Made by a program: the position numbers and the translations under genes. Below are positions 1 through 64,000 of a stretch of 64,000 nucleotides of DNA, one piece after another. The notes under the pieces are model-generated. The model worked only from the letters and a program-made list of their open reading frames with translations, made no database searches and was not told the DNA's origin. Within the stretch, counting starts at the first letter, position 1. Each line of letters starts with the position of its first letter. The DNA comes from Bacteroidia bacterium (lineage in GTDB: Bacteria; Bacteroidota; Ignavibacteria; SZUA-365), in contig JAOSJT010000001.1 of assembly GCA_027493955.1 (NCBI GenBank), forward strand, positions 387,131 through 451,130. Direction: 5' to 3'.

Positions 1-214
1 CTATGAGTCTCATGCCCCGGCATTTTACTCAGGTCGTTGTCGAATCTGCACCTCGATTGCGGATACCGTGAACACAGCTGTCGCAGGAGCAGTGGAAAAA
101 AAATCTTGACGATGCTGACCTGAACCGTAATTCTCTCTCAAAACGTTGCGCGGTGATTACGCATTGGGGCATCCTGCGAGTTGCACCGGCATGCCGGCTG
201 CATCAACCGTCGCA
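1..214. other. Window edge, no gene recognised
   Basis: No convincing reading frame, hairpin or family motif is visible before the promoter of the first toxin-antitoxin pair. It could hold the end of a gene outside the window, but the first bases show no clear coding signal. Confidence 0.4.
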
Positions 215-236
215 AAGCGGCATTGCAATGCCGCTT
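215..236. promoter_or_regulatory. Perfect 22-bp palindrome overlapping the antitoxin promoter
   Basis: Bases 215-225 are the exact inverse complement of 226-236 (half-site aagcggcattg). The palindrome overlaps the -35 box at 235-240 of the Phd/ParE-type operon. Antitoxins of the Phd/YefM family usually repress their own promoter by binding such palindromes, so this is the likely operator. The palindrome is seen; the binding is inferred. Confidence 0.55.
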
Positions 237-264
237 GACAGTGAACCTGTTTACGGACTATATT
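235..264 (+). promoter_or_regulatory. Sigma70-like promoter of phd/parE-type operon
   Basis: TTGACA at 235-240 and TATATT at 259-264, separated by 18 nt. The expected start point near 271 leaves a short leader containing a taggaga ribosome-binding site just before the ATG at 287. Confidence 0.65.
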
Positions 265-286
265 TGGTCATGCTAGGAGAATCGTC

Positions 287-565
287 ATGAAACTGTCTCA
301 TCAAATCAAACCGATCAGTTATTTGAAAGCCCATGCGGCGGAAATCGTGCGGAATATGTCCGCACAGGATGGACCCCTGATTATCACACAGAACGGCGAA
401 GCGAAGGTTGTGATGCAGGACATCGAAAGCTATGAACAAGCACAAGAGACCATGGCCCTGCTGAAGATTCTCGCCCTTGGCGCGCGACAAGTCGAGGAAG
501 GCAAGGTTCAGCCGGCCGGTGATGTTATAAGGCAGCTTCGGAACCGGAGCAAGAAACACAAATGA
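287..565 (+). CDS. Phd/YefM-family antitoxin
   Basis: A 92-residue protein with the N-terminal pattern of the Phd/YefM family: a short strand-helix start (SYLKAHAAEI), then strands around residues 29-43 (PLIITQNGEAKVVMQDIESYE). In the family this part dimerises and binds the operator, and the charged C-terminal tail (residues 65-92) wraps the toxin. The stop overlaps the start of the downstream ParE-like toxin by 4 nt (ATGA), so the two are translationally coupled. Start chosen for the taggaga site 7 nt upstream. The partner toxin is RelE/ParE-fold, a common combination with Phd-type antitoxins. Confidence 0.88.
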   Translation: MKLSHQIKPISYLKAHAAEIVRNMSAQDGPLIITQNGEAKVVMQDIESYEQAQETMALLKILALGARQVEEGKVQPAGDVIRQLRNRSKKHK

Positions 566-888
566 CCTGCCGCGTACTCCTCACCGATGATGCGTCCCGC
601 GATCTCGAGGAATTGTATGACTACATCGAATTCCACGACGCGCCGGCAAGGGCGGAATATGTGCTCGGTAAGATTGAGGAAGCCATCGCGAAGCTTGCGG
701 AAAATCCGGAGCGGGGAGCATACCCGAAGGAATTGTTGGCAATAGGTCTTCGCGATTACCGCGAGATTTTTTTCAAGCCCTACAGGATAATCTACCGGCT
801 CAGCTCCAGGCAGGTGCACATTATGCTCATCACCGATGGCCGACGTGATATGCAGGCAGTACTGCAGCGACGGTTGCTGCATGCATGA
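562..888 (+). CDS. RelE/ParE-family toxin
   Basis: A 108-residue protein with the ParE/RelE fold pattern: N-terminal helix (DDASRDLEELYDYIE), helix around residues 36-50, a central GLRDYREIFFKPYRIIYRL strand region and a C-terminal VHIMLITDGRRDMQAVLQRR segment. The conserved pattern of an arginine before a hydrophobic strand followed by the YRIIY strand is typical of ParE toxins. ParE members poison gyrase, whereas RelE members cut mRNA on the ribosome; the sequence does not settle which applies here. The gene overlaps the antitoxin by 4 nt. No frame damage is seen, so the pair is probably functional. Confidence 0.85.
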   Translation: MTCRVLLTDDASRDLEELYDYIEFHDAPARAEYVLGKIEEAIAKLAENPERGAYPKELLAIGLRDYREIFFKPYRIIYRLSSRQVHIMLITDGRRDMQAVLQRRLLHA

Positions 889-1170
889 TCTGGACTCCGT
901 GCCCCGCAATGCGTTTGCGTGATGTGCGATGTATTGCCACGTGAGGAAACGAATTGCATCATCACCTGTGAACCTCCGCTGCGAAACACACAAGGGAAAA
1001 GCATACAGAATCTCTGATGAAGGTCTCGTCTATGGAGGGTGTCAATGTCAGCGATCCCTTTGGGAACCCGACCGGCTCCTTCAAAACAGGTTCAGGGATA
1101 TGGCATAGATGGTACGACTGGTGACGAGCGCTCGCTTTCAAAGCGCAGTTTTTCGTTATGCGGAAAACCA

Positions 1171-1200
1171 ACGGGGACGCAGCCATTGCGTCCCGTTATA
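1171..1200 (-). terminator. Relic ahcY terminator, copy 1
   Basis: A hairpin (cgggacgca ... tgcgtcccg) lies at the same distance from the relic ahcY stop (1223-1225) as the terminator of the intact gene at 4372-4410, and shares its stem sequence. The flanking A/T runs have decayed. Confidence 0.55.
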
Positions 1201-1222
1201 CAAGCGATACGACGTTGCGCGT

Positions 1223-1475
1223 TTACGTACCCGCCCTGTAGTCGTTCATGTAGGCGAGCTGCTCTGGGGTGAGCTTGTCGATTTTGTGGCCCATGGTGGC
1301 GAGCTTCAATTTCGCGATGTTCTGATCCTGCTCGTCGGGGATGTCGTGCACGGCGATATCGAGGCGCTTGCCCTTTTTGGTGAGCTCGGCAATGCGGAGC
1401 TACGAAAGGAACTGATTGGCGAAGCTCAGGTCCATCATTTCCGAACTACGACCTTCGGCTTCAGCGATGCCATAC
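1223..1475 (-). pseudogene. Relic of the 3' end of ahcY, copy 1
   Basis: Read on the minus strand this region encodes the last roughly 75 residues of adenosylhomocysteinase: AEGRSSEMMDLSFANQFLS, then an in-frame TAG, then LRIAELTKKGKRLDIAVHD and on to KIDKLTPEQLAYMNDY and the native stop. It aligns without gaps to the C-terminus of the intact gene at 4432-5712. Apart from one nonsense codon it is still in frame, and several differences are conservative (DEQDQN for ESQDQD), so it may come from a diverged ahcY allele rather than a recent local copy. There is no start or N-terminal part. A decayed vapBC follows it. Confidence 0.8.
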
Positions 1476-1583
1476 GTGCATGCGGAACAACTGTTCCTGG
1501 ATACGGATCTTGTCAGATACTGGGATCCAACGCGGTGTTTCACACAAACCTTTGTGCTAAACTGTGTGCAAATTGAGGAAGTA

Positions 1584-1781
1584 TTGCCGACGAACCTGTC
1601 GATTGATGACAAACTGATCAATGCGGCTCAGAGGCTGGGGAAGCTTCGGACAAAGAAAGAGGTGGTGACGACGGCCTTGCAGTTTCTCACTGCTTAAAAA
1701 AAACGGTCGAAACCACTCAAATTGTTCGAAACCGTCGATTTAGATTCTACCTGCGACTACTGGAGAGCTCGCAAGGGATGA
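1584..1781 (+). pseudogene. Decayed vapB antitoxin
   Basis: The region aligns along its whole length to intact vapB at 3635-3832. The start ATG has become TTG (1584-1586); the first 37 codons read PTNLSIDDKLINAAQRLGK... LRTKKEVVTTALQFL and then hit a TAA at 1695-1697 inside an A-run. Downstream, the matching DNA continues out of frame up to GCTCGCAAGGGATGA, the same vapB-vapC junction as in the intact pair. The upstream operator-like segment at about 1541-1570 is also recognisable. Confidence 0.75.
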
Positions 1782-1905
1782 AAGTCCAGATCGATATCTG
1801 TGTCTGGTCGGGCGTACTTCTCCGTCGCGACCATCTGCATTTGTTGACCGCTCTTCGCAGCGATGTGAAAGTTTTTTGCCGGGTAAGACACTTCGGACTA
1901 TTGCC
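1778..1905 (+). pseudogene. Truncated vapC toxin remnant
   Basis: It starts with MKVQIDICVWSGVLLRR, matching the start of intact VapC (MRVLIDTCVWSSVLRRR) including the first PIN-domain aspartate, and then loses similarity after about residue 17. The later catalytic acids of the PIN domain are missing, so no toxin can be made. Confidence 0.65.
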
Positions 1906-2237
1906 ACGGAGGTGCCTTGGGAGGAACGGCACAAAGGATCAATCAGATGAAGAAGAAGGCGGCACCGTTTGAGAATACTAGAGCTGCGCAAGCCATGGTT
2001 CCCATCCCCTCAGGAATAAAGCCCCTGGAAGAGAAATACGATGAAGCATCAAACACTGAACCCGGACTCATACCTTGCACCTTGGGACCAGAGAGAGTAT
2101 TTTTATCGTCAAATACGTGGTGAGAATGCACGACAGCATAAACCGAACGATCAAGGAGAGCACCTCCAAGTAGTGAAACACCGCAATAATTGAACCTTGA
2201 GTGGAAGAGTCGTTGAGGAAGCAAAATCTGTTCATTT
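1906..2237. other. Gene-free stretch between TA relic and MntA/HepT pair
   Basis: No coding frame with family motifs, no strong hairpin and no repeat was seen. It probably holds decayed DNA of earlier insertions and the promoter of the nucleotidyltransferase gene at 2238. Confidence 0.35.
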
Positions 2238-2528
2238 ATGAAAACGCTACAGGATATACTGAAAACCCTTCGCAAGCACAAAAATCGCTTGTTTCTCGAC
2301 TATCCCATAAAGTCGCTTGCGATTTTTGGTTCCTATTCACGGGAAGAACAAAACGACTCCAGCGATATAGATATTCTCGTCGAGTTCTCGGGAAGGGTCG
2401 GCGTACGATTCATCGATCTGGCGGATGATCTGGAAAAAATCATCGGGTTCAAGGTGGATCTCGTTTCCAGGAATGGGATTAAAGATAAATACCTCCAGTC
2501 CATCGATTCAGAGCTGTTTTATGTCTAG
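2238..2528 (+). CDS. mntA: MntA-type minimal nucleotidyltransferase antitoxin
   Basis: A 96-residue minimal nucleotidyltransferase. The signature GS-x(n)-D-x-D is present as FGSYSREEQNDSSDIDILVEF near residues 30-50, followed by the conserved VDLVSRNGI strand with the third acid. MntA proteins AMPylate a tyrosine of their HepT (HEPN RNase) partner and so neutralise it. The HepT frame overlaps this gene's end (ATG at 2521 inside the last codons), the usual arrangement. The antitoxin is intact while the partner frame carries a stop codon. Confidence 0.85.
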   Translation: MKTLQDILKTLRKHKNRLFLDYPIKSLAIFGSYSREEQNDSSDIDILVEFSGRVGVRFIDLADDLEKIIGFKVDLVSRNGIKDKYLQSIDSELFYV

Positions 2529-3102
2529 GCGGGATACAATATTGCTGTTAGACGATATGCTCCAATCGGCGCGGAAAATCTGACGATATACAAGAGACAT
2601 CGACTTTGACGCCTTCGCATCCGATGATAAAACTATGGATGCGGTTGTTCGCAATTTTGAGATTATTGGAGAAGCTGCCAACAGGGTTGAACAGGATTTC
2701 AAGGATAATAATCCGGAAATCGAATGGCAAAGAATTCGTGGATTCCGTAATAGGATCGTACACGACTACTTCGGGATCGATTATGAAATCGTATGGGAAA
2801 TTTGCGAGACGTATGTGGATGAATTGATCGAACTTCTGGAGTCCGCAATTGGCAGGAATGAAGCTACCTGGCCGATACCGCGAGAACGAGTGTGTTTCCG
2901 AGAGAAGAGGTCATGTTTCCTAAAAAGTATAGACTTCGCATTGAAACGCCCCGACGATTTCCTGCTCATCGTATTGTTGAGGTATGGGACACGGGATAAG
3001 AAATTCAACTACGTCTATTGCGAGCTTTATCCTGAAGTTGCGGCCACGGGAGAGACGAGGCTGCATCGATATTTTCGTACGTTTGTTTTTAGACAGAAGT
3101 AG
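2521..3102 (+). pseudogene. hepT: HepT-type HEPN toxin with in-frame nonsense codon
   Basis: The frame opens at ATG 2521, overlapping mntA, and reads MSRRDTILLLDDMLQSARKI before a TGA at 2581-2583 (codon 21). The same frame continues as RYTRDIDFDAFASDDKTMD, NFEIIGEAANRVEQDF and RNRIVHDYFGID, the HEPN R-x4-H active-site motif, with the YFGID tyrosine just after it. HepT proteins end near residue 115 (about 2870); here the frame runs on to 3102 through unrelated sequence, so the native stop is also lost. An ATG at 2635 could restart translation without the first helix. The toxin is probably inactive, unless the stop is a sequence error. Confidence 0.75.
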
Positions 3103-3194
3103 CATCGTCAGCAACATAGCGCGGAATGGAACATTTGAGATGTGACGTCTTGTTGTGCACCATACCCGGGTTTTCTCAGAGTTCTTCACATGAA

Positions 3195-3225
3195 AAAACG
3201 GGACACAGCAATCTGCGTCCCGCTT
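3195..3225 (-). terminator. Relic ahcY terminator, copy 2
   Basis: A hairpin (cgggacacag caat ctgcgtcccg) with an A-run on its left side repeats the intact ahcY terminator at 4372-4410. On the minus strand it would still end in T residues and may work as a terminator. Confidence 0.6.
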
Positions 3226-3239
3226 TTTGTAAAAGAAGT

Positions 3240-3484
3240 ATCCGCGCTTTTTCGCTCCAGGCGCTGAAGTCGTTCATGGAGGCGACCTGCTCCGGTGTGA
3301 GCTTGTCGATTTTGTGGCCCAAGGTGGCGAGCTTCGGCTTGGCGATGTTCTGATCCTGCGACTCCGGAATGTCGTGCACACCCGGATCGAGGCGCTTGCG
3401 CTTGCGGGCGAACTCGGCCGGCCGGACCCGCGAAAGAAATTGCTTCGCGAAGCTCATGTCAACACTTCCGAAGTACGCCCTCCG
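3240..3484 (-). pseudogene. Relic of the 3' end of ahcY, copy 2
   Basis: The minus strand encodes MSFAKQFLSRVRPAEFARK ... DPGVHDIPESQDQNIAKPK ... GHKIDKLTPEQVASMNDFSA, a gap-free match to the last roughly 65 residues of the intact AhcY. The native stop is lost, and several substitutions hit conserved positions (N to K, L to P, Y to S). It lies in the same orientation as ahcY and is followed by intact vapBC, mirroring the order relic-vapBC seen at 1223-1905. Confidence 0.8.
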
Positions 3485-3584
3485 ACCGCTGCCGGCTAGC
3501 CAGGCACATGCGAGAACTTGCCGTACGCTGCACGCGTTACGGCTTAGTACAATATGTCAGGGCGAGACGTGGCATGAGAGTCTC

Positions 3585-3619
3585 TTGTATCACACACGGT
3601 AATGTGTTACACTGTGTGT
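3585..3619 (+). promoter_or_regulatory. vapBC promoter with overlapping inverted repeat
   Basis: TTGTAT (3585-3590) and TACACT (3608-3613) are spaced by 17 nt. The spacer and -10 box lie inside an imperfect palindrome at 3592-3619 with arms acacac and gtgtgt and inner arms gtaa and ttac. VapB antitoxins autoregulate through such sites, so this is a likely operator. The decayed sister copy keeps a related block at about 1541-1570. Confidence 0.55.
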
Positions 3620-3634
3620 AAAAATGAGGACGTA

Positions 3635-3832
3635 ATGCCGACAAATCTTGCAATCGACGATACACTCATCACGACAGCGCAGAAGCTCGGGAAATTCCGC
3701 ACGAAGAAGGAAGCGGTCACAGCCGCGTTGCAGTTTTATATCGCTCAGAAGAAGCGTATGGAGTTGCTCAAGCTGTTCGGCGACGTCGATTTCGATGACA
3801 GATACAACTACAAGCGGGCTCGCAAGGGATGA
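3635..3832 (+). CDS. vapB: VapB-family antitoxin
   Basis: A 65-residue protein, MPTNLAIDDTLITTAQKLG followed by FRTKKEAVTAALQFYIA, the ribbon-helix-helix start found in type II VapB (antitoxin of VapC) proteins of the MazE/VapB type 'NLxIDDxLIxxAxxLGxxxTKxExVxxAL'. The C-terminal half (KKRMELLKLFGDVDFD) is the toxin-binding part. The start at 3635 is preferred over an upstream ATG because it follows the promoter at 3585-3613 and a gagg site. The gene overlaps vapC by 4 nt. Confidence 0.88.
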   Translation: MPTNLAIDDTLITTAQKLGKFRTKKEAVTAALQFYIAQKKRMELLKLFGDVDFDDRYNYKRARKG

Positions 3833-4224
3833 GAGTGCTGATCGATACCTGTGTCTGGTCGAGCGTGCTACGCCGTCGCAAACCCGACCAGGAGATGACG
3901 GCGCTTGTGACCGACCTGATCGTTGACGGCCGCGCGGTGCTCATCGGGCCGGTAGTTCAGGAGATACTCTCCGGGGTTCGCGATGAAAAACAGTTTGCGG
4001 TATTGCTGAAGCATCTCGCACCGTTCGAGGACATTCCATTGAACCGATGGCATTTCGAAAAAGCGGCGGAGTTTTGCAACATCTGCCGAAGCCATGGGAT
4101 TCAGGGCTCGACTATCGATTTCCTCATCTGCGCGGTGGCGCACATGGAGGGCCTTCTCATTCTGACCACGGACAAGGACTTCACGCTCTTCGCCGAGCGT
4201 CTGCCGGTCACAATGTATCGGTGA
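3829..4224 (+). CDS. vapC: VapC-family PIN-domain toxin
   Basis: A 131-residue PIN-domain ribonuclease. The metal-binding acids are in place: D6 (MRVLIDTCVW), the glutamate in VVQEILSG near residue 45, the aspartate in GSTIDFLICA near residue 98, and TTDKDF near residue 115. VapC toxins cut tRNA or rRNA; the target cannot be told from the sequence. The gene is translationally coupled to vapB. A truncated sister copy lies at 1778-1905. The next gene, ahcY, is convergent and its terminator lies between them. Confidence 0.9.
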   Translation: MRVLIDTCVWSSVLRRRKPDQEMTALVTDLIVDGRAVLIGPVVQEILSGVRDEKQFAVLLKHLAPFEDIPLNRWHFEKAAEFCNICRSHGIQGSTIDFLICAVAHMEGLLILTTDKDFTLFAERLPVTMYR

Positions 4225-4371
4225 ACAGTGCAGCGGCACACTTCGAAGTGCGCGCTGCGGAGGGGGGGGGCGCATCGGAGAATGCGGAATGCATCGACCC
4301 GCGTGTGCCCGGCAGACGGCTCGGGGCTGATCCCTATCCATAATTGTAATTCATCTTCAGTCCATTCCCTG

Positions 4372-4410
4372 AAAAAAAAACGGGCCGCAGCATTCTGCGT
4401 CCCGTTTTTC
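4372..4410 (-). terminator. ahcY/metK operon terminator
   Basis: On the minus strand a stem (acgggacgcag / ctgcggcccgt, one mismatch) is followed by nine T residues (the A-run at 4372-4380). It lies 22-60 nt after the ahcY stop and is repeated in decayed form near 1171 and 3195. Confidence 0.75.
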
Positions 4411-4431
4411 GAATCTGAAATATCCTCGCTG

Positions 4432-5712
4432 TTACGTACCGGCGCTGTAGTCGTTCATGTAGGCGACCTGCTCCGGGGTGAGCTTGTCGATTTTGTGGCC
4501 CATGGTGGCGAGCTTCAGCTTGGCGATGTCCTGATCCTGCGACTCCGGAATATCGTGCACGCCCAGATCGAGGCGCTTGCCCTTGCGGGCGAGCTCGGCA
4601 AGACGAACCTGCGAAAGGAATTGGTTCGCGAAGCTCATGTCCATCACTTCCGAAGGATGACCCTCGGCCGCGGCGAGATTCACAAGACGTCCCTGCGCGA
4701 GCAGATAGATGCGGTTGCCGCTCTTCTTGATCACGTATTCCTCGTTGTTCGCGCGGATGGTGCGCTTGCTCTTGGCCAGTTTTTCCAATTCGGGAATGTT
4801 GATCTCGCAATCGTAGTGGCCGGTGTTGCACACGATTGCGCCGTCCTTCATCGCCGCGAAATGACGTTCGCGGATCACATCCTTCACGCCGGTGGCGGTG
4901 ATGAACACGTCGCCGATTTTCGCGGCCTGATCCATGGTCATGACTTCGTGGCCTTCCAGCGTGGCCTTGAGCGCTGCCGTGGGCTTGATTTCGGTGACGA
5001 TGGTGTTAGCGCCGAGACCCTTGGCGCGACTGGCGACGCCCTTGCCGCAGTGGCCGTAACCGGCGATCACGACATTCTTACCCGCAAACAGTATGCTGGT
5101 CGCGCGGAGAATACCGTCCAGCGTGCTCTGACCCGTACCGTACACGTTGTCGAAGTCCCACTTCGTCTCGGCGTCGTTGACGGCGATGATCGGGTACTTC
5201 AGCTCGCCGGCGTCTGCCATGGCGCGAAGGCGTTGCACACCGGTGGTGGTTTCCTCGGTGCCGCCGAGAATGTAGGGAATGAGCTTCTGATGCTTGTTGT
5301 GGATGGTGAAAATGAGGTCGGCACCATCATCGAGCGTCAGGTTGGGCTTGAAGTCCAGGGTGCGCTCGATGGCCCAGTAAAATTCCTTCACATTCATGCC
5401 GTGCCAGGCGTAAATGGAAACGCCGTTGGCGGCGAGGGCGGCTGCGACTTCATCGTTGGTGGAAAGGGGATTGCATCCGCTCCAGCTTACTTCCGCGCCG
5501 GCGGCAACGAGCGTCTCGACCAACACGGCGGTTTCCTTGGTCACGTGCAGACAGCCCGCGATACGGAAACCCTTCAGCGGCTTGGTCTTGCTGTATTTCG
5601 CGCGCAGCGCCATGAGCACGGGCATGCGGCTTTCCGACCATTCGATTTTCTTGCGGCCTTCGGCGGCGAGCTTCAGGTCCTTTACTTTGTAGTTCTTTGC
5701 GGCTTTTGCCAT
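4432..5712 (-). CDS. ahcY: Adenosylhomocysteinase (SAH hydrolase)
   Basis: A 426-residue enzyme that splits S-adenosylhomocysteine into adenosine and homocysteine, clearing the product of SAM-dependent methylation. Visible motifs: CLHVTKETAVL near residue 54, CNPLSTNDEVAAAL, DDGADLIF, NDAETKWDFDNVYGTGQS with catalytic Asp/Lys/Asn residues, the NAD-binding GYGHCGKG near residue 222, and NTGHYDCEI. The length fits the shorter form that lacks the insertion seen in eukaryotic and many proteobacterial enzymes. It lies 30 nt downstream of metK on the same strand and shares its leader. The last part of the gene exists in two further decayed copies at 1223 and 3240. Confidence 0.97.
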   Translation of the reverse strand: MAKAAKNYKVKDLKLAAEGRKKIEWSESRMPVLMALRAKYSKTKPLKGFRIAGCLHVTKETAVLVETLVAAGAEVSWSGCNPLSTNDEVAAALAANGVSIYAWHGMNVKEFYWAIERTLDFKPNLTLDDGADLIFTIHNKHQKLIPYILGGTEETTTGVQRLRAMADAGELKYPIIAVNDAETKWDFDNVYGTGQSTLDGILRATSILFAGKNVVIAGYGHCGKGVASRAKGLGANTIVTEIKPTAALKATLEGHEVMTMDQAAKIGDVFITATGVKDVIRERHFAAMKDGAIVCNTGHYDCEINIPELEKLAKSKRTIRANNEEYVIKKSGNRIYLLAQGRLVNLAAAEGHPSEVMDMSFANQFLSQVRLAELARKGKRLDLGVHDIPESQDQDIAKLKLATMGHKIDKLTPEQVAYMNDYSAGT

Positions 5713-5742
5713 GAGAGAAACATTCTCCGATTATGGAAAAAA

Positions 5743-6897
5743 TTATGCTAATGCTTTTTTGATGTCCTTGACCATGTCCAGCGCTTCCCAGGTGAAGCTC
5801 TTCTCGTTGCGACCGAAGTGTCCGTACGCCGCCGTTGCGCGGTAAATCGGGCGGCGCAGTCGGAGGCGTTCAATAATTCCATGCGGTGTCATGTCCACGT
5901 TTTTCGCGACCCAGCGCTCGATAACGGTGTCGGTAACGCCGTTCTTTGCGGTACCGTGCGTATCGATGTGCACGGATACCGGCTTTGCGACGCCGATGGC
6001 GTAACCGATCTGTATCGTAACTTCGTCCGCCACGCCTGCGGCGACGAGATTCTTGGCGAGATGGCGGGTAGCGTACGCCGCGCTGCGATCCACTTTCGAG
6101 GGATCTTTGCCGCTGAACGCGCCGCCGCCGTGGGGAGCCCAGCCGCCGTAGGTATCGACGATAATCTTGCGTCCGGTAAGGCCGGAGTCGCCGTGCGGTC
6201 CGCCGATCTCAAAGCGGCCTGTAGGATTGACGTGCAGCTTGATGTTGCCTTCGAGCAACCCGGCGGGGAAGACTTCGTTGATCACATACTGCGTGACATC
6301 CTCGCGAATCTTTTTCTGCGTGGCGCCGGGATCGTGCTGCGTGGAAACGACGATGGTATGCACACGCTTCGCTGTCCGGCCTTCATATTCAAAGGTGACC
6401 TGCGATTTCGCATCCGGGCGCAGATAGGGCATCAGTGTCGGATAGTGCTTGCGGATATCCGCAAGACGCTGCACGAGCTTGTGCGCGTACATGATGGGCA
6501 TGGGCATGTATTCCGGCGTCGCGTTCGTGGCATAGCCGAACATGATGCCTTGGTCGCCGGCACCGCCGGTCTTGACGCCGCGGAAAATATCCGGGGACTG
6601 CTGATGAATGTGCGATGCGACGCCGCAACTGTCCGCGTCGAAGCGGTAGCGGGGATCGGTGTAACCGATTTCCCTGACTGTCTGGCGCACGATTTCCTGC
6701 ACATCCACGTAAGCGGAGGTTGTGATTTCGCCGCCGACGAGAACGAAGCCCGTCGTCGTGAAGCACTCGCAGGCGACGCGCGCCTGTGCATCCTCGCGCA
6801 GGATGCTGTCAAGAACCGCATCGCTGATCTGATCGCAGACTTTGTCGGGATGCCCTTCGGAGACGGATTCGGATGTAAACAGATACGACATTGCCAT
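5743..6897 (-). CDS. metK: S-adenosylmethionine synthetase
   Basis: A 384-residue enzyme that makes SAM from methionine and ATP. Motifs: [17 protein letters not shown] at the N-terminus (catalytic histidine and metal site), [12 protein letters not shown] near residue 120, and the P-loop-like [19 protein letters not shown] near residue 255. Two in-frame ATGs (6895-6897 and 6889-6891) are possible starts and neither has a strong ribosome-binding site. It is the first gene of a two-gene operon with ahcY, joining SAM synthesis to removal of SAH, and it is preceded by a long leader with a clear promoter. Confidence 0.97.
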
Positions 6898-7048
6898 TGC
6901 CCATGTGTAGTGATCGATGCTGAAAACGAATCATGCTCTGCCTGCGGTGTTCCTGCAGCTTACAGGCTCAGAACCGCTGTACGTGCCCTTTTCCGCACGC
7001 TGTCGCGATATGTCGGGCTGTTCGGTGAAAAACTATCCCGGCAGATGC
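6898..7048 (-). promoter_or_regulatory. Structured metK leader, candidate SAM-Chlorobi-type RNA
   Basis: About 150 nt lie between the predicted transcription start (near 7048) and metK. By hand, a closing stem can form between 7040-7045 and 6937-6942 (UCUGCC with GGCAGA) around inner hairpins, the clearest being 6995-6999 with 6982-6986 (CGUGC/GCACG). Bases 6940-6944 can pair instead with 6963-6967 (GCCUG/CAGGC), which excludes the closing stem. The SAM-Chlorobi RNA motif is known only from leaders of metK-ahcY operons in Chlorobi relatives, the same context as here. I cannot check the covariance model by eye, so the assignment rests on context, leader length and pairing. Confidence 0.45.
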
Positions 7049-7054
7049 TGAAAC

Positions 7055-7083
7055 CTTATAATTTAGAAAAAATTTTCTTGCAA
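7055..7083 (-). promoter_or_regulatory. metK-ahcY promoter
   Basis: On the minus strand, TTGCAA (7078-7083) and TATAAG (7055-7060) are spaced by exactly 17 nt in an A/T-rich stretch that stands out from the GC-rich surroundings. It places the transcript start near 7048. Confidence 0.65.
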
Positions 7084-7207
7084 GAACAGCGGGAAAAAAA
7101 TTCCCTCCTCTGTGATTTTCTGTGCCACGTCGGACGTCGGCGCGCCTACCCTCGCATGCCCGGCTCCCGCGGAGAAGGGGAGAGCGTCACACCTGCCGGA
7201 ACGGACA

Positions 7208-7233
7208 GGAAAACGGGTGGCCGCAACCACCCG
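7208..7233 (-). terminator. Terminator after the tricorn-like protease gene
   Basis: Stem cgggtgg (7214-7220) with ccacccg (7227-7233), six-base loop, followed on the minus strand by TTTTCCT. It lies 27 nt after the protease stop and upstream of the metK promoter. Confidence 0.6.
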
Positions 7234-7259
7234 CTCTTCCTGTACAGTTCTCGCAACGC

Positions 7260-10200
7260 CTATCGCGAACCGGGACGCGATTCGTCCGGCGGAACGGGAC
7301 GCGGGACGGGACGCACAGGATTTTCCTGCAGTTCACGCAGCAACACTTCCACCGCCTTTTGCAGCGAGGGATCTATGCCGCGCGCGACGAGGTCCGGCCG
7401 GTCGATGACTTCTATGTCGGGCGACACGCCTTCGTTTTCTATCACCCAATTGCCTTCCGGGTCATAGAAGCGGAATGTGGGGACGCTGACGGAACCGCCA
7501 TCCACGAAATTCGGCTGTCCGGTGAGACCGATCAGCCCGCCCCAGGTGCGCGTGCCGATGAGTTGACCCAAACCGCGTTTCTTGAAATAGTACGGGAAGG
7601 CGTCGCCGCCGGAGGACGAATAGTGATTGATGAGACAGACCTTGGGTCCACGATGGAATACATCCGGCGCGGACATGGGCTCGATATTGCGGCGCGCCCA
7701 GTAGTTCAGTGCCTGGCGATCGAGGAGCTCGATCATGTTGTAGGGGATGAAGCCGCCTCCGTTGTACCTATCATCAAGTATCAGGGCCTGTTTGTTCGCC
7801 TGCGGATAGAACCATTTGAACAGTTCGCGATTCCCCTCCGCCGCGGTGTTCGGTATCCAGATGTACCCGATGCGGCCGCCCGAGGCGCTGTCCACCCAGG
7901 CCATATTGCGCTTCACCCAGTCGAGGAAGCGGACGTTGGTTTCGCTTTTTACGGGACGCACCATCACGTTCCGCGCTCCCTCCGGTGAGGGGCGGGTGTT
8001 CACGGTGACTTTCACGGTGCGTCCGTGTGTGTTCTCCAGAAAACGGAATGGATTATCCGGTACGACGATTTCCTTGTCGTCGACGGCGATGAGGTAGTCG
8101 CCGGCACGCACGTTGACGCCATGCTCTGTAAGAGGAGAGCGGAAGGCCTCGTGCCAGTTTTCCCCCTCGAAAACCTTGCCGATGCGGTAATAGCGATTTC
8201 CGGCATCCTCGAACTCGCAGCCGAGTAAGCCGCCTTCTATGCGCTTGACCCTGTGCTCGTCACCGGAATTCACATACGTGTGTCCGGCGTTCAGTTCGGA
8301 TATCATTTCCCCGATAATGAAGTCGAGGTCGGAGCGCCGGCCGAGTGCGGGTAACAGGGAGGCATATTTTCCGCGCAACGCGTCCCAGTCGTAGCCGTGC
8401 ATGGCGGGATCGTAGAACCAGTCCCGCATGATACGCCAGGCATCGGAAAACATCTGTCGCCACTCCAGCCGGGGATCGATGCGCATGTCCATGCGCGCGA
8501 GATTGAGGGCTCCATCTCCTTTTTTCTGACCGGCGCGCACCGCCACGATGCCCCAGCTGCCGCCGGCCGCGTAGAGTATGCTCTTGCCGTCACGAGACAA
8601 TTCGTAGCCTCCGATACCGTCGAAGACGGTTTCCTCTTTCTGTGCCGCAATGTCATAGCGCAACAGCGCGCGCTGGCCGTCCTTTATCCTGATGTACAGC
8701 ACGGCACCTTCGCCGGCTTCGAGACTGAAGTAGGTGGCGTCGCTGACGGGCAAGGCGACAACGCGATCGGCGAATCCCTCCGCACTGATGCGTACCTTCG
8801 GTGCGCGGGCGGTATCCGCGGATGCGGGGCCTCCTTCTTCGTCACTGCGCCAGGGACGGAACGCCGGGACCTCGGGATGCAACGCGGCGGCGTACACGCG
8901 TGTGGCGTTGGTGTAGAGATAGCGGAATTCGAAGGCGCTGAATGTCAGATTAAAGTCGCGGTTGGAGAGAAAGAACATGTATTTGCCGTCGCGCGAGAAT
9001 ACCGGATTGAAGTCATTGGACATTCCGGAGCTGAGCAGCAGCGGCGTATCCTTCTCCGTGTCGTACACCCAGATACCGTTGAGGTCGCTCGGTGCAACGT
9101 CGGTGTACACGAGCCAGCGGCTGTCGGGGGACCAACGGAAGTGCGTGATGTCGTATCGTCGGCCGCGCACAAGCTCGCGCACGGCACCCGTGGCTACGTC
9201 GGCGATGCAGAGGCCGCGCGCCTTGTCCGCGAAGGCGATACGCCGGCCGTCCGGCGACCATTGCACGGAAAATATCCAGCCGCGGGATCCGCTGGTGAGC
9301 TGCCGCGCAGGGGAGGTATTATCGGCGGGACGCAGCCATATTTCGTACTCACCGCTCTGATCGCTGACGTATGCTATCGTTTTTCCGTCGGGAGACCAGG
9401 ATGCGGCGCGCTCGCGCACTCCCTGCGTGCCGGTGAGATTGCGGATTTCGCCATGCTCGGCGGGGACGCTGAACAGATCGCCACGCGCCGCCATGATGAC
9501 GCGTTTGGCCGAAGGTGAGAGCGCGGTGCCCTCGATGAAATCACTGACGCTCCGGATGCCCGGCAGTGTCTCGCGGCCGTCGGCGCGCAGGCCGATACGG
9601 AGTTGCCGCGAACTTCCGCTGCGCGTTTCATATACATGAAGTTCGCCGCCGCATTCATAGATGATCGCGTCCGGACCGCTGCTCGGCCACAGTACGTCCC
9701 AGGTATCGTGTTGCGTCACTCTTCGCACGGTTTTTCCGTTCAGATCCATGGCAAAGAGATTGAGCGTGAATTCCCTGTCGGAGGTGAAATACAATGTATC
9801 GCCGATCCACATCGGCTGGTTGTCCGTCATGATGTGGTCGGTCAGGCGTTCGGCGGAAACCTTCTCAAGATCGAAGAGCCAGACGTCCTGCGCGCGTCCT
9901 CCGCGGGTACGTTTCCATGTGCGCCATTCGCGGGAAATAGGAGTGTACACCATGCGCTTGCCGTCCGGCCCAAATTCCCCCATGCCTCCCTCAGGGATGA
10001 TGAGCGGCGTTTCGAGTCCTCCGGAAAAGGGGATGGTGTAGAAACGGCTCAATCGTTCGTCCCAGGGCAGGCGGTTCGCACGGAACAGTATGCGCGTGCC
10101 GTCCGGCGTCCACCCCAGCACCTGATGATCGAAGCCACCACGCGGCGGCATTACACCCGCATCGTTGTACCAGGTCAGCTGCCGGGGCGTACCACCCTCG

Positions 10201-10526
10201 CTGGGCATGACGTATATCTGTCTGCTGCCGCTGTACTCGGCTGAAAACGCTATCCACTTTCCGTCGGGCGAAAATTTCGGGAAGAGCTCCTGTCCCTCAT
10301 GCGACGTGAGCTGCCGCGCTGTACCACCGTTTGCAGACACAGTGTAGATGTCGCCTGCGTGGACGAACACCACGGCGTCGCGGTGTATGTCGGGGAAGCG
10401 AAGAAGCCGCTTGCCATCGTTGTCGACATCGGCCCGCGTCGCGAGTGGCTGGGCGCCGGCGGCGGCGACGAAGAGCATAAGGAACATGATGAGGTGAGCC
10501 GGGGGAGACAGGTGCGATGGGGTCAT
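7260..10526 (-). CDS. Tricorn-like S41-family protease
   Basis: A secreted protein of about 1088 residues. Order: signal peptide (hydrophobic stretch ending AAAGAQ), two beta-propeller-like regions rich in 'SPDGKxIAF/WSPDGRRIAF' repeats (about residues 40-660), a helical domain (RDWFYDPAMHGYDW near 700), AGHTYVNSG with His749, a PDZ-like segment (VRAGDYLIAVDDKEI near 815), and the peptidase core with DDRYNGGG, the serine cluster in HYSSSGGDAF (Ser970-972) and ENEGVSPDIEV near 1030. This is the tricorn arrangement; such enzymes trim peptides. The ATG at 10524-10526 is preferred over the longer frame because it follows GAGGA and begins the signal peptide. Confidence 0.92.
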   Translation of the reverse strand: MTPSHLSPPAHLIMFLMLFVAAAGAQPLATRADVDNDGKRLLRFPDIHRDAVVFVHAGDIYTVSANGGTARQLTSHEGQELFPKFSPDGKWIAFSAEYSGSRQIYVMPSEGGTPRQLTWYNDAGVMPPRGGFDHQVLGWTPDGTRILFRANRLPWDERLSRFYTIPFSGGLETPLIIPEGGMGEFGPDGKRMVYTPISREWRTWKRTRGGRAQDVWLFDLEKVSAERLTDHIMTDNQPMWIGDTLYFTSDREFTLNLFAMDLNGKTVRRVTQHDTWDVLWPSSGPDAIIYECGGELHVYETRSGSSRQLRIGLRADGRETLPGIRSVSDFIEGTALSPSAKRVIMAARGDLFSVPAEHGEIRNLTGTQGVRERAASWSPDGKTIAYVSDQSGEYEIWLRPADNTSPARQLTSGSRGWIFSVQWSPDGRRIAFADKARGLCIADVATGAVRELVRGRRYDITHFRWSPDSRWLVYTDVAPSDLNGIWVYDTEKDTPLLLSSGMSNDFNPVFSRDGKYMFFLSNRDFNLTFSAFEFRYLYTNATRVYAAALHPEVPAFRPWRSDEEGGPASADTARAPKVRISAEGFADRVVALPVSDATYFSLEAGEGAVLYIRIKDGQRALLRYDIAAQKEETVFDGIGGYELSRDGKSILYAAGGSWGIVAVRAGQKKGDGALNLARMDMRIDPRLEWRQMFSDAWRIMRDWFYDPAMHGYDWDALRGKYASLLPALGRRSDLDFIIGEMISELNAGHTYVNSGDEHRVKRIEGGLLGCEFEDAGNRYYRIGKVFEGENWHEAFRSPLTEHGVNVRAGDYLIAVDDKEIVVPDNPFRFLENTHGRTVKVTVNTRPSPEGARNVMVRPVKSETNVRFLDWVKRNMAWVDSASGGRIGYIWIPNTAAEGNRELFKWFYPQANKQALILDDRYNGGGFIPYNMIELLDRQALNYWARRNIEPMSAPDVFHRGPKVCLINHYSSSGGDAFPYYFKKRGLGQLIGTRTWGGLIGLTGQPNFVDGGSVSVPTFRFYDPEGNWVIENEGVSPDIEVIDRPDLVARGIDPSLQKAVEVLLRELQENPVRPVPRPVPPDESRPGSR

Positions 10527-10660
10527 TGTGTATCCTCGTTGCGTTGGGGCAATCCTTGTGCTACGTGTTTTGAAAATAGGAGTTTCATTCGGGAATTCTG
10601 TTACCGGATTTGGCTCTGTGAGACAAAGGAGAACGCTGGTCCCGAACCGCACCCACGGGA

Positions 10661-10707
10661 GATTTCAATGCAGGAAAGATTTCAATGCAGCGGAGAATCC
10701 GTATATT
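10661..10707 (+). promoter_or_regulatory. Promoter with 13-bp direct repeats
   Basis: TATATT at 10702-10707 with a TTTCAA-like -35 at 10680-10685. The 13-mer gatttcaatgcag occurs twice, at 10661-10673 and 10678-10690, 17 nt apart and overlapping the -35 region, so a regulator could bind here. The start near 10714 supports the ATG at 10747 for the next gene. Confidence 0.45.
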
Positions 10708-10746
10708 GCACCGAATCGCATCACATTCACCATCGTCCCGCGCATC

Positions 10747-11151
10747 ATGCAAACGTTTGAACTCCTCGCCCTCGTCACCTTCCTCACATCCTATCTGCTG
10801 AGTGCTCTGCGCGCCATCGCCACACCGGAGCAGTATCGTGACAGGGAAATTGCATTCTACCGCAGCGGGAAGGTGGGCGTCTTCGAGCTCGTCTCCTTTC
10901 TGCTCACCGGACTCGCGCTGGGATTTCTCATCGTGCATTTTGTACTTGAGACTCCGAAAATCTCTCAGATACTGCTCTATGGCATGATCATCATCTTCGA
11001 CCTGATGATGCCCTTTCATTTCTTCCCGTTTTTCCGCGACCGCATGGTGAGTTCATTGAAGCAGAAAACTGCGGCGCAGTACCGCAGTTCCGGGCTGAAA
11101 CGCCTCGCCATCGCCGCGGTGATCATCCTGCTTCCGTTCATCTACCGCTGA
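10747..11151 (+). CDS. Small integral membrane protein of unknown function
   Basis: A 134-residue protein with about four hydrophobic helices (near residues 4-22, 45-65, 75-95 and 118-132). A charged loop, RAIATPEQYRDREIAFYRSGKVG, follows the first helix. No family was recognised. The start is set by the upstream TATATT box at 10702; a longer frame from 10528 would begin before the predicted transcript start. It is divergent from the tricorn-like protease gene, which starts at 10526. Confidence 0.6.
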   Translation: MQTFELLALVTFLTSYLLSALRAIATPEQYRDREIAFYRSGKVGVFELVSFLLTGLALGFLIVHFVLETPKISQILLYGMIIIFDLMMPFHFFPFFRDRMVSSLKQKTAAQYRSSGLKRLAIAAVIILLPFIYR

Positions 11152-11278
11152 TGCCCGCTCGCGCGGTCTGCGTATCGCTACGTATACTGCCATGTTGGGT
11201 ATGTTTCGGGTGAGCCCCGCATCAGCCCGAGGCTGACGACGTATTTCGACTCTGACAAACCGCAGGGAGGGGAATGTA

Positions 11279-11520
11279 ACGCAGGGGCGCAGAGGCGCAG
11301 AGGTGCAGAGGCGCAGAAGGAAATACGATATTGGGGCATGAACCATTATCTCATTCCCACCTACCCTTGTGCCTCTCCACATGGATTTCTTCTCCATATG
11401 CCAGTCCTGTGACTCTCTGCGCTGAGTTCTTCTCATCCCTGGATCATTGCTCTGCGTCTCCGCGCCTTTGCGTCTCTGCGTTCAATTCCCTTCCCCTGCG
11501 TCTTTCCTTTGCATCTCTGT
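11279..11520. repeat. Low-complexity repeats of gcgcagagg / gcgtctctgcg type
   Basis: At 11279-11320 units such as cgcagaggcgcagagg follow each other; at 11410-11520 the complementary form appears (ctctgcgtctccgcgcc, tttgcgtctctgcgttc). The two blocks are inverted relative to each other. A similar run with the same 'gcgcctttgcgttcaTTccc' ending is at 17262-17300. No gene is seen in the 570-nt interval between 11152 and 11723. Confidence 0.6.
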
Positions 11521-11600
11521 GTAGGCACGCGCGGTACCTCCAGTGCGGCGCTCCTGAATCTGGATAAAATGGTGGTAGCAGCAACATCGTTCGGGATTCG

Positions 11601-11628
11601 CGGTAGCTTCGGCTTCGCTCAGCTACCG
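11601..11628. repeat. Dispersed hairpin repeat, copy A (core TTCGGCTTCGCTCA)
   Basis: The 14-base core is flanked by cggtagc and gctaccg, forming a 7-bp stem. The same core with different but again complementary flanks occurs at 20604-20624 and 20626-20645. Confidence 0.65.
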
Positions 11629-11723
11629 TCGAAGGGCGGTTCATGGTTTGTCCTGTTCCCTGAACGGCTGTACTTTTGTACGACAGGCAACGCATCCTTC
11701 ACTTTGCTGGATAGTAACGATTC

Positions 11724-13124
11724 ATGGCCGTATCGCTGTACAACACGCTGACGAAAAAACTGGAAGAATTCAAACCCCTCACAGAGGGTCAGGTGCGCAT
11801 GTACACCTGCGGCCCGACGGTGTACAATTTTTTCCACATTGGTAATGCGCGTTCGTTCGTGATGTCGGACGTCATTCGGCGCTATCTCGAGTATCGCGGC
11901 TACGCGGTGACCTACGTCATGAACATCACGGATGTGGACGACAAGATCATCAAGGCCGCGAATGAAGAAGGCGTGCCGTCGTCGGCTATCGCCGAGCGCT
12001 ATACCGCGGCTTTTCTGCAGGATACGGAGCGCTTCGGTATCCGTCCCGCCACGGTCCACCCTCGCGCCACAGAGTGCATCACAGATATCATCGGGCACAT
12101 CGAGGGCCTGATAGCGAACGGCTCGGCCTATGTGGTTGAGGGCGATGTGTATTTTTCCGTGGAGGCCTTTGCGGAGTACGGCAAGCTCAGCGGCAAACTC
12201 GTGGAGGATTTGCGCATGGGCGCCCGTGTGGACACAGATGATCGCAAGGTGCATCCGGCCGATTTCGCGCTGTGGAAAAGCGCAAAGCCGGGCGAACCCT
12301 CGTGGGAGTCGCCCTGGGGCAACGGCAGGCCGGGTTGGCATATCGAATGCTCGGTGATGTCGCAGAAATACCTCGGCGAAACGTTCGATATTCACGCGGG
12401 CGGCAACGATCTGATCTTTCCGCATCATGAAAATGAAATCGCGCAGAGCGAAGCGCTCACGCATGCGCCTTTCGCGCGCTATTGGATTCATTTCGGTTTT
12501 CTGAATGTGGACAATGAAAAAATGTCCAAATCGCTCGGTAATTTTTTTACCGCGCGCGAAATCCTCGACAAGTACAGCGCCGAAAGTCTCCGCTTTTTCT
12601 ATCTTCAGACGCATTACCGCAGCCCGTTGAATTTCGTGCAGGAGGGCCTGGACGCCGCGAAGGCGGGTTTGCAGAAGCTGCAGAGTTTGTACGATACTCT
12701 CGGTGGCGACGGAGCCGGCGCAAATGGCTTCGACGTATCGCCGTACGAGCAGCGCTTCATCGAGGCCATGGACAATGACTTCAATGCTCCGGCGGCGCTT
12801 GGTGTGCTGTTCGAACTCGTGCGCGACGTCAACGCCCGTCTGCATTCCGCGGAAGGGGTGAACGCCGAAAGCCGGGCCGCTGTGCGTGCGTTTCTTCGTC
12901 GTACGGCTCTGGACGTCTTCGGTGTCGTTGCCGAGAGCGGTGAGCGGCAGGGTGAGGACAGTGCCCTGGTGGAGCAACTCATGCAACTGCTGATTGATCT
13001 GCGCAGCGAAGCGCGAGCGCAGAAGCAATGGGAGCTGTCGGATCGCATACGCGACGGTTTGAGTGAACGCGGCATCGTCCTGGAGGACGGTCGCGATGGT
13101 ACGAAATGGAAACGGCAATCATGA
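11724..13124 (+). CDS. cysS: Cysteinyl-tRNA synthetase
   Basis: A 466-residue class I synthetase that charges tRNA-Cys. Motifs: zinc ligand Cys29 in MYTCGPTVYNFFHIGN with the HIGH box at residues 38-41, GWHIECSVMSQKYLG and PHHENEIAQSEA with the other zinc ligands, and the KMSKS loop as NEKMSKSLGN near residue 267. The C-terminal helical region (QLLIDLRSEARAQKQWELSDRIRDGL) is typical. The length is standard. The upstream ribosome-binding site is weak. The next gene starts 15 nt downstream. Confidence 0.97.
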   Translation: MAVSLYNTLTKKLEEFKPLTEGQVRMYTCGPTVYNFFHIGNARSFVMSDVIRRYLEYRGYAVTYVMNITDVDDKIIKAANEEGVPSSAIAERYTAAFLQDTERFGIRPATVHPRATECITDIIGHIEGLIANGSAYVVEGDVYFSVEAFAEYGKLSGKLVEDLRMGARVDTDDRKVHPADFALWKSAKPGEPSWESPWGNGRPGWHIECSVMSQKYLGETFDIHAGGNDLIFPHHENEIAQSEALTHAPFARYWIHFGFLNVDNEKMSKSLGNFFTAREILDKYSAESLRFFYLQTHYRSPLNFVQEGLDAAKAGLQKLQSLYDTLGGDGAGANGFDVSPYEQRFIEAMDNDFNAPAALGVLFELVRDVNARLHSAEGVNAESRAAVRAFLRRTALDVFGVVAESGERQGEDSALVEQLMQLLIDLRSEARAQKQWELSDRIRDGLSERGIVLEDGRDGTKWKRQS

Positions 13125-13139
13125 ACGGTCAGGGGCACC

Positions 13140-13664
13140 ATGAGTACAAGCAGTGATCCCTCATTTCTCTGGAGCAATTATTTTCGCCGCGACGACGAGA
13201 AGGATATTTTCACGCTGTTGCGAGGTATCCCGATCTTTGAGGATCTGAGCAGGCGCGATTTGAAGGCGCTCGAACGTATTCTTCACCGCAGAAAATATCA
13301 CGGTGGGGAATATGTGTTTCGAGAGGGCGATCCCGGCCTGGGAATGTACATCATCGAACAAGGGGAGATTTCCATCGTCAGCGAAAGCCGGAGCTGCGAA
13401 ATTTCGCGTTTACGCAAAGGCGAATTTTTCGGAGAAATGGCGCTGTTCAGCGACAGGCCGCGCACTGCCAGCGCCGTAGCCTACGACGATACGAAGCTGT
13501 TCGGCTTTTTCCAGCCCGATCTGTTCGGACTTCTGGAAACGAGTCCGCGTATCGGCGTGAAAGTCGTTCTCAAACTCGCGCGCATTCTGAGTGAGCGCCT
13601 GTACAAGGCCAGCGAGGAGAATACGCGTCTCGTCACGGAACAGCAGCGCAACCCGGCTCCGTGA
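13140..13664 (+). CDS. Cyclic-nucleotide-binding domain protein
   Basis: A 174-residue soluble protein with one cyclic-nucleotide-binding domain: IPIFEDLSRRDLKALERIL, then YVFREGDPGLGMYIIEQGEISIV, and the phosphate-binding cassette GEFFGEMALFSDRPRTASAVA near residues 95-115. There is no helix-turn-helix, so it is not a CRP-type regulator; it ends in a helix rich in charged residues. It probably acts as a cAMP- or cGMP-sensing partner of another protein. Its stop overlaps the start of the downstream permease, which suggests they work together. Confidence 0.85.
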   Translation: MSTSSDPSFLWSNYFRRDDEKDIFTLLRGIPIFEDLSRRDLKALERILHRRKYHGGEYVFREGDPGLGMYIIEQGEISIVSESRSCEISRLRKGEFFGEMALFSDRPRTASAVAYDDTKLFGFFQPDLFGLLETSPRIGVKVVLKLARILSERLYKASEENTRLVTEQQRNPAP

Positions 13665-14701
13665 TGCTCACCAACACCAAAATACTGATCGTTCTTCTGC
13701 TGCTGTTCATTGCGGCCTTTCTGGCGCTGACGGTGTACACCATCGGGACGGTCGTGGCGATGCTCCTCCTGTCCCTGTTATTCGCCTTCATCATTTCGCC
13801 CGCCGTGGATTTCCTGGAAGGGAAGGGAGTCCCGCGAACGGCGGCGGCTGTTGTGGTTTTTCTCTTTGCCCTGGCGGCCTTCGCCTTCGTGGTGTACATT
13901 CTCTCGCCGCTGATATTCGAGCAATTACTTTCCCTGCAGGAAATGCTCAATCTCGGACAATTGCGACGGGGAATCACGCGATTCGAACGACTGTTGCAGC
14001 GGAACCTCTCCTTCCTCGGTGTGCGACGCATCACGTTTGGCACCAAGGTCGAGGAGTGGCTCGGTTCGGTATTTGACAATGTGCTCAACATCGCGTCGGG
14101 TCTGGTGGGACTGATAATCTTCATCGTCATGACGCTGATTTCCACCTTTTTCCTGCTCAAGGATGGACGCCGTCTCAAGAAGAGTTTCATCGAAATCGTT
14201 CCGAACCAGTTTTTCGAGATGGCGCTGAGCATTGTGCACAAAATCGACTGGTCGCTGGGCGCGTATCTTCGCGGTATAGTGCTGGACGCGCTGGTGATCG
14301 GCGCCCTCGCCACCACGGCGATGTGGCTGCTCGGTATTCCGAACTACGCACTGATCGGCGTCGTGGCCGCCGTCGCGAATCTGGTGCCCTACCTGGGCCC
14401 CCCCACCGCCGCGCTCGTGGCAAGCATGATATCCGTGCTGTCGCTCAATACCTTCGAGGAAGTACCGATCATTCTCATCGCTTTCACATTGATTCGACTT
14501 ATCGACGACGCCATCGTCCAGCCGTTGACCATTTCCCAGAGCGTCAAACTGCATCCGCTGACCATCATTTTCACGATACTGATCGGCGGACATCTGTTCG
14601 GCATTCTCGGCATGTTGTTCGCCGTGCCCATTGCGGGTGTGATCAAAGTCGTATTATCGGAGTTGTACGCGGGGCTCAAACGCTACCGGGCCGTGTATTA
14701 A
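13661..14701 (+). CDS. AI-2E/PerM-family membrane protein
   Basis: A 346-residue integral membrane protein with about eight helices and the family layout: two N-terminal helices, a soluble central part (LNLGQLRRGITRFERLLQRNL), then helices carrying LVPYLGPPTAALVASMIS and VQPLTISQSVKLHPLTIIFTILIGG. Members export autoinducer-2 or transport Na+/H+ or other substrates, so the substrate is open. It overlaps the cyclic-nucleotide-binding gene by 4 nt. Confidence 0.9.
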   Translation: MMLTNTKILIVLLLLFIAAFLALTVYTIGTVVAMLLLSLLFAFIISPAVDFLEGKGVPRTAAAVVVFLFALAAFAFVVYILSPLIFEQLLSLQEMLNLGQLRRGITRFERLLQRNLSFLGVRRITFGTKVEEWLGSVFDNVLNIASGLVGLIIFIVMTLISTFFLLKDGRRLKKSFIEIVPNQFFEMALSIVHKIDWSLGAYLRGIVLDALVIGALATTAMWLLGIPNYALIGVVAAVANLVPYLGPPTAALVASMISVLSLNTFEEVPIILIAFTLIRLIDDAIVQPLTISQSVKLHPLTIIFTILIGGHLFGILGMLFAVPIAGVIKVVLSELYAGLKRYRAVY

Positions 14702-14852
14702 CACAGAACGGTGCGACGATTAAGACGCACAGCGCCATCAGGTCGGTCTGTTCGTCTGCGCGAAAGTGTGTGCGGCAGCGTGTATCGTGAGCGTCTCGAC
14801 CCATCCTCTGACATTTCCTTTATCAGATCTTCGGAATTACCGTACATCCATT

Positions 14853-16298
14853 ATGACAGAAGATATTCAGGCAACCCCTGCACCCATTCGACGCGGCGAT
14901 ATTCTGTTGCTCGATATTGAAAAAGCGGCTTTCGAGGGCAAAGCCATTGCGCGGCCGGACGGCTTCGTCGTGTTTGTGCAGGGCGCTGTGCCCGGCGACA
15001 AAGTGGAAGCCGAAGTGTACCGCAAGAAGCAACATTTTGCCGAGGCCCGCTTGCTGCGCGTCGTCGAGGCATCGGAGCAGCGTGTCGAGCCGCGCTGCAG
15101 TCATTTCGGCGTGTGCGGCGGCTGCAGCTGGCAGCATCTCGCGTACGAGCAGCAGTGCCAGTGGAAACGCGATCACGTACGGGACGCATTCGAACGTATC
15201 GGTGGTTTCGGGAATCCGTCGGTCAGAGACACGCTGTCCGCGTCGGAGCCGTTCTGGTACCGCAACAAAATGGAATACAGCTTCGGCGAAATGCGCTGGC
15301 TGCTTCCGGGCGAGCTCGGTACGGTGGACCGCGACGCCGAGCTCTTCGCCCTGGGCCTGCACGTGCCCAAGCGCTACGACCGTATTCTGGACATCAGAGA
15401 ATGTTTTCTGGAATCACCGGAAAGCAACGCCATTCTCTCCGCCACGCGGGAGTTTTTTCTCTCGCGCGGCATACCGGCGTATTCCACGCGAACACACACC
15501 GGAGAATTGCGCCATCTCGTCATCCGCGAAGGCAAGAACACCGGCGAACGCATGGTGTTTCTCGTCACATCCAATGAACTTCCCGAACTTTATGGAGCCT
15601 ACGCCGAATTATTGAAAGATACGCGCTTTGCGGTGAGCACCTTCGTGCAGGGCGTGACATCGCGGAAATCTTCCGTCGCCATCGCCGAAAAGGAAATCAC
15701 CTGGTTCGGCGACGGAAGCATCATGGAACGGCTGGGACGCAACACCTTCCGCATCTCACCTACTTCGTTTTTCCAGACCAACACGCTGCAAGCCGAGCGC
15801 CTGTATGCGACCGCAGAAGCAGCGGCCGGACTCCGGCCGGAGGATACGGTTTGGGACCTCTACTGCGGCACGGGCACCATCGCGCTCTTCATCGCGCGCG
15901 ATGTGCGGCATGTGGTCGGCGTGGAGCTCAACGAGGCGGCCATCGCCGACGCGCGGAGGAACGCTGCGGATAACGCAATCGGGAATGTGGAATTTCATTG
16001 CGCCGACATCGTCGATTTTCTTGCTCCTGAGCGTAGTGCCGGGATTCCGCGACCCGACGTCATCATCGTGGACCCGCCGCGCGCGGGCATGCACACAAAG
16101 GTTGTGGAAGCGATCGGCGCCTCCGGTGTGGAGCGTCTGGTGTATGTCAGCTGCAATCCGTCCACCAGCGCCCGCGACTGCGCGATGCTCGCGGAATGCG
16201 GTTATGAAGTGACGGAGATCACCCCGGTGGATATGTTTCCCCATACCTGGCATATCGAATGCGTGATCGCGCTGCGCAGGAAAGGCGAGCCCGCGTGA
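14853..16298 (+). CDS. rlmD: 23S rRNA (uracil-5-)-methyltransferase RlmD/RumA type
   Basis: A 481-residue SAM-dependent RNA methyltransferase. Order: TRAM domain (residues about 12-70), an iron-sulfur cysteine set in CSHFGVCGGCSWQH near residues 80-95, RNA-binding central domain, SPTSFFQTN, the SAM site DLYCGTGTIALFIA near 335, VDPPRAGMH, and the catalytic cysteine in YVSCNPSTSARD near 433. In-frame sequence extends upstream to 14766, but ATG 14853 starts the TRAM-containing part directly. The exact uracil (U1939, U747 or tRNA U54 in relatives) cannot be told. Confidence 0.92.
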   Translation: MTEDIQATPAPIRRGDILLLDIEKAAFEGKAIARPDGFVVFVQGAVPGDKVEAEVYRKKQHFAEARLLRVVEASEQRVEPRCSHFGVCGGCSWQHLAYEQQCQWKRDHVRDAFERIGGFGNPSVRDTLSASEPFWYRNKMEYSFGEMRWLLPGELGTVDRDAELFALGLHVPKRYDRILDIRECFLESPESNAILSATREFFLSRGIPAYSTRTHTGELRHLVIREGKNTGERMVFLVTSNELPELYGAYAELLKDTRFAVSTFVQGVTSRKSSVAIAEKEITWFGDGSIMERLGRNTFRISPTSFFQTNTLQAERLYATAEAAAGLRPEDTVWDLYCGTGTIALFIARDVRHVVGVELNEAAIADARRNAADNAIGNVEFHCADIVDFLAPERSAGIPRPDVIIVDPPRAGMHTKVVEAIGASGVERLVYVSCNPSTSARDCAMLAECGYEVTEITPVDMFPHTWHIECVIALRRKGEPA

Positions 16299-17107
16299 TA
16301 CGGGGCTGCATCGTCGCAGTCGCATTGCTGTGCATGCTCGCGTCCGTTGCGGAAGGGCAGAGCCGGCGCGATGGATTCGGGCACCACGCGAGCGTGTTCG
16401 GGGAGGACTGGGGTCATGTGCTCAGCGCTCCCGTGCATTTCAACGGCAACGACTGGCTGCTCGCGGGCATCGCTGTTGTGGCCACCGCGTCGTCGTGGAT
16501 GGTGGACGAGGACGTGCGTGAATGGTCGCAGGCGCATCGCGATCCGCAACGTGACGACTGGCTGCTCATCGGCGACTATTACGGTACCGGCGAGGTGAGC
16601 ACGGGTGTCGCCCTGTTGTTGTATGCGGGGGGCGAGGCCTTCGACGATACCTGGTCGCGCACGACCGGGCGCATGGTCTTTCAGTCCATGGTGTACTCCG
16701 AGGTATTCACGCATGTCATGAAAGCGGTGATTGGTCGCAGCAGACCCTACGCGGACCGGGGGAATGCGGATTTCCATCCCTTCACGCTCGCGCACGAGCG
16801 TACGTCGTTCCCGTCCGGACACAGCACGGCGGCGTTCGCACTGGCCACGACACTGTCCCGTCGCATCGGTCATCCGGCGGCGACGGTGCTGTTGTTTACG
16901 CTGGCGGGCGTTACCGTGCTGCAGCGCATTGTTTCCGACAGTCACTGGCTGTCCGACACTGTTCTTGGCGCGGCGATAGGGACGTCCACGGCCTGGGCAG
17001 TGACCGAACTGGAGAATCGGCGTGAGAGGGAGGCGGAGCAGATCCCGCCGGGGCGGCAGAGCACTCCCCGCCATGCGCCATTACTGCATGCGCGCATTTC
17101 GTTTTGA
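16295..17107 (+). CDS. PAP2-family membrane phosphatase
   Basis: A roughly 270-residue exported or membrane protein with the three PAP2 motifs: KAVIGRSRPYADR, PSGHSTAAF and SDSHWLSDTVLG. These enzymes remove phosphate from lipid phosphates such as phosphatidic acid or undecaprenyl diphosphate on the periplasmic side. The N-terminus (IRGCIVAVALLCMLASVAEGQ) is a signal peptide. The GTG at 16295-16297 overlapping the rlmD stop is preferred; the longer frame from 16259 would precede the signal peptide with a charged run. Confidence 0.88.
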   Translation: MIRGCIVAVALLCMLASVAEGQSRRDGFGHHASVFGEDWGHVLSAPVHFNGNDWLLAGIAVVATASSWMVDEDVREWSQAHRDPQRDDWLLIGDYYGTGEVSTGVALLLYAGGEAFDDTWSRTTGRMVFQSMVYSEVFTHVMKAVIGRSRPYADRGNADFHPFTLAHERTSFPSGHSTAAFALATTLSRRIGHPAATVLLFTLAGVTVLQRIVSDSHWLSDTVLGAAIGTSTAWAVTELENRREREAEQIPPGRQSTPRHAPLLHARISF

Positions 17108-17261
17108 TGCGAGAATCCAGCGACGTCTCACGATGAGCATCGTGCACGGGACTAGGCCTGGGTAGCTGATTGTTAGAAAACGTTACTCTCGCTGTGCTGC
17201 CGCTAATCGTCAGAATTTCGTTATCCTATGCTGACGATAGTCAAGGAGACTGTTTCAGTAG

Positions 17262-17300
17262 ATACTCTTCGCGTCTTTGCGCCTTTGCGTTCATTCCCCT
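17262..17300. repeat. Low-complexity cgtctttgcgcctttgcg repeat
   Basis: It shares cgcctttgcg and the following ttcattccc-like end with the block at 11456-11500. It lies in the 230-nt gap between convergent genes, where nothing else is seen. Confidence 0.5.
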
Positions 17301-17337
17301 CTCTACACCGCGCGATCTGGAAAATTCCGTGGCGATG

Positions 17338-18027
17338 TCAACCGCGTCGAATATCTGTGCCGATGAATACATAGCGTCCCTCGCCGAGTGGGTGAAGATG
17401 CCAGAGGGGGTTCAACGTACCACCGCCGGCTGCAATCACGGGCATACGGCGGGGTTGCATGCTGATTGCGTTTCCCGACCGCTGCAGTGTTTCCAGGAGA
17501 AATTCCCTGTCCGCGGCTTCGATGAGATAACCGCGGAGATTTCTGCGTTTCAGTTCCGACGGCAATGCGGCGAGGAGGGCGGCGGTGTCGATATCCGCCG
17601 AGAGAATATTGAGATGTGCGTCGATCACCAGAATCAGCGGGCGGGCATCGAGGCGACGGGCGGCGCGCAGGAGTTGCTCCGCGGCTGCGTCCGCGACCTC
17701 TGCAGCTTCTTCGCAATGCATTTCCTGTGCAAGGGTCTGTAATTCGGCCTCGTTGCTGTCCCGATCCAGCGCGCGCGAGAGGCGTTGCAGCGCCAGCGCG
17801 ACGACACCGCTGCTCCACAAGGCGAGCAGACCGGCAAGACCTATCAGACCCAGCACGGCGGGGAGGAGGATGAGCGGACTGCGGACGCGATACAGCCGCA
17901 AGCCGTCAGCGAACAGATAGTCGAGCAAGACCAGTCCCGCGATAAAGCACAGCAGCAGCACGAGCAGATGCGAGAGAAATACTCTGTGAAACAGCGCGGG
18001 CGCCTTGCGTCGGGGTGCGGTGCTCAT
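17338..18027 (-). CDS. Membrane protein with PAS-like sensor domain in K+ operon
   Basis: A 229-residue protein: two membrane helices near residues 18-38 and 50-75, a linker helix (QRLSRALDRDSNEAELQTLAQE), and a C-terminal domain (about residues 127-229) starting LILVIDAHLNILSADID and continuing LIEAADREFLLETLQRSG, with a closing GRYVFIGTDI strand. The layout is that of the sensor half of a PhoR-like kinase without any kinase domain. Its start overlaps the TrkA stop (ATGA), so it is the third gene of the Trk/Ktr operon and may regulate or report K+ uptake. No family was recognised with certainty. Confidence 0.65.
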   Translation of the reverse strand: MSTAPRRKAPALFHRVFLSHLLVLLLCFIAGLVLLDYLFADGLRLYRVRSPLILLPAVLGLIGLAGLLALWSSGVVALALQRLSRALDRDSNEAELQTLAQEMHCEEAAEVADAAAEQLLRAARRLDARPLILVIDAHLNILSADIDTAALLAALPSELKRRNLRGYLIEAADREFLLETLQRSGNAISMQPRRMPVIAAGGGTLNPLWHLHPLGEGRYVFIGTDIRRG

Positions 18028-18704
18028 GCGTCGGCCAGCTTTCGGACCACTCCCTGTTCGCCCATCAGGATGAGGATGTCGTTTTCCTCTATCACTGTCT
18101 CGGGCATCGGAACACCGATGATCTGCTCGGCAAGTCCGCCCTTCAGTATGGAGGTCGTCGTGCGCTTAATGGTGATGAGATTGACTCCGTATGTACGGCG
18201 CAGTTCGAGGTCTTTGAGCGTCTTGCCGATCATGAAACGCGGAGCCCGAAGCTGCACGATACTGTACTCGTCCGTGAGGGGAATGGCGTCGAGTACGCTC
18301 GGGTTGACCATTGTGACGGCCAGGCGCTCCGCCAGATCCACATCCGGTGATACCACCTGATGCACGCCGACACTGCGGAAAATACGCGCATGGATGGGGG
18401 AAGTCGATTTCACGATGATATGCTTGCAGCCAAATTCCTGCAGGAGCACGCAGGTCAGCAGGGCGTTCTCGAAGTCCTCGCCGATGGAAACAATCACCGC
18501 ATCGAGATCTTCGAGTCCCTGATTGCGCAACGTTTTTTCATCGGTGCTGTCCAGGCGCACCGCGTACGCCACCTCGTCCTTGATCTCTTCGATCTTGGAC
18601 ATGGTGTTGTCGATGGCGATGACTTCCGCGCCCTTGCGCGTGAGCGCGCGGGCGATGTTTTGTCCGAAATAGCCGAGTCCGATAACGGCGAAACGTTTCA
18701 CCAT
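18024..18704 (-). CDS. ktrA: TrkA/KtrA-type K+ channel regulatory subunit
   Basis: A 226-residue cytosolic protein with an N-terminal RCK_N Rossmann domain (FAVIGLGYFGQNIARAL, acid at the end of strand 2 in EVIAIDN) and a C-terminal RCK_C domain (about residues 140-220, FMIGKTLKDLELRRTYGVNLITI). Such rings bind nucleotides and gate the TrkH/KtrB channel. The single-RCK length fits KtrA more than the double-RCK E. coli TrkA. It lies 12 nt after the trkH-like gene on the same strand. Confidence 0.93.
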   Translation of the reverse strand: MVKRFAVIGLGYFGQNIARALTRKGAEVIAIDNTMSKIEEIKDEVAYAVRLDSTDEKTLRNQGLEDLDAVIVSIGEDFENALLTCVLLQEFGCKHIIVKSTSPIHARIFRSVGVHQVVSPDVDLAERLAVTMVNPSVLDAIPLTDEYSIVQLRAPRFMIGKTLKDLELRRTYGVNLITIKRTTTSILKGGLAEQIIGVPMPETVIEENDILILMGEQGVVRKLADA

Positions 18705-18716
18705 GGAAAAATCCTC

Positions 18717-20492
18717 TTATCCGACTATGACATGTTCCGTCGGATAGTCATATCTGTTGAGAGGTGCGGCCGTGCTCACTGACTGCATAAACGTGAGCAC
18801 GCCCACGCGTCCGATGAGCATGGTCAAAATAAGGACAATTTTACTGCCGTCAGACAGCTCCGCGGTGATTCCGCGCGACAACCCGACGGTGGCCATGGCG
18901 GAGACGGTTTCGAACAGTAAATCAATCAACGGTGCCGTCTCGAATGCGCTCAACGCCAGTGTCGCCACGAATACGAGCACCATCCCGAAGAGCAGCGCCG
19001 CGTGCGCCCGGTCAATCACGGCGGCGGCGATGCTTCGCGACCCGATCTCGATGGAAGTCCGTCCCCGCAAATGCTGCAAAGCGTGCATCAGCACCACGGC
19101 GGCGGTAGTCGTCTTGATCCCTCCTCCTGTGGACGCGGGTGAGGCCCCGATGAACATCAACAGCACCATCACGAGCGTCCCCGGCACCGTGACAGCGGCG
19201 ATGTCGATGGTGTTAAATCCCGCGGTTCGCGTGGTGATGGACTGAAACATCGCCGCCATGCCACGTTCCCACCAGGAGAGGCCGCGGAGCGCGGCGGTCT
19301 GTTCGGAAAGGAGCAGCAGCACCGCACCCCCGGAGATCAGCAACGCGCTGCTGACGAGCACGATGCGCGAGTGCGCGGTGAGCCGAGCACGCTTTGCCGG
19401 TGTGCTTCTTCGGCCGGGCAGCAGGGAGAACACGTTGACGATAGTGATGAATCCCAGACCTCCCAATACGATAAGCCCGGCGATACTGATGTTGACCGCC
19501 GGATTCATGGCCACACCCGCATGCCCCAGTCCGTCGCTGAACAACGAGAAGCCCGCGTTACAGAACGCGGATACGGAATGGAATAGTGAACTGAACACCC
19601 TCTCCTCCACCGACGAAAAACTGCCGGCAGGCCAGGAGAAATACAGAAACAAGGCTCCCAGCGCCTCGATGATAAAGGTCACGGTCATGATGTTTTTGAG
19701 GGTGTGCCGGACCTCTCCGAGATGCTCGCGGCTCAGCATATCCTGCAATAATACCCGTTCCCGCACGCCTAACTTCCCGGCGAACAGCGCAAAGAAGGTC
19801 GTGAATGTCATCAAGCCCAGTCCTCCGATCTGTATGAGCACCAGGATGATGAGCTTTCCCGTGAAGGTGAATGCCGTTGCGGTGTCAACCACAATCAGAC
19901 CGGTGACGCACACGGCGCTCGTGGACGTGAACAGCGCATCCACGACGCCGATGCCGTTGGTGCTGGCTTTGGGGAGCAGCAGCCCCAGTGTGCCGAGCAG
20001 TATGACGAGAACGAAACTGGCGAGAAACACGCGTGACGGATGCAGGCGCAGGCTGCCGATCCGCCGACTGAAACGTACCGTGGTGAACAGCATTTCCAGA
20101 ACGATGGCTACCTGGGCGGTCACGATCGTGACCGAAAACAGCCTGCTTCGTGCGGCAAGTCCCTCGCCCTGAAGCAGCACGGTGAACAACAGCGCCACAG
20201 AAGCAAGAAGCACGACACCGGTCAACAAGTACTCGAGCCGACGCTCCCGCAGGAGGGCGCTCCTGTCCGGTACCGCATACAATTTGACTGCCTGGACAGC
20301 GATAAAACAGATGAGCGCTACGAGATCGATCCAGTGCAGTACCGAGCGCACCCATGCCCCGGCATAAAAACCGTATTCGATGAGAATCGAAGCGGACGCC
20401 GCGACGAACACCGCAATGAGAATGGCATTGCTCACCCGGCGTATTGACGGGTAGTGTTCGGATGAGGGGGCGATGCTGCTCGTGGGTGGCAT
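18717..20492 (-). CDS. ktrB: TrkH/KtrB-type K+ transporter
   Basis: A 591-residue membrane protein. All four selectivity-filter repeats are visible: TSAVCVTGLIVVDT, SAFCNAGFSLF, ITTRTAGFNTID and SAMATVGLSRG, each with the filter glycine. Compared with KtrB (about 450 residues) it carries an extra N-terminal membrane part of roughly 150 residues with about four helices. It forms the K+ pathway with the downstream RCK protein and is followed by a PAS-like membrane protein. Start taken at the first ATG with a modest AGGA upstream. Confidence 0.93.
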   Translation of the reverse strand: MPPTSSIAPSSEHYPSIRRVSNAILIAVFVAASASILIEYGFYAGAWVRSVLHWIDLVALICFIAVQAVKLYAVPDRSALLRERRLEYLLTGVVLLASVALLFTVLLQGEGLAARSRLFSVTIVTAQVAIVLEMLFTTVRFSRRIGSLRLHPSRVFLASFVLVILLGTLGLLLPKASTNGIGVVDALFTSTSAVCVTGLIVVDTATAFTFTGKLIILVLIQIGGLGLMTFTTFFALFAGKLGVRERVLLQDMLSREHLGEVRHTLKNIMTVTFIIEALGALFLYFSWPAGSFSSVEERVFSSLFHSVSAFCNAGFSLFSDGLGHAGVAMNPAVNISIAGLIVLGGLGFITIVNVFSLLPGRRSTPAKRARLTAHSRIVLVSSALLISGGAVLLLLSEQTAALRGLSWWERGMAAMFQSITTRTAGFNTIDIAAVTVPGTLVMVLLMFIGASPASTGGGIKTTTAAVVLMHALQHLRGRTSIEIGSRSIAAAVIDRAHAALLFGMVLVFVATLALSAFETAPLIDLLFETVSAMATVGLSRGITAELSDGSKIVLILTMLIGRVGVLTFMQSVSTAAPLNRYDYPTEHVIVG

Positions 20493-20603
20493 GGGTATCC
20501 TGAAGCGGAAAAAGTAGCATTCTTCCGACTTCCGTACAAACGCGGGCCGAGCGAGGCACAGGTACCTCAGGCGCGGGACGGAGCGGGACTTCCGTACGGC
20601 GCT

Positions 20604-20645
20604 CCCTTCGGCTTCGCTCAGGGACCGCTTCGGCTTCGCTCAAGC
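20604..20645. repeat. Dispersed hairpin repeats, copies B and C (core TTCGGCTTCGCTCA)
   Basis: Two copies of the core sit head to tail. Copy B has flanks tccc/ggga; copy C has gc[tt]/[aa]gc. Both keep complementary flanks although the bases differ from copy A at 11601-11628, which indicates selection on the hairpin. The rest of 20493-20870 shows no gene. Confidence 0.6.
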
Positions 20646-20881
20646 ACCGCTCGTTGGGAGGCCGGCGTGTACGGTGATCACCGGTACACATCTCTCGAAA
20701 CCCTGTGCAGGATGGATCTTCTGCGACAGTGAATCCGGCGCGCGATGCGGTTGCCGTGGTGAGAGGATATTGGACAATTCTCACAAAATTCCCCAAACGA
20801 GTGGTGTAGCCGGGAAGCGGAAAGGACCTCATTATCGCTCCGGAGGCCCCGATTTGATTTCCCCCCCATGCTTCGTAATTT

Positions 20882-20887
20882 TATAAT
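20882..20887 (+). promoter_or_regulatory. TATAAT box before phosphohexomutase gene
   Basis: A perfect TATAAT at 20882-20887. No -35 box at standard spacing is clear. A transcript start near 20894 would make the first ATG (20897) leaderless and favours the second (20927). Confidence 0.4.
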
Positions 20888-20926
20888 CTTGAGATTATGA
20901 CGCATTCACAGGACAGCAACTATCGC

Positions 20927-22303
20927 ATGAGCAAGCTCATCGCCAGCATTTCAGGGATACGGGGCATCGTGGGTGCGTCGCTGACGCCGCAGACTGTACT
21001 GACCTACGTCCCCGCCTTCGGACGCTGGTGCGGGGGAGGTCCCGTCGTCATCGGCTTCGACGGCAGGCCTTCCGGACGCATGTTGATGGACGCGGTGCGC
21101 TCCACGCTTCAGGCAAGCGGTGTGGATGTTATCGATGTCGGCATGGTTCCCACACCCACCGTGCAGCTCATGGTCGAGCACTCCGGGTCACGCGGAGGCA
21201 TCGTCGTCACTGCAAGCCACAATCCCGGAGAGTGGAACGGACTGAAATTTCTCAATGCCGACGGCGTGTTTCTCGATGCCGAAGAGAATGCCGCTTTCTT
21301 CGCTCTGGCCGCCGGGGGGGACGCACGCTATGCGGCGTATGATCGTCTTGGCGCGCTGCAGCAGGTGACGGATGCCGTTGAGCGGCATATCGCCCGCGTG
21401 CTGGCATGTCCGCTGCTCGACACAGGCGCAATACGCAAGCGCGCCCTGCGCGTCGTCGTGGACGCGGTCAATGCCTCCGGGAGCGTTGCCATTCCGGCGT
21501 TGCTCGAAGCGCTCGGTTGCGCCGTCATTCCGCTGGCCTGCGACGGCAGCGGTGTGTTCCCGCATACGCCCGAGCCGCTGCCCGAAAATCTCGGCTCGCT
21601 GGGAGCAGCAGTACGGAGTCACGGTGCGGATATCGGCATAGCGGTGGATCCCGATGCGGATCGCATTGTGGTATTCGATGAGCGCGGCGAACCGTTCGGC
21701 GAGGAGTATTCCATCGCCACTGCCGTGCATGCGGTGCTGTCGCGCATCCCCGATCCCGCACAGGCCAGCGTCGCGGTGAACCTATCCACCACACGCGCCG
21801 TGGACGAGGTCGCGCGACGCTTCGGCGCAACCGTGCACCGCGCGCCCGTGGGTGAAATCAACGTCGTCAAAAAAATGAAAGAAACCCGTGCCGTCGTCGG
21901 CGGAGAGGGCAGCGGGGGAGTGATACTGCCGCAGGTACACGCCGGACGCGACTCGCTCGTCGGTGCGGCGCTGCTGCTGCAGGCGCTGGCCGATCACGGC
22001 GGCAGCGCTTCGGATTTCCGGGCGTCGCTACCCGACTGGGTTATCCGCAAACACAAATACGCTGCGGAAGGCATAGACGCCACAGCCGCGCTTGGGAGGG
22101 CCGCGGAGGCGTTCGCAACCCAACGCATAGACACGCGCGACGGCGTCCGCATTGACTTTCCGGAAGGGTGGGTACACCTACGCACATCCAACACCGAACC
22201 CATCATGCGCGTGATCGCAGAGGGACGCAGCGCCGCGGAGGCGGATGCGCTTGCCGAACGCGTCGCCGCGGTGGCCTTTGCCGACACCGCCCATGAAGTA
22301 TAA
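20927..22303 (+). CDS. Phosphoglucosamine/phosphomannomutase family enzyme (GlmM-like)
   Basis: A roughly 458-residue alpha-D-phosphohexomutase: SISGIRGIVG at the start, the phosphoserine loop TASHNP near residue 97, the magnesium loop DPDADR near 245, the sugar-binding GEGSGGV near 325, and the phosphate-binding RTSNTEPIMR near 420. It interconverts hexose 1- and 6-phosphates; glucosamine (cell-wall precursor) is likely but mannose or glucose cannot be excluded. An upstream ATG at 20897 adds ten residues, but the family start (SKLIASISGIRG) and the TATAAT position favour 20927. It heads a run with eno and glycerate kinase. Confidence 0.85.
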   Translation: MSKLIASISGIRGIVGASLTPQTVLTYVPAFGRWCGGGPVVIGFDGRPSGRMLMDAVRSTLQASGVDVIDVGMVPTPTVQLMVEHSGSRGGIVVTASHNPGEWNGLKFLNADGVFLDAEENAAFFALAAGGDARYAAYDRLGALQQVTDAVERHIARVLACPLLDTGAIRKRALRVVVDAVNASGSVAIPALLEALGCAVIPLACDGSGVFPHTPEPLPENLGSLGAAVRSHGADIGIAVDPDADRIVVFDERGEPFGEEYSIATAVHAVLSRIPDPAQASVAVNLSTTRAVDEVARRFGATVHRAPVGEINVVKKMKETRAVVGGEGSGGVILPQVHAGRDSLVGAALLLQALADHGGSASDFRASLPDWVIRKHKYAAEGIDATAALGRAAEAFATQRIDTRDGVRIDFPEGWVHLRTSNTEPIMRVIAEGRSAAEADALAERVAAVAFADTAHEV

Positions 22304-23641
<1,338 letters not shown>

Positions 23642-23644
23642 TTC

Positions 23645-24754
23645 GTGAACATTCTCATCGCCCCTGATTCCTTCAAGGGCTCGCTTACCGCTGTGCAGGC
23701 CGCCGGCATCATTCGCGAGGCACTACTCGCGGACGATCCGGCGGTCCGCTGTATTATGCTTCCGCAAGCCGATGGTGGAGAGGGCAGCATCGACGCGGTG
23801 TGGCGGGCCGGCGGTGGAGAGCTGATTACGGAACAGCTTCCCGATCTCGTTGGCGAACCCCGGCCGGTTCAATGGTTGCTTCGTGACGACGGCAGCGCGT
23901 TGATCGAAGCCGCCACCGCTATCGGCTGGCAACTTCCCGAGGGTGTTGCGCGCGAACCGCGCCGCTTCAGCACTGCGTCCTTCGGTCTGCTGCTGCGCGC
24001 GGCGGCGGAGCGCGCGGTACGCATCGATGCCGCTATCGGGGGCAGCGCCACGAGCGACTGTGGTATGGGTTTCGCCGAAGCGCTTGGAGCACGCTTCCGC
24101 ACAGCAACGGGGGCGGATGCGGACATACCGTCTCGTCTCGCCGGGCTTCGGCGTATCGAGTACAGCATGCCCGATCTCCCACCGGTGCGCGCGCTCGCGG
24201 ATGTACGCAATCCGTTGTTGGGACCGGATGGCGCTGTGCGCGTGTATGGTCCGCAAAAAGGCATCCCCTCTGAAGATCTCGCGGAGTGGGACGCCGCTTT
24301 CGAGCACTGTGCCGCCGTTGTGCGGCGTGACGTACGTGATGTTGATCCCGCGGTCGAAGGAATGGGCGCCGCCGGCGGACTGGGTTTCGCGCTTTCCGCC
24401 TTCGCCGGCGCCGGGCTTCGTAACGGCGCTGATGCTCTGCGGGCGCTGACCGGCTTCGACGAACATCTCGCCGGGGCTGATCTGGTGCTCACCGGCGAGG
24501 GGCGCATTGACGCGCAGACGTTGCAAGGCAAGGTCGTGCAGGGAATAGCGAAAATCGCTGCGGGACGCGGTGTTCCGGTCGCGGCGTTTTGCGGCGCAGT
24601 CCATGGAGATGTCTCAGTGCTTGCGGCTGCCCTGGGAGTGCAGAGCATCCTCTCTTTGTCCGTGCCGGGTGAGGACACTGCGCTTGTGATGACGGAGGCG
24701 GAGCATCGTTTGTACACGGCGGTACGCAATTTCATGCGCACGCTTCGCGGGTAA
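23645..24754 (+). CDS. Glycerate kinase (GarK/GlxK family)
   Basis: A 369-residue kinase starting with the family signature ILIAPDSFKGSLTAVQAA, followed by LPQADGGEGSIDAVW, AAIGGSATSDCGMGFAEALG, and LTGEGRIDAQTLQGKV near residue 280. Members phosphorylate D-glycerate, usually to 2-phosphoglycerate. The start is GTG at 23645, three bases after the eno stop, because the signature begins immediately. The coupling to eno fits entry of glycerate into lower glycolysis. Confidence 0.92.
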   Translation: MNILIAPDSFKGSLTAVQAAGIIREALLADDPAVRCIMLPQADGGEGSIDAVWRAGGGELITEQLPDLVGEPRPVQWLLRDDGSALIEAATAIGWQLPEGVAREPRRFSTASFGLLLRAAAERAVRIDAAIGGSATSDCGMGFAEALGARFRTATGADADIPSRLAGLRRIEYSMPDLPPVRALADVRNPLLGPDGAVRVYGPQKGIPSEDLAEWDAAFEHCAAVVRRDVRDVDPAVEGMGAAGGLGFALSAFAGAGLRNGADALRALTGFDEHLAGADLVLTGEGRIDAQTLQGKVVQGIAKIAAGRGVPVAAFCGAVHGDVSVLAAALGVQSILSLSVPGEDTALVMTEAEHRLYTAVRNFMRTLRG

Positions 24755-24823
24755 CGTTTCGGGCTTGCCGGCTTTTTCGTATTTTTTTCTTTTCTCATCG
24801 TACTACAACAACACGGGTACCTC

Positions 24824-26227
24824 ATGGCTGCGATTACTTTCGGGACGGACGGCTGGCGCGCACTGATCGCCGACGATTACACATTCAGCAATGTGCGCAA
24901 GGTCGCGCTTGCATTTGCGCGCTACTACAAAAAACACCCACGCATCGCCAACGGCGTGCTCGTCGGAGGCGACGCCCGTTTCGGTTCGCAGGATTTCGCC
25001 GCCGCCGCTGCGCAGGTCATCGCGAGTCAGGGTATCAAGGTCTGGCTGGCGGAAGCTGTTGTTTCCACGCCGATGCTTTCGCTCGGCATCATCAACAAGC
25101 AGGCCGCGGCCGGCGTCATGATCACGGCCAGCCATAATCCGCCGGCGTGGAACGGCTTCAAGATCAAAGCCGACTTCGGCGGCTCCGCACTGGTGGAGGA
25201 CATAAAGAAGGTCGAAGCTCTGGTGTCCGACATTGTGGAAAAGAATGTCGAGACGAAGCTCAAGCCCATGGATGAATTGCGCGCGGCGGGACTCATCGTT
25301 CCCATCGACCTGCACAAGCCCTACATCGCCGATCTGAAAAAGAAAATCAACCTCAAGGCCATCGCGCAATCCGGGATGAACATCGCCTACGACGTCATGT
25401 ACGGCGCGTCCTTCGGCGTCATGCGCCACCTGCTTCCCAATGTCACCTGTCTGCACGACGAGCACAACCCCGGCTTCAAGGGCGTTGCGCCGGAGCCGCT
25501 CGCCAAAAACCTGAAGGAGTTCATTCCCCTCGTCACGTCAGGCGGCTACGACATTGGCCTCGTCACCGACGGCGACGCGGACCGCTGCGGCTGCGTGGAC
25601 GAACACGGCAATTACATCAGCACACAGCTGCTCATCCCCATTCTCCTCAAGTATCTCGTCGAGCATAAAAAGCTGAAGGGCTCCGTTGTAAAAACCGTGA
25701 GTGTGACGGACATCATTCCGAAAATGTGCGAGAAGTATGGCCTCACGCTGCACGAGCGTCCCGTCGGTTTCAAGTACGTCACCGAGCTGATGATTTCCGA
25801 AAACGTGCTCATCGGCGGCGAGGAGAGCGGCGGCGTCGGTACCAGTCTGCACATCCCCGAGCGCGACGGTATCTACAACAATCTCCTGCTGTGCGAATAC
25901 CTCGCCAAGCGCAAGATGACGCTGGGGCAGGCCGTGCAGGAGATCTACGACGAGTACGGCCGCGTGTACTACGACCGCGTTGATTTTCACACCACCGAGA
26001 GCAACAAGAAGAAAATCCTCGCCGCCTGCGCAAAGGGTCTCGCCACGCTGGGCGGACTCGCGGTAAGGAGCACCGAGACCATGGACGGATACAAATTCCG
26101 TGTCGATGGCGGCTGGCTGCTGATTCGCGCCTCGGGCACCGAGCCCATTCTCCGCTTCTACGCGGAAGCCGACAGCGAGAAAAAAATGAAAACGTTGCTC
26201 AAGGCCGCGCAGTCCATCGGGAGCTGA
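24824..26227 (+). CDS. Phosphoglucomutase/phosphomannomutase
   Basis: A 467-residue phosphohexomutase, a distant paralogue of the one at 20927. Motifs: FGTDGWRALIADDYT at the start, phosphoserine loop TASHNPPAWNGFK near residue 102, magnesium loop TDGDADRCG near 246, sugar loop GGEESGGVG near 328, and phosphate-binding RASGTEPILRFY near 435. The FGTDGWR start and the size are those of the group active on glucose or mannose phosphate. No strong promoter was identified; it may read through from the eno block. Confidence 0.9.
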   Translation: MAAITFGTDGWRALIADDYTFSNVRKVALAFARYYKKHPRIANGVLVGGDARFGSQDFAAAAAQVIASQGIKVWLAEAVVSTPMLSLGIINKQAAAGVMITASHNPPAWNGFKIKADFGGSALVEDIKKVEALVSDIVEKNVETKLKPMDELRAAGLIVPIDLHKPYIADLKKKINLKAIAQSGMNIAYDVMYGASFGVMRHLLPNVTCLHDEHNPGFKGVAPEPLAKNLKEFIPLVTSGGYDIGLVTDGDADRCGCVDEHGNYISTQLLIPILLKYLVEHKKLKGSVVKTVSVTDIIPKMCEKYGLTLHERPVGFKYVTELMISENVLIGGEESGGVGTSLHIPERDGIYNNLLLCEYLAKRKMTLGQAVQEIYDEYGRVYYDRVDFHTTESNKKKILAACAKGLATLGGLAVRSTETMDGYKFRVDGGWLLIRASGTEPILRFYAEADSEKKMKTLLKAAQSIGS

Positions 26228-26242
26228 CGCGAGCTCTTTCGC

Positions 26243-27358
26243 ATGAAAGAAAAAATCAACGATGCCACGAGGGATGAAAGCCGAAGAACGCCGCTTTCAT
26301 CCCTCACCATCTCTCCGTGCGATGGCGTGCACGTCTGCAATACCCCTGCCCCGTATTGCGGACGGACGCGTGCGGCATTCCCGCGTTTAGTGCTTCTGTG
26401 CGTGCTCCTGCTTTGTCAGGCTTTGTCGTACACCGCATATGCTTCTCAAAAGGGGAACGATCCCTCCGATTCTCTCGCACTGTACCGCGCAGTCGTTTTC
26501 GCGAATCGCTATCCCGGGCTGGCGTCCGACCAGGTGAGGGAGGACAGTGGCACGGTAGACCAGATGCGGCTGTGGCTCGTTGCGGGGACGCTGTTCACCG
26601 CGAACACCGCGATCATGGTGTACTATTTCGCCACCTTCTACAACGACGACTACGCGCAGCGCGGAGCGTTTCACACCTTCGACGACTGGTACAACGCGGA
26701 CCTCAATGTGGACAAACTCGGTCATATCTGGGGCAGCCAGACCTATACGCGCCTGCTGTATCGCATCTTCCGCTGGACCGGCATGCGCGACCCCTCCGCG
26801 ATGTACTGGTCCGCGGGAGGATCCATGCTCTTTCAGCTCGAAATGGAAATCACCGACGGCCTGTACGAGAAGTGGGGCTTCAGTTGGTGGGACATGGCGG
26901 CGAATACGGTCGGAGCGGTGTGGCCGCATGTGCAGCGCATGGCGCCGGAACTCCAGTCCGTGAATCTCAAAATGAGCTACCGGCCTTCAGCTGCGGTAAA
27001 GAACGGCTGGGTGCAGCATGACTATCTCCGCGACTACGACGGATTTACCTACTGGCTTGCGCTCAGCGTCGAAGACGTCCTGCCGCAATCCCTCAAGCCG
27101 TGGTGGCCGGACTGGCTCGGCATCGCCGTCGGCTACGGGGCCAACCGGACCATGCTGGGGAAGAATGTGTTCAATTCACGGGAAGGAAAAGGACAGGGCG
27201 AGCAGGAATGGTACATCGCGCTGGATTACGATCTGCGCAAACTGCCCGGTGACGGCGCCTTCGTGCGTTTCCTGAAAGAAGAGCTGAATCTCTTTCACTT
27301 TCCTTCGCCGGCCGTGCGCATCGCGCCGGATGCGATCTGGTACGGCCTGTATTTCTGA
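26243..27358 (+). CDS. DUF2279-like exported protein
   Basis: A 371-residue protein with a hydrophobic export signal near residues 48-68 after an unusual polar start. The core (LNVDKLGHIWGSQTYTRLLYRIFRWTGM, GFSWWDMAANTVGAVW) matches the 'DKxGH' and 'DxxANxxGa' pattern of the DUF2279/YfiM group, whose members sit at the envelope and have no firm function. The N-terminal 45 residues include cysteines and may not be translated, but no better in-frame start is seen. It lies 15 nt after the phosphohexomutase gene. The next gene is convergent with no gap. Confidence 0.7.
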   Translation: MKEKINDATRDESRRTPLSSLTISPCDGVHVCNTPAPYCGRTRAAFPRLVLLCVLLLCQALSYTAYASQKGNDPSDSLALYRAVVFANRYPGLASDQVREDSGTVDQMRLWLVAGTLFTANTAIMVYYFATFYNDDYAQRGAFHTFDDWYNADLNVDKLGHIWGSQTYTRLLYRIFRWTGMRDPSAMYWSAGGSMLFQLEMEITDGLYEKWGFSWWDMAANTVGAVWPHVQRMAPELQSVNLKMSYRPSAAVKNGWVQHDYLRDYDGFTYWLALSVEDVLPQSLKPWWPDWLGIAVGYGANRTMLGKNVFNSREGKGQGEQEWYIALDYDLRKLPGDGAFVRFLKEELNLFHFPSPAVRIAPDAIWYGLYF

Positions 27359-28429
27359 TCACCTGCCGAACAGAATGCGCGCGTAGGTGGACTGCGGCGG
27401 ATAGCGGAGTTTCGCTTTGTCTATGCCGAAACAGATCAGCGCGATACCCGCAAGCACCGCAAGATTGACACCGGTGAACAGCAGGCCCGAAGCGATGGTC
27501 TCAAGGCCCGCCGAGGCAATCCACGGTTCGATGATCCACGCCCCCATGGCCTGATGGAGGATGTACACCATCATGGAATGCTTCCCGAAAAAGGCGAGTA
27601 TGCCGAGCGGCCCGAGATGATGCACTCTGCGCAGTATCGTGGCGAAAAGGATGACAAGCCCGGTGGACGTAAAGATGTAGGCGAACGTGGGCGGATAAAA
27701 AATCTCCGAATACCCCCCCCGCACCTCAAGAATACTCTCATTTGCGAGATTGCGTAACGTCGAGGCGCTCACGGGTACGAACAGCAACACGAAACCGATG
27801 ATGGTGAGCGCGGCGCCGATTCCCATGATATGGTATTTCGCCACCAGATCGCCCGCAAATATCGTACGGAACAGCAGTGCGCCCAGTACCGCGTAGCCCA
27901 GCCACGGGAAAATGGGAAACCACCCGTCAATGAACCAGCTCTGCAGCAGCCGTCCCGGCGCAGGCAGGAACATATCATCGAAATACACCTCCAGCGTTTC
28001 CGCATGATAGCCGAAGATGAGCTGTAAAACATAGGTGCCGATCACAAAAATGATAGTGATGTACAGTAATTCGCGCGATTCCACATTGCGCAGCATGTAC
28101 ATCAGCGGCAGCGCCAGGCCGATGGGATACAGCACGTCGAAGGAAGTGAAAGGAAAAATTTTCCAGAGCAGAGTGTCGATCAGCGCACCCGTCAGAATGA
28201 TCAGGCCGCCGCGCTTCAGGAAGTAGTTGAGGGAATGGCGTTCGGCGGTGAGTATCACCATGCCCGCGCTGAGCATGATGAACACCGGAGCGGCGAAAGA
28301 GCCCAGTATTCGGAACCACATGGGATGGGGCTCCGCAAAGTACGGCGACAGATTGGCCGGAACCATGAGAATGATCGCCAGCCCGCGGAGGGCGTCGACC
28401 CAGGGGATGCGTTGTTGCGTGTCTGCCAT
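27359..28429 (-). CDS. DUF1624/heparan-acetyltransferase-like membrane protein
   Basis: A 356-residue membrane protein with about ten helices. It opens with RIPWVDALRGLAIILMVPANL, the 'R-x-x-x-DxLRG' start shared by membrane acyltransferases of the DUF1624/HGSNAT group, and later has FFGKHSMMVYILHQ, the second conserved histidine region. It probably moves an acyl group onto an extracytoplasmic sugar; donor and acceptor are unknown. The ATG at 28429 is preferred to the longer frame. It lies 24 nt downstream of asnB on the same strand. Confidence 0.75.
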   Translation of the reverse strand: MADTQQRIPWVDALRGLAIILMVPANLSPYFAEPHPMWFRILGSFAAPVFIMLSAGMVILTAERHSLNYFLKRGGLIILTGALIDTLLWKIFPFTSFDVLYPIGLALPLMYMLRNVESRELLYITIIFVIGTYVLQLIFGYHAETLEVYFDDMFLPAPGRLLQSWFIDGWFPIFPWLGYAVLGALLFRTIFAGDLVAKYHIMGIGAALTIIGFVLLFVPVSASTLRNLANESILEVRGGYSEIFYPPTFAYIFTSTGLVILFATILRRVHHLGPLGILAFFGKHSMMVYILHQAMGAWIIEPWIASAGLETIASGLLFTGVNLAVLAGIALICFGIDKAKLRYPPQSTYARILFGR

Positions 28430-28452
28430 GAAGTGCCTGTGGATGAGTCGCG

Positions 28453-30375
28453 TCAGAACGAGGAAGCACCCTCGATCCAGCGACGGTGCCAAAGCTCGAA
28501 ATTGTACAGCGTCCAGATCTGCGGAGTATAGTTGATACCGCGTCGCGCATACTCGTCGAACATGCCTCGAATATACGAAGGATTGTAATATCCATGTTTT
28601 GCGCTGAGCAGCAGCGAACGCGCGTGTTGCAGGATTTCCGGCGTCAGCATGTTTTTTCCCGATCCGGCGAAGCCGATTTTCTTCCGGTCGATAATCTCAT
28701 CCGGAAGTATGCCGCGCAGTGCCTTTTTCAGAATGTACTTCGGTACACCGTGACGCAGCTTCATGGCGGACGGGATGTTCATGCTGAATTCCACCAGATG
28801 ATGGTCCAGAAAAGGCACACGCGCCTCGATGCTCACCGCCATGGTCATTTTGTCCACCCGCATGAGCAGCAGCTCGGCGAGGCGATTCTTCAGTTCCCAG
28901 TACACCACGCGCTGCAGATCGTCCGCATACCCCTGTTGCCTGGCGTAATCGAAACGCTCCGAGGCAAGTGTGTAGCTGTTCGGGATGCCCGGTGGGAACA
29001 CGCGCGTGTCTATGGCCTTGCGCTTTTCCTCTTCGTAAAAACCGATGGCGTTGCCCCAAAACACCGGCTGACCCGTGAGCATATTGCGTATGACGTTCTG
29101 TCGGTAATCAACACGTTTCGCCTTGAGCAGGGGAGTGATGGCGGCATACAACGCGTTTCCCAGAAAGAGCGGAAGCGGTCGCAACGCCCGACCGAGACGC
29201 ATGAGCCGCACGGCGCGCTGATAACTCTCATAACCGGCGAACTGCTCGTCGCTGCCTTCGCCCACCTGGATGACGATGGTGCCGTTGTCACGCGCGAGTT
29301 TAGAGACGTGATACAGAGGGAAGCACACCGGATCGGCCAGCGGCTCGTCCTGATGATGCACGATGGTCGGCAGCAGATCCAGAAACCCGCCGTCGTCAAT
29401 CACGATCTCGTGATGATTGGTGCCGTACAGCCGCGAAATCCTGCGCGCCCACTGAAATTCGTTGGTGTCTTCCTGTCCCTGTATTGCGACGGTGAATGTG
29501 TCCACGGGTCTGTCCATCAGCTCGGACATAAATGCCACATTCGCGCTGGAATCGATGCCTCCGGAAAGGAACACACCGAAAGGCACGTCAGACATCATTC
29601 GTTTGGCGACGGCTTCGCGAAACAGTGTGCGTATGCGTTCGGTGACGGCATTTTCGTCGGAGTAATCGAAATCGGCGTCGCGGTGGCCGAGGGGATCCCA
29701 ATACTGCCGCACATCGAAACTGCCGCCCGCCCGCATCTTCGCCATGTGACCCGCGCGCAATTTCAGCACGCCGTCGAACATGGTAAACGGTGCCGGTGTG
29801 TGAATGTAGGTGAAATAATGATAGAGGGCCTCGGCGCTCACCGCCGCGGAGCAGAGCGGATGCTGCAGCAACGCCTTTATTTCGGAGCCGAACAGTAATG
29901 CGCCGTCGCGCATGCTGAAATACAGCGGCTTGATACCGATACGGTCGCGGTAGAGCAGGAGCGTTTCTGTATCCGCATCCCACAGCGCTATGGCGAACAT
30001 CCCCTCCAGCCGCGTGACGAATTCCTCGCCCCAGTGCCGATATGCGTACAGCAGGGTTTCGGTGTCCGTACGTGAGCGATACGTGTATCCGGCGGCCTCG
30101 AGTTCGGCGCGAAGCGCGAGGTGATTGTAAATTTCTCCGTTGAACACCATCCACAACCGTCCATCCGGAGTGGACATCGGCTGGTGACCGGCGGGCGAGA
30201 GATCAATGATGGAAAGCCGTCGGAAGGAAAGTCCGACCCGCCTGCACGGGGAAACATAGGTCCCCTTGTCGTCGGGACCGCGATGGGCGATCACATCACC
30301 CATGCGTTCGAGCAGAGGTTCCGTTATGTCGTCAGTTGATCTTGCGTAATGAAAAATGCCAGCGAAGCCGCACAT
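28453..30375 (-). CDS. asnB: Asparagine synthetase (glutamine-hydrolysing)
   Basis: A 640-residue two-domain enzyme. The N-terminal glutaminase begins MCGFAGIF, with the nucleophile Cys2, followed by AHRGPDDKGTY and the VFNGEIYNHLALR motif. The synthetase half has the PPi loop VFLSGGIDSSANV near residue 265 and GEGSDEQFAGYE near 365. It transfers glutamine amide nitrogen to aspartate. In Bacteroidota relatives AsnB-like proteins also occur in surface-polysaccharide loci; here the neighbours (acyltransferase-like and large membrane protein) make such a role possible. Confidence 0.93.
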   Translation of the reverse strand: MCGFAGIFHYARSTDDITEPLLERMGDVIAHRGPDDKGTYVSPCRRVGLSFRRLSIIDLSPAGHQPMSTPDGRLWMVFNGEIYNHLALRAELEAAGYTYRSRTDTETLLYAYRHWGEEFVTRLEGMFAIALWDADTETLLLYRDRIGIKPLYFSMRDGALLFGSEIKALLQHPLCSAAVSAEALYHYFTYIHTPAPFTMFDGVLKLRAGHMAKMRAGGSFDVRQYWDPLGHRDADFDYSDENAVTERIRTLFREAVAKRMMSDVPFGVFLSGGIDSSANVAFMSELMDRPVDTFTVAIQGQEDTNEFQWARRISRLYGTNHHEIVIDDGGFLDLLPTIVHHQDEPLADPVCFPLYHVSKLARDNGTIVIQVGEGSDEQFAGYESYQRAVRLMRLGRALRPLPLFLGNALYAAITPLLKAKRVDYRQNVIRNMLTGQPVFWGNAIGFYEEEKRKAIDTRVFPPGIPNSYTLASERFDYARQQGYADDLQRVVYWELKNRLAELLLMRVDKMTMAVSIEARVPFLDHHLVEFSMNIPSAMKLRHGVPKYILKKALRGILPDEIIDRKKIGFAGSGKNMLTPEILQHARSLLLSAKHGYYNPSYIRGMFDEYARRGINYTPQIWTLYNFELWHRRWIEGASSF

Positions 30376-30503
30376 GCGAAAGTGTCCGATATGTCAATCA
30401 CACAAAATACGTCAAGGGCATCTGTGCGGCAACGGACGCGAAATTCCCGGACGAAAAAGCCGCTGACGCTGAAGAGGCCTGTATGCTCCGCTTATGGTTC
30501 TCG

Positions 30504-32636
30504 TTATTCGAGCCGCCGGAGAAGGTCCCGGAATTCTTCCGCCTTGTTCTCCGGCACGCCGTATTCCGAACACCAGCGAAGCAATTCGACGGCTCTCTCA
30601 TGCTCGATGCCCGCGCGGAGGTAATACTTTGCGAGGGTGAATTTGAGCATCCAGTCGTTCGGAAAACTCGCGATGCCTTCCTCCAATGCCTGCAATGCTT
30701 CGACATGGCGTCCGGACAATGCCAGAGCGTTGCCGTGAAACAACGACAGTATCGGAGAGGCGAAGCCGGAGGCAAGGGCCTCGGAGATGGACACCACCGC
30801 GGCGGGAAAATCCTTCCTCGCATAGGCCTGCATCCCGATGATGCCCGGCCACGCTCTGCCGCCCCGCGTGATGGCCGCGATATCACGCAGTTGCGCATCG
30901 GGAAACGGTGCGCGTGTCGTCAGCGCCTGTACACCGATGCCTTGCGCCAGGGAGTCTATCTGATCCATGCTCATAGCGTAGTCTCGCACTACCCCGTCGC
31001 GCCGCATTGTTTGTGCGCGTTCGAGCAGACGCGCCAGCATCCATATATGTACGCGTTCGTATTCCTCCGGCGCTTCGCGGTACATGACGGCAGCGGCATC
31101 ACTCAACTCGCGATAGTGCAGGGGATAGCCCGTCAATTCTATCATGCGCTGCGTAAGATCGATCTCGCGCGACGGGTCACCGGCTCTGCGGTGATACTTC
31201 CGCAGCGCTTCATAGCCGCTCAGAGCGTAATCACCGTACATATGCGTGTCGTCCAGCCGCAGAATACGTTCGAAACGGGCACTGCCGGCCGGAGCGTGGA
31301 GATTCACCACCAGCCACGGCAGCGTGAACAGCAGCGACGCCACTCCGGTGATCAGCATGGCGGTCGGGTGCCAACGCTCCGACAAAAGCAGGGCGGAGAA
31401 CAGCAGCGCCACGCCGAGCGGAGCGGCGAGGTCCCAATCGCGCGCGAGGCCCAGCGAGGTATTGGCGAGAAACACGAACGCCGCCAGGAACAGGAGCGAC
31501 AGCAGTGCGAAGTTGAGCGACGACCGCGCTTCCTCGGCGTCACGTGCCATTTTCTTCCGCAAGAGCGGAGCCGACAGCAACAGCACCGCCGCCATGGGCG
31601 CGAGCAGCAACGGCAGATTCATCATGTCCGCAAGATGCCAGGGCGAGAACAGGGTGTACGACAACGTTCCCGCCGCTGTGCGCACATTGGTCCAGGGCAT
31701 CAGGACGCGGTTGTCCGGCAGCAGCAATCCAATGATAAAATGGAACACGACAAGCGCTCCCAGTGCCGCCATGGACAAAGCGAACGGACGCCGGGTCACC
31801 ACCGCCGGTATGCCTGTAGACGTCGGGCGCTTCGCCACGACATAGATCAGCGCCGGGGCGAGAACGAGACTCTGGAAATGCGCTGAGAGGCAGAGCGCAA
31901 ACAGAACGATCAGCGGTATGACGGATGTCTGCTTGCGCACGGTCCACTCGCCTTCGAGCAGAAACAGGATGACGCAGGCAAAGAGCGGGGTGTAGAATTC
32001 GGCATAGCCGAAAAAGAACAACACCCCGGCCGAACCGCACAGGAGCAGCGACGCGCGCAGTCTCTCAGCTCGCGGCAGACGAAGCAGGATGTACAACGAG
32101 ACCGCGAGCAGGGAGACGAAGGACACCAGACCGAAGGGATACATCGCTGTCGTGGGTTCGAACGCACCGATGAGGGACGTGATTGTCGGAATGCCATGCA
32201 TGGCGGCCACGAGCAGTGCTCCGCCCAACGGGGCCGATTTCATATCCAGCAGCAGCGAAACGTCGTATTCTTCGCCGAGGGAAAAGAGATGGATTTGCGG
32301 AATGAGAAGCCCGCCGTCGCCGTAGAAAAACGTCTCCATTGGTCGGAAAAGTGAAGCCGCAAGCAGCAGACCGAGGAGCGAGAGCGACGCGATGTGTCCG
32401 TTCCTGTGAGCCCCGTCCGCCGCCGTCTGCTGAAAGCGCGGATGCAGGAGGAGCAACGCCAACAAGGGCGCGAGGCACAGAAGAACACCAGCGGGCGTGT
32501 TCAGCTCCCGTAGCATGTCGAAGCCCCACGTCCGTTGCCACGGGAGCAGAACCGCGGACAGACGCAGAGCTGTTGGTATAACGACAGCCGCCGCGAGCGC
32601 GTACCGGAGCGAAGGGGACAGAGGTGGATGTTTCAT
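30504..32636 (-). CDS. Large polytopic membrane protein with C-terminal TPR region
   Basis: A 710-residue protein. The first roughly 440 residues hold 10-12 hydrophobic helices with short loops, including FFYGDGGLLIPQIHLF and YAEFYTPLFACV, resembling GT-C glycosyltransferase or O-antigen-type proteins without a recognised catalytic signature. The C-terminal 200 residues are helical and include a TPR-like ALALSGRHVEALQALEEGIASFPNDWMLKFTLAKYYLRAG. Upstream of asnB on the same strand with a 128-nt gap. Function unknown; a glycan or protein-glycosylation role is a guess from context. Confidence 0.6.
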   Translation of the reverse strand: MKHPPLSPSLRYALAAAVVIPTALRLSAVLLPWQRTWGFDMLRELNTPAGVLLCLAPLLALLLLHPRFQQTAADGAHRNGHIASLSLLGLLLAASLFRPMETFFYGDGGLLIPQIHLFSLGEEYDVSLLLDMKSAPLGGALLVAAMHGIPTITSLIGAFEPTTAMYPFGLVSFVSLLAVSLYILLRLPRAERLRASLLLCGSAGVLFFFGYAEFYTPLFACVILFLLEGEWTVRKQTSVIPLIVLFALCLSAHFQSLVLAPALIYVVAKRPTSTGIPAVVTRRPFALSMAALGALVVFHFIIGLLLPDNRVLMPWTNVRTAAGTLSYTLFSPWHLADMMNLPLLLAPMAAVLLLSAPLLRKKMARDAEEARSSLNFALLSLLFLAAFVFLANTSLGLARDWDLAAPLGVALLFSALLLSERWHPTAMLITGVASLLFTLPWLVVNLHAPAGSARFERILRLDDTHMYGDYALSGYEALRKYHRRAGDPSREIDLTQRMIELTGYPLHYRELSDAAAVMYREAPEEYERVHIWMLARLLERAQTMRRDGVVRDYAMSMDQIDSLAQGIGVQALTTRAPFPDAQLRDIAAITRGGRAWPGIIGMQAYARKDFPAAVVSISEALASGFASPILSLFHGNALALSGRHVEALQALEEGIASFPNDWMLKFTLAKYYLRAGIEHERAVELLRWCSEYGVPENKAEEFRDLLRRLE

Positions 32637-32933
32637 GTGCTTTCCGTCAATCTCCGAATATAGGAAGTATCGCCTGCACCTCGAAATCGGATTTTTACCG
32701 AGAAATGAACGGGGGAGTGAAACGTTGAACGTGAAACGTTAAACGACATCGAATCCGCAGGGCGGCACTTGGTGAGGTGAAGGGTGAAGGGTAAAGGGTA
32801 AGGAGGTCGGTTTCTGAAGGGAGATCACAATGGAAAGTGAAAAATGAAAGGTGAACAGCGTGCCGATGACGATTCATTCACCCCGGATTTCAGTCCGTGG
32901 ACGTGACCCAGGCCTATCGTCTACCGAAAGTAT
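32637..32933. repeat. Intergenic short tandem repeats
   Basis: A 14-mer gtgaaacgttgaac is repeated twice with one change at 32717-32744. At 32776-32803 a 7-mer ggtgaag/ggtaaag is repeated four times. Between divergent genes (membrane protein and lexA); no coding frame is seen. Confidence 0.55.
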
Positions 32934-32962
32934 TTGCATCCAAGCCGCGTCGTGCGTACATT
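32934..32962 (+). promoter_or_regulatory. lexA promoter
   Basis: TTGCAT (32934-32939) and TACATT (32957-32962) with a 17-nt spacer. Just downstream, ttagttagac and ataagttaagg share a GTTA core 15 nt apart near the start point and could form a LexA site; the LexA box of this lineage is not known to me. Confidence 0.6.
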
Positions 32963-32995
32963 AGTTAGACAAAAAGATAAGTTAAGGAGCTTGGC

Positions 32996-33634
32996 ATGGC
33001 ACGTGGCTGGACGGAAAACAGAAAAAAAGTTGCCGCATTCATCGAAAACTATATGACGCGTCATGGCCGCGCACCCAGCATGGATGAGATCGCGAAAGGG
33101 ACGGACCTCTGGAAGCGATCCGTCGAAATCGTACTGAAGGGCCTGGAAAAAATGGGCGTCATCGAAATCACGCCCGGTATCAGCAGGGGGATACGTCTCG
33201 TGGAGCAGCACTTCCTGCGTGTACCCCTCATCGGCGATGTGAAAGCGGGTCCTCCCGCCTGGGCGCAGGAACAGCCGCATGAGGTGGTCAGGCTCAACAA
33301 ATCACTCGTGCCCTTCAAGGATCCGGTGGCGCTGCGCGTGGACGGCTATAGCATGAAAGACGCCGGAATCTTTCCGGGAGATCTGGTGCTTGTCCGGCCG
33401 CAGAACACCGCGAGCAGCGGCGACACCGTCATCGCGTATTTCAACGGCGGTATCACCGTCAAGAAGTTCGAGAAGCGAGGGAGCAGCATCCGCCTCATCC
33501 CGGCGAACGAAGAGTTTGCCCCGACAGTCATTAGCGGAGACGATGATTTTCAGATCGTAGGCAAAGTGATGCTCGTGCTGCGCGATCTGGGATCGTGCTT
33601 CGATGTGGCTCCGGTTTCGGCGGACGAGGCGTGA
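32996..33634 (+). CDS. lexA: LexA repressor
   Basis: A 212-residue SOS repressor. The N-terminal winged-helix half (residues 1-68) includes RHGRAPSMDEIAKGT and a recognition helix WKRSVEIVLKGLEKMGVI. The C-terminal self-cleaving half keeps the cleavage site Ala84-Gly85 (DVKAGPP), the nucleophile Ser119 (VDGYSMKDAGI) and the general base Lys156 (GITVKKFEK), the same numbering as in E. coli LexA. An ideal AAGGAG site precedes the ATG. RecA-driven cleavage at Ala-Gly is expected to derepress SOS genes; the DnaE-type polymerase at 39156 is a possible target. Confidence 0.93.
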   Translation: MARGWTENRKKVAAFIENYMTRHGRAPSMDEIAKGTDLWKRSVEIVLKGLEKMGVIEITPGISRGIRLVEQHFLRVPLIGDVKAGPPAWAQEQPHEVVRLNKSLVPFKDPVALRVDGYSMKDAGIFPGDLVLVRPQNTASSGDTVIAYFNGGITVKKFEKRGSSIRLIPANEEFAPTVISGDDDFQIVGKVMLVLRDLGSCFDVAPVSADEA

Positions 33635-33847
33635 TGCACCGGCGAAGAGGGGTGAGAAGAGTTCCCGCAGCCGTTGGATGACGCTGATACGATGTTCGGG
33701 CGACGACGATTTCAGCGGTACACAGCTGGGAAGTCAATACGGATTCGCGTAAATTGAAACGATTAGAGAACATTCAATCTTTTGGTCCCCGTGCCCTGAA
33801 TTCGAGTACTTTCGCTTGACGCGTTCCAGAAGCTCCAAGGTGTTTGC

Positions 33848-35722
33848 ATGAACTTTCGCTCCCGCTTTCATGGCTTCCTGCTCACAGTATTGACAGTGTC
33901 CTTTTTCACGCCGCAACTCCATTCGCAGGAGCGGATAACCGTGCGGAACGACATGTACCGCTACGACGTGCGCGAGTCCGGGGGGGCCCGACTCTTCGTC
34001 ATCGAGGGCGTGGCCCCGACGCTGCCGGAGGAAGTCGGGATTCCGGTCAGAACCATCCGCATACCCGTGGACCAACGTGCCCCATTCGACCTGCGTCTTG
34101 CGGATGTGCGCACGGCGGAGCCGGTCGTCGCTTCGCCGTTCGTGCGCTATGCCGTCACCATGGCCAAGGATTCCACGCTGCGCTCCGAGCTGCTCGCCGC
34201 CGATGTACCTCGCGAATACACCGGCGGGGCCACTGCCGCCATCCGGTCAAAACGATTTACGAGAGACCGCGGGACACTGGAACTCGTGCTCGAAGTCCCG
34301 CTGCTGGAATGGGACGCCGCCGCGAACTCCGTGCGCTGGATTGAAGAATACGTTTTTGAGCGCGTCATCCCGCAGAATATTGTGTCCATGCTCCCGGCGG
34401 CAGCGGAAGGTACACCGCCGTACGCGAGTCAGCGCTTTACCACCCGAAGCCGAAACGTGGATACCAGCAGGACCTGGATTGATTTCGGCAATCCTATGCT
34501 CCGATTTTTCGTGCGGCAGGACGGACTCTACAAAGTGACAGCGGACTGGATGCGCAATTCCGGTTTCAACCCATCCACCATCGATCCGTCGCGCGTCGAA
34601 TTGTATCGCAAAGGCGTGCCGGTGCCGGTCTATCTGCATGGCATGGACGACGGCCGTTTCGATGACGGAGATTACATTCTGTTTTACGGCACCAAGAATT
34701 ATGATGAATTGGGTCATCGTCGCATTCCCGCGCATGTGGATGATCCGTATCCGCAGTACATGAGCATTTTCACCGACTCGACGGCGTACTGGTTCAATTT
34801 CAACAGTCCCGCGACATCGCGCATCACACGGTCCACGCTGGATGGGCAGGGGTTGACCGACACGCTCGACTGGGCCTACAGGAATGTCCATTTCGAGCAG
34901 GATAATGTATTGTGGAGTTATGCATCGTCTATTGTCCGCGCCCAGCTTCCGGACTGGACATCGGAGGATTCGTGGTATATCTGGTTCACTGGAGGCACTC
35001 CGACGTTGTTTTCCGTGGATAATCTTGCGTCTGCATATCCTGCCCGGGCCTATGCCAAGGTCGCCCACTGGTTCGGCGACGGGAGCTACTCGCCGAATCA
35101 TGCCGTGACCATGGTGCTGAACAAGCGAGAGACCATAGACTCCGTTGCGTTCAATGTGGATGAGCAGGTGTTGTTGCGTGCGGAGTTTCCCGCGATGAAG
35201 CTGTTCAACGGCGTTGATACGCTGCAATTGTTCGGCAGGAATTTGCAGCCCGCAGGATCAACGAGCACCATTGTGGATTGGTACGATCTGGAATATCCGC
35301 GTTTTCTGACGGCCGACGAGAGGCAATTCATTTTTTCGACAGATACGGTAATGCAATTGCGTCCGTCATTGCTGAAGCTTACCTCCCAGCGTGACATGGA
35401 CCACTACCTGATACGGGTGGGTGCGGGCAGCTCCGTCATGCTGAACATGCACGCGAAGCAGTCCGGCGCGGCCGCCACGTATATCTATGCCGATTCTCTT
35501 CTTGCTGGCTCCACATATCGTATTCTGTCCGTCGGATTCGACGCTGGAACCGCCCGCGGGTACACGCCGGGTGGTGGAAGAAATGGTACGTGCCGACAAT
35601 GCCGCATCCTATCTCGTGGTAACCGCCGAAGCATTGCTCGAAGCCTCGCGGGAATACGCGGATTTCGTCGCGCGAACCTACGGGATTTCCACCCGCGTGG
35701 TGACCATCGAAGACATCTATGA
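33848..35722 (+). CDS. C25 gingipain/PorU-like peptidase, N-terminal part (frameshifted)
   Basis: The first part of a gene that continues in another frame at 35487-39134. It has a signal peptide (residues 1-27, ending LHSQ), then a beta-rich region of about 540 residues, with MLRFFVRQDGLYKVTADWM and RKGVPVPVYLHGMDDGRFDDGDYILFYG near residues 220-285. This N-terminal arrangement is that of PorU/gingipain-like C25 proteins. Meaningful similarity to such proteins ends near residue 575 (about position 35570); the tail to 35722 is off-frame. A +1 shift rejoins the peptidase domain, so either a sequence error or a real mutation separates the halves. Confidence 0.75.
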   Translation: MNFRSRFHGFLLTVLTVSFFTPQLHSQERITVRNDMYRYDVRESGGARLFVIEGVAPTLPEEVGIPVRTIRIPVDQRAPFDLRLADVRTAEPVVASPFVRYAVTMAKDSTLRSELLAADVPREYTGGATAAIRSKRFTRDRGTLELVLEVPLLEWDAAANSVRWIEEYVFERVIPQNIVSMLPAAAEGTPPYASQRFTTRSRNVDTSRTWIDFGNPMLRFFVRQDGLYKVTADWMRNSGFNPSTIDPSRVELYRKGVPVPVYLHGMDDGRFDDGDYILFYGTKNYDELGHRRIPAHVDDPYPQYMSIFTDSTAYWFNFNSPATSRITRSTLDGQGLTDTLDWAYRNVHFEQDNVLWSYASSIVRAQLPDWTSEDSWYIWFTGGTPTLFSVDNLASAYPARAYAKVAHWFGDGSYSPNHAVTMVLNKRETIDSVAFNVDEQVLLRAEFPAMKLFNGVDTLQLFGRNLQPAGSTSTIVDWYDLEYPRFLTADERQFIFSTDTVMQLRPSLLKLTSQRDMDHYLIRVGAGSSVMLNMHAKQSGAAATYIYADSLLAGSTYRILSVGFDAGTARGYTPGGGRNGTCRQCRILSRGNRRSIARSLAGIRGFRRANLRDFHPRGDHRRHL

Positions 35723-38700
35723 TCACTATTCGTACGGCATGTTTCAGCCCGAAGCCATCAAGTTGCTGACCTTCGAGGGCTACCATACGTGGAAAACGGA
35801 CTCGCTGCGCTTTCTCCTTCTCATCGGCGACGCCAACGTCAACTACAAGTTCAGTACGGGTCCCTACAGCGCCAACATCGTGCCCTCGTATGGCACACCG
35901 GTCAGCGATGTGTGGTATGTATGCTTCGACGAGCGTCAGCACGAACCCGCTTTACCCGTAGGGCGCATATCCGCGAGAAGCGCCGCGGAGATTCGCGCAT
36001 ACCAGCGCAAGCACGAGGCATATCTTCAGCAGCCGTACAATCTTTGGAATAAATCCAGTCTCCTGTTCAGTGGTGGGGATTTGAACCTCGGCAATACAGA
36101 ATTGCTCAAATTCAAAGCGATAAATCAGGTCGTCGTGGATAACGTGGTCACACCGAGGAGTTTTTCGGGCCAGGCGACGCATTTCTACAAGACACTGGAT
36201 CCGCAGAGCGATTTCGGTCCGTACACACCCGACTTCGTCAAGGGACGGATACAGGAGGGAGGCGTGTTCATATCCTACGTCGGACACAGCGGTACGGCGA
36301 CCTGGGACAACTCCATCGCGGTCGCGTCCGACCTGCACAACCGTGAAGGTCGCGGCTCTCTGGTGACGGATTTTGGCTGCTCCACCGGGCGCTTCGCCGA
36401 GCCGGATATCATCTCCTTTTCCGAAGCCGCGGTCACCCTCACCGAAGGCGAGTTCATCGGCTATATCGGCAACGCCTCTGCGGGCTTCGAATCCACCACG
36501 TCGACACTGCCGTTTCTGTATTACTCCGCGCTGATTCGCGACCGCGCACCTTCGATCGGCGCGGCGCACATCAATTCCAAGCATCAGCTGCAGCAATTGT
36601 ACGGAAAGAACATCATCAACACGATCTCGACGCTCACGAATGTGCTGATCGGTGATCCGATCGTGAAGGCGGCTTTACCCGAGAAACCGAATTTCGTGGC
36701 CAGGGATCAGTGGATGAGAGTGGAAGAAGAGATTCTCACCGATCAGATGGATTCGCTCCACTGTCGTGTCGTAATCGGCAACTACGGCATGCATGTGGAT
36801 GATTCTGTCGATGTGCATGTGGAACAGCAGTTCCCTGGTCAACAGACCTTGCTCCTTTCGCAGCGCATCGCGGTGCCGGACATTTACGACACCCTGCGTT
36901 TTGCACTTCCGCTCGCCGGCAAATCCGGGCAGGGTGTGCTGCGTGTCTTCTTCGATCGCGACGATCGTATCGAAGAGATCTACGAGAACGACAATACCGC
37001 ATCGCTGCGCTACGATGTGTTCAGCACGTTCATGAAAGTCGTTGACGAGCGTCTTGAACGAACGTCCGGCGGTAACGCACCTATTCGCATTCTGAATCCG
37101 GCGCTCTCGCCGGGGCAAATCAGCACGATGCTCGTGGAATTCGCGCCGAGCACGGATTTCACCTCGCCCGTACAGTCGAACGCGACGTACGGCAAGACGA
37201 TGACGGAAGCCGCATTCCAGTCCCTTTCCTCTCAATCTCCCACCTATTGGCGCGCTCGTCTCGATGGAGGAAGCGGAGAATACATCGGGCCCTACAAGAG
37301 GCATCCGGCGTTGGACGGCGATTTCATTCAGGCTGATTCTGTGGATTTTGAGGCTTCCGAACTCACGGATGCGCGCATCCTCGGGGATGCCGTAACGACG
37401 ATGTCCGGCGACCTGCTGATTCAGGCAGAATCCGCCGGTTTCCCCACGAAGTATTGTGCCATTCGTCTCAATGGCGTGAACATCGTGAAGACCACGTTTT
37501 TCCGCGGGTATTCCATCGCAGTGTTCGACAGTCTCACCATGAAGCTGAAGCGTTTCGCGCAATTCGATAGCTGGGGCAACGGTGCGCATCGTGATTCGAT
37601 ACGCCTCTGGATTGAAGGAGTTCAGACAGGCGAAATCGTGGTCGTCACCACCGCCGATGAACCGCAAACCGGAAGCAACGTGTTCGCCGCCGCCATGCGA
37701 TCCATAGGCAGCGTGATGATTGACAGCGTGCGGCGATACAACCGCTGCAGTTGGGCCATGATCGGTCATAAGGGTGCCGCGGCAGGTTCCGTGCCCGAGG
37801 CGTTCAATCGCATCGGCGAGCTGGTTTCAACGCAACAGCTATTCCCGGTGTTGCCGGACACCGGCTATATCGCATCCCCGCTCATCGGTCCGGCGGCGGC
37901 ATGGACCGAACTCCGGCTTGGGCGTTCACCTGTTGCCGAGACGGATATACGCATTTCCGTGATCGGTGTGGATACCGCAGACGTGGAGCAGACAGTGCTG
38001 GACGGCGCGAACCTGGAGACGGTCGATCTCTCGGGAATAGACGCCGCTCAGTTTCCCTTCATACGTCTCCGTGCCGCTCTCGCTCCGGAAAGCGCGACAC
38101 CGCCGGAACTGAAGGCATGGTCACTCGCCTATGTTCAGCCGGCCGAACTCGCTCTCAATTATCAGTCCGTTGCGGTGCTGCAGGACAGTGTTATCCAGGG
38201 AATCCCTGTCGGCGTATCCTTCGGCATACTCAATGCGGGCGAGGCCGCCGCATCGAATGTCCCTGTTCTGCTGGAGGCGATAGGGAGTGACAACATTCCG
38301 AGACCGGCCGGCGCATTCACCATTCCGCGGCTCGCTGCGCGCAGCTGGTTCGATACCACCATCAGCGTGGCTACCGAGATGTACACGGGGCCGTATCAGC
38401 TCCGCGTCGTCGTGGATCGGGAGAATCTCATCCTGGAGCAGTACGAGGACAACAATTCCCATCTCTCGTCATTCTATGTGAAGGCCGACACGACCCGTCC
38501 GCAAATGAATATCGCGTTCGACGGGTATTTACCACTGGACGGAGATTATATTCGCTTCAATCCGGAAATCGTTCTCACGCTGCGTACACCGCCGCCGTAT
38601 CCCATCAGCGAGAAGGAGAAATTCCGTGTCAGTATCGACGGCGACGCGTTGAGTCTTGACAGTCTCTCCGCGTCATTCACTCCTTCGACGCGTGAGACAC

Positions 38701-39134
38701 CCGCCGTGCTGCGTTTCCAGCCGAATCTTGCGGACGGTGAGTACTACTTCGGCTTCAATGCGACTGATGGCAATAATCAGAGCGTGTATGACGAGGATCT
38801 CGAAATACGCGTGCGCGTAAGTACACAGAGCCGTATTGCGGAAATGTATAACTATCCGAATCCGTTTTCCGGAGAAACGCAATTTACCTTTCTTCTGACC
38901 GGCGCGGGTGCACCGGAGGAAATTCAGGTGAAGGTGTACACCGTGGCCGGCCGTCTGATACGGTCGCTGACCTATCCTCCCACATCCGTGCGCATCGGCT
39001 ACAATGCACTGAAGTGGGATGGGCGGGACGAAGACGGCGACGCCATCGCGAACGGCGTGTATTTCTACAAACTGATCTCGCGCTTCAGCGACGCGACGGT
39101 GGAAGAAGTAGGCCGGATGTCTGTTTTGAGATAA
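35487..39134 (+). CDS. C25 gingipain/PorU-like peptidase, catalytic and T9SS-tail part
   Basis: The second part of the gene begun at 33848; true coding probably resumes near 35565 (GTRRVVEEMVRADNAA). It holds the C25 caspase-like catalytic domain with His267 (SYVGHSGTATWDN) and Cys298 (TDFGCSTGRF), followed by long beta-sandwich repeats (residues 400-1110), including two CARDB-like modules with VDRENLILEQYEDNN, and a T9SS type-A sorting domain near residue 1120 to the end (MYNYPNPFSGETQF ... WDGRDEDGDAIANGVYFYKL). PorU is the T9SS sortase, but its length and a sorting tail here also fit a secreted gingipain-like protease. Expected at the cell surface. Followed after 21 nt by the polymerase gene. 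Confidence 0.8.
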   Translation: MPILFLLAPHIVFCPSDSTLEPPAGTRRVVEEMVRADNAASYLVVTAEALLEASREYADFVARTYGISTRVVTIEDIYDHYSYGMFQPEAIKLLTFEGYHTWKTDSLRFLLLIGDANVNYKFSTGPYSANIVPSYGTPVSDVWYVCFDERQHEPALPVGRISARSAAEIRAYQRKHEAYLQQPYNLWNKSSLLFSGGDLNLGNTELLKFKAINQVVVDNVVTPRSFSGQATHFYKTLDPQSDFGPYTPDFVKGRIQEGGVFISYVGHSGTATWDNSIAVASDLHNREGRGSLVTDFGCSTGRFAEPDIISFSEAAVTLTEGEFIGYIGNASAGFESTTSTLPFLYYSALIRDRAPSIGAAHINSKHQLQQLYGKNIINTISTLTNVLIGDPIVKAALPEKPNFVARDQWMRVEEEILTDQMDSLHCRVVIGNYGMHVDDSVDVHVEQQFPGQQTLLLSQRIAVPDIYDTLRFALPLAGKSGQGVLRVFFDRDDRIEEIYENDNTASLRYDVFSTFMKVVDERLERTSGGNAPIRILNPALSPGQISTMLVEFAPSTDFTSPVQSNATYGKTMTEAAFQSLSSQSPTYWRARLDGGSGEYIGPYKRHPALDGDFIQADSVDFEASELTDARILGDAVTTMSGDLLIQAESAGFPTKYCAIRLNGVNIVKTTFFRGYSIAVFDSLTMKLKRFAQFDSWGNGAHRDSIRLWIEGVQTGEIVVVTTADEPQTGSNVFAAAMRSIGSVMIDSVRRYNRCSWAMIGHKGAAAGSVPEAFNRIGELVSTQQLFPVLPDTGYIASPLIGPAAAWTELRLGRSPVAETDIRISVIGVDTADVEQTVLDGANLETVDLSGIDAAQFPFIRLRAALAPESATPPELKAWSLAYVQPAELALNYQSVAVLQDSVIQGIPVGVSFGILNAGEAAASNVPVLLEAIGSDNIPRPAGAFTIPRLAARSWFDTTISVATEMYTGPYQLRVVVDRENLILEQYEDNNSHLSSFYVKADTTRPQMNIAFDGYLPLDGDYIRFNPEIVLTLRTPPPYPISEKEKFRVSIDGDALSLDSLSASFTPSTRETPAVLRFQPNLADGEYYFGFNATDGNNQSVYDEDLEIRVRVSTQSRIAEMYNYPNPFSGETQFTFLLTGAGAPEEIQVKVYTVAGRLIRSLTYPPTSVRIGYNALKWDGRDEDGDAIANGVYFYKLISRFSDATVEEVGRMSVLR

Positions 39135-39155
39135 ACGCTTCACGGTGGAAGTACC

Positions 39156-42100
39156 GTGCATTTACATCTGCACAGCAATTACTCCTTTCTTGCCGGAACA
39201 CTCTCCATCGAGCGTATCCTGGCACACGGGAAGGAGCAAGGGTGCTCTGCACTCGCATTGACCGATACGAACAACGTCTCGGGGGTGATGGAATTCTATA
39301 CCTCCTGCCTCCGTCAGGGCATCAAACCCATACCCGGTGCCGAGTTCCGCCTCGGCGGTCAACGCGCCGTCGTGCTGGCACGATCGTGGGATGGATACGA
39401 ACGCCTCTGCGCGGCGTTGACCTCGCTTGTCGCCATCGCGCCTCCCGCCCGTATTCTCGAAAGCGCGGAGGACGTCGCACCTCCGGATGCCGATGACACC
39501 GATCCCGGTCAACGGGACAGTGACACACTCGCCACAATTCTCGCACGGCATCTCGACGCTTCGACCATCGTCCTGAGTTCCCATGTCGCACTGCTGCGCT
39601 CCCTTCGCGGCAGTTGCGACGCCGCGTTGTATGTCGAATTGATCAAGGCGCATGAAGCACGCTGGCCGACGCTGCTGGACGGCGCAAAAGAACTCGCCGT
39701 CCCTCTGGTCGCGACGAATGACGTGTACTTTGGTGCGCCAGCGGGGAGAGAACTCCACCGTGCCCTGCGTGCAATCGCCACGAACACGACATTGGGCACT
39801 CTTTCGGAGGACGAGCTCGCGCCGCCGGAATGCTGGTTCATTGGCCATGAGGAGTTCCGACAGTGGTTCAGGCATGTTCCGCAAGCGCTGCGCGCACGTG
39901 AAGAGATTATCGCATCCGTGGATGTACGTTTCGACACGGAATCATCGAAATTCACGCGCTACCCCGATCTTCCCGATGCGCAGAAAGCGATGCGCTTGCG
40001 CTCGCTTGCGGAGGACGGATTACGCTTCCGGTATTCTTCCGACACTGCGGAGGCACAGCGGCGCATGGAGAAGGAGCTGGACATTATCCGTGCGCTGGGC
40101 TTCGTGGACTATTTTCTCGTCGCCTGGGATCTGATTCGTTTCGCCCGTTTCCGCGGCTATCCATATGTCGGAAGAGGATCCGGAGCAAACAGTATCGTTG
40201 CGTACTGCCTGCAAATCACGAATGTCGATCCCATAGAACTGGATCTTTTCTTTGAGCGCTTTCTCAATCCCGAGCGAAAATCTCCGCCCGACTTCGACAT
40301 CGATTTTTCCTGGAGAAACCGCGACGATGTGATCGCCTACGCTCTTTCGAAATACGGCAGTGAGCGCACCGCGATGATCTGTACCATCTCCACCTTCAAT
40401 CCGCGCGGTGCGCTGCGCGAGATCGGGAAAGCGCTGGGTTTCAGCGCCGCGGAGATCAAGCAGGTCACCGCCATGCTGCCGGGCTACGGTTCGGCGCACG
40501 ATTTCAATGATGAGAACAGCCCCTTCCGCAAACATATGGGACCGGTACTGAACTCTCCGTACGGCAAGGAATGGGCCCGCTATGCGAAGGCATTGCTGGA
40601 TTTTCCGAATCATTACGGCATTCATTCCGGAGGCGTCATCCTTGCTCCGGAGGTTATGACGCGTTACACCGCGACACAAATTGCGCCGAAAGGCGTGCGC
40701 ATCACACAGCAGGACATGTACTCCCTCGAGGACTGGCGTCTGGAGAAGCTGGATATCCTCTCCATCCGCGGTCTCGGGACCTTCGAAGACACCATGTTCG
40801 AAGTGAAACGGCGCAGCGGTGTGTTGCCGCCGATACAGGATTACAAAATCGCCTGTCGTGATACGAAAACACGTGAGATCATGCGCAAGGGAGAGACTGT
40901 CGGCTGCTTCTATGTCGAGTCGCCCGCGATGATACAACTGCTGAAAAAGCTGCGTACCGATACGTTTGAAATGCTCACCGCCGCAAGTTCCATCATCCGC
41001 CCCGGTGTGGCGCAGTCCGGTATGATGCAGGCCTTCATCGAGCGCTATCATGACCGGTCCAAAATCGATCCTCCGCATCCCGCGATGGCGGAACTGTTGA
41101 AAAGCACCTACGGCGTGATGGTCTATCAGGAAGACGTCATCAAGGTGGCGCATTTCATCGGCAAGCTGAGTCTCGGCGAAGCCGACCTTCTGCGCAGAGC
41201 CATGTCCGGAAAGATGCGCTCACGCGAAGCGATGCGCGCGCTCAAGCACACTTTCTTTATCGGTTGCGCCCGGCAGGGCATAGGCGAGGATGTGAGCGCG
41301 GAGATTTGGAGGCAGATGGAATCCTTTGCCGGCTACTCTTTCTGCAAGGCGCACTCGGCGTCCTACGCCGTGCTGTCCTTTCAGGAGGCCTGGCTCAAGG
41401 CGCATTATCCGGCACTGTTTCTTTGCGCCGTTCTGAACAATCAAGGCGGCTACTACCGTCCCGAAGTGTACATACAGGAGGCGAGGCGGCTGGGCCTGGC
41501 GATACTGCTCCCCGATGTCAATGCCAGCGATCAGCTCCACACCTGCCCCAACGACCGCACGATTCAGCTCGGTTTCCTGCACATCAAAGGGCTGACCGAA
41601 CGTACCCAAGAGGCATTACTGCGGGAGCGACGTGAGAACGGACGTTACGTCAGCTTCGAGGATTTTCTCGAGCGTTCCGGTGCGACCTTCGACGACGTGA
41701 GTACTCTTGTTCGTTGCGGCGCATGCGATACGCTGGAGCAGAAGCGCGGAGCGATGCTGGTGAAAACGAAGCTGTTCTTCAACAGGCAGGGGAGCACTTC
41801 GGCGACGCAATCACTTCAGCTCGGGCTTCCCGGCTTCGACGCCGAGCTGCGGCGTCTCAAGGACTATTCGCCCGAACAGATCGCGCAGATCGAACTGGAG
41901 ACATTTACCTACACGGTGAGCACGCATATTCTTTCGCATTTCAAGGAGCAATTGCGCGATACCATTACGGCAACGGAGCTCGAGCGCCACGTCGGCAGGC
42001 GGGTCTCCGTCGGCGGATGGATGATCGCCGCGAAACTCTCCCGCACGAAAAAGGGAGAGCGCATGATGTTCATCAACCTGGATGACAGTACCGGGCGTAT

Positions 42101-42248
42101 CGATGTGGTGCTGTTCCCGAAATGCTTCGATGCCCATGCGCATTTATTACGGACAGCAGGACCTTTTATTATCACCGGCGTTGTCAAGAAGGAATACGGA
42201 GTGGTTTCGCTGATCGGGGAGAAGGTCGCACTCCTGACGCAGAAGTGA
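39156..42248 (+). CDS. DnaE-family DNA polymerase, DnaE2-like
   Basis: A 1030-residue C-family polymerase. Order: PHP domain (HLHLHSNYSFLAG, LTDTNNVSG), palm with the catalytic acids (PPDFDIDFSWRNRDDVI near residue 382), GRGSGANSIVAYCL, fingers (YGVMVYQEDVIKVAHFIG, AGYSFCKAHSASYAVLSFQEAWLKA), helix-hairpin-helix region and a C-terminal OB fold (GRRVSVGGWMIAAK). It lacks the C-terminal tau-binding part of replicative DnaE, and its size fits DnaE2/ImuC-type error-prone enzymes. No imuA or imuB is adjacent. Start GTG at 39156 follows GGTGGAA and begins the PHP motif directly. Whether it is replicative or SOS-linked is not settled by sequence. Confidence 0.85.
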   Translation: MHLHLHSNYSFLAGTLSIERILAHGKEQGCSALALTDTNNVSGVMEFYTSCLRQGIKPIPGAEFRLGGQRAVVLARSWDGYERLCAALTSLVAIAPPARILESAEDVAPPDADDTDPGQRDSDTLATILARHLDASTIVLSSHVALLRSLRGSCDAALYVELIKAHEARWPTLLDGAKELAVPLVATNDVYFGAPAGRELHRALRAIATNTTLGTLSEDELAPPECWFIGHEEFRQWFRHVPQALRAREEIIASVDVRFDTESSKFTRYPDLPDAQKAMRLRSLAEDGLRFRYSSDTAEAQRRMEKELDIIRALGFVDYFLVAWDLIRFARFRGYPYVGRGSGANSIVAYCLQITNVDPIELDLFFERFLNPERKSPPDFDIDFSWRNRDDVIAYALSKYGSERTAMICTISTFNPRGALREIGKALGFSAAEIKQVTAMLPGYGSAHDFNDENSPFRKHMGPVLNSPYGKEWARYAKALLDFPNHYGIHSGGVILAPEVMTRYTATQIAPKGVRITQQDMYSLEDWRLEKLDILSIRGLGTFEDTMFEVKRRSGVLPPIQDYKIACRDTKTREIMRKGETVGCFYVESPAMIQLLKKLRTDTFEMLTAASSIIRPGVAQSGMMQAFIERYHDRSKIDPPHPAMAELLKSTYGVMVYQEDVIKVAHFIGKLSLGEADLLRRAMSGKMRSREAMRALKHTFFIGCARQGIGEDVSAEIWRQMESFAGYSFCKAHSASYAVLSFQEAWLKAHYPALFLCAVLNNQGGYYRPEVYIQEARRLGLAILLPDVNASDQLHTCPNDRTIQLGFLHIKGLTERTQEALLRERRENGRYVSFEDFLERSGATFDDVSTLVRCGACDTLEQKRGAMLVKTKLFFNRQGSTSATQSLQLGLPGFDAELRRLKDYSPEQIAQIELETFTYTVSTHILSHFKEQLRDTITATELERHVGRRVSVGGWMIAAKLSRTKKGERMMFINLDDSTGRIDVVLFPKCFDAHAHLLRTAGPFIITGVVKKEYGVVSLIGEKVALLTQK

Positions 42249-42433
42249 CATGCTCTCTCGCCCTGCGTTTGCCGCATGCCGTTTCGTCTCCTGTATCGCA
42301 GATACCGGAAAGGGAACAGCCGCACCCCCGATGTTGTGCGCCAAGGCGATGTCCGTTGTTCCGTCCGCGGCACGTCCCGCAGCATGGGAACTCTCTGTCC
42401 TGAACTCGGTCTGAAAATTGATGAAAAAATCCT

Positions 42434-42439
42434 TATATT
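42434..42439 (+). promoter_or_regulatory. TATATT box before TPR histidine kinase
   Basis: TATATT followed by GC, as in the promoters at 10702 and 57007. The start near 42446 excludes the first in-frame ATG (42443) as translation start. Confidence 0.4.
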
Positions 42440-42487
42440 GCATTGAGATATCGCCGTTCTGAATCCGTATGTATCACTCCTTTTGAA

Positions 42488-44422
42488 ATGGTCTTCGTGA
42501 TTCGCGCTTCCTCATTCTCAATGCTCGTCCTTCTTCTAGTCGCCGGCAGCAGCTATGACGCCGCCTCGGCGATGAAGAGCGTCGCCGCGGACAGCGGCAC
42601 CTCCAAACAGCGAGAGATCGAGGAGTACTTCGAGGGCATAGCATCGTACTGGCGGAGTGATCCGGCGACAGGCGCAACGAAAGCCCTGGAGGAAATCCGG
42701 CTCGCGACACGACGGAAGGACAGTGTTGCACTCGGTTTCGCGTGGTGCGCGCTCGGTATCAATCAATGGGGCATGGGACAGAATGTTGAAGCGGCCCGAT
42801 CCTATATGGCCGGCATCGGGATTGGGAAGAAATGGGGAAACCGGCGCCTTCTCGCGAAATCGTACAACAATCTGGGACTCCTCTACTTCGCGCTGGGGAG
42901 TATGACGGAGGCGAAATCCCTGTTCTTTCAGGCTGCCGCTTTACGAAAAGCGCTGGGTGATTCCGCCGGACTCGGCCGTGTGCGCATGAATCTCGGATTG
43001 GTGGCAAGGAGAGAAGGCCACCTCGATTCGGCGATGATGCTCTTCAGCAGCGCGCTGCGACTGATGATAGCCGTTTCCGATTCCGTGAACATTGCACGGG
43101 GTCGCCACTATGTGGGTGAATGTCATGCAGCGCAAGGCAGGTACATGCAGGCCGTTTCCTGGTACTCCCGTGCGGATTCCGTATTCCGTCTGATCTCCGA
43201 CAGAATGGGGCGTGCGCTCTTGTATGTCGATTTGGCGAAAGCGCGGAAAGCCACCGGAGATGCGATCCGGGCCCGGCGGGATGCGGAAAGAGCATTCAGG
43301 ATGGGGACGGAGTTACAGGCACCTTTCGTGCTGCGGGAGTCGGCTGAGGTGCTCCAGGAACTGTACGCTTCCGCCGGTGCGTATCGGCAGGCCTATCACA
43401 TGCTTCGTCTGTCCGCGCAGTACGCCGACAGTCTGCGGCATGAATCAACGATGCACGCACTGACTGGCCTGGAACTGCGGAACGCGCTGGAGCAGGAACG
43501 GCAAGCGGAACTGTCGCAGGCGCGACGCAGGGAAGATCGCGCACGCGAGGAATTGCGCCGAGCACGCGTCGTCCGCAATATCACCGTCGTAGGATTGTTT
43601 CTGGTGCTCGCCGTCGCCATCGGTCTTGCCCTCGGGATACGGCATGTCCGGCGTGTGAACACCATCGTTACCGAGAAGAAACGGGAGATCGAAGAGATGA
43701 ACGAATTGCTTCGGCGACACGATCTCTCGCGCGAACGACTGTTTTCCATCATCGGTCATGACCTTCGGGGCCCGATGGGCAGCATTGTCGAGATATTCTC
43801 GTTGTTGAGCGAGCGAGGCCATGAATTGACCTCTACGGAGAAAGAGCAACTGTGGGAGGTGATTCGCGCATCCGCCGAGGCGTCCTTCGAGTCGCTCGAG
43901 AACCTGCTGCACTGGTCCCGCTCCCAGCGTGGCGACTTGAGGTGCTCGCCGACGAGTCAGCCCTTGCGGCACGTTCTCGATGCCACCCTCGCTATCTTGT
44001 CTCCCGCGGCACAGCGCAAAGGCATTACGCTTGAAACGACGGGGAATTGGGAAACGACGATGCTCCATGACCGATCCATCTTGGTCGTGGTGCTGCGGAA
44101 CTTGCTTTCGAATGCGCTGAAATTCTCCGACAGCGGCGGGGTAGTAGTGCTCGATGCGTCAGTGCAGGAAGGAAATATTCGAATATCGGTGCGCGACGCG
44201 GGGATCGGGATCGTTCCGGAGCGATTGGAGGAAATTCGTCAACGCCGTGGAGGTGTGCTCTCGGAAGGGACTACCGGAGAAGAGGGCACGGGACTGGGTT
44301 TGGAACTCTGTCAGAGTTTACTCCAATGTCATGGGGGACATTTGGAAATTCAATCGACAGTGGGGAAAGGAAGCGAGTTCACCGCGGTGATACCCTCGCA
44401 GGAACAGCGGCAGTCGGAATGA
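42488..44422 (+). CDS. TPR-containing sensor histidine kinase
   Basis: A 644-residue membrane kinase. Order: signal or first membrane helix (residues 1-25), TPR repeats (about 40-330, for example SYNNLGLLYFALGSMTEAKSLFFQA), coiled coil (EQERQAELSQARRREDRAREELRRA), membrane helix (VVGLFLVLAVAIGLALGI near 380), a second coil, then the kinase: H-box FSIIGHDLRGPMGSI with His424, N-box RNLLSNALKF, G1 DAGIGI and G2 EGTGLGLELCQ. No response regulator is fused or adjacent. ATG 42488 is preferred over 42443, which lies at the predicted transcript start. Confidence 0.88.
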   Translation: MVFVIRASSFSMLVLLLVAGSSYDAASAMKSVAADSGTSKQREIEEYFEGIASYWRSDPATGATKALEEIRLATRRKDSVALGFAWCALGINQWGMGQNVEAARSYMAGIGIGKKWGNRRLLAKSYNNLGLLYFALGSMTEAKSLFFQAAALRKALGDSAGLGRVRMNLGLVARREGHLDSAMMLFSSALRLMIAVSDSVNIARGRHYVGECHAAQGRYMQAVSWYSRADSVFRLISDRMGRALLYVDLAKARKATGDAIRARRDAERAFRMGTELQAPFVLRESAEVLQELYASAGAYRQAYHMLRLSAQYADSLRHESTMHALTGLELRNALEQERQAELSQARRREDRAREELRRARVVRNITVVGLFLVLAVAIGLALGIRHVRRVNTIVTEKKREIEEMNELLRRHDLSRERLFSIIGHDLRGPMGSIVEIFSLLSERGHELTSTEKEQLWEVIRASAEASFESLENLLHWSRSQRGDLRCSPTSQPLRHVLDATLAILSPAAQRKGITLETTGNWETTMLHDRSILVVVLRNLLSNALKFSDSGGVVVLDASVQEGNIRISVRDAGIGIVPERLEEIRQRRGGVLSEGTTGEEGTGLGLELCQSLLQCHGGHLEIQSTVGKGSEFTAVIPSQEQRQSE

Positions 44423-44502
44423 CGCAACTGCGAGCTTTGCCGACGCATGCCGGTGTGCGAGGCTGGGGACCACGCCTTTCTCCTCTTCCTTCGCGCAAAT
44501 GG

Positions 44503-45180
44503 TCATATCAGGAGCTGTAACCCGAGGAGAAAATGGAGTTCGCCGTAATCCCATTGCAAATCGCGATCCGGATTGCCGGGAACGCGTACTGCGCCGTCGA
44601 GCCAGCCGGCGCCATAGCGTGCTGTCAGGTCCAGCACCATACCCCGGCTGAGCAGATATCCCATGCCCAATCCCGCATTGATGCCGACGCCGTTTCCCGT
44701 TGACGTCGTTTTCGGCAACACATACACCGACGTACTTTCCTCGTTCTCCTCGTTCTGACGGACATAGCCGATGGACAACTCCAGTGCCGTGTACCACCGC
44801 ATGCTCGCAGGGATGTACCAGCGAGCCCAGGGACCGACGAAAAGACGGTTTGCGTAGTCGCGCGACCGGAAGTTTACCGGGTTCGGATCTGGTTGATAGG
44901 ATTCGGAGCGGTGCTCCCAGGCGAACTCACCACCAATTGCGAGATGACGTAAAACGAAGAATCCGTTTCGCGTTGAAAACTGAAGGACCTCACGCTCGGT
45001 CTCACCACCGATCCGCACACCTCCGGAGCCCTGATCCATGTCCGCAGAGGAGTGCGAACTCTGAAAGAATCCGGCGATGCTGTACGTGTAGCGGTACATG
45101 CGCATCATCGACTGCCCATGCCCCGACTCGACTCCGGCAAACGCGAGTATGATGATCATCAGAGAAACGTGCGTCTTCAT
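44503..45180 (-). CDS. Outer-membrane beta-barrel-like protein
   Basis: A 225-residue exported protein with a signal peptide (MKTHVSLMIIILAFAGVESGHGQ) and alternating hydrophobic/polar strands with aromatic ends (FFVLRHLAIGGEFAWEH, RLFVGPWARWYIP, YTALELSIGYV, GLGMGYLLSRGMVLDLTARYGAGW) ending in a strand LHFLLGLQLLI, as in small OmpA- or OmpW-like barrels. No family is certain. A longer frame opens at 45279 but adds a non-signal start. Convergent with the kinase gene to its left. Confidence 0.72.
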   Translation of the reverse strand: MKTHVSLMIIILAFAGVESGHGQSMMRMYRYTYSIAGFFQSSHSSADMDQGSGGVRIGGETEREVLQFSTRNGFFVLRHLAIGGEFAWEHRSESYQPDPNPVNFRSRDYANRLFVGPWARWYIPASMRWYTALELSIGYVRQNEENEESTSVYVLPKTTSTGNGVGINAGLGMGYLLSRGMVLDLTARYGAGWLDGAVRVPGNPDRDLQWDYGELHFLLGLQLLI

Positions 45181-45305
45181 GCGGGCTCCAAAGATAGTGG
45201 TGTGACGGTAAGGGACGTCAGACTCCGAACAAATTGTATCACAAAGTACCGAACTTGTGCCTTTGTGTGCAACCGTCAACAGTGCTCAAGCAATTGCGCC
45301 ACTAC

Positions 45306-45346
45306 GAAAAGGAGCAGGCCCCTGAACCATTCGTTCAAGGGCCTGC
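45306..45346 (-). terminator. Terminator of the thioredoxin-fold operon
   Basis: A 14-bp stem (gcaggcccctgaac at 45314-45327 with gttcaagggcctgc at 45333-45346, one mismatch) with a five-base loop, followed on the minus strand by a short T-run (tccttttc). It lies about 55 nt after the redoxin stop. Confidence 0.75.
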
Positions 45347-45400
45347 GTTGGATTGGCGGAACGGAGCGTCATGCTCCATTCCAAGCTTCCGCATCATCGA

Positions 45401-46006
45401 TTACTTTTTGACCTTTATCGTGCAGCCGATGGCCTTTGTGAATGTGGTGGACGGCTCACTCCCTTGCAGGAGGGCGTTAATGGCCGAGGAAAGGTAGGGC
45501 TGCTTCACATCATCCGGTTCCTTATGATTGTCATCGATGGCTCCGATGTAACGCACGATCAAATCCCCACCGTTTCGCTGCAGCAGGTACACATGCGGAG
45601 TGCGCGTCGCTCCGTATACCGGATACACCTTCTGTCCTTCATCGAACAGATAGGGGAAGGTGAAACCCTTTTCGCTCGCTCTTTCCTGCATCTTCTCGAA
45701 GCTGTCTTCGGGCTGCACTGCGGGATCATTCGGGTTGATGGCGATCACCGGAAAGCCCATGGGCTTGTACTTTTTATCGAGCTCGATGATGCGATCTTCG
45801 TACAGCACGGAATACGGGCAGTGGTTGCAGGTGAATATCACGATGAAGCCCTTGGCATCGGGGTAATTCGCCATGGACACCATGGCTCCATCCACGTTCA
45901 TGAGGGTAAAATCTGTGGCCTTGTCGCCGACCTCATAACCGCCGGCGATACCCGTGGAGACTGCAAGTGCAAACACGAACATGAAAGCGAACAGGAACCG
46001 TTTCAT
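45401..46006 (-). CDS. Exported AhpC/TSA-type redoxin
   Basis: A 201-residue periplasmic thioredoxin-fold protein: signal peptide (residues 1-21), then VGDKATDFTLMNVDG, the redox site TCNHCPYSVLYEDRI (CxxC with a following Pro), NPNDPAVQPEDSFEKMQERA, and TPHVYLLQRNGGDLIV with the cis-proline region. This is the 'redoxin domain with CNHCP' group common in Bacteroidota, whose electron partner is unknown. It starts 4 nt after the TlpA-like gene stop, so the two are one operon ending at the terminator at 45306-45346. Confidence 0.88.
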   Translation of the reverse strand: MKRFLFAFMFVFALAVSTGIAGGYEVGDKATDFTLMNVDGAMVSMANYPDAKGFIVIFTCNHCPYSVLYEDRIIELDKKYKPMGFPVIAINPNDPAVQPEDSFEKMQERASEKGFTFPYLFDEGQKVYPVYGATRTPHVYLLQRNGGDLIVRYIGAIDDNHKEPDDVKQPYLSSAINALLQGSEPSTTFTKAIGCTIKVKK

Positions 46007-46010
46007 ATGG

Positions 46011-46547
46011 CTACTCCATGAATGATTCTACAAGTTGGAAAAGTTCATCGCGGGTGAAAGTTTGCTCACGAAATACGCGTTTTTCGCCTCTGAACACCAA
46101 GGTTGCGGGAATGGCTCCGGACCATGACGGATCCACCTGGTCAATCCACGAATTGGCATCGGGATCGTCGAGCACCACCACGCGGGATTGAATATCGAAG
46201 CGTTTCAGAAAGGGGAGCAAGCGTGACGTGAGTTGTTTACGAAAATCCAGACTGACGAGCAGGACACGGAGGGGTTTGTCGGTCTTTTCTTTCGTCAATG
46301 CTTCGAAATACGGCAGTTCCTCGACACACGGTGCACACCAGGTCGCCCAGAAATTCACAACATACGTCGTGTCGTTCTGTTCGCTCAGAAGCGGTCGTAA
46401 TCCATCGAAATCGTAGATGGGCACCGAGCGGGCACCATCCTGAATGACGTCTGGCGTACCCGACTGCGCCGACGCACGCAGCACGCTCATTATCAGCATG
46501 ACCGCGATGGCTGTGGCGAAGAGGAAATGTTTTCTAAAATTGTGCAT
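46011..46547 (-). CDS. TlpA-like thioredoxin, exported
   Basis: A 178-residue protein with an N-terminal signal or anchor (FLFATAIAVMLIMSVLRASAQ), the redox motif NFWATWCAPCVEELPYFEAL near residue 65, and the cis-proline strand AIPATLVFRGEKRVF. TlpA/ResA proteins reduce disulfides on exported proteins such as apocytochromes. ATG 46547 (MHNFRKHF) is chosen because it opens a normal signal; the longer frame from 46574 starts inside the upstream terminator. First gene of a two-gene operon with the redoxin. Confidence 0.88.
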   Translation of the reverse strand: MHNFRKHFLFATAIAVMLIMSVLRASAQSGTPDVIQDGARSVPIYDFDGLRPLLSEQNDTTYVVNFWATWCAPCVEELPYFEALTKEKTDKPLRVLLVSLDFRKQLTSRLLPFLKRFDIQSRVVVLDDPDANSWIDQVDPSWSGAIPATLVFRGEKRVFREQTFTRDELFQLVESFME

Positions 46548-46586
46548 AAAAAACACAACAGCCGGGAAGCGCACTGCGTTCCCGGC
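46548..46586 (-). terminator. Terminator after T9SS-tail protein gene
   Basis: Stem gccgggaa (46561-46568) with ttcccggc (46579-46586), ten-base loop, followed on the minus strand by a T-rich tract (TGTTGTGTTTTTT). It separates the upstream gene from the TlpA operon and touches the tlpA-like start. Confidence 0.75.
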
Positions 46587-46609
46587 CGGTGACGGTCATT
46601 GCATTCGAA

Positions 46610-47338
46610 CTATTTCCCCAGAATAACGCTGCGTGAGAAATCCCCGTCGGCTGTCTGCAGCTTCACCGCGTAACTCCCGGCGGAGAGTCGGGAGCCGTCG
46701 AGACTGAACGTATGCTCACCCGTCGCCAATTCGGACGCCGCATAGATTCTTTCAATGGTGCGGCCCTGTTCATCGCTGAGCAGCAACTCCACCGGACCCG
46801 GCTTGTTGACTCCCACCGATATCACGTAGGTGTTCATACGTCCCGAAGGCTCCGGAACCACGGAAAACGATCGGATTGCACTGTTGAGACGCGCAACGAT
46901 GATGTCCGAGTACACAATTTCTCCATTTCTGCCGTGAATACGCAGCAGATACCGGACGTCCTCCGCTGGCACATTGCGGTCAAGGAAGGTGTAGGTTTGC
47001 GGGAGACGGCCGTTCACCGCGGCGACGAGACCAATACGTTCCCATCCGCGGCTGGCGGATGACGCACGCTGAATCTCGAACGTCAGCAGATCCTGCTCAT
47101 TCTGTGTCAACCATTCCAAGAGAACGTTTCTGCCTTGCCGGGTGCCGGTGAATTTCCCGATTTCGGCAACGGGTGAGCCGTTGTCCAGCGTGAGGATCGC
47201 TGCCTGCGTTTGTTTTCCGCCGGTCACGAAATCAGGCAGCAGCTGTACCGACTCCGTGAGCGCGGCGAGCAGCATGCTCGCAAGCACCAGCGGCATCGTA
47301 TATCGAGTTGTTCCGAGAGCGTCCATACTTCTATGCAT
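46610..47338 (-). CDS. Exported protein with T9SS C-terminal sorting domain
   Basis: A 242-residue protein: hydrophobic export segment near residues 14-30 (MPLVLASMLLAALTESVQL), a beta-sandwich unit with GRNVLLEWLTQNEQDLLTFEIQRA and RYLLRIHGRNGEIVYSD, and a C-terminal domain (last 75 residues) with NKPGPVELLLSDEQGRTI and LSAGSYAVKLQTADGDFSRSVILGK, the type-A sorting-tail pattern. It should cross the outer membrane through the type IX system. ATG 47338 is chosen; 47326 is an alternative. Confidence 0.75.
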   Translation of the reverse strand: MHRSMDALGTTRYTMPLVLASMLLAALTESVQLLPDFVTGGKQTQAAILTLDNGSPVAEIGKFTGTRQGRNVLLEWLTQNEQDLLTFEIQRASSASRGWERIGLVAAVNGRLPQTYTFLDRNVPAEDVRYLLRIHGRNGEIVYSDIIVARLNSAIRSFSVVPEPSGRMNTYVISVGVNKPGPVELLLSDEQGRTIERIYAASELATGEHTFSLDGSRLSAGSYAVKLQTADGDFSRSVILGK

Positions 47339-47510
47339 CAATGTGAGGTCTGCCACGAACACATTGCAACCTACCCAGCGCAATCCTACAGGACAATTAC
47401 AACAACATTACAATGCTGAAAGGTTGTAATGACCATACGGCGGTATTTCTGCCGTGCAGCGGTGCGGAGTGACCGGCACGCTCTCGATGTGTTCAGCAGC
47501 TGTCGGTCTG

Positions 47511-47539
47511 TTGCTTGTTGTACGCGGAATGGGCATATT
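47511..47539 (+). promoter_or_regulatory. Promoter of the Cache-like sensor gene
   Basis: TTGCTT (47511-47516) and CATATT (47534-47539) with 17-nt spacer; a GAGGAG site follows before the ATG at 47575. Confidence 0.55.
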
Positions 47540-47574
47540 TTCCGCACAACCACATCCTCTTGAGGAGTGCCATC

Positions 47575-48120
47575 ATGAATGATTCAGCGAAAGCGGAGAA
47601 AACCACGCCGCCATTGAAGCAGCGCTTGCAGCGCCTGGCCCTCCTGGCGACTTCGGCACTCGCAGTGCTTCTCCTGATCTGGATCCCCGTCTCGAATATG
47701 ATCACTGACGCACGGCATCAGGATGCCTTGAGCGAGATGCGTGACCATGCTGCCGCGGAATTGGACACGCGGACGCGGTTGCTGCTCTCTACTCTGTCTG
47801 ATGCCATGCGGCCCGGCCTCACCAAGGCCATTACCGAGGGAAGCGTATCGCAACTGCGCACACAACTCCTCGCGGTTCAGGGCGCTCAGCATTTGAAACT
47901 CGGCATGGTTGCCGACGGATCTGGTATCGTGCAGGTTTCCACGGATCCCCGCCTTGAGGGGAGCATCCTTGAGCCGACCTACCGTGTTCTGACATCATCA
48001 CTGACACAGACCATGGTGGACACCACTGCCGCTTCGGCGTATCGCGTGATAGTGCCTCTCGAGCAGGGTGGCACAAGACTGGGCACGGCAGTTCTGGAAT
48101 ACGATTTTTCTGTCCGGTAA
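47575..48120 (+). CDS. Single-pass membrane protein with periplasmic Cache-like domain
   Basis: A 181-residue protein: cytoplasmic start of about 20 residues (KAEKTTPPLKQRLQRLA), one membrane helix (ALLATSALAVLLLIWIPV), then an extracytoplasmic helix (RDHAAAELDTRTRLLLSTLSDAM) and an alpha/beta domain (LGMVADGSGIVQVSTDPRLEGS ... YRVIVPLEQGGTRLGTAVLEYDF) of the kind found in bacterial ligand sensors. It stops after the sensor: no kinase, HAMP or second helix follows. It precedes the signalling operon at 48518 by about 400 nt on the same strand and may sense the signal for it. Function unproven. Confidence 0.65.
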   Translation: MNDSAKAEKTTPPLKQRLQRLALLATSALAVLLLIWIPVSNMITDARHQDALSEMRDHAAAELDTRTRLLLSTLSDAMRPGLTKAITEGSVSQLRTQLLAVQGAQHLKLGMVADGSGIVQVSTDPRLEGSILEPTYRVLTSSLTQTMVDTTAASAYRVIVPLEQGGTRLGTAVLEYDFSVR

Positions 48121-48517
48121 ATGACCTGCGCACGCGCGCTCGTATGCATGTCCATTGCTACGAGCTTCTGAGCTGCCTCCGCCGAAGGTTGATCGATGCT
48201 TGTGCGTCGGGGCCGACTGCACGGCCCCGCCCACGGACACGGAGGTGTGCTCCCCGAGTGCTTCCGTGACGAATGGGGCCAGGGGCTGCGTGTTCCTCGT
48301 ACACCGCGCCGGTGTGAGACCATGGAAGTTTCCCGGTCTTTCTGTTTGATTCCCCGGACTGGCCTGAGGATGAGAAGCTGTGAGCGGGAGGTTTTCGGGG
48401 ATTCAGGAAGTCGTTCGGGTAACCTCGTTGCTCCGGTGATTTGGATTTAAGAACATTTTTGCTGATTTTCCTCCTTCCAGTTCCCGAACATGTCACACAT
48501 TTGCGAAAGCGTACACC
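48121..48517. other. Gene-free interval before the signalling operon
   Basis: No frame with family motifs. It includes GC-rich sequence with inverted patches near 48212-48250 (ggccgactgcacggcc) that could form a hairpin, then an AT-rich stretch at about 48440-48480 that probably holds the promoter of the REC-PP2C gene. Confidence 0.4.
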
Positions 48518-49705
48518 GTGAGCGACACCGCCGCGTCTGCCCGAATTCTTGTGGTAGATGATGAACCCGATCTTGAATTACTCGTTCGCCAACGATTCCG
48601 GAAGAAAATCAGGGAGGGCGAATATGACTTTATGTTCGCCGCCAACGGCAAGGAGGCATTGGATCATGTGCTGACGCAGGCTCCGCTCGACGTCATACTC
48701 TGCGACATCAATATGCCTGTGATGGACGGTTTAACCTTCCTGAACAAACTCACGGAGCTGGAGCACGTCGACTTTCGGGCGGTCATTGTCTCCGCCTATG
48801 GCGATATGGAAAATATCCGCGTCGCAATGAATCGCGGCGCATTCGACTTCGTCACGAAGCCCATTGATTTTTCCGATCTCGAAGTCACCATAGAAAAAAC
48901 ACTCGGACACGTGCGCCAGCTCCGCGAAGCCAGATTGGCCCGCGAGCAATTGACCAAGCTCCATCGCGAACTCGAAGTCGCTCATCACATACAGCAGGCC
49001 ATCATCCCGCGGAAGTTCCCCGCATTTCCGGACAGACAGGAATTCGACATTTACGCCGAGATGCGGCCTGCACAGCATGTGGGTGGCGACTTCTACGATT
49101 TTTTTCTGTGCGGTGAGAATCAGCTCGGTGTCGCTATCGGGGACGTTTCGGGCAAGGGGGTGCCGGCCGCTCTGCTCATGACCGCATCCCGCGCCCTGTT
49201 GAAATCACTCGCCCTCCGCGGCTTACCGCCAGGCGAATGCCTGTCCCTGCTCAACGCCCATCTTTGCTCGGAAAATATCTCCTCAATGTTCGTTTCCCTG
49301 TTCTATGGCGTACTGGATTTTTCTACCGGCCGCTTTCAGTATGCGACCGCCGGACACCAACTCCCGTTCCGAATCGGGAGACATTCGTTCTCGCGTATGG
49401 AACGAACACACGGAATGGTGATCGGGGTGTTTGCGGCAGGGGAGTACGAGACGGGTGAGGTGACACTCGAATCGGGTGATCATCTTTTTCTCTACACGGA
49501 TGGAATAGACGAGGCATTCAACACCGGCGAGGAGGAGTACTCGGACGAGCGCCTGGAGCGTCTGCTTCGACAACCGGATCATGGTGGTGTGCAACAGCTC
49601 GTGAAAACGGTGATGGAAGACGTAGTGTTGCACGCCAATGGACGAGCCCAATCGGATGATATGACCATCCTCGCCCTCGAGTACCGGGGTGGAGTCCCGT
49701 CCTGA
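48518..49705 (+). CDS. Response regulator fused to PP2C/SpoIIE (RsbU-like) phosphatase
   Basis: A 395-residue protein. Residues 8-125 form a receiver domain: acidic pair DDE at 14-16, phosphoacceptor Asp63 (LCDINMP), switch SAYGD near 92 and TKPID near 113. A linker helix (about 126-165) leads to an SpoIIE-type PP2C phosphatase: GGDFYDFFLC, IGDVSGKGVPAALLM, YTDGIDEAFN and SDDMTILALEY hold the metal-binding acids. Such proteins dephosphorylate anti-anti-sigma (STAS) proteins when the receiver is phosphorylated. A STAS protein is encoded two genes downstream and histidine kinases are nearby. Start is GTG; the ribosome-binding site is weak. Confidence 0.92.
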   Translation: MSDTAASARILVVDDEPDLELLVRQRFRKKIREGEYDFMFAANGKEALDHVLTQAPLDVILCDINMPVMDGLTFLNKLTELEHVDFRAVIVSAYGDMENIRVAMNRGAFDFVTKPIDFSDLEVTIEKTLGHVRQLREARLAREQLTKLHRELEVAHHIQQAIIPRKFPAFPDRQEFDIYAEMRPAQHVGGDFYDFFLCGENQLGVAIGDVSGKGVPAALLMTASRALLKSLALRGLPPGECLSLLNAHLCSENISSMFVSLFYGVLDFSTGRFQYATAGHQLPFRIGRHSFSRMERTHGMVIGVFAAGEYETGEVTLESGDHLFLYTDGIDEAFNTGEEEYSDERLERLLRQPDHGGVQQLVKTVMEDVVLHANGRAQSDDMTILALEYRGGVPS

Positions 49706-49751
49706 AATAGCGAATGAATTCATAAAACATCAACTCTCCGGAGGACCTGGT

Positions 49752-50765
49752 ATGAAAACCACACGTACGCAGTTTTTTCAGCATGTGCCCGCCATGCTTG
49801 TTCTCGCGATGGCATTGTTTCTCCTTTCGTGTCAGGGGAAAAAGGAGGAAAGCACTGATGGTGGCAAGGTCTGGAAGATCACGATGATCAAGTACGAGGA
49901 TCTTCAGCAAACTGAAGAAGCCGAACGTGGTTTTCGAGACGGGCTTACGGATGCCGGTCTGAAGGACGGCTACGATTACACCATCGAATCCCGCAGCGCA
50001 CAGGGAGATATTCCGACGGTCATCGCGATGTTGGATGCTGCCGCGGCGGACGGTACGAACATGCTCGTCTCGCTTCAGACCCCGACGCTGCATTCCGCTG
50101 TGCAACGTGGCGTCGGAATTCCTCTGGTGTTCATGGTGGTCGCGAATCCTTTCGTGATCACGAATGTGGGAAAGAGTGATAGTTCACACTTGCCATTTCT
50201 CACGGGTGTGTACACGAACACGACGTTTAAAACCATGCTTCAGCATATCAAGGCATGCATACCAAATGTCAATAAAATCGGGACGCTGTATTCCTCCTCG
50301 GAATTGAATGCGATGTTCTATCGCAGCCAGTTACAGAACGCCGGCGCGGCAGAGGGCTTGAGTGTGGAGACCGTTGGCGTTGTGTCCAAAGAGAGTGTGG
50401 GAGCGATGACCGAGCTGCTGATTTCATCCGGTATCCAGGCGATTTGTCAGATTGAGGACAATCTTACGAGTGCCGCGTTTCCTGGCCTTATCAAAGCCGC
50501 TGCCGCAGCGAAAATCCCCGTCTTCGCCTTTGTCAACAAGCAGGCGGAACAGGGCGCTGTTTTGACGCTTGCCCCGGATTATATCGTCGGTGCGAAGCAG
50601 GCGGCGCGTCAGGCCGCGCAAATCATTCGGGGAGAAAGCCCGGCAAAGATCCCTTTCCAGCGTATCACGAAATTCGATCTTATCGCAAACAAGAAGGCAG
50701 CCCAGGCCGCCGGACTCACACTACCCGCAAGCGTACTTGCTCGTGCGGATAGAGTGATAGAGTGA
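49752..50765 (+). CDS. ABC transporter substrate-binding lipoprotein (ABC_sub_bind/TrpX type)
   Basis: A 337-residue lipoprotein: signal with lipobox LLSC (Cys near residue 27), then a two-lobed periplasmic-binding fold: ITMIKYEDLQQTEEAERGFRDGL, AAADGTNMLVSLQTPTLHSAV, PLVFMVVANPFV, NKIGTLYSSSELNAMFYR, and IPVFAFVNKQAEQGAVLTLAPDYIVGAKQAARQAAQII. This is the DUF534/ABC_sub_bind family, in which TrpX of Firmicutes binds tryptophan; the ligand here is unknown. ATG 49752 follows GGAGG. It lies between the phosphatase and STAS genes and upstream of the permease and ATPase, so it feeds that transporter. Confidence 0.9.
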   Translation: MKTTRTQFFQHVPAMLVLAMALFLLSCQGKKEESTDGGKVWKITMIKYEDLQQTEEAERGFRDGLTDAGLKDGYDYTIESRSAQGDIPTVIAMLDAAAADGTNMLVSLQTPTLHSAVQRGVGIPLVFMVVANPFVITNVGKSDSSHLPFLTGVYTNTTFKTMLQHIKACIPNVNKIGTLYSSSELNAMFYRSQLQNAGAAEGLSVETVGVVSKESVGAMTELLISSGIQAICQIEDNLTSAAFPGLIKAAAAAKIPVFAFVNKQAEQGAVLTLAPDYIVGAKQAARQAAQIIRGESPAKIPFQRITKFDLIANKKAAQAAGLTLPASVLARADRVIE

Positions 50766-50815
50766 CACCACAACCACCGTGGGAATAGCGCCGGCCGTGT
50801 GCCGGTCGATGGTAT

Positions 50816-52024
50816 ATGGATATACAACGAAAGTCCACAGGCAAGGCCACGTTGCTGGAAGTCAGCGGCAAACTGGATGCATATTGGTCCGGTGCCTTGA
50901 GCCAGGAGATTGAGGCCTGTGTGCACGGAGGGTCGAGCGAGATCGTTCTCGATCTGGCCGGGGTGGATTTTATCAGTTCCGCGGGGTTGCGCGTGCTCCT
51001 CATCTGGCTCAAACAGATGAAAGCCATCAATGGCAATTTCCGTATTGTCCGTCCTTCTGCCGAGGTCGTGAGTATCCTGGACATGTCCGGCCTTTCAGAG
51101 CTGCTTCTGACAGCAGCGGGTGAGGGAGAAAGCGGACAGATCACTCCGGAGTCGCCATTCGCCGGGGGACGCGGCAGGTATGCGGTCGTTCCATTGGCTG
51201 AGGTTCCGGAAGGCGCTCTGGATGTTGTCACCCCGCCGTCAGCTTCGCCGAACGATGGATCTTTTCCCCTTGTGCGTTATTCCGCCAAACGAATAGGTAT
51301 CGGAATTGGTGCTTTCGGTGATCTGCGGAGTGGAAGCGCCTCCCGATTCGGGGAGTTCCTATCCACGTCCGGAATAACCGTCTGCTTACCCACCGACGGA
51401 CGAGGCCATCCGGACTATATGACAGAAGATGGTGCCTTCGTACCCACCATTTCCACCTATTCTGGTATTTCATCCGATGCGGATTACACGCAGATGGTGT
51501 TGTTCGAGGCCGCCGATGCCGGCAGTGGTATCCCTCTCTCCGCGCTGGCACAGCTTGCAATACAGACTTCCGGGGCCGAATCGGCGATGCTCCTGATTAT
51601 CGCGGAAGCCGCTTTTCTGATCGGTGCCGCGACAAAAACATCCCCCGTGAATGCAAAGGATTTGTTTTCATTCCCCGGCGTACGTGAGAGCATGTATTTC
51701 ACGGCCGAACCTTCATCAGAGAATACCATCGCCGTGGTCTGCGGGCTCGTATCAACGCGTGCATTTCCTTACGTCAGACCGATGACCGGTCAGTCCGGCA
51801 TTTATGGACATTTCCATGCCATATCCTTTTCACGCCGGCCGTTGCCTTCCGGAATATTCGATCCGAAAGCGTTGGTACGCAAACTGTTTGATGAGGAGCG
51901 CATACAGGCGCTTCTGCACCTTCTGACGGATGATCGCCAAACCTCTGCGGTCGTCGAAAGTGAGTTCACGCGCGGCAGCGTGTGGATGCATCCGGTTCAG
52001 ACAAGCGGAGGGGGTGGAGCATGA
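50816..52024 (+). CDS. STAS-domain protein with unknown C-terminal domain
   Basis: A 402-residue protein. Residues 1-100 are a STAS (anti-anti-sigma-like) domain: EVSGKLDAYWSGAL, LDLAGVDFISSAGLRVLLIWLKQM, with the usual regulatory serine position at Ser54/Ser55, and FRIVRPSAEVVSILDMSGL. The remaining roughly 280 residues (from about GRYAVVPLAEVPEGALD) form a second domain not recognised, with YSAKRIGIGIGAFGDLRSG and QTSGAESAMLLIIAEAAFLIG. The upstream REC-PP2C protein could remove phosphate from the STAS serine. The gene overlaps the permease gene by 4 nt, tying this switch to the transporter. Confidence 0.8.
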   Translation: MDIQRKSTGKATLLEVSGKLDAYWSGALSQEIEACVHGGSSEIVLDLAGVDFISSAGLRVLLIWLKQMKAINGNFRIVRPSAEVVSILDMSGLSELLLTAAGEGESGQITPESPFAGGRGRYAVVPLAEVPEGALDVVTPPSASPNDGSFPLVRYSAKRIGIGIGAFGDLRSGSASRFGEFLSTSGITVCLPTDGRGHPDYMTEDGAFVPTISTYSGISSDADYTQMVLFEAADAGSGIPLSALAQLAIQTSGAESAMLLIIAEAAFLIGAATKTSPVNAKDLFSFPGVRESMYFTAEPSSENTIAVVCGLVSTRAFPYVRPMTGQSGIYGHFHAISFSRRPLPSGIFDPKALVRKLFDEERIQALLHLLTDDRQTSAVVESEFTRGSVWMHPVQTSGGGGA

Positions 52025-52968
52025 TCAGTGTGATCATCGGAGGGCTGCTGATCGGTTTCATTCTGACGCCCCTGGCGTTGGGGGTGTTCATCAGCTATCG
52101 CATGCTGCGATTTCCCGACCTCACTGTGGATGGTGCTTTTGCCTGCGGTGCCGTGGTATCCGCACGGATGGTATTGTATGGCTGGGACCCTTTGAGCGCG
52201 ACGCTTCTGGGGATGTGTGGTGGAGCGGTCGCCGGATTGCTGACCGGCCTGCTGGCAACACGTTTCGGCATCCGCCGTCTGCTCGCAGGCATCCTCGTCA
52301 TGACGGCGTTGTACAGCGTGAATCTGTACATCCTCGGGAAACCATCGCATGCCTTCAATGAGGAAATAACCCTGTATAACTGGGCGCGGGAGGTCGCGGT
52401 GTGGTTCTTCGGTCCTGAACCATCGGTCATTCTCCTTGGGTCGAGGATATTCACCGTGAAACTGGTCAGTCTGGTCTTTGCCGGCTGTACTTCCGTTCTG
52501 ATCGTGGCAGGCTTGTACTGGTTGTTCAAAACGCAGTATGGTCTTGCAATGCGCGCAGCTGGTGACAATCCCGAGGCAGCCGCGGCGATGGGAGTGAATG
52601 TTGAACGCATGGTCATCATCGCCCTGGCTTTGGCAAACGCTCTTGCCGCGCTGTCGGGAAGTATTTTCGCGCAGGAACTCGGATCAGCCGGATTCGACCT
52701 CGGCCTCGGGATGATTGTGACCGGACTTGCCTGTGTCATCGTGGGAGGCGCGCTGTTTCGAAGGAGTCGCTTCAGCATGCAGCTTGTGGCCACCGTTATC
52801 GGTACGCTGCTCTATCGGCTGATCATCTCCCTCTTGCTGCTCGCGGGCGTTGTCAGTACGGATTTGCGACTGTTCACCGCAGTCTTTGTTTTACTCGCAC
52901 TCCTTGTACCTTCGGCGTTGGATCGCTGGCTGCGCCAAGGCCAGGTGCCGGTGAAGGGGGTGCAGTGA
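52021..52968 (+). CDS. ABC transporter permease (branched-chain/TrpY type)
   Basis: A 315-residue membrane protein with about eight helices of the BPD_transp_2 group: FPDLTVDGAFACGAVVSARM near residue 36, the conserved MRAAGDNPEAAAAMGVNVERM near residue 180, which is the EAA-like loop contacting the ATPase, and GLGMIVTGLACVIVGGAL. Permeases partnered with ABC_sub_bind lipoproteins (TrpY) belong to this group. It starts within the STAS gene's last codons and its stop overlaps the ATPase start. Confidence 0.92.
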   Translation: MISVIIGGLLIGFILTPLALGVFISYRMLRFPDLTVDGAFACGAVVSARMVLYGWDPLSATLLGMCGGAVAGLLTGLLATRFGIRRLLAGILVMTALYSVNLYILGKPSHAFNEEITLYNWAREVAVWFFGPEPSVILLGSRIFTVKLVSLVFAGCTSVLIVAGLYWLFKTQYGLAMRAAGDNPEAAAAMGVNVERMVIIALALANALAALSGSIFAQELGSAGFDLGLGMIVTGLACVIVGGALFRRSRFSMQLVATVIGTLLYRLIISLLLLAGVVSTDLRLFTAVFVLLALLVPSALDRWLRQGQVPVKGVQ

Positions 52969-53780
52969 TGCTCGTGCTGCGCGCGCTTACCAAGGTGTTT
53001 AGCACCGATGCCGGCGACAGAATAGCAGCGCTGGATGGTATCGATCTCACGGTGCCCACGGGGCAGTTCCTTGTCATCGTGGGCACTAACGGTTCAGGAA
53101 AAACAACGCTGATGAACGTGATAGCGGGATCGGAGCACTGTGATGCCGGATCCATAGTTCTGGACGACCACAACATCACCGAGCTTACCGGGTATCGTCG
53201 CGCGGCGATGATTGGACGGGTGTTCCAGGATCCGATGCGTGGTACCATACCCGAATTGACCGTCGTGGAAAATCTCGCTCTCGCCGCAAGTAAGACCGTA
53301 CCCCGCGGATTCAGGATCGCCGTCGGGAGGCAGTTCCGCGAGGAATGTCACCGCAAACTATCCGCGCTGGGGATCGGTTTGGAGTCAAGATTGCAGCAAC
53401 GTGTTTCGACCATGTCCGGTGGACAACGACAGGTGTTGAGTCTTGTCATGGCCGCCTGGCACCGTCCCGCGCTGTTGCTGCTGGATGAACATACGGCGGC
53501 GCTCGATCCGAAAAGTGCCGATCTCGTTCTGAAGATGACGCAAAGCATTATCAGCAGGGAAAAAGTCACGGCCATCATGGTGACACACTCGATGCAACAG
53601 GCCGCGCGTATGGGCGACCGGTTGATCGTGATGCATCGCGGTAGCATCGTCCGCGACATCTCCGGAACAGAGAAGCGCTTGCTGCGTTCACCGGAGTTGC
53701 TCGAAGAATTCGAAGCGCTGAGAAGCAGCGATCTGATTGATGAGAGTGTCTCGGGATTGTTACGGAGGCAGTATATCTGA
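52968..53780 (+). CDS. ABC transporter ATPase
   Basis: A 270-residue ATPase: Walker A GTNGSGKTTL near residue 39, Q-loop FQDPMRG near 86, signature MSGGQRQVLSLVMA near 149, Walker B LLLLDEHTAALDP near 168 and H-loop VTHSMQQA near 205. It energises the permease encoded just upstream (TGATG overlap). An extra GTG 3 nt earlier is also possible. In TrpZ-like systems it works with a TrpX-like lipoprotein and TrpY-like permease, matching this operon. Confidence 0.95.
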   Translation: MLVLRALTKVFSTDAGDRIAALDGIDLTVPTGQFLVIVGTNGSGKTTLMNVIAGSEHCDAGSIVLDDHNITELTGYRRAAMIGRVFQDPMRGTIPELTVVENLALAASKTVPRGFRIAVGRQFREECHRKLSALGIGLESRLQQRVSTMSGGQRQVLSLVMAAWHRPALLLLDEHTAALDPKSADLVLKMTQSIISREKVTAIMVTHSMQQAARMGDRLIVMHRGSIVRDISGTEKRLLRSPELLEEFEALRSSDLIDESVSGLLRRQYI

Positions 53781-53883
53781 ACCGACGGTATGATGATGGC
53801 GATGGCGAACGGCCGTACGTTCCGTACCGTTCCACAGCCTTTGCCGGGTTGACAGCACTGCCTGGTATGACGGAGGACAAAAT

Positions 53884-54816
53884 ATGAAAAGATACCATAC
53901 TCGATATGTACGCAGACGAAAGAAAGCCGATGTGCATGCCACACCGGGGAGCGGAGAACGCCTGGAAACGCTGCAAGCGGACTGTGCCCATCTCCGCCTG
54001 GTGGTCGAGTCGCTGCAGATGAAACTCATCTCCACCGATGCGCTCGCCGCGCTTGGGCAACTTACCGCCGGAATCGCGCATGAAATCCGCAATCCGATAA
54101 ACTTCGTGAACAACTTCGCCGAAGGACTCGTCGACCTGGCAGGGGAATTGCGGGAAGAAATTGAGGGCATGAGCGTGGCGGCTGACGCCTCCCGTGCAGC
54201 TGTGTCGCTGCTCCTCGAAGAGATGATAACGAGCGCGCAGAAAATTCGTGAACACGGCGGCCGGGTCGAGAGCATTGTTCGGAGCATGCTTCTGCAGGCA
54301 CGTGGCCAACAGGGGGTGAAGGAGCAGGTGGAGCTCAATGCGTTTCTGGAACAGTACGTTTCGCTCGCCTTCCATGGGATGCGTGCTCAGGTGCAGGATT
54401 TTTCCGTGCGCATCGAGCGATCCTATGATCCCCATGTGGGCTCGATTTCCCTGTCCCGACAGGGGATGGCGCGTGTCTTTATCAACCTGCTGAACAACGC
54501 GTTTCAGGCGGTGGAGGAAAAGAAAAAAACGGCGGGAGAAGCCTACGAACCTGTGGTACGTGTAGGGACGCTGAAAACGGAGAACGGGTGCTCGATCAGC
54601 ATCGAAGACAATGGCCCCGGTGTTCCCCTGCATCTCCGCGAGAAAATTTTTGAACCGTTCTTCTCCACGAAAGATGCCGCCTCCGGCACCGGTCTCGGCC
54701 TCCCGTTGAGCCACACGATCATTGTGGATGATCACAACGGTGCCCTCACCTGCGAGGAGTCGCGTTTCGGCGGCGCGTTGTTCCGTGTAGCGCTTCCGGA
54801 TGACGGGCGGGAATGA
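53884..54816 (+). CDS. Soluble histidine kinase
   Basis: A 310-residue cytosolic kinase without membrane helix or sensor domain. A basic start (MKRYHTRYVRRRKKAD) and a short coil (LETLQADCAHLRLVVESLQMKL) precede the H-box LTAGIAHEIRNPINFVNNF with His66. The catalytic part has N-box FINLLNNAFQAV, G1 EDNGPGVP, F-box IFEPFFSTK and G2 GTGLGLPLSHTI. It lies 103 nt after the ABC ATPase gene on the same strand; with no own sensor, it likely takes its signal from a partner and may phosphorylate the REC-PP2C protein. The convergent TPR kinase shares its H-box type. Confidence 0.92.
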   Translation: MKRYHTRYVRRRKKADVHATPGSGERLETLQADCAHLRLVVESLQMKLISTDALAALGQLTAGIAHEIRNPINFVNNFAEGLVDLAGELREEIEGMSVAADASRAAVSLLLEEMITSAQKIREHGGRVESIVRSMLLQARGQQGVKEQVELNAFLEQYVSLAFHGMRAQVQDFSVRIERSYDPHVGSISLSRQGMARVFINLLNNAFQAVEEKKKTAGEAYEPVVRVGTLKTENGCSISIEDNGPGVPLHLREKIFEPFFSTKDAASGTGLGLPLSHTIIVDDHNGALTCEESRFGGALFRVALPDDGRE

Positions 54817-54842
54817 TCAGAAACAGTGCTCGCTGAACGGCC

Positions 54843-56783
54843 TCAACTCAGCTTCACTTCATCAAGTACCGGCAACAGGATGATGAATTCCGTGAATTCA
54901 TCATCGCGGGATTCGACTTCAATTCGCCCGCCATGCTTTTGAACGATGATGTCGTAACTGATGGACAGGCCCAGACCCGTGCCTTTCCCGCTGTCCTTCG
55001 TCGTAAAGAAGGGATCAAAGATGCGCTTCTTAACATGCTCGGGAATACCGGGACCGTTATCTCTGATGCGGATTTCAATGTCTTTGTTCTTCACGGCGCT
55101 GGCAATTTGGATGACCGGCTGATAGTCCGCATCGTGCAGGCTGCGTTCGCAGACCGCGTCCAGCGCGTTGTTGAGAATGTTGACGAACACTCTGCTCACA
55201 TCCTGTGGCACGATGTTGATGACGGGGAGTGCGGGGTCGAGCAGGAGGTCCATGCGTGGTTTGCATAACGCACCTTCCGATCGCACGCCATGAGCCGCCA
55301 GTCGAGAGGCGTCGGTGAGGAGTGTGTTGACATTGGCGTATTGACGCGTTTCCGACGAAGACCGTGCATGCATCATCATGCTGCGCACGATTCCATCCGC
55401 GCGTGCTCCATGTTCATGTATTTTGCTGACGCTTTGACGCAGATCAGCCATGATCGCCTTTTTCTCCTCCACATTATCCGAGCTCTGATCCAATTCATCG
55501 AGCAACTCGATGGAGCCCTGTGCGAAATTGTTGATGAAATTCAGCGGGTTCTGGATTTCGTGTGCAATACCTGCCGTCAGTTGTCCCAATGAGGCGAGTT
55601 TCTCCTGGACGACCAGTTGGTTCTGCATCGCGCGAAGTTGTTCATTGATGCGGGTCTTCGACTTATTTGCCGCATAGAGGAAGAACGAGAAGACGAGGAC
55701 AAGCAAAAAGGCAACGGAGGCGCCGATGGCGATCATGCGTTCCAAGCGGCGGGTTTGCTCGAGGAGCTCGTTGCGTTCCTTCTGGAAATCCACCTCATGT
55801 TTCAGATCATTGAGCCGGAGATCCTTCGCTTTGGCATCACTGAGAACACTGTCCTTCATCATGGCGAAGAGAGTGTGGGCCTTATAGGCCTGCTCGTAGT
55901 TTCCCAAGCTCGCGTAGGTCAGCGCAATTTCCTGATAGGTCTCTTCGATTTGCTTAAGATCGTGTACCTCCTTATTGAGTTCCAGTGCCTCGCTCAGGTA
56001 CTCGATCGCGTCCAGGTAGCGGCCGGTTTTTCGATGGATCGAACCGACACTGAAAAGAGAATTTGCCGTCCTTCGCTTATCGTGATGCTTGCGTCGGATG
56101 TCGAGGGCCTTCTGATACCAGTCGAGTGCTTCCGTGTACTCGCCACGCTCATCGTAGAGATACCCCAGGTTGTAGTATGCGATCGAAACGCTGAGCTCGT
56201 CGTTCAGCTTTTTGAAGAGGTCGACAACTGTTTGCAGATTGACGAGTGCGTTTTCCCAATCCCGGAGTTCGATGTAAATCATACCGAGGTTCAACCGGGG
56301 GTTTGCGATCTGGAACGGATCCGTCGGCTTCTGTGCCAACGCCGAAAGAAACATATCACGCGCTTCTTCACTGTTTCCCAGTTCTCGACGGACGAGACCG
56401 ATATTCGTGTACATCGCAGCCAGGCCATTGACATCTTTCAGTTCCTCGAAGATTTTCAATGCCTTCCAGGCGGGATCAACTGAGCCGGGATAATCACCGA
56501 TCACGGTGTGGATAACGTGGATGTTACGCAACGCCCATGCCTGCCCCTCCCGATACTGTGCGTCAACAGCCATGGAGTACGCCTCCTTGGCAATCTTCAT
56601 GGCCTCCATCGGTTCAACATGCCGAAGTTCCCAGGCGAGATCATTCATCGTCTGAACCCGCATCGTCGGATCGGTATACGTATCAATCCTCGCCCGGATG
56701 CTGTCAATTGATCGTGGCTGTGCCTGAACGGAGAGGAGTCCGATAAGCAGACAGATCACGAGGATTCCAATTGTCTTCGTCAT
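54843..56783 (-). CDS. TPR-containing sensor histidine kinase (COG4191-type)
   Basis: A 646-residue kinase: signal peptide (residues 1-21), six or so TPR repeats (about 60-340, for example SIAYYNLGYLYDERGEYTEALDWYQKALDI), coiled coil, one membrane helix (MIAIGASVAFLLVLVFSFFLYA near 355), a coil, then H-box LTAGIAHEIQNPLNFINNF with His408, N-box FVNILNNALDAV, G1 RDNGPGIP, F-box IFDPFFTTK and G2 GKGTGLGLSISYDI. The H-box is nearly the same as that of the soluble kinase at 53884, with which it is convergent at 26 nt, so the two probably serve the same pathway. Confidence 0.92.
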   Translation of the reverse strand: MTKTIGILVICLLIGLLSVQAQPRSIDSIRARIDTYTDPTMRVQTMNDLAWELRHVEPMEAMKIAKEAYSMAVDAQYREGQAWALRNIHVIHTVIGDYPGSVDPAWKALKIFEELKDVNGLAAMYTNIGLVRRELGNSEEARDMFLSALAQKPTDPFQIANPRLNLGMIYIELRDWENALVNLQTVVDLFKKLNDELSVSIAYYNLGYLYDERGEYTEALDWYQKALDIRRKHHDKRRTANSLFSVGSIHRKTGRYLDAIEYLSEALELNKEVHDLKQIEETYQEIALTYASLGNYEQAYKAHTLFAMMKDSVLSDAKAKDLRLNDLKHEVDFQKERNELLEQTRRLERMIAIGASVAFLLVLVFSFFLYAANKSKTRINEQLRAMQNQLVVQEKLASLGQLTAGIAHEIQNPLNFINNFAQGSIELLDELDQSSDNVEEKKAIMADLRQSVSKIHEHGARADGIVRSMMMHARSSSETRQYANVNTLLTDASRLAAHGVRSEGALCKPRMDLLLDPALPVINIVPQDVSRVFVNILNNALDAVCERSLHDADYQPVIQIASAVKNKDIEIRIRDNGPGIPEHVKKRIFDPFFTTKDSGKGTGLGLSISYDIIVQKHGGRIEVESRDDEFTEFIILLPVLDEVKLS

Positions 56784-56983
56784 TGCGCCCTCCAGGTTCG
56801 TATTGCCACGCGTTCGATGTGACGATGAGTGTCGCCCGCTGAAATAAGTAGAACTGAATCTCTCCTAAAATATGAACGAATTATCCGGAATGCAAGCTGA
56901 GCGGGAAGGACGTATTCCGTTGCATCGCACTATCTGAAGCAAAATGCCGCGTTCAGCCCACTGTGTGCTCTGGTACAATGCAT

Positions 56984-57012
56984 TTGCATGTTGGAGATGT
57001 TGCTCGTATATT
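56984..57012 (+). promoter_or_regulatory. Promoter upstream of GEGS lipoprotein gene
   Basis: TTGCAT (56984-56989) and TATATT (57007-57012) with exactly 17-nt spacer. The predicted start near 57019 leaves a leader of about 240 nt before the ATG at 57260. The rest of 56784-57259 shows no gene and probably also holds the divergent promoter of the TPR kinase. Confidence 0.6.
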
Positions 57013-57259
57013 GCTGATTGTTATTCAGTGCAATTCGAAACAGCGTTCTTCCATCCCCGCAAGGGTATCACAGACGGATTTCTCCGGCGTTCCCGCCCGG
57101 ATGTATCTGTAGGATTGTATGACTTGTGGACCGTGGAGTGAAACGACCAGCGGATTGCATTGCGGGTGCCCGAAGTCCCATGTTCGCGTTTCCCGGTTTT
57201 TCAACAGAGGTCGGTGTCTCGAAATTTCTAGTATACCCACTGATATCAGGAGTTTCCGC

Positions 57260-57673
57260 ATGCTTCAACATCGTTTTCCGCTGCTTTTTATCGCTGTTCT
57301 GCTTTTCGCAGCCGGCTGTAAGTCGGTCCCTGACACGGAAATGCTCACCACCACAAAGAGATTGTATTTTCGGTGGGAGCCCAATGCGTCCGTTCCTGGA
57401 GGAGGAATTATCGTCGGCAATGATCGCGGTGAAGGCAGCAACGGTAGAATTACCGTCGAGATCCCGATTCCCGAGCCCGGTAGCACGGGTGATATTGAAC
57501 TGACGCACGAGAATCTTATGCATATGACCATCACGATAACGACAGATGAAGGTGAGACAATGTCGTTCGATGATTCTCATATCGCGACTGCGACGTATCA
57601 GTTCACCTTCACTCATACGTTCGACGATGGCAGTAGCGCAAACGTGGTGGTGAGCCACCAAATGCCGGAATAG
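57260..57673 (+). CDS. Small lipoprotein, GEGS family member 1
   Basis: A 137-residue lipoprotein with lipobox LFAAGC (Cys near residue 20). The mature part is beta-rich: KRLYFRWEPNASVPGGGIIVG, GEGSNGRITVEIPIPEPG and MTITITTDEGETMSF, closing with FTHTFDDGSSANVVVSH. It is a paralogue of the proteins at 57948 and 59677, sharing the GEGSxGxITV motif and spacing. No known family was recognised. Start follows AGGAG. The longer in-frame ORF from 57119 lacks an export signal. Confidence 0.75.
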   Translation: MLQHRFPLLFIAVLLFAAGCKSVPDTEMLTTTKRLYFRWEPNASVPGGGIIVGNDRGEGSNGRITVEIPIPEPGSTGDIELTHENLMHMTITITTDEGETMSFDDSHIATATYQFTFTHTFDDGSSANVVVSHQMPE

Positions 57674-57709
57674 CAAGTTCGCCATCGCCGCTTTTGAATT
57701 GAAACGGGT

Positions 57710-57743
57710 ACCCGCGACGGAGCTGTCGCGTCGCGGGTGCTGT
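57710..57743 (+). terminator. Terminator after GEGS gene 1
   Basis: Stem acccgcga (57710-57717) with tcgcgggt (57731-57738), followed by gctgttt. A moderate rho-independent terminator. Confidence 0.55.
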
Positions 57744-57947
57744 TTGTAGCCCTGAAGTCTCGGCGACAACACCAGGCTCATGGTATGGACGGAGATATTC
57801 TCTCGGCTGCGAAACAAAGGCCGTCCTCGAAATCACCGTCTACACCGGTCCGCTTGACCAGCGTGTTTTTCCCTGGACCATACTTCGATATGTCCGCGCA
57901 AACGGCGCCGGACAGAGTGATACCACATACATATCCAGGAGGTATTT

Positions 57948-58280
57948 ATGGTGCTCAACGCAAGCGAATTCACCTTTGAGATCAGCGGATGCTGGCAAAT
58001 CTCTCCCTTCGATCCCAATGTGAAGGTGATCGTGGTTCGGGGTGAAGGCAGCAACGGTGTGATTACTGTGAGCGTCCCTCATCCGACCAGTCCAATTCCG
58101 GATCCTCAGGAGCTGTCTGTACAAAACATCAGCAACTTCGATCTCATCGTGCATACCTCGCCTACCACGGCTACGCATTACGACATGTCCTCGCTTGAAA
58201 CCGACAAGTTCCTGGTGTTGTTCTCTCTCACCTGGCCGGCCGGCGAAGTAGTCAACTACCGTATCCGTGTGAACTGCTGA
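57948..58280 (+). CDS. Small protein, GEGS family member 2 (no export signal)
   Basis: A 110-residue protein: FTFEISGCWQISPFDPNVKVIVV, then RGEGSNGVITVSVPHPTSP and LFSLTWPAGEVVNYRIRV. The order and spacing match GEGS members 1 and 3, but the N-terminal signal is missing. A perfect AGGAGG (57937-57942) stands 5 nt before the ATG and no in-frame signal sequence is seen upstream, so the protein is probably cytosolic or exported by another route. Function unknown. Confidence 0.75.
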   Translation: MVLNASEFTFEISGCWQISPFDPNVKVIVVRGEGSNGVITVSVPHPTSPIPDPQELSVQNISNFDLIVHTSPTTATHYDMSSLETDKFLVLFSLTWPAGEVVNYRIRVNC

Positions 58281-58379
58281 GAGCTTCCTCGAAGCACACT
58301 GCGCACCCGTCTGCGGACCCCGGGGTCCCTTCCGGTGCGATCGAAAGATTGCCGACTTTGCTGCGGATATACTGCTCCG

Positions 58380-58430
58380 GCGATGGGGGATGGACCCGAA
58401 ATCCATTCCCCATCGCTGTTTGTTTCTCTT
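58380..58430 (+). terminator. Terminator after GEGS gene 2
   Basis: A long hairpin: 58380-58394 pairs with 58402-58416 over 15 bp with one wobble, loop cccgaaa, followed by TGTTTGTTTCTCTT. The rest of the 58281-58684 gap shows no gene, apart from a 14-bp palindrome ggaccccggggtcc at 58315-58328. Confidence 0.7.
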
Positions 58431-58684
58431 CCTTACCCCAAGGACGAGCAGGCGGATTACCAGTTGAGTTTTCATACAGAAAAACTGCGAGCGCTTGCAA
58501 CGCAGCAATCCTCTCCGTATATTTCCTTGTTCGTTTACACTCAATACCCACCCGACTCCTTGCATGCCGTTACCCTCCGGCATACAGCATCGCCAGTCGT
58601 CGGTGCTCTCATCACGCTGTAAGCCACATTGGTTGAACAGGCACACCGTAGCACCTTGAAGTACACAATCTGGACCTCTATTTC

Positions 58685-59620
58685 ATGGTTGCCAAGCTCA
58701 GTGTCTATATGTTGATGTGCATGTGCCTGTGGACGAGGGCATATGCCCAGGTCGTGACGTCAAACAATGGGTACAATCCACCCCCGTTCACCTACTCGAT
58801 AGTACCTTCCTTCGATCTGACCGCGAACACGACTGTTTCGAAAACCAGAGAAATATACAATCTGCAGCTCGGTGGCAAATTCAAGGCGGATTTATCATAC
58901 AATGTTGGCCGAGTCAATATCCGAACCCTTATCGATGCGCGCCTGGCCCAGAAGGTAAACTCCGACCGTATTCCGGAGCGTACCGATGACGATTTTGTGA
59001 TGTCGGTGATCCCTTCCTTTCGTCTGTATGCGGACCGAATTCTGACGCTTGCGCTGGACATGACGATGCAGACACAGATGACCAATACCGTGGTGGACGA
59101 GAATTACAGCAAGAGGTTTTTGGATCCCGTGTTTTTCTACCAGACGCTGTATCTGGGCCATCAGTACGAGTGGAAATCGCAGGACAAGAAGGATTATTTC
59201 CTCTTCCGCCACGGACTGGGGTATGCCTTGCAGCAGACCTCCTATTCGCGATTTGTCCTTACCTCCGACCGCCTGGGCGACAGAATCGGCTCGCAAAATC
59301 CCCTGACGGAAATCCAACGCAAGGGGGGGCTCAAGTTGGAATCGGGTGTCAGTTATCTTGCGGGACTGGACTACCGAAGCGATCTGGCGGATGACCTGAA
59401 ATTTCGATTCGAGAGTTTCGGTGTGATGCTCTCCAAAACGGGATTCATCGGGGATCCCGCTGAATCCCGGGCGTACTTTAAAGTCAATCCCTCACTCACC
59501 TATAAGAATTACCTGAAACTCGAGTACCGCCTTGTAACGACCTACGACAAGAATTACTCCAAGCGGCGAAAGCTCATTCAGGAACTTACTATCGGCCTCA
59601 CCTATGACTTGCATAATTAA
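58685..59620 (+). CDS. Outer-membrane beta-barrel-like protein in GEGS cluster
   Basis: A 311-residue exported protein with signal peptide (ending TRAYAQ) and a mature part of long amphipathic strands: IVPSFDLTANTTVSKTREIY, FKADLSYNVGRVNIRTLIDARL, LFRHGLGYALQQTSY and FKVNPSLTYKNYLKLEYRLV, ending ELTIGLTYDLHN, a terminal strand typical of barrels. It resembles DUF3078-like proteins of Bacteroidota but the match is not certain. It lies between GEGS members 2 and 3 on the same strand, so it may be their outer-membrane partner. The ribosome-binding site is weak and the start is uncertain by a few codons. Confidence 0.7.
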   Translation: MVAKLSVYMLMCMCLWTRAYAQVVTSNNGYNPPPFTYSIVPSFDLTANTTVSKTREIYNLQLGGKFKADLSYNVGRVNIRTLIDARLAQKVNSDRIPERTDDDFVMSVIPSFRLYADRILTLALDMTMQTQMTNTVVDENYSKRFLDPVFFYQTLYLGHQYEWKSQDKKDYFLFRHGLGYALQQTSYSRFVLTSDRLGDRIGSQNPLTEIQRKGGLKLESGVSYLAGLDYRSDLADDLKFRFESFGVMLSKTGFIGDPAESRAYFKVNPSLTYKNYLKLEYRLVTTYDKNYSKRRKLIQELTIGLTYDLHN

Positions 59621-59676
59621 CCCGGCATGAAAGTACTGTGCCGCACATATTTCCGCTAATCAAGAGGAGTTCGTAC

Positions 59677-60087
59677 ATGACAAAATCCATTCAGCTCTTG
59701 CTGATCGCCGTGGCACTCGTTGCGGTGTTCACCGACTTCGGTAACGCACTGCGTACAAAGGCCAATGTTGAAGTTCAATTCAACGCGACGTGGACCCCTG
59801 ATCCGACTCTGCCCAACGGCGGTGTGATCATCGGTCGCGGAGAGGGCAGCAGCGGTGTCATTACCGTGGATATCCCGCCACTCACCTCCGTGCCCGAGAC
59901 CCCGGTGCAACTGACCTGGGAGAGCGTGACCTCCATGGACATCACCGTGATCAACGAGAACGGAGTGCAAATGCATTTCGGAAACCGCGCAATCAAGCCC
60001 TCGGCATATCTCATCGAATTCACCCATGACTGGGGGAATGATGTTGTCGTGAGCTACCAGCTGCGCAACAACTACGAAGGGAACTAA
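59677..60087 (+). CDS. Small secreted protein, GEGS family member 3
   Basis: A 136-residue protein with a Sec signal (IQLLLIAVALVAVFTDFGNA) and a mature part VQFNATWTPDPTLPNGGVIIG, RGEGSSGVITVDIPPLTS and MDITVINENGVQMHFGN, ending EFTHDWGNDVVVSYQLRN. It is the closest match to GEGS member 1 over its whole length. Start follows AAGAGGAG. It lies 56 nt after the barrel gene and is followed by a strong terminator. Unknown function; the fold is probably a single beta sandwich. Confidence 0.75.
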   Translation: MTKSIQLLLIAVALVAVFTDFGNALRTKANVEVQFNATWTPDPTLPNGGVIIGRGEGSSGVITVDIPPLTSVPETPVQLTWESVTSMDITVINENGVQMHFGNRAIKPSAYLIEFTHDWGNDVVVSYQLRNNYEGN

Positions 60088-60122
60088 CGGACGCTCCCGT
60101 CCGCGAGCCCTGGACGAAACAG

Positions 60123-60162
60123 TGCACGGTGCATCCAGTATGCACCGTGCATCATTATTTCC
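60123..60162 (+). terminator. Strong terminator after GEGS gene 3
   Basis: A perfect 12-bp stem, tgcacggtgcat (60123-60134) with atgcaccgtgca (60140-60151), loop ccagt, followed by tcattattt. It closes the barrel-GEGS3 unit. Confidence 0.75.
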
Positions 60163-60342
60163 GGGGCAACAGATCAGATATGTTCGAGCTATCGGTAGCC
60201 CGTATCAGCTGTCGTGCGCCACGTGTTGCTACTCCGTTGACGCGCAGAACAACGGCGTGGGTTGCGTGAACAGTCATGCTTCGGTAGCTTTGCTTCAGGA
60301 CTACGACGGTCCTGTCACGCAACTATACTGAGGCCAGCACCC

Positions 60343-62802
60343 ATGCAGGATTATGAAAAACTCGGTTCCTTCTATTTGGGCCGTGTTCTTGACAACGACA
60401 GGCAGCCGGGAGGCGAACCGCTGCTCTACGATGCGAAGGACCTCGTCACCCATGCGATCTGCATTGGCATGACAGGCAGCGGTAAAACAGGTCTGTGCAT
60501 CGGCTTGCTCGAAGAAGCCGCCATCGACAGCATCCCCGCGATCGTTATTGATCCGAAAGGGGACATCGGTAACCTCCTGCTGACATTTCCGGAAATGCGG
60601 GCGGAGGATTTTCGTCCCTGGATAGACGAACAGGAAGCCGCGCGTCAGGGGCTGGATCCCGAGGCTTTCGCGGAGAAAACCGCTGAACTCTGGAAAAAAG
60701 GACTTTCTTCGTGGCAGCAATCCACTGAGCGCATCGCGAATCTGCGTGCCGCGGCAGACCTCGCAATCTATACGCCGGGCAGTACCGCGGGGCTCTCCGT
60801 GAGTCTGCTGCGTTCTTTCGCCGCACCGGCAGAAGAGGAACGGACCGATGCCGATGCCATGCGGGACCGCATTCTCGGCGCCGTGTCAAGTCTCCTCGCA
60901 CTCATCGGGATAGACGCCGATCCGGTACAGAGCAGGGAGCATATACTGTTATCGAATATCCTCGACCATGCCTGGCACGATGGCCGCGATTTGAGCATGG
61001 CAGATATTATCCGCGCGGTGATGACGCCCCCGTTCGCATCCCTCGGCGTTTTCGACATCGAATCGTTCTTTCCCGAGAAGGACCGTCGCACCTTTGCGAT
61101 GCAACTCAACAATGTACTCGCCTCGCCATCGTTTGCCGCATGGATGGAAGGAGAGCCGCTTGACATCGAGCGCCTGCTCTATTTGAAAGACGGCCGGCCG
61201 CGCATCTCTATCATGTCCATCGCGCATCTTTCAGACGCCGAGCGCATGTTCTTCGTCACCATGCTGCTGAACGAAGTCATCTCCTGGATGCGCCGGCAGT
61301 CAGGAAGCAGCAGTCTGCGCGCAATTCTCTATATGGACGAGATCTTTGGCTACTTTCCGCCCTCTGCGACACCACCCTCCAAAAAACCCATGCTGACTCT
61401 GCTGAAGCAGGCGCGCGCTTTTGGCGTCGGTTGTGTGTTGGCAACGCAGAATCCGGTGGATCTCGATTACAAGGGTTTGGGAAACACCGGGACGTGGTTC
61501 ATCGGGCGTCTCCAGACCGAACGCGACAAGCTTCGGCTGCTCGACGGGCTGGAGGGGGCGCTGGCTTCCGCGGGACAGACGTTCAACCGTTCCGAAATTG
61601 ACATCATCCTTTCCGGGCTCGGGAAGCGTGTATTCCTGATGAATAACGTACATGACGATCACCCAGTGTTGTTCGAGACACGGTGGGCACTCTCCTACCT
61701 CCGCGGACCTTTATCGAAGTCGCATATCGAAGCATTGATGGCCGGGAAAAAAGCCGGTGAGAAAAGCGCAGCCGCCCCCGCGCGTACGCCCGGTGGTGTT
61801 ACCGCCTCTGCACCCGTCGAAGCAACGCGAGCACACACAACAGCTGTCGCGGGTGCGGGAGTGCTCCCCGGCGCCCCGGAAATTCACTTCCCACCTGTCG
61901 CAACGCTCGCCGGGGATTATGAAATGCTGTTCAGACCGGCGCTGTATGCCAGAACCCGTCTGCACTACGTCCATACAAAATCGGGTGTGGACGAGTGGGA
62001 AGATCACGTCCTCCTTGCAACGGTTCCCGACACTACTGACTTCGTGACATGGGAAGAGACAGCTCTGTTCCATCCGGAAATCGAATTCATACCCAACGGT
62101 CCGGACACTGCCTATACCCGGGAAGCGATCCCGGATTCCGCCGCGTCCAGGACGAGCTTTTCCACGTGGAAAAAATCCCTCGCCGAATGGATTTACCGCG
62201 ACTTTGAACGTACCGTCTGGCAATGTCCCGAATTGAAACTACTCTCTTCACCGCAGGAGACGGAAGGACAGTTTCGCGTACGCGTGCAACAGAGGTACCA
62301 CGAACAGCGCGATACGGCGATGGAAAAACTTCGTTCGCGTTACGCACCGCGCTATGCGCGTGCACAGGAACGCATCCGTAAAGCGGAACAGCGTGTCGAT
62401 CTGCAGGAGGCGCAATACCGGCAGCAGCAGGTATCAACGGCCGTTGATATCGGATCAACGCTTCTCGGAGCGCTGTTCGGGCGCCGCTCGGGTGTGTCCG
62501 GTATCGCCCGTCGGGCAGCAACAGGCGTCGGGAAGGCGAGTCGTGCGATGAACGAACGCGCGGATGTCACGCGCGCACAGGAGGATTTGCGGAGCGCGCA
62601 GGAAGAACTCGTCATGCTGGAGGAGCAATTCAAAGATGAGGTGGCGCTGCTGCAATCGCAATTTGCCGTGGCGCCCGCCATCGAAGCCGTTGCCATCAAG
62701 CCGCGCAAAACCGATCTCTCCGTATCCGATCTCGCTCTTGCCTGGGTGCCCTGGGCGGTGCCAAAGGACCCCGGCGGAGAACCACGCATGTTACTGGAGT
62801 GA
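60343..62802 (+). CDS. HerA/FtsK-like P-loop ATPase with coiled-coil tail
   Basis: An 819-residue ATPase. Walker A GMTGSGKTGLCIG near residue 43, followed by VIDPKGDIGNLLLTFPEM; Walker B ILYMDEIFGYFPP near residue 330; sensor region GCVLATQNPVDLDYKGLGNTG near 370 and the arginine-containing GRLQTERDKLRLLDGL. After about residue 470 comes a low-complexity linker, a beta-rich part, and a long coiled coil (residues 640-790) split by the small-residue stretch AVDIGSTLLGALFGRRSG. The DUF87/HerA-type core moves or opens DNA or acts as a membrane-linked motor; the partner is unknown. The start at ATG 60343 begins the domain directly. No nuclease neighbour is present. Confidence 0.8.
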   Translation: MQDYEKLGSFYLGRVLDNDRQPGGEPLLYDAKDLVTHAICIGMTGSGKTGLCIGLLEEAAIDSIPAIVIDPKGDIGNLLLTFPEMRAEDFRPWIDEQEAARQGLDPEAFAEKTAELWKKGLSSWQQSTERIANLRAAADLAIYTPGSTAGLSVSLLRSFAAPAEEERTDADAMRDRILGAVSSLLALIGIDADPVQSREHILLSNILDHAWHDGRDLSMADIIRAVMTPPFASLGVFDIESFFPEKDRRTFAMQLNNVLASPSFAAWMEGEPLDIERLLYLKDGRPRISIMSIAHLSDAERMFFVTMLLNEVISWMRRQSGSSSLRAILYMDEIFGYFPPSATPPSKKPMLTLLKQARAFGVGCVLATQNPVDLDYKGLGNTGTWFIGRLQTERDKLRLLDGLEGALASAGQTFNRSEIDIILSGLGKRVFLMNNVHDDHPVLFETRWALSYLRGPLSKSHIEALMAGKKAGEKSAAAPARTPGGVTASAPVEATRAHTTAVAGAGVLPGAPEIHFPPVATLAGDYEMLFRPALYARTRLHYVHTKSGVDEWEDHVLLATVPDTTDFVTWEETALFHPEIEFIPNGPDTAYTREAIPDSAASRTSFSTWKKSLAEWIYRDFERTVWQCPELKLLSSPQETEGQFRVRVQQRYHEQRDTAMEKLRSRYAPRYARAQERIRKAEQRVDLQEAQYRQQQVSTAVDIGSTLLGALFGRRSGVSGIARRAATGVGKASRAMNERADVTRAQEDLRSAQEELVMLEEQFKDEVALLQSQFAVAPAIEAVAIKPRKTDLSVSDLALAWVPWAVPKDPGGEPRMLLE

Positions 62803-62871
62803 AATCGCGGCGCATCGAAGGCGAGGGAACGCGACGGGCGCGTAGGTCTGTCGGTCGAATTGCCTGGCGAT

Positions 62872-62908
62872 GAAAAAAAGTAAGGGGATGCGTGTTGTTC
62901 GCATCCCC
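62872..62908 (-). terminator. Terminator of the Omp28-like gene
   Basis: Perfect 9-bp stem ggggatgcg (62884-62892) with cgcatcccc (62900-62908), followed on the minus strand by TTACTTTTTTTC. It lies 32 nt after the stop of the gene on that strand, between convergent genes. Confidence 0.8.
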
Positions 62909-62940
62909 TGTCTGTGTTGGGAGTACTGCCGTACCGGTGC

Positions 62941-64000
62941 TTAACGTGCCACCAGTATATGACGTTGCAGCGTCTGTCCGCCTTCGCTGAGACGGATGAG
63001 ATACGGTCCGTTTGCCAGTCGGGAGACAGGGATGTTGAGGTTCGAAGTTCCGGCAGATATCTGCGTCGGAGGATGTGCATACACGCATCTGCCCAGCATA
63101 TCGAACACGTCCAGACGCAGCAGTCCTGGTTTGCCGCTGCCGACCTCGATCTGCACCACCTGGTCAGCCGGTTGCGGATGTATACTCCGCATAGTGACAT
63201 CCGGTGTATGCACAGCTTCCACAGCCAGAGGCCGAAGATGTGCCATACCCGCGTTCAGGACCTCGCGGTCAGTTACATCTTCGCTGTGCGTGGTAATGAA
63301 TGCCACGACGCTCAGATTCTCCTCTATACCCTCGGCATCGTAGTCGAAGTGGTAGAGCGCCTCCCATTCGGAGGATGCCGCCGGGGCATCGGGCAGAATG
63401 CTCTCATCGCCCCAACTCCCCGTCGCGGACGCACGCAGTACGTGCCGATGCTCGAAATCAGGAACGGGATTGGGGAGGGAATAGAAGGGATGGTTTCGGT
63501 ATGTCGTATTTCCGCTGAAATAATTTGCCTGGTTCCATCCGCTGCCACTCCCCGTGAGTTTGTCGTGAACCAACCAGCAATGCACACGGTAATCCGCGGG
63601 AGGAGCATAATCACTGAACGTCAGAACCACTCTGGCAGTGATTCTTTTCCTCGCTGCGTCGTAGCTGCTCGTCACATTCACCGACAGGGGAGTGTAGGTC
63701 TGGCGTCGGTCTCCGGTGCGAAGCACCCAGGCTTCATTGCCCCGCGAAATCGCTACTCCTTTCTCACCTTCGAATTTTACCCGATCGATCATGGCTGTCG
63801 GATACGCAGGTGTGAATGCCTGCGCTATGGCCGATCCGGCGGGAATGATCATCGCATCGTTGCCACCCGCATGAATGGCGACCGCGATGGCGTCGGGATA
63901 CGCATCGCGAACACGTTCAACTTGCAGCATGCCGTCCGGGCACCAGCCGCACCATGCACCGGTGAATTCCTCGACAAGCACACGCTTCGGAGAAGTGATA
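62941..64000 (-). CDS. Omp28-like thioredoxin-fold protein with T9SS sorting tail (partial)
   Basis: The gene runs off the right edge; 353 residues are visible. The first visible residues (ITSPKRVLVEEFTGAWCGWCPDG) hold a CGWC redox-type motif in the 'VLVEEFTGxxCxxCP' form of Omp28-related proteins, followed by GGNDAMIIPAGSAIAQAF and YPTAMIDR with the cis-proline position. A middle beta-rich part leads to a C-terminal type-A sorting tail (HPQPADQVVQIEVG, LDVFDMLGRCVYA, LANGPYLIRLSEGGQTLQRHILVAR). The signal peptide is outside the window. It is probably secreted by T9SS and kept at the surface. Confidence 0.85.
   Translation of the reverse strand, partial: ITSPKRVLVEEFTGAWCGWCPDGMLQVERVRDAYPDAIAVAIHAGGNDAMIIPAGSAIAQAFTPAYPTAMIDRVKFEGEKGVAISRGNEAWVLRTGDRRQTYTPLSVNVTSSYDAARKRITARVVLTFSDYAPPADYRVHCWLVHDKLTGSGSGWNQANYFSGNTTYRNHPFYSLPNPVPDFEHRHVLRASATGSWGDESILPDAPAASSEWEALYHFDYDAEGIEENLSVVAFITTHSEDVTDREVLNAGMAHLRPLAVEAVHTPDVTMRSIHPQPADQVVQIEVGSGKPGLLRLDVFDMLGRCVYAHPPTQISAGTSNLNIPVSRLANGPYLIRLSEGGQTLQRHILVAR

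Follow-up and report, generated by a model that had tools for sequence, protein, structure and literature searches.

A small-protein family from one Bacteroidota lineage encoded beside a predicted outer-membrane barrel and a divergent sensor kinase

Introduction

Among the known systems nearest to the locus reported here is the Fap system of Pseudomonas, in which FapF, a 12-stranded barrel whose defining features are an N-terminal trimeric coiled coil and a helical plug, exports the amyloid subunit FapC (PMC5557850). A second point of reference is the family DUF3078 (PF11276), for which we found one passing mention in the literature. Orphan proteins that are small and secreted are found often but can seldom be interpreted. 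In the present case, the surrounding genes link an orphan family with a particular outer-membrane barrel and with a sensor kinase.

We analyzed a 64,000-nucleotide stretch of DNA (the window) that encodes a predicted 12-stranded outer-membrane barrel, P0003 (58685 to 59620, plus strand), and three small proteins, P0001, P0002, and P0004. The layout is like that of Fap in that a 12-stranded barrel is encoded with small Sec-exported proteins, and the P0003 model has FapF among its best Foldseek matches; this match is not evidence of kinship, because many unrelated barrels match too. Unlike FapF, the P0003 model lacks both the N-terminal coiled coil and the plug helix, with no helix between residue 22 and strand 1. 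The small protein is without amyloid-type repeats, and no C39-type protease was noted among the genes examined. The resemblance to Fap is one of layout only.

Results

The three small genes, all on the plus strand, encode P0001 (57260 to 57673; 137 amino acids), P0002 (57948 to 58280; 110 amino acids), and P0004 (59677 to 60087; 136 amino acids, starting at ATG 59677 rather than GTG 59638). BLASTP gave E = 3e-20 for P0001 versus P0004, 2e-17 for P0002 versus P0004, and 4e-10 for the remaining pair, and the motif R-G-E-G-S-x-G-x-I-T-V is invariant across the three (here the GEGS family). On these alignments their shared ancestry is not in doubt, which bears out the kinship proposed in a preliminary description of this DNA. 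A later strand, M-x-ITxxxxxG, that the same description had assigned to all three does not extend to P0002, which reads F-D-L-I-V instead. A search of the whole 5.24-Mb genome, a complete single contig, found no fourth copy. The differing cellular addresses proposed for the three proteins agree with their leaders, which were judged by reading the sequences: P0001 has a lipoprotein-like leader ending in FAAGC, which resembles a lipobox, P0004 has a Sec-type leader, and P0002 has no hydrophobic N-terminus, its open frame reaching just a few codons further upstream.

The suggestion that the family is an unfamiliar one held up in every search made. Neither Pfam nor NCBIfam profiles matched the GEGS proteins over their cut-offs, a PDB sequence search returned no match, and no viral contig with the family was found. 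An AF2 model of mature P0004, built from 10 sequences (pLDDT 81.1, pTM 0.69), is almost all beta, with its longest strands at residues 5 to 17, 26 to 42, 60 to 68, 87 to 96, and 99 to 107. Foldseek comparison of this model gave no significant PDB match (best E, 0.77) and none in BFVD; given the shallow GEGS alignment, this lack of a match argues only weakly for a new fold. Profile matches to HSP20, YPDG, and Amphi-Trp were far below cut-off or insignificant and were rejected. Kinship with Hcp or tail-tube proteins was likewise set aside, the fold matches to gpV and VgrG being weak (E of about 1), with no Pfam match and no Hcp in the genome, as was a phage origin, given the viral contig result, PHROG matches at noise level, and the absence of a BFVD fold match. 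No adhesin or pilin domain was matched by profile, nor such a fold significantly in PDB. By these comparisons, GEGS appears to be a family without a known Pfam, NCBIfam, or PDB counterpart.

The barrel was described earlier as lying between the small genes, and the AF2 model of P0003 (pLDDT 73.5), encoded between P0002 and P0004, accords with this: a signal helix at residues 3 to 22 is followed by 12 strands, the first from residue 35. Many barrels matched at significant E values, including the EstA and EspP autotransporters, FapF, and the COG4313 channel 4rl8, which points to a barrel without fixing its function. The 4rl8 channel gave the best TM-scores among the matches listed (0.46/0.51), but with an rmsd of 8 Å, about 10% identity, and no sequence-profile match, and the likeness is a generic barrel resemblance. 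P0003 is weakly similar to DUF3078 by profile, yet its 22.3 bits lie under the curated cut-off of 25; a clear DUF3078 member is encoded elsewhere in the genome (1227407 to 1227679, 75 bits).

Each small gene had been credited with its own ribosome-binding site and terminator. The former is correct, with AGGAG-type sites upstream of all three (AGGAGG for P0002); the latter applies clearly to P0002, which is followed by a terminator-like hairpin at 58378 to 58418 on the plus strand (17 pairs, then TTTGTTTCTC), while the hairpins 3′ of P0001 and P0004 have poor T-tracts. Terminator-like sites numbered 6, against 3.0 ± 2.0 in shuffled sequences, and a promoter scan gave a count not above shuffles. 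No ribosome site was seen before the barrel ATG. The barrel and P0004 are probably on one transcript, because their genes are 56 bp apart without an intervening terminator. A single sub-threshold Rfam miRNA match at a hairpin at 60106 to 60168 was taken as chance.

We searched for GEGS proteins in 61 relatives, 391 genomes of the class, and 395 genomes of the phylum (the samples overlap) and found them confined to the GTDB family of the window genome (f1), which includes MAG SZUA-365, itself a carrier. A published figure legend lists the SZUA-365 lineage as a separate Bacteroidota class (PMC8655204). The carriers are the window genome and seven relatives, each of the seven with a single copy. 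In the phylum sample the window genome was the only carrier, and the three genomes matched by a motif scan of the GTDB contig collection were all among the known carriers. Weak matches in three further genomes (G345, G119, and G066) were discarded after their frames were read.

In six relatives with an intact locus, the small gene starts 42 to 57 bp 3′ of the barrel, its product carries a Sec-type signal, and a TPR sensor kinase diverges on the other side of the barrel; in the seventh relative, G010, a contig end cuts the locus at the small gene. The association of small protein and barrel that had been noted from a single locus is thus real and conserved, the pair being kept in the same order in all six. 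The order and the 42-to-57-bp spacing persist even where barrels share only about 35% identity, and genes 3′ of the small gene vary (a HerA-like gene in the window, a DinB-like one in L034 and apparently also in three other g4 loci).

The corresponding kinase in the window (54843 to 56783, minus strand; Pfam TPR, HisKA, and HATPase_c) diverges from the barrel unit. A full-length ortholog (E < 1e-160) occurs in exactly the same 8 of 12 family genomes as GEGS, and G005 and G002 each have an additional full-length kinase of similar score. The other four genomes (G001, G004, G007, and G009) lack the kinase ortholog, the barrel, and the small gene, their best kinase matches being confined to the kinase domain at E = 3e-73 or weaker. 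Among the eight GEGS genomes, the barrel is missing in G010 alone, the genome whose contig stops at the small gene. This 8-versus-4 pattern does not represent eight independent events, since linked genes tend toward joint loss, and two of the genomes compared are incomplete drafts. The kinase, barrel, and small gene nevertheless seem to be gained or lost together as a unit, because G007 and G009 belong to the same genus as two carriers. From the arrangement in relatives and the joint presence of kinase and GEGS, we infer an ancestral unit in which the kinase diverges from a barrel-small protein pair. A second histidine kinase (53884 to 54816, plus strand; HisKA and HATPase_c) converges on the TPR kinase in the window and also in L033, and in L031 does so with 5 kb between them; its membership in the barrel unit is uncertain.

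Sequence and position single out P0004 as the ortholog of the relatives' single copy. It has the highest identity to the relatives of the three proteins (38 to 45% over the mature part) and, at 56 bp 3′ of the barrel, occupies the same place as the single copy in the six relatives. P0001 and P0002 sit in the gap between kinase and barrel, which is 1.9 kb here versus about 0.3 kb in relatives, none of which has GEGS copies there. Both are strongly diverged extra copies seen in the window genome only, with tree branches of 1.3 (P0001) and 4.0 (P0002, the most diverged) versus a median of 0.26; the forks of this tree are unsupported. Duplication in the lineage of the window genome is the simplest reading of their origin. 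In GC3, P0002 fits the genes around it and P0001 falls slightly below them (0.58 versus 0.59 to 0.68). P0002 could be decaying. Since the relatives' one GEGS protein adjoins the barrel at every intact locus, these patterns suggest that the small protein is a dedicated partner of the barrel, copied twice in the window genome.

The barrel family extends beyond GEGS and was found in 34 of the 391 class genomes, a few of them on short, weak matches, across families f1, f8, f11, f12, f14, f17, and f21. Small secreted proteins beside the barrel number five in one f21 genome (G383), four in another (G307), and three in G304 and G264; there are two or three in each of the f11 genomes G186 and G229. 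In f17 (G127), three near-identical tandem small secreted genes lie 3′ of the barrel and two others 5′. The three proteins encoded in tandem 3′ of the barrel at f17 locus L133 (5771 to 6945) are 85 to 88% identical, and this triplet is a recent local expansion. The neighbors of f12 barrels are unrelated, and none is small and secreted. Within f1, G002 carries an additional barrel, and after it comes an unrelated 146-amino-acid protein with a signal-like N-terminus, of which no clear relative was found in other genomes of the family; the two genes occupy L055:3422-3859 and 4002-4919, with another TPR kinase nearby (8109 to 11123).

By a single automatic rule, with barrel loci counted one per genus or paralogue, a same-strand small secreted neighbor was present at 9 of 20 barrel loci; the figures for comparison were 14 of 217 for background genes (Fisher p = 1.3e-5) and 3 of 28 for secreted genes comparable in size (p = 0.009). 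These values come from crude gene calling, with a hydrophobicity score in place of a signal-peptide predictor, and from a rule that overlooked the true neighbor in several f1 loci; the enrichment was tested after the pattern had been noticed, and the genera are not independent. The barrel family recurs beside small secreted proteins, a lead with support rather than proof.

Some of these barrel-adjacent proteins are beta-sandwich-like, and several have matches to prealbumin-like or Ig-like profiles, most of which score under the cut-off; matches over cut-off are CarboxypepD_reg at L134 (47 bits) and Kre9_KNH at L131 (34 bits). The CarboxypepD_reg-like proteins of f11, f17, and f21 are like GEGS in being small, secreted, often in tandem, and beside the same barrel family. 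A kinship between GEGS and the f11 and f21 proteins with a "GEPVPGAEI" stretch, proposed from a by-eye alignment, was rejected: comparison of GEGS with CarboxypepD_reg-like and prealbumin-like domains gave no Pfam match and hhalign E values of 0.096 to 0.34, with power limited by shallow alignments. The two f21 small-protein families, by contrast, share clear homology (hhalign E = 1e-24).

The tandem proteins of f21 (L134:2736-3260, L136:7939-10865, L137:7994-10380, L139:2965-4749, and L140:5068-6861) carry short stretches that match Hcp, the type VI tube protein, after the CarboxypepD_reg-like domain; that of L134 matches TIGR03344 at E = 4e-10 and scores over cut-off with Pfam T6SS_HCP. One f21 protein has a stretch of phage tail-tube type (TIGR02241, E = 0.007), and two of the tandem proteins contain HEAAHVVQQ or HEAAHVIQQ, recognized by eye. 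In all four genomes of the f21 genus g138, the gene immediately 3′ of the barrel encodes a product with a signal-like N-terminus (L136:5707-6885, L137:5762-6940, L139:730-1902, and L140:7907-9094); the L136 copy, the one scanned, matches C1-type cysteine peptidases.

Discussion

We tentatively propose, with a probability of roughly 45%, that the barrel serves as a fixed port or platform, with the GEGS protein as its exchangeable exported partner and the kinase probably linked to both. P0003 would form the fixed structure in the outer membrane, and Sec-exported P0004 would, judging from gene context, work with it there, presumably in physical contact. The barrel may carry the small protein to the cell surface or hold it there, the outward direction of transport being presumed, and the divergent TPR kinase is probably functionally linked to the pair and may regulate it. 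P0001 would then be a diverged copy with a lipid anchor, and the leaderless P0002 either cytoplasmic or decaying. The small protein is perhaps cargo that the barrel displays: cargo or displayed subunits would fit better than a fixed plug, because elsewhere many small proteins of unrelated families accompany one barrel. The f12 barrels, with no small secreted neighbor, indicate that the barrel can work alone. Against an exported partner stand the missing leader of P0002, the absence from the barrel of the FapF coiled coil and plug helix, and the lack of detectable homology between GEGS and the barrel-adjacent small proteins elsewhere.

The Sec leader and the position of the small gene immediately downstream of the barrel would also suit a periplasmic accessory that gates or plugs the barrel or delivers its ligand, is never surface exposed, and exists in extra copies as dosage or ligand-specificity variants. 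The GEGSNGVITVDLPMPPP stretch, highly conserved in relatives, has the look of a surface for binding or contact, and a TPR-repeat sensor kinase diverges next door; up to five tandem small proteins per barrel elsewhere are unexpected for a stoichiometric gate, and we regard this account as rather unlikely. It is more doubtful still that the small proteins act on their own as secreted proteins and lie near the barrel through inheritance of gene order, with no functional link. Such a view draws on the restriction of every GEGS case to one taxonomic family, on the fast evolution of P0001 and P0002 and the leaderless state of the latter, and on f12 barrels that manage without a small secreted neighbor. 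However, the order and tight spacing are kept despite diverged barrels and changed downstream genes, the kinase, barrel, and small gene share one pattern of presence and absence, and the barrel family repeatedly adjoins small secreted proteins in other families. The earlier idea of a single surface complex or adhesive made of the three small proteins and the barrel accords with export leaders on two of the three, the adjacent barrel, and tandem copies that resemble subunit sets. A single copy suffices in relatives, no adhesin or pilin fold was matched, and a simple three-subunit complex is disfavored because only P0004 is a conserved partner and P0002 has no export signal; we consider it highly improbable.

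If the exported-partner reading is extended across the barrel family, the loci could represent an undescribed display or secretion system of the Bacteroidota outer membrane, in which one barrel family serves exchangeable, unrelated small cargo in each lineage: GEGS in f1, and in other families CarboxypepD_reg-like proteins, of which some have Hcp-like stretches. We hold this broader proposal to be speculative and, on present evidence, unlikely. Were barrels of this family to export or display their partners, they would constitute an unrecognized Bacteroidota route for presenting variable small proteins at the surface.

Two further parts of the window lie outside the GEGS-barrel finding. Genes for a response regulator with a SpoIIE phosphatase domain, an ABC substrate-binding protein (PF04392), a permease, and an ATPase stand in a row at 48518 to 53780 and are probably one transport and signaling operon. 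At 62941 to 63981, an Omp28-like protein carries a T9SS C-terminal sorting domain, which suggests that the organism has a type IX secretion system.
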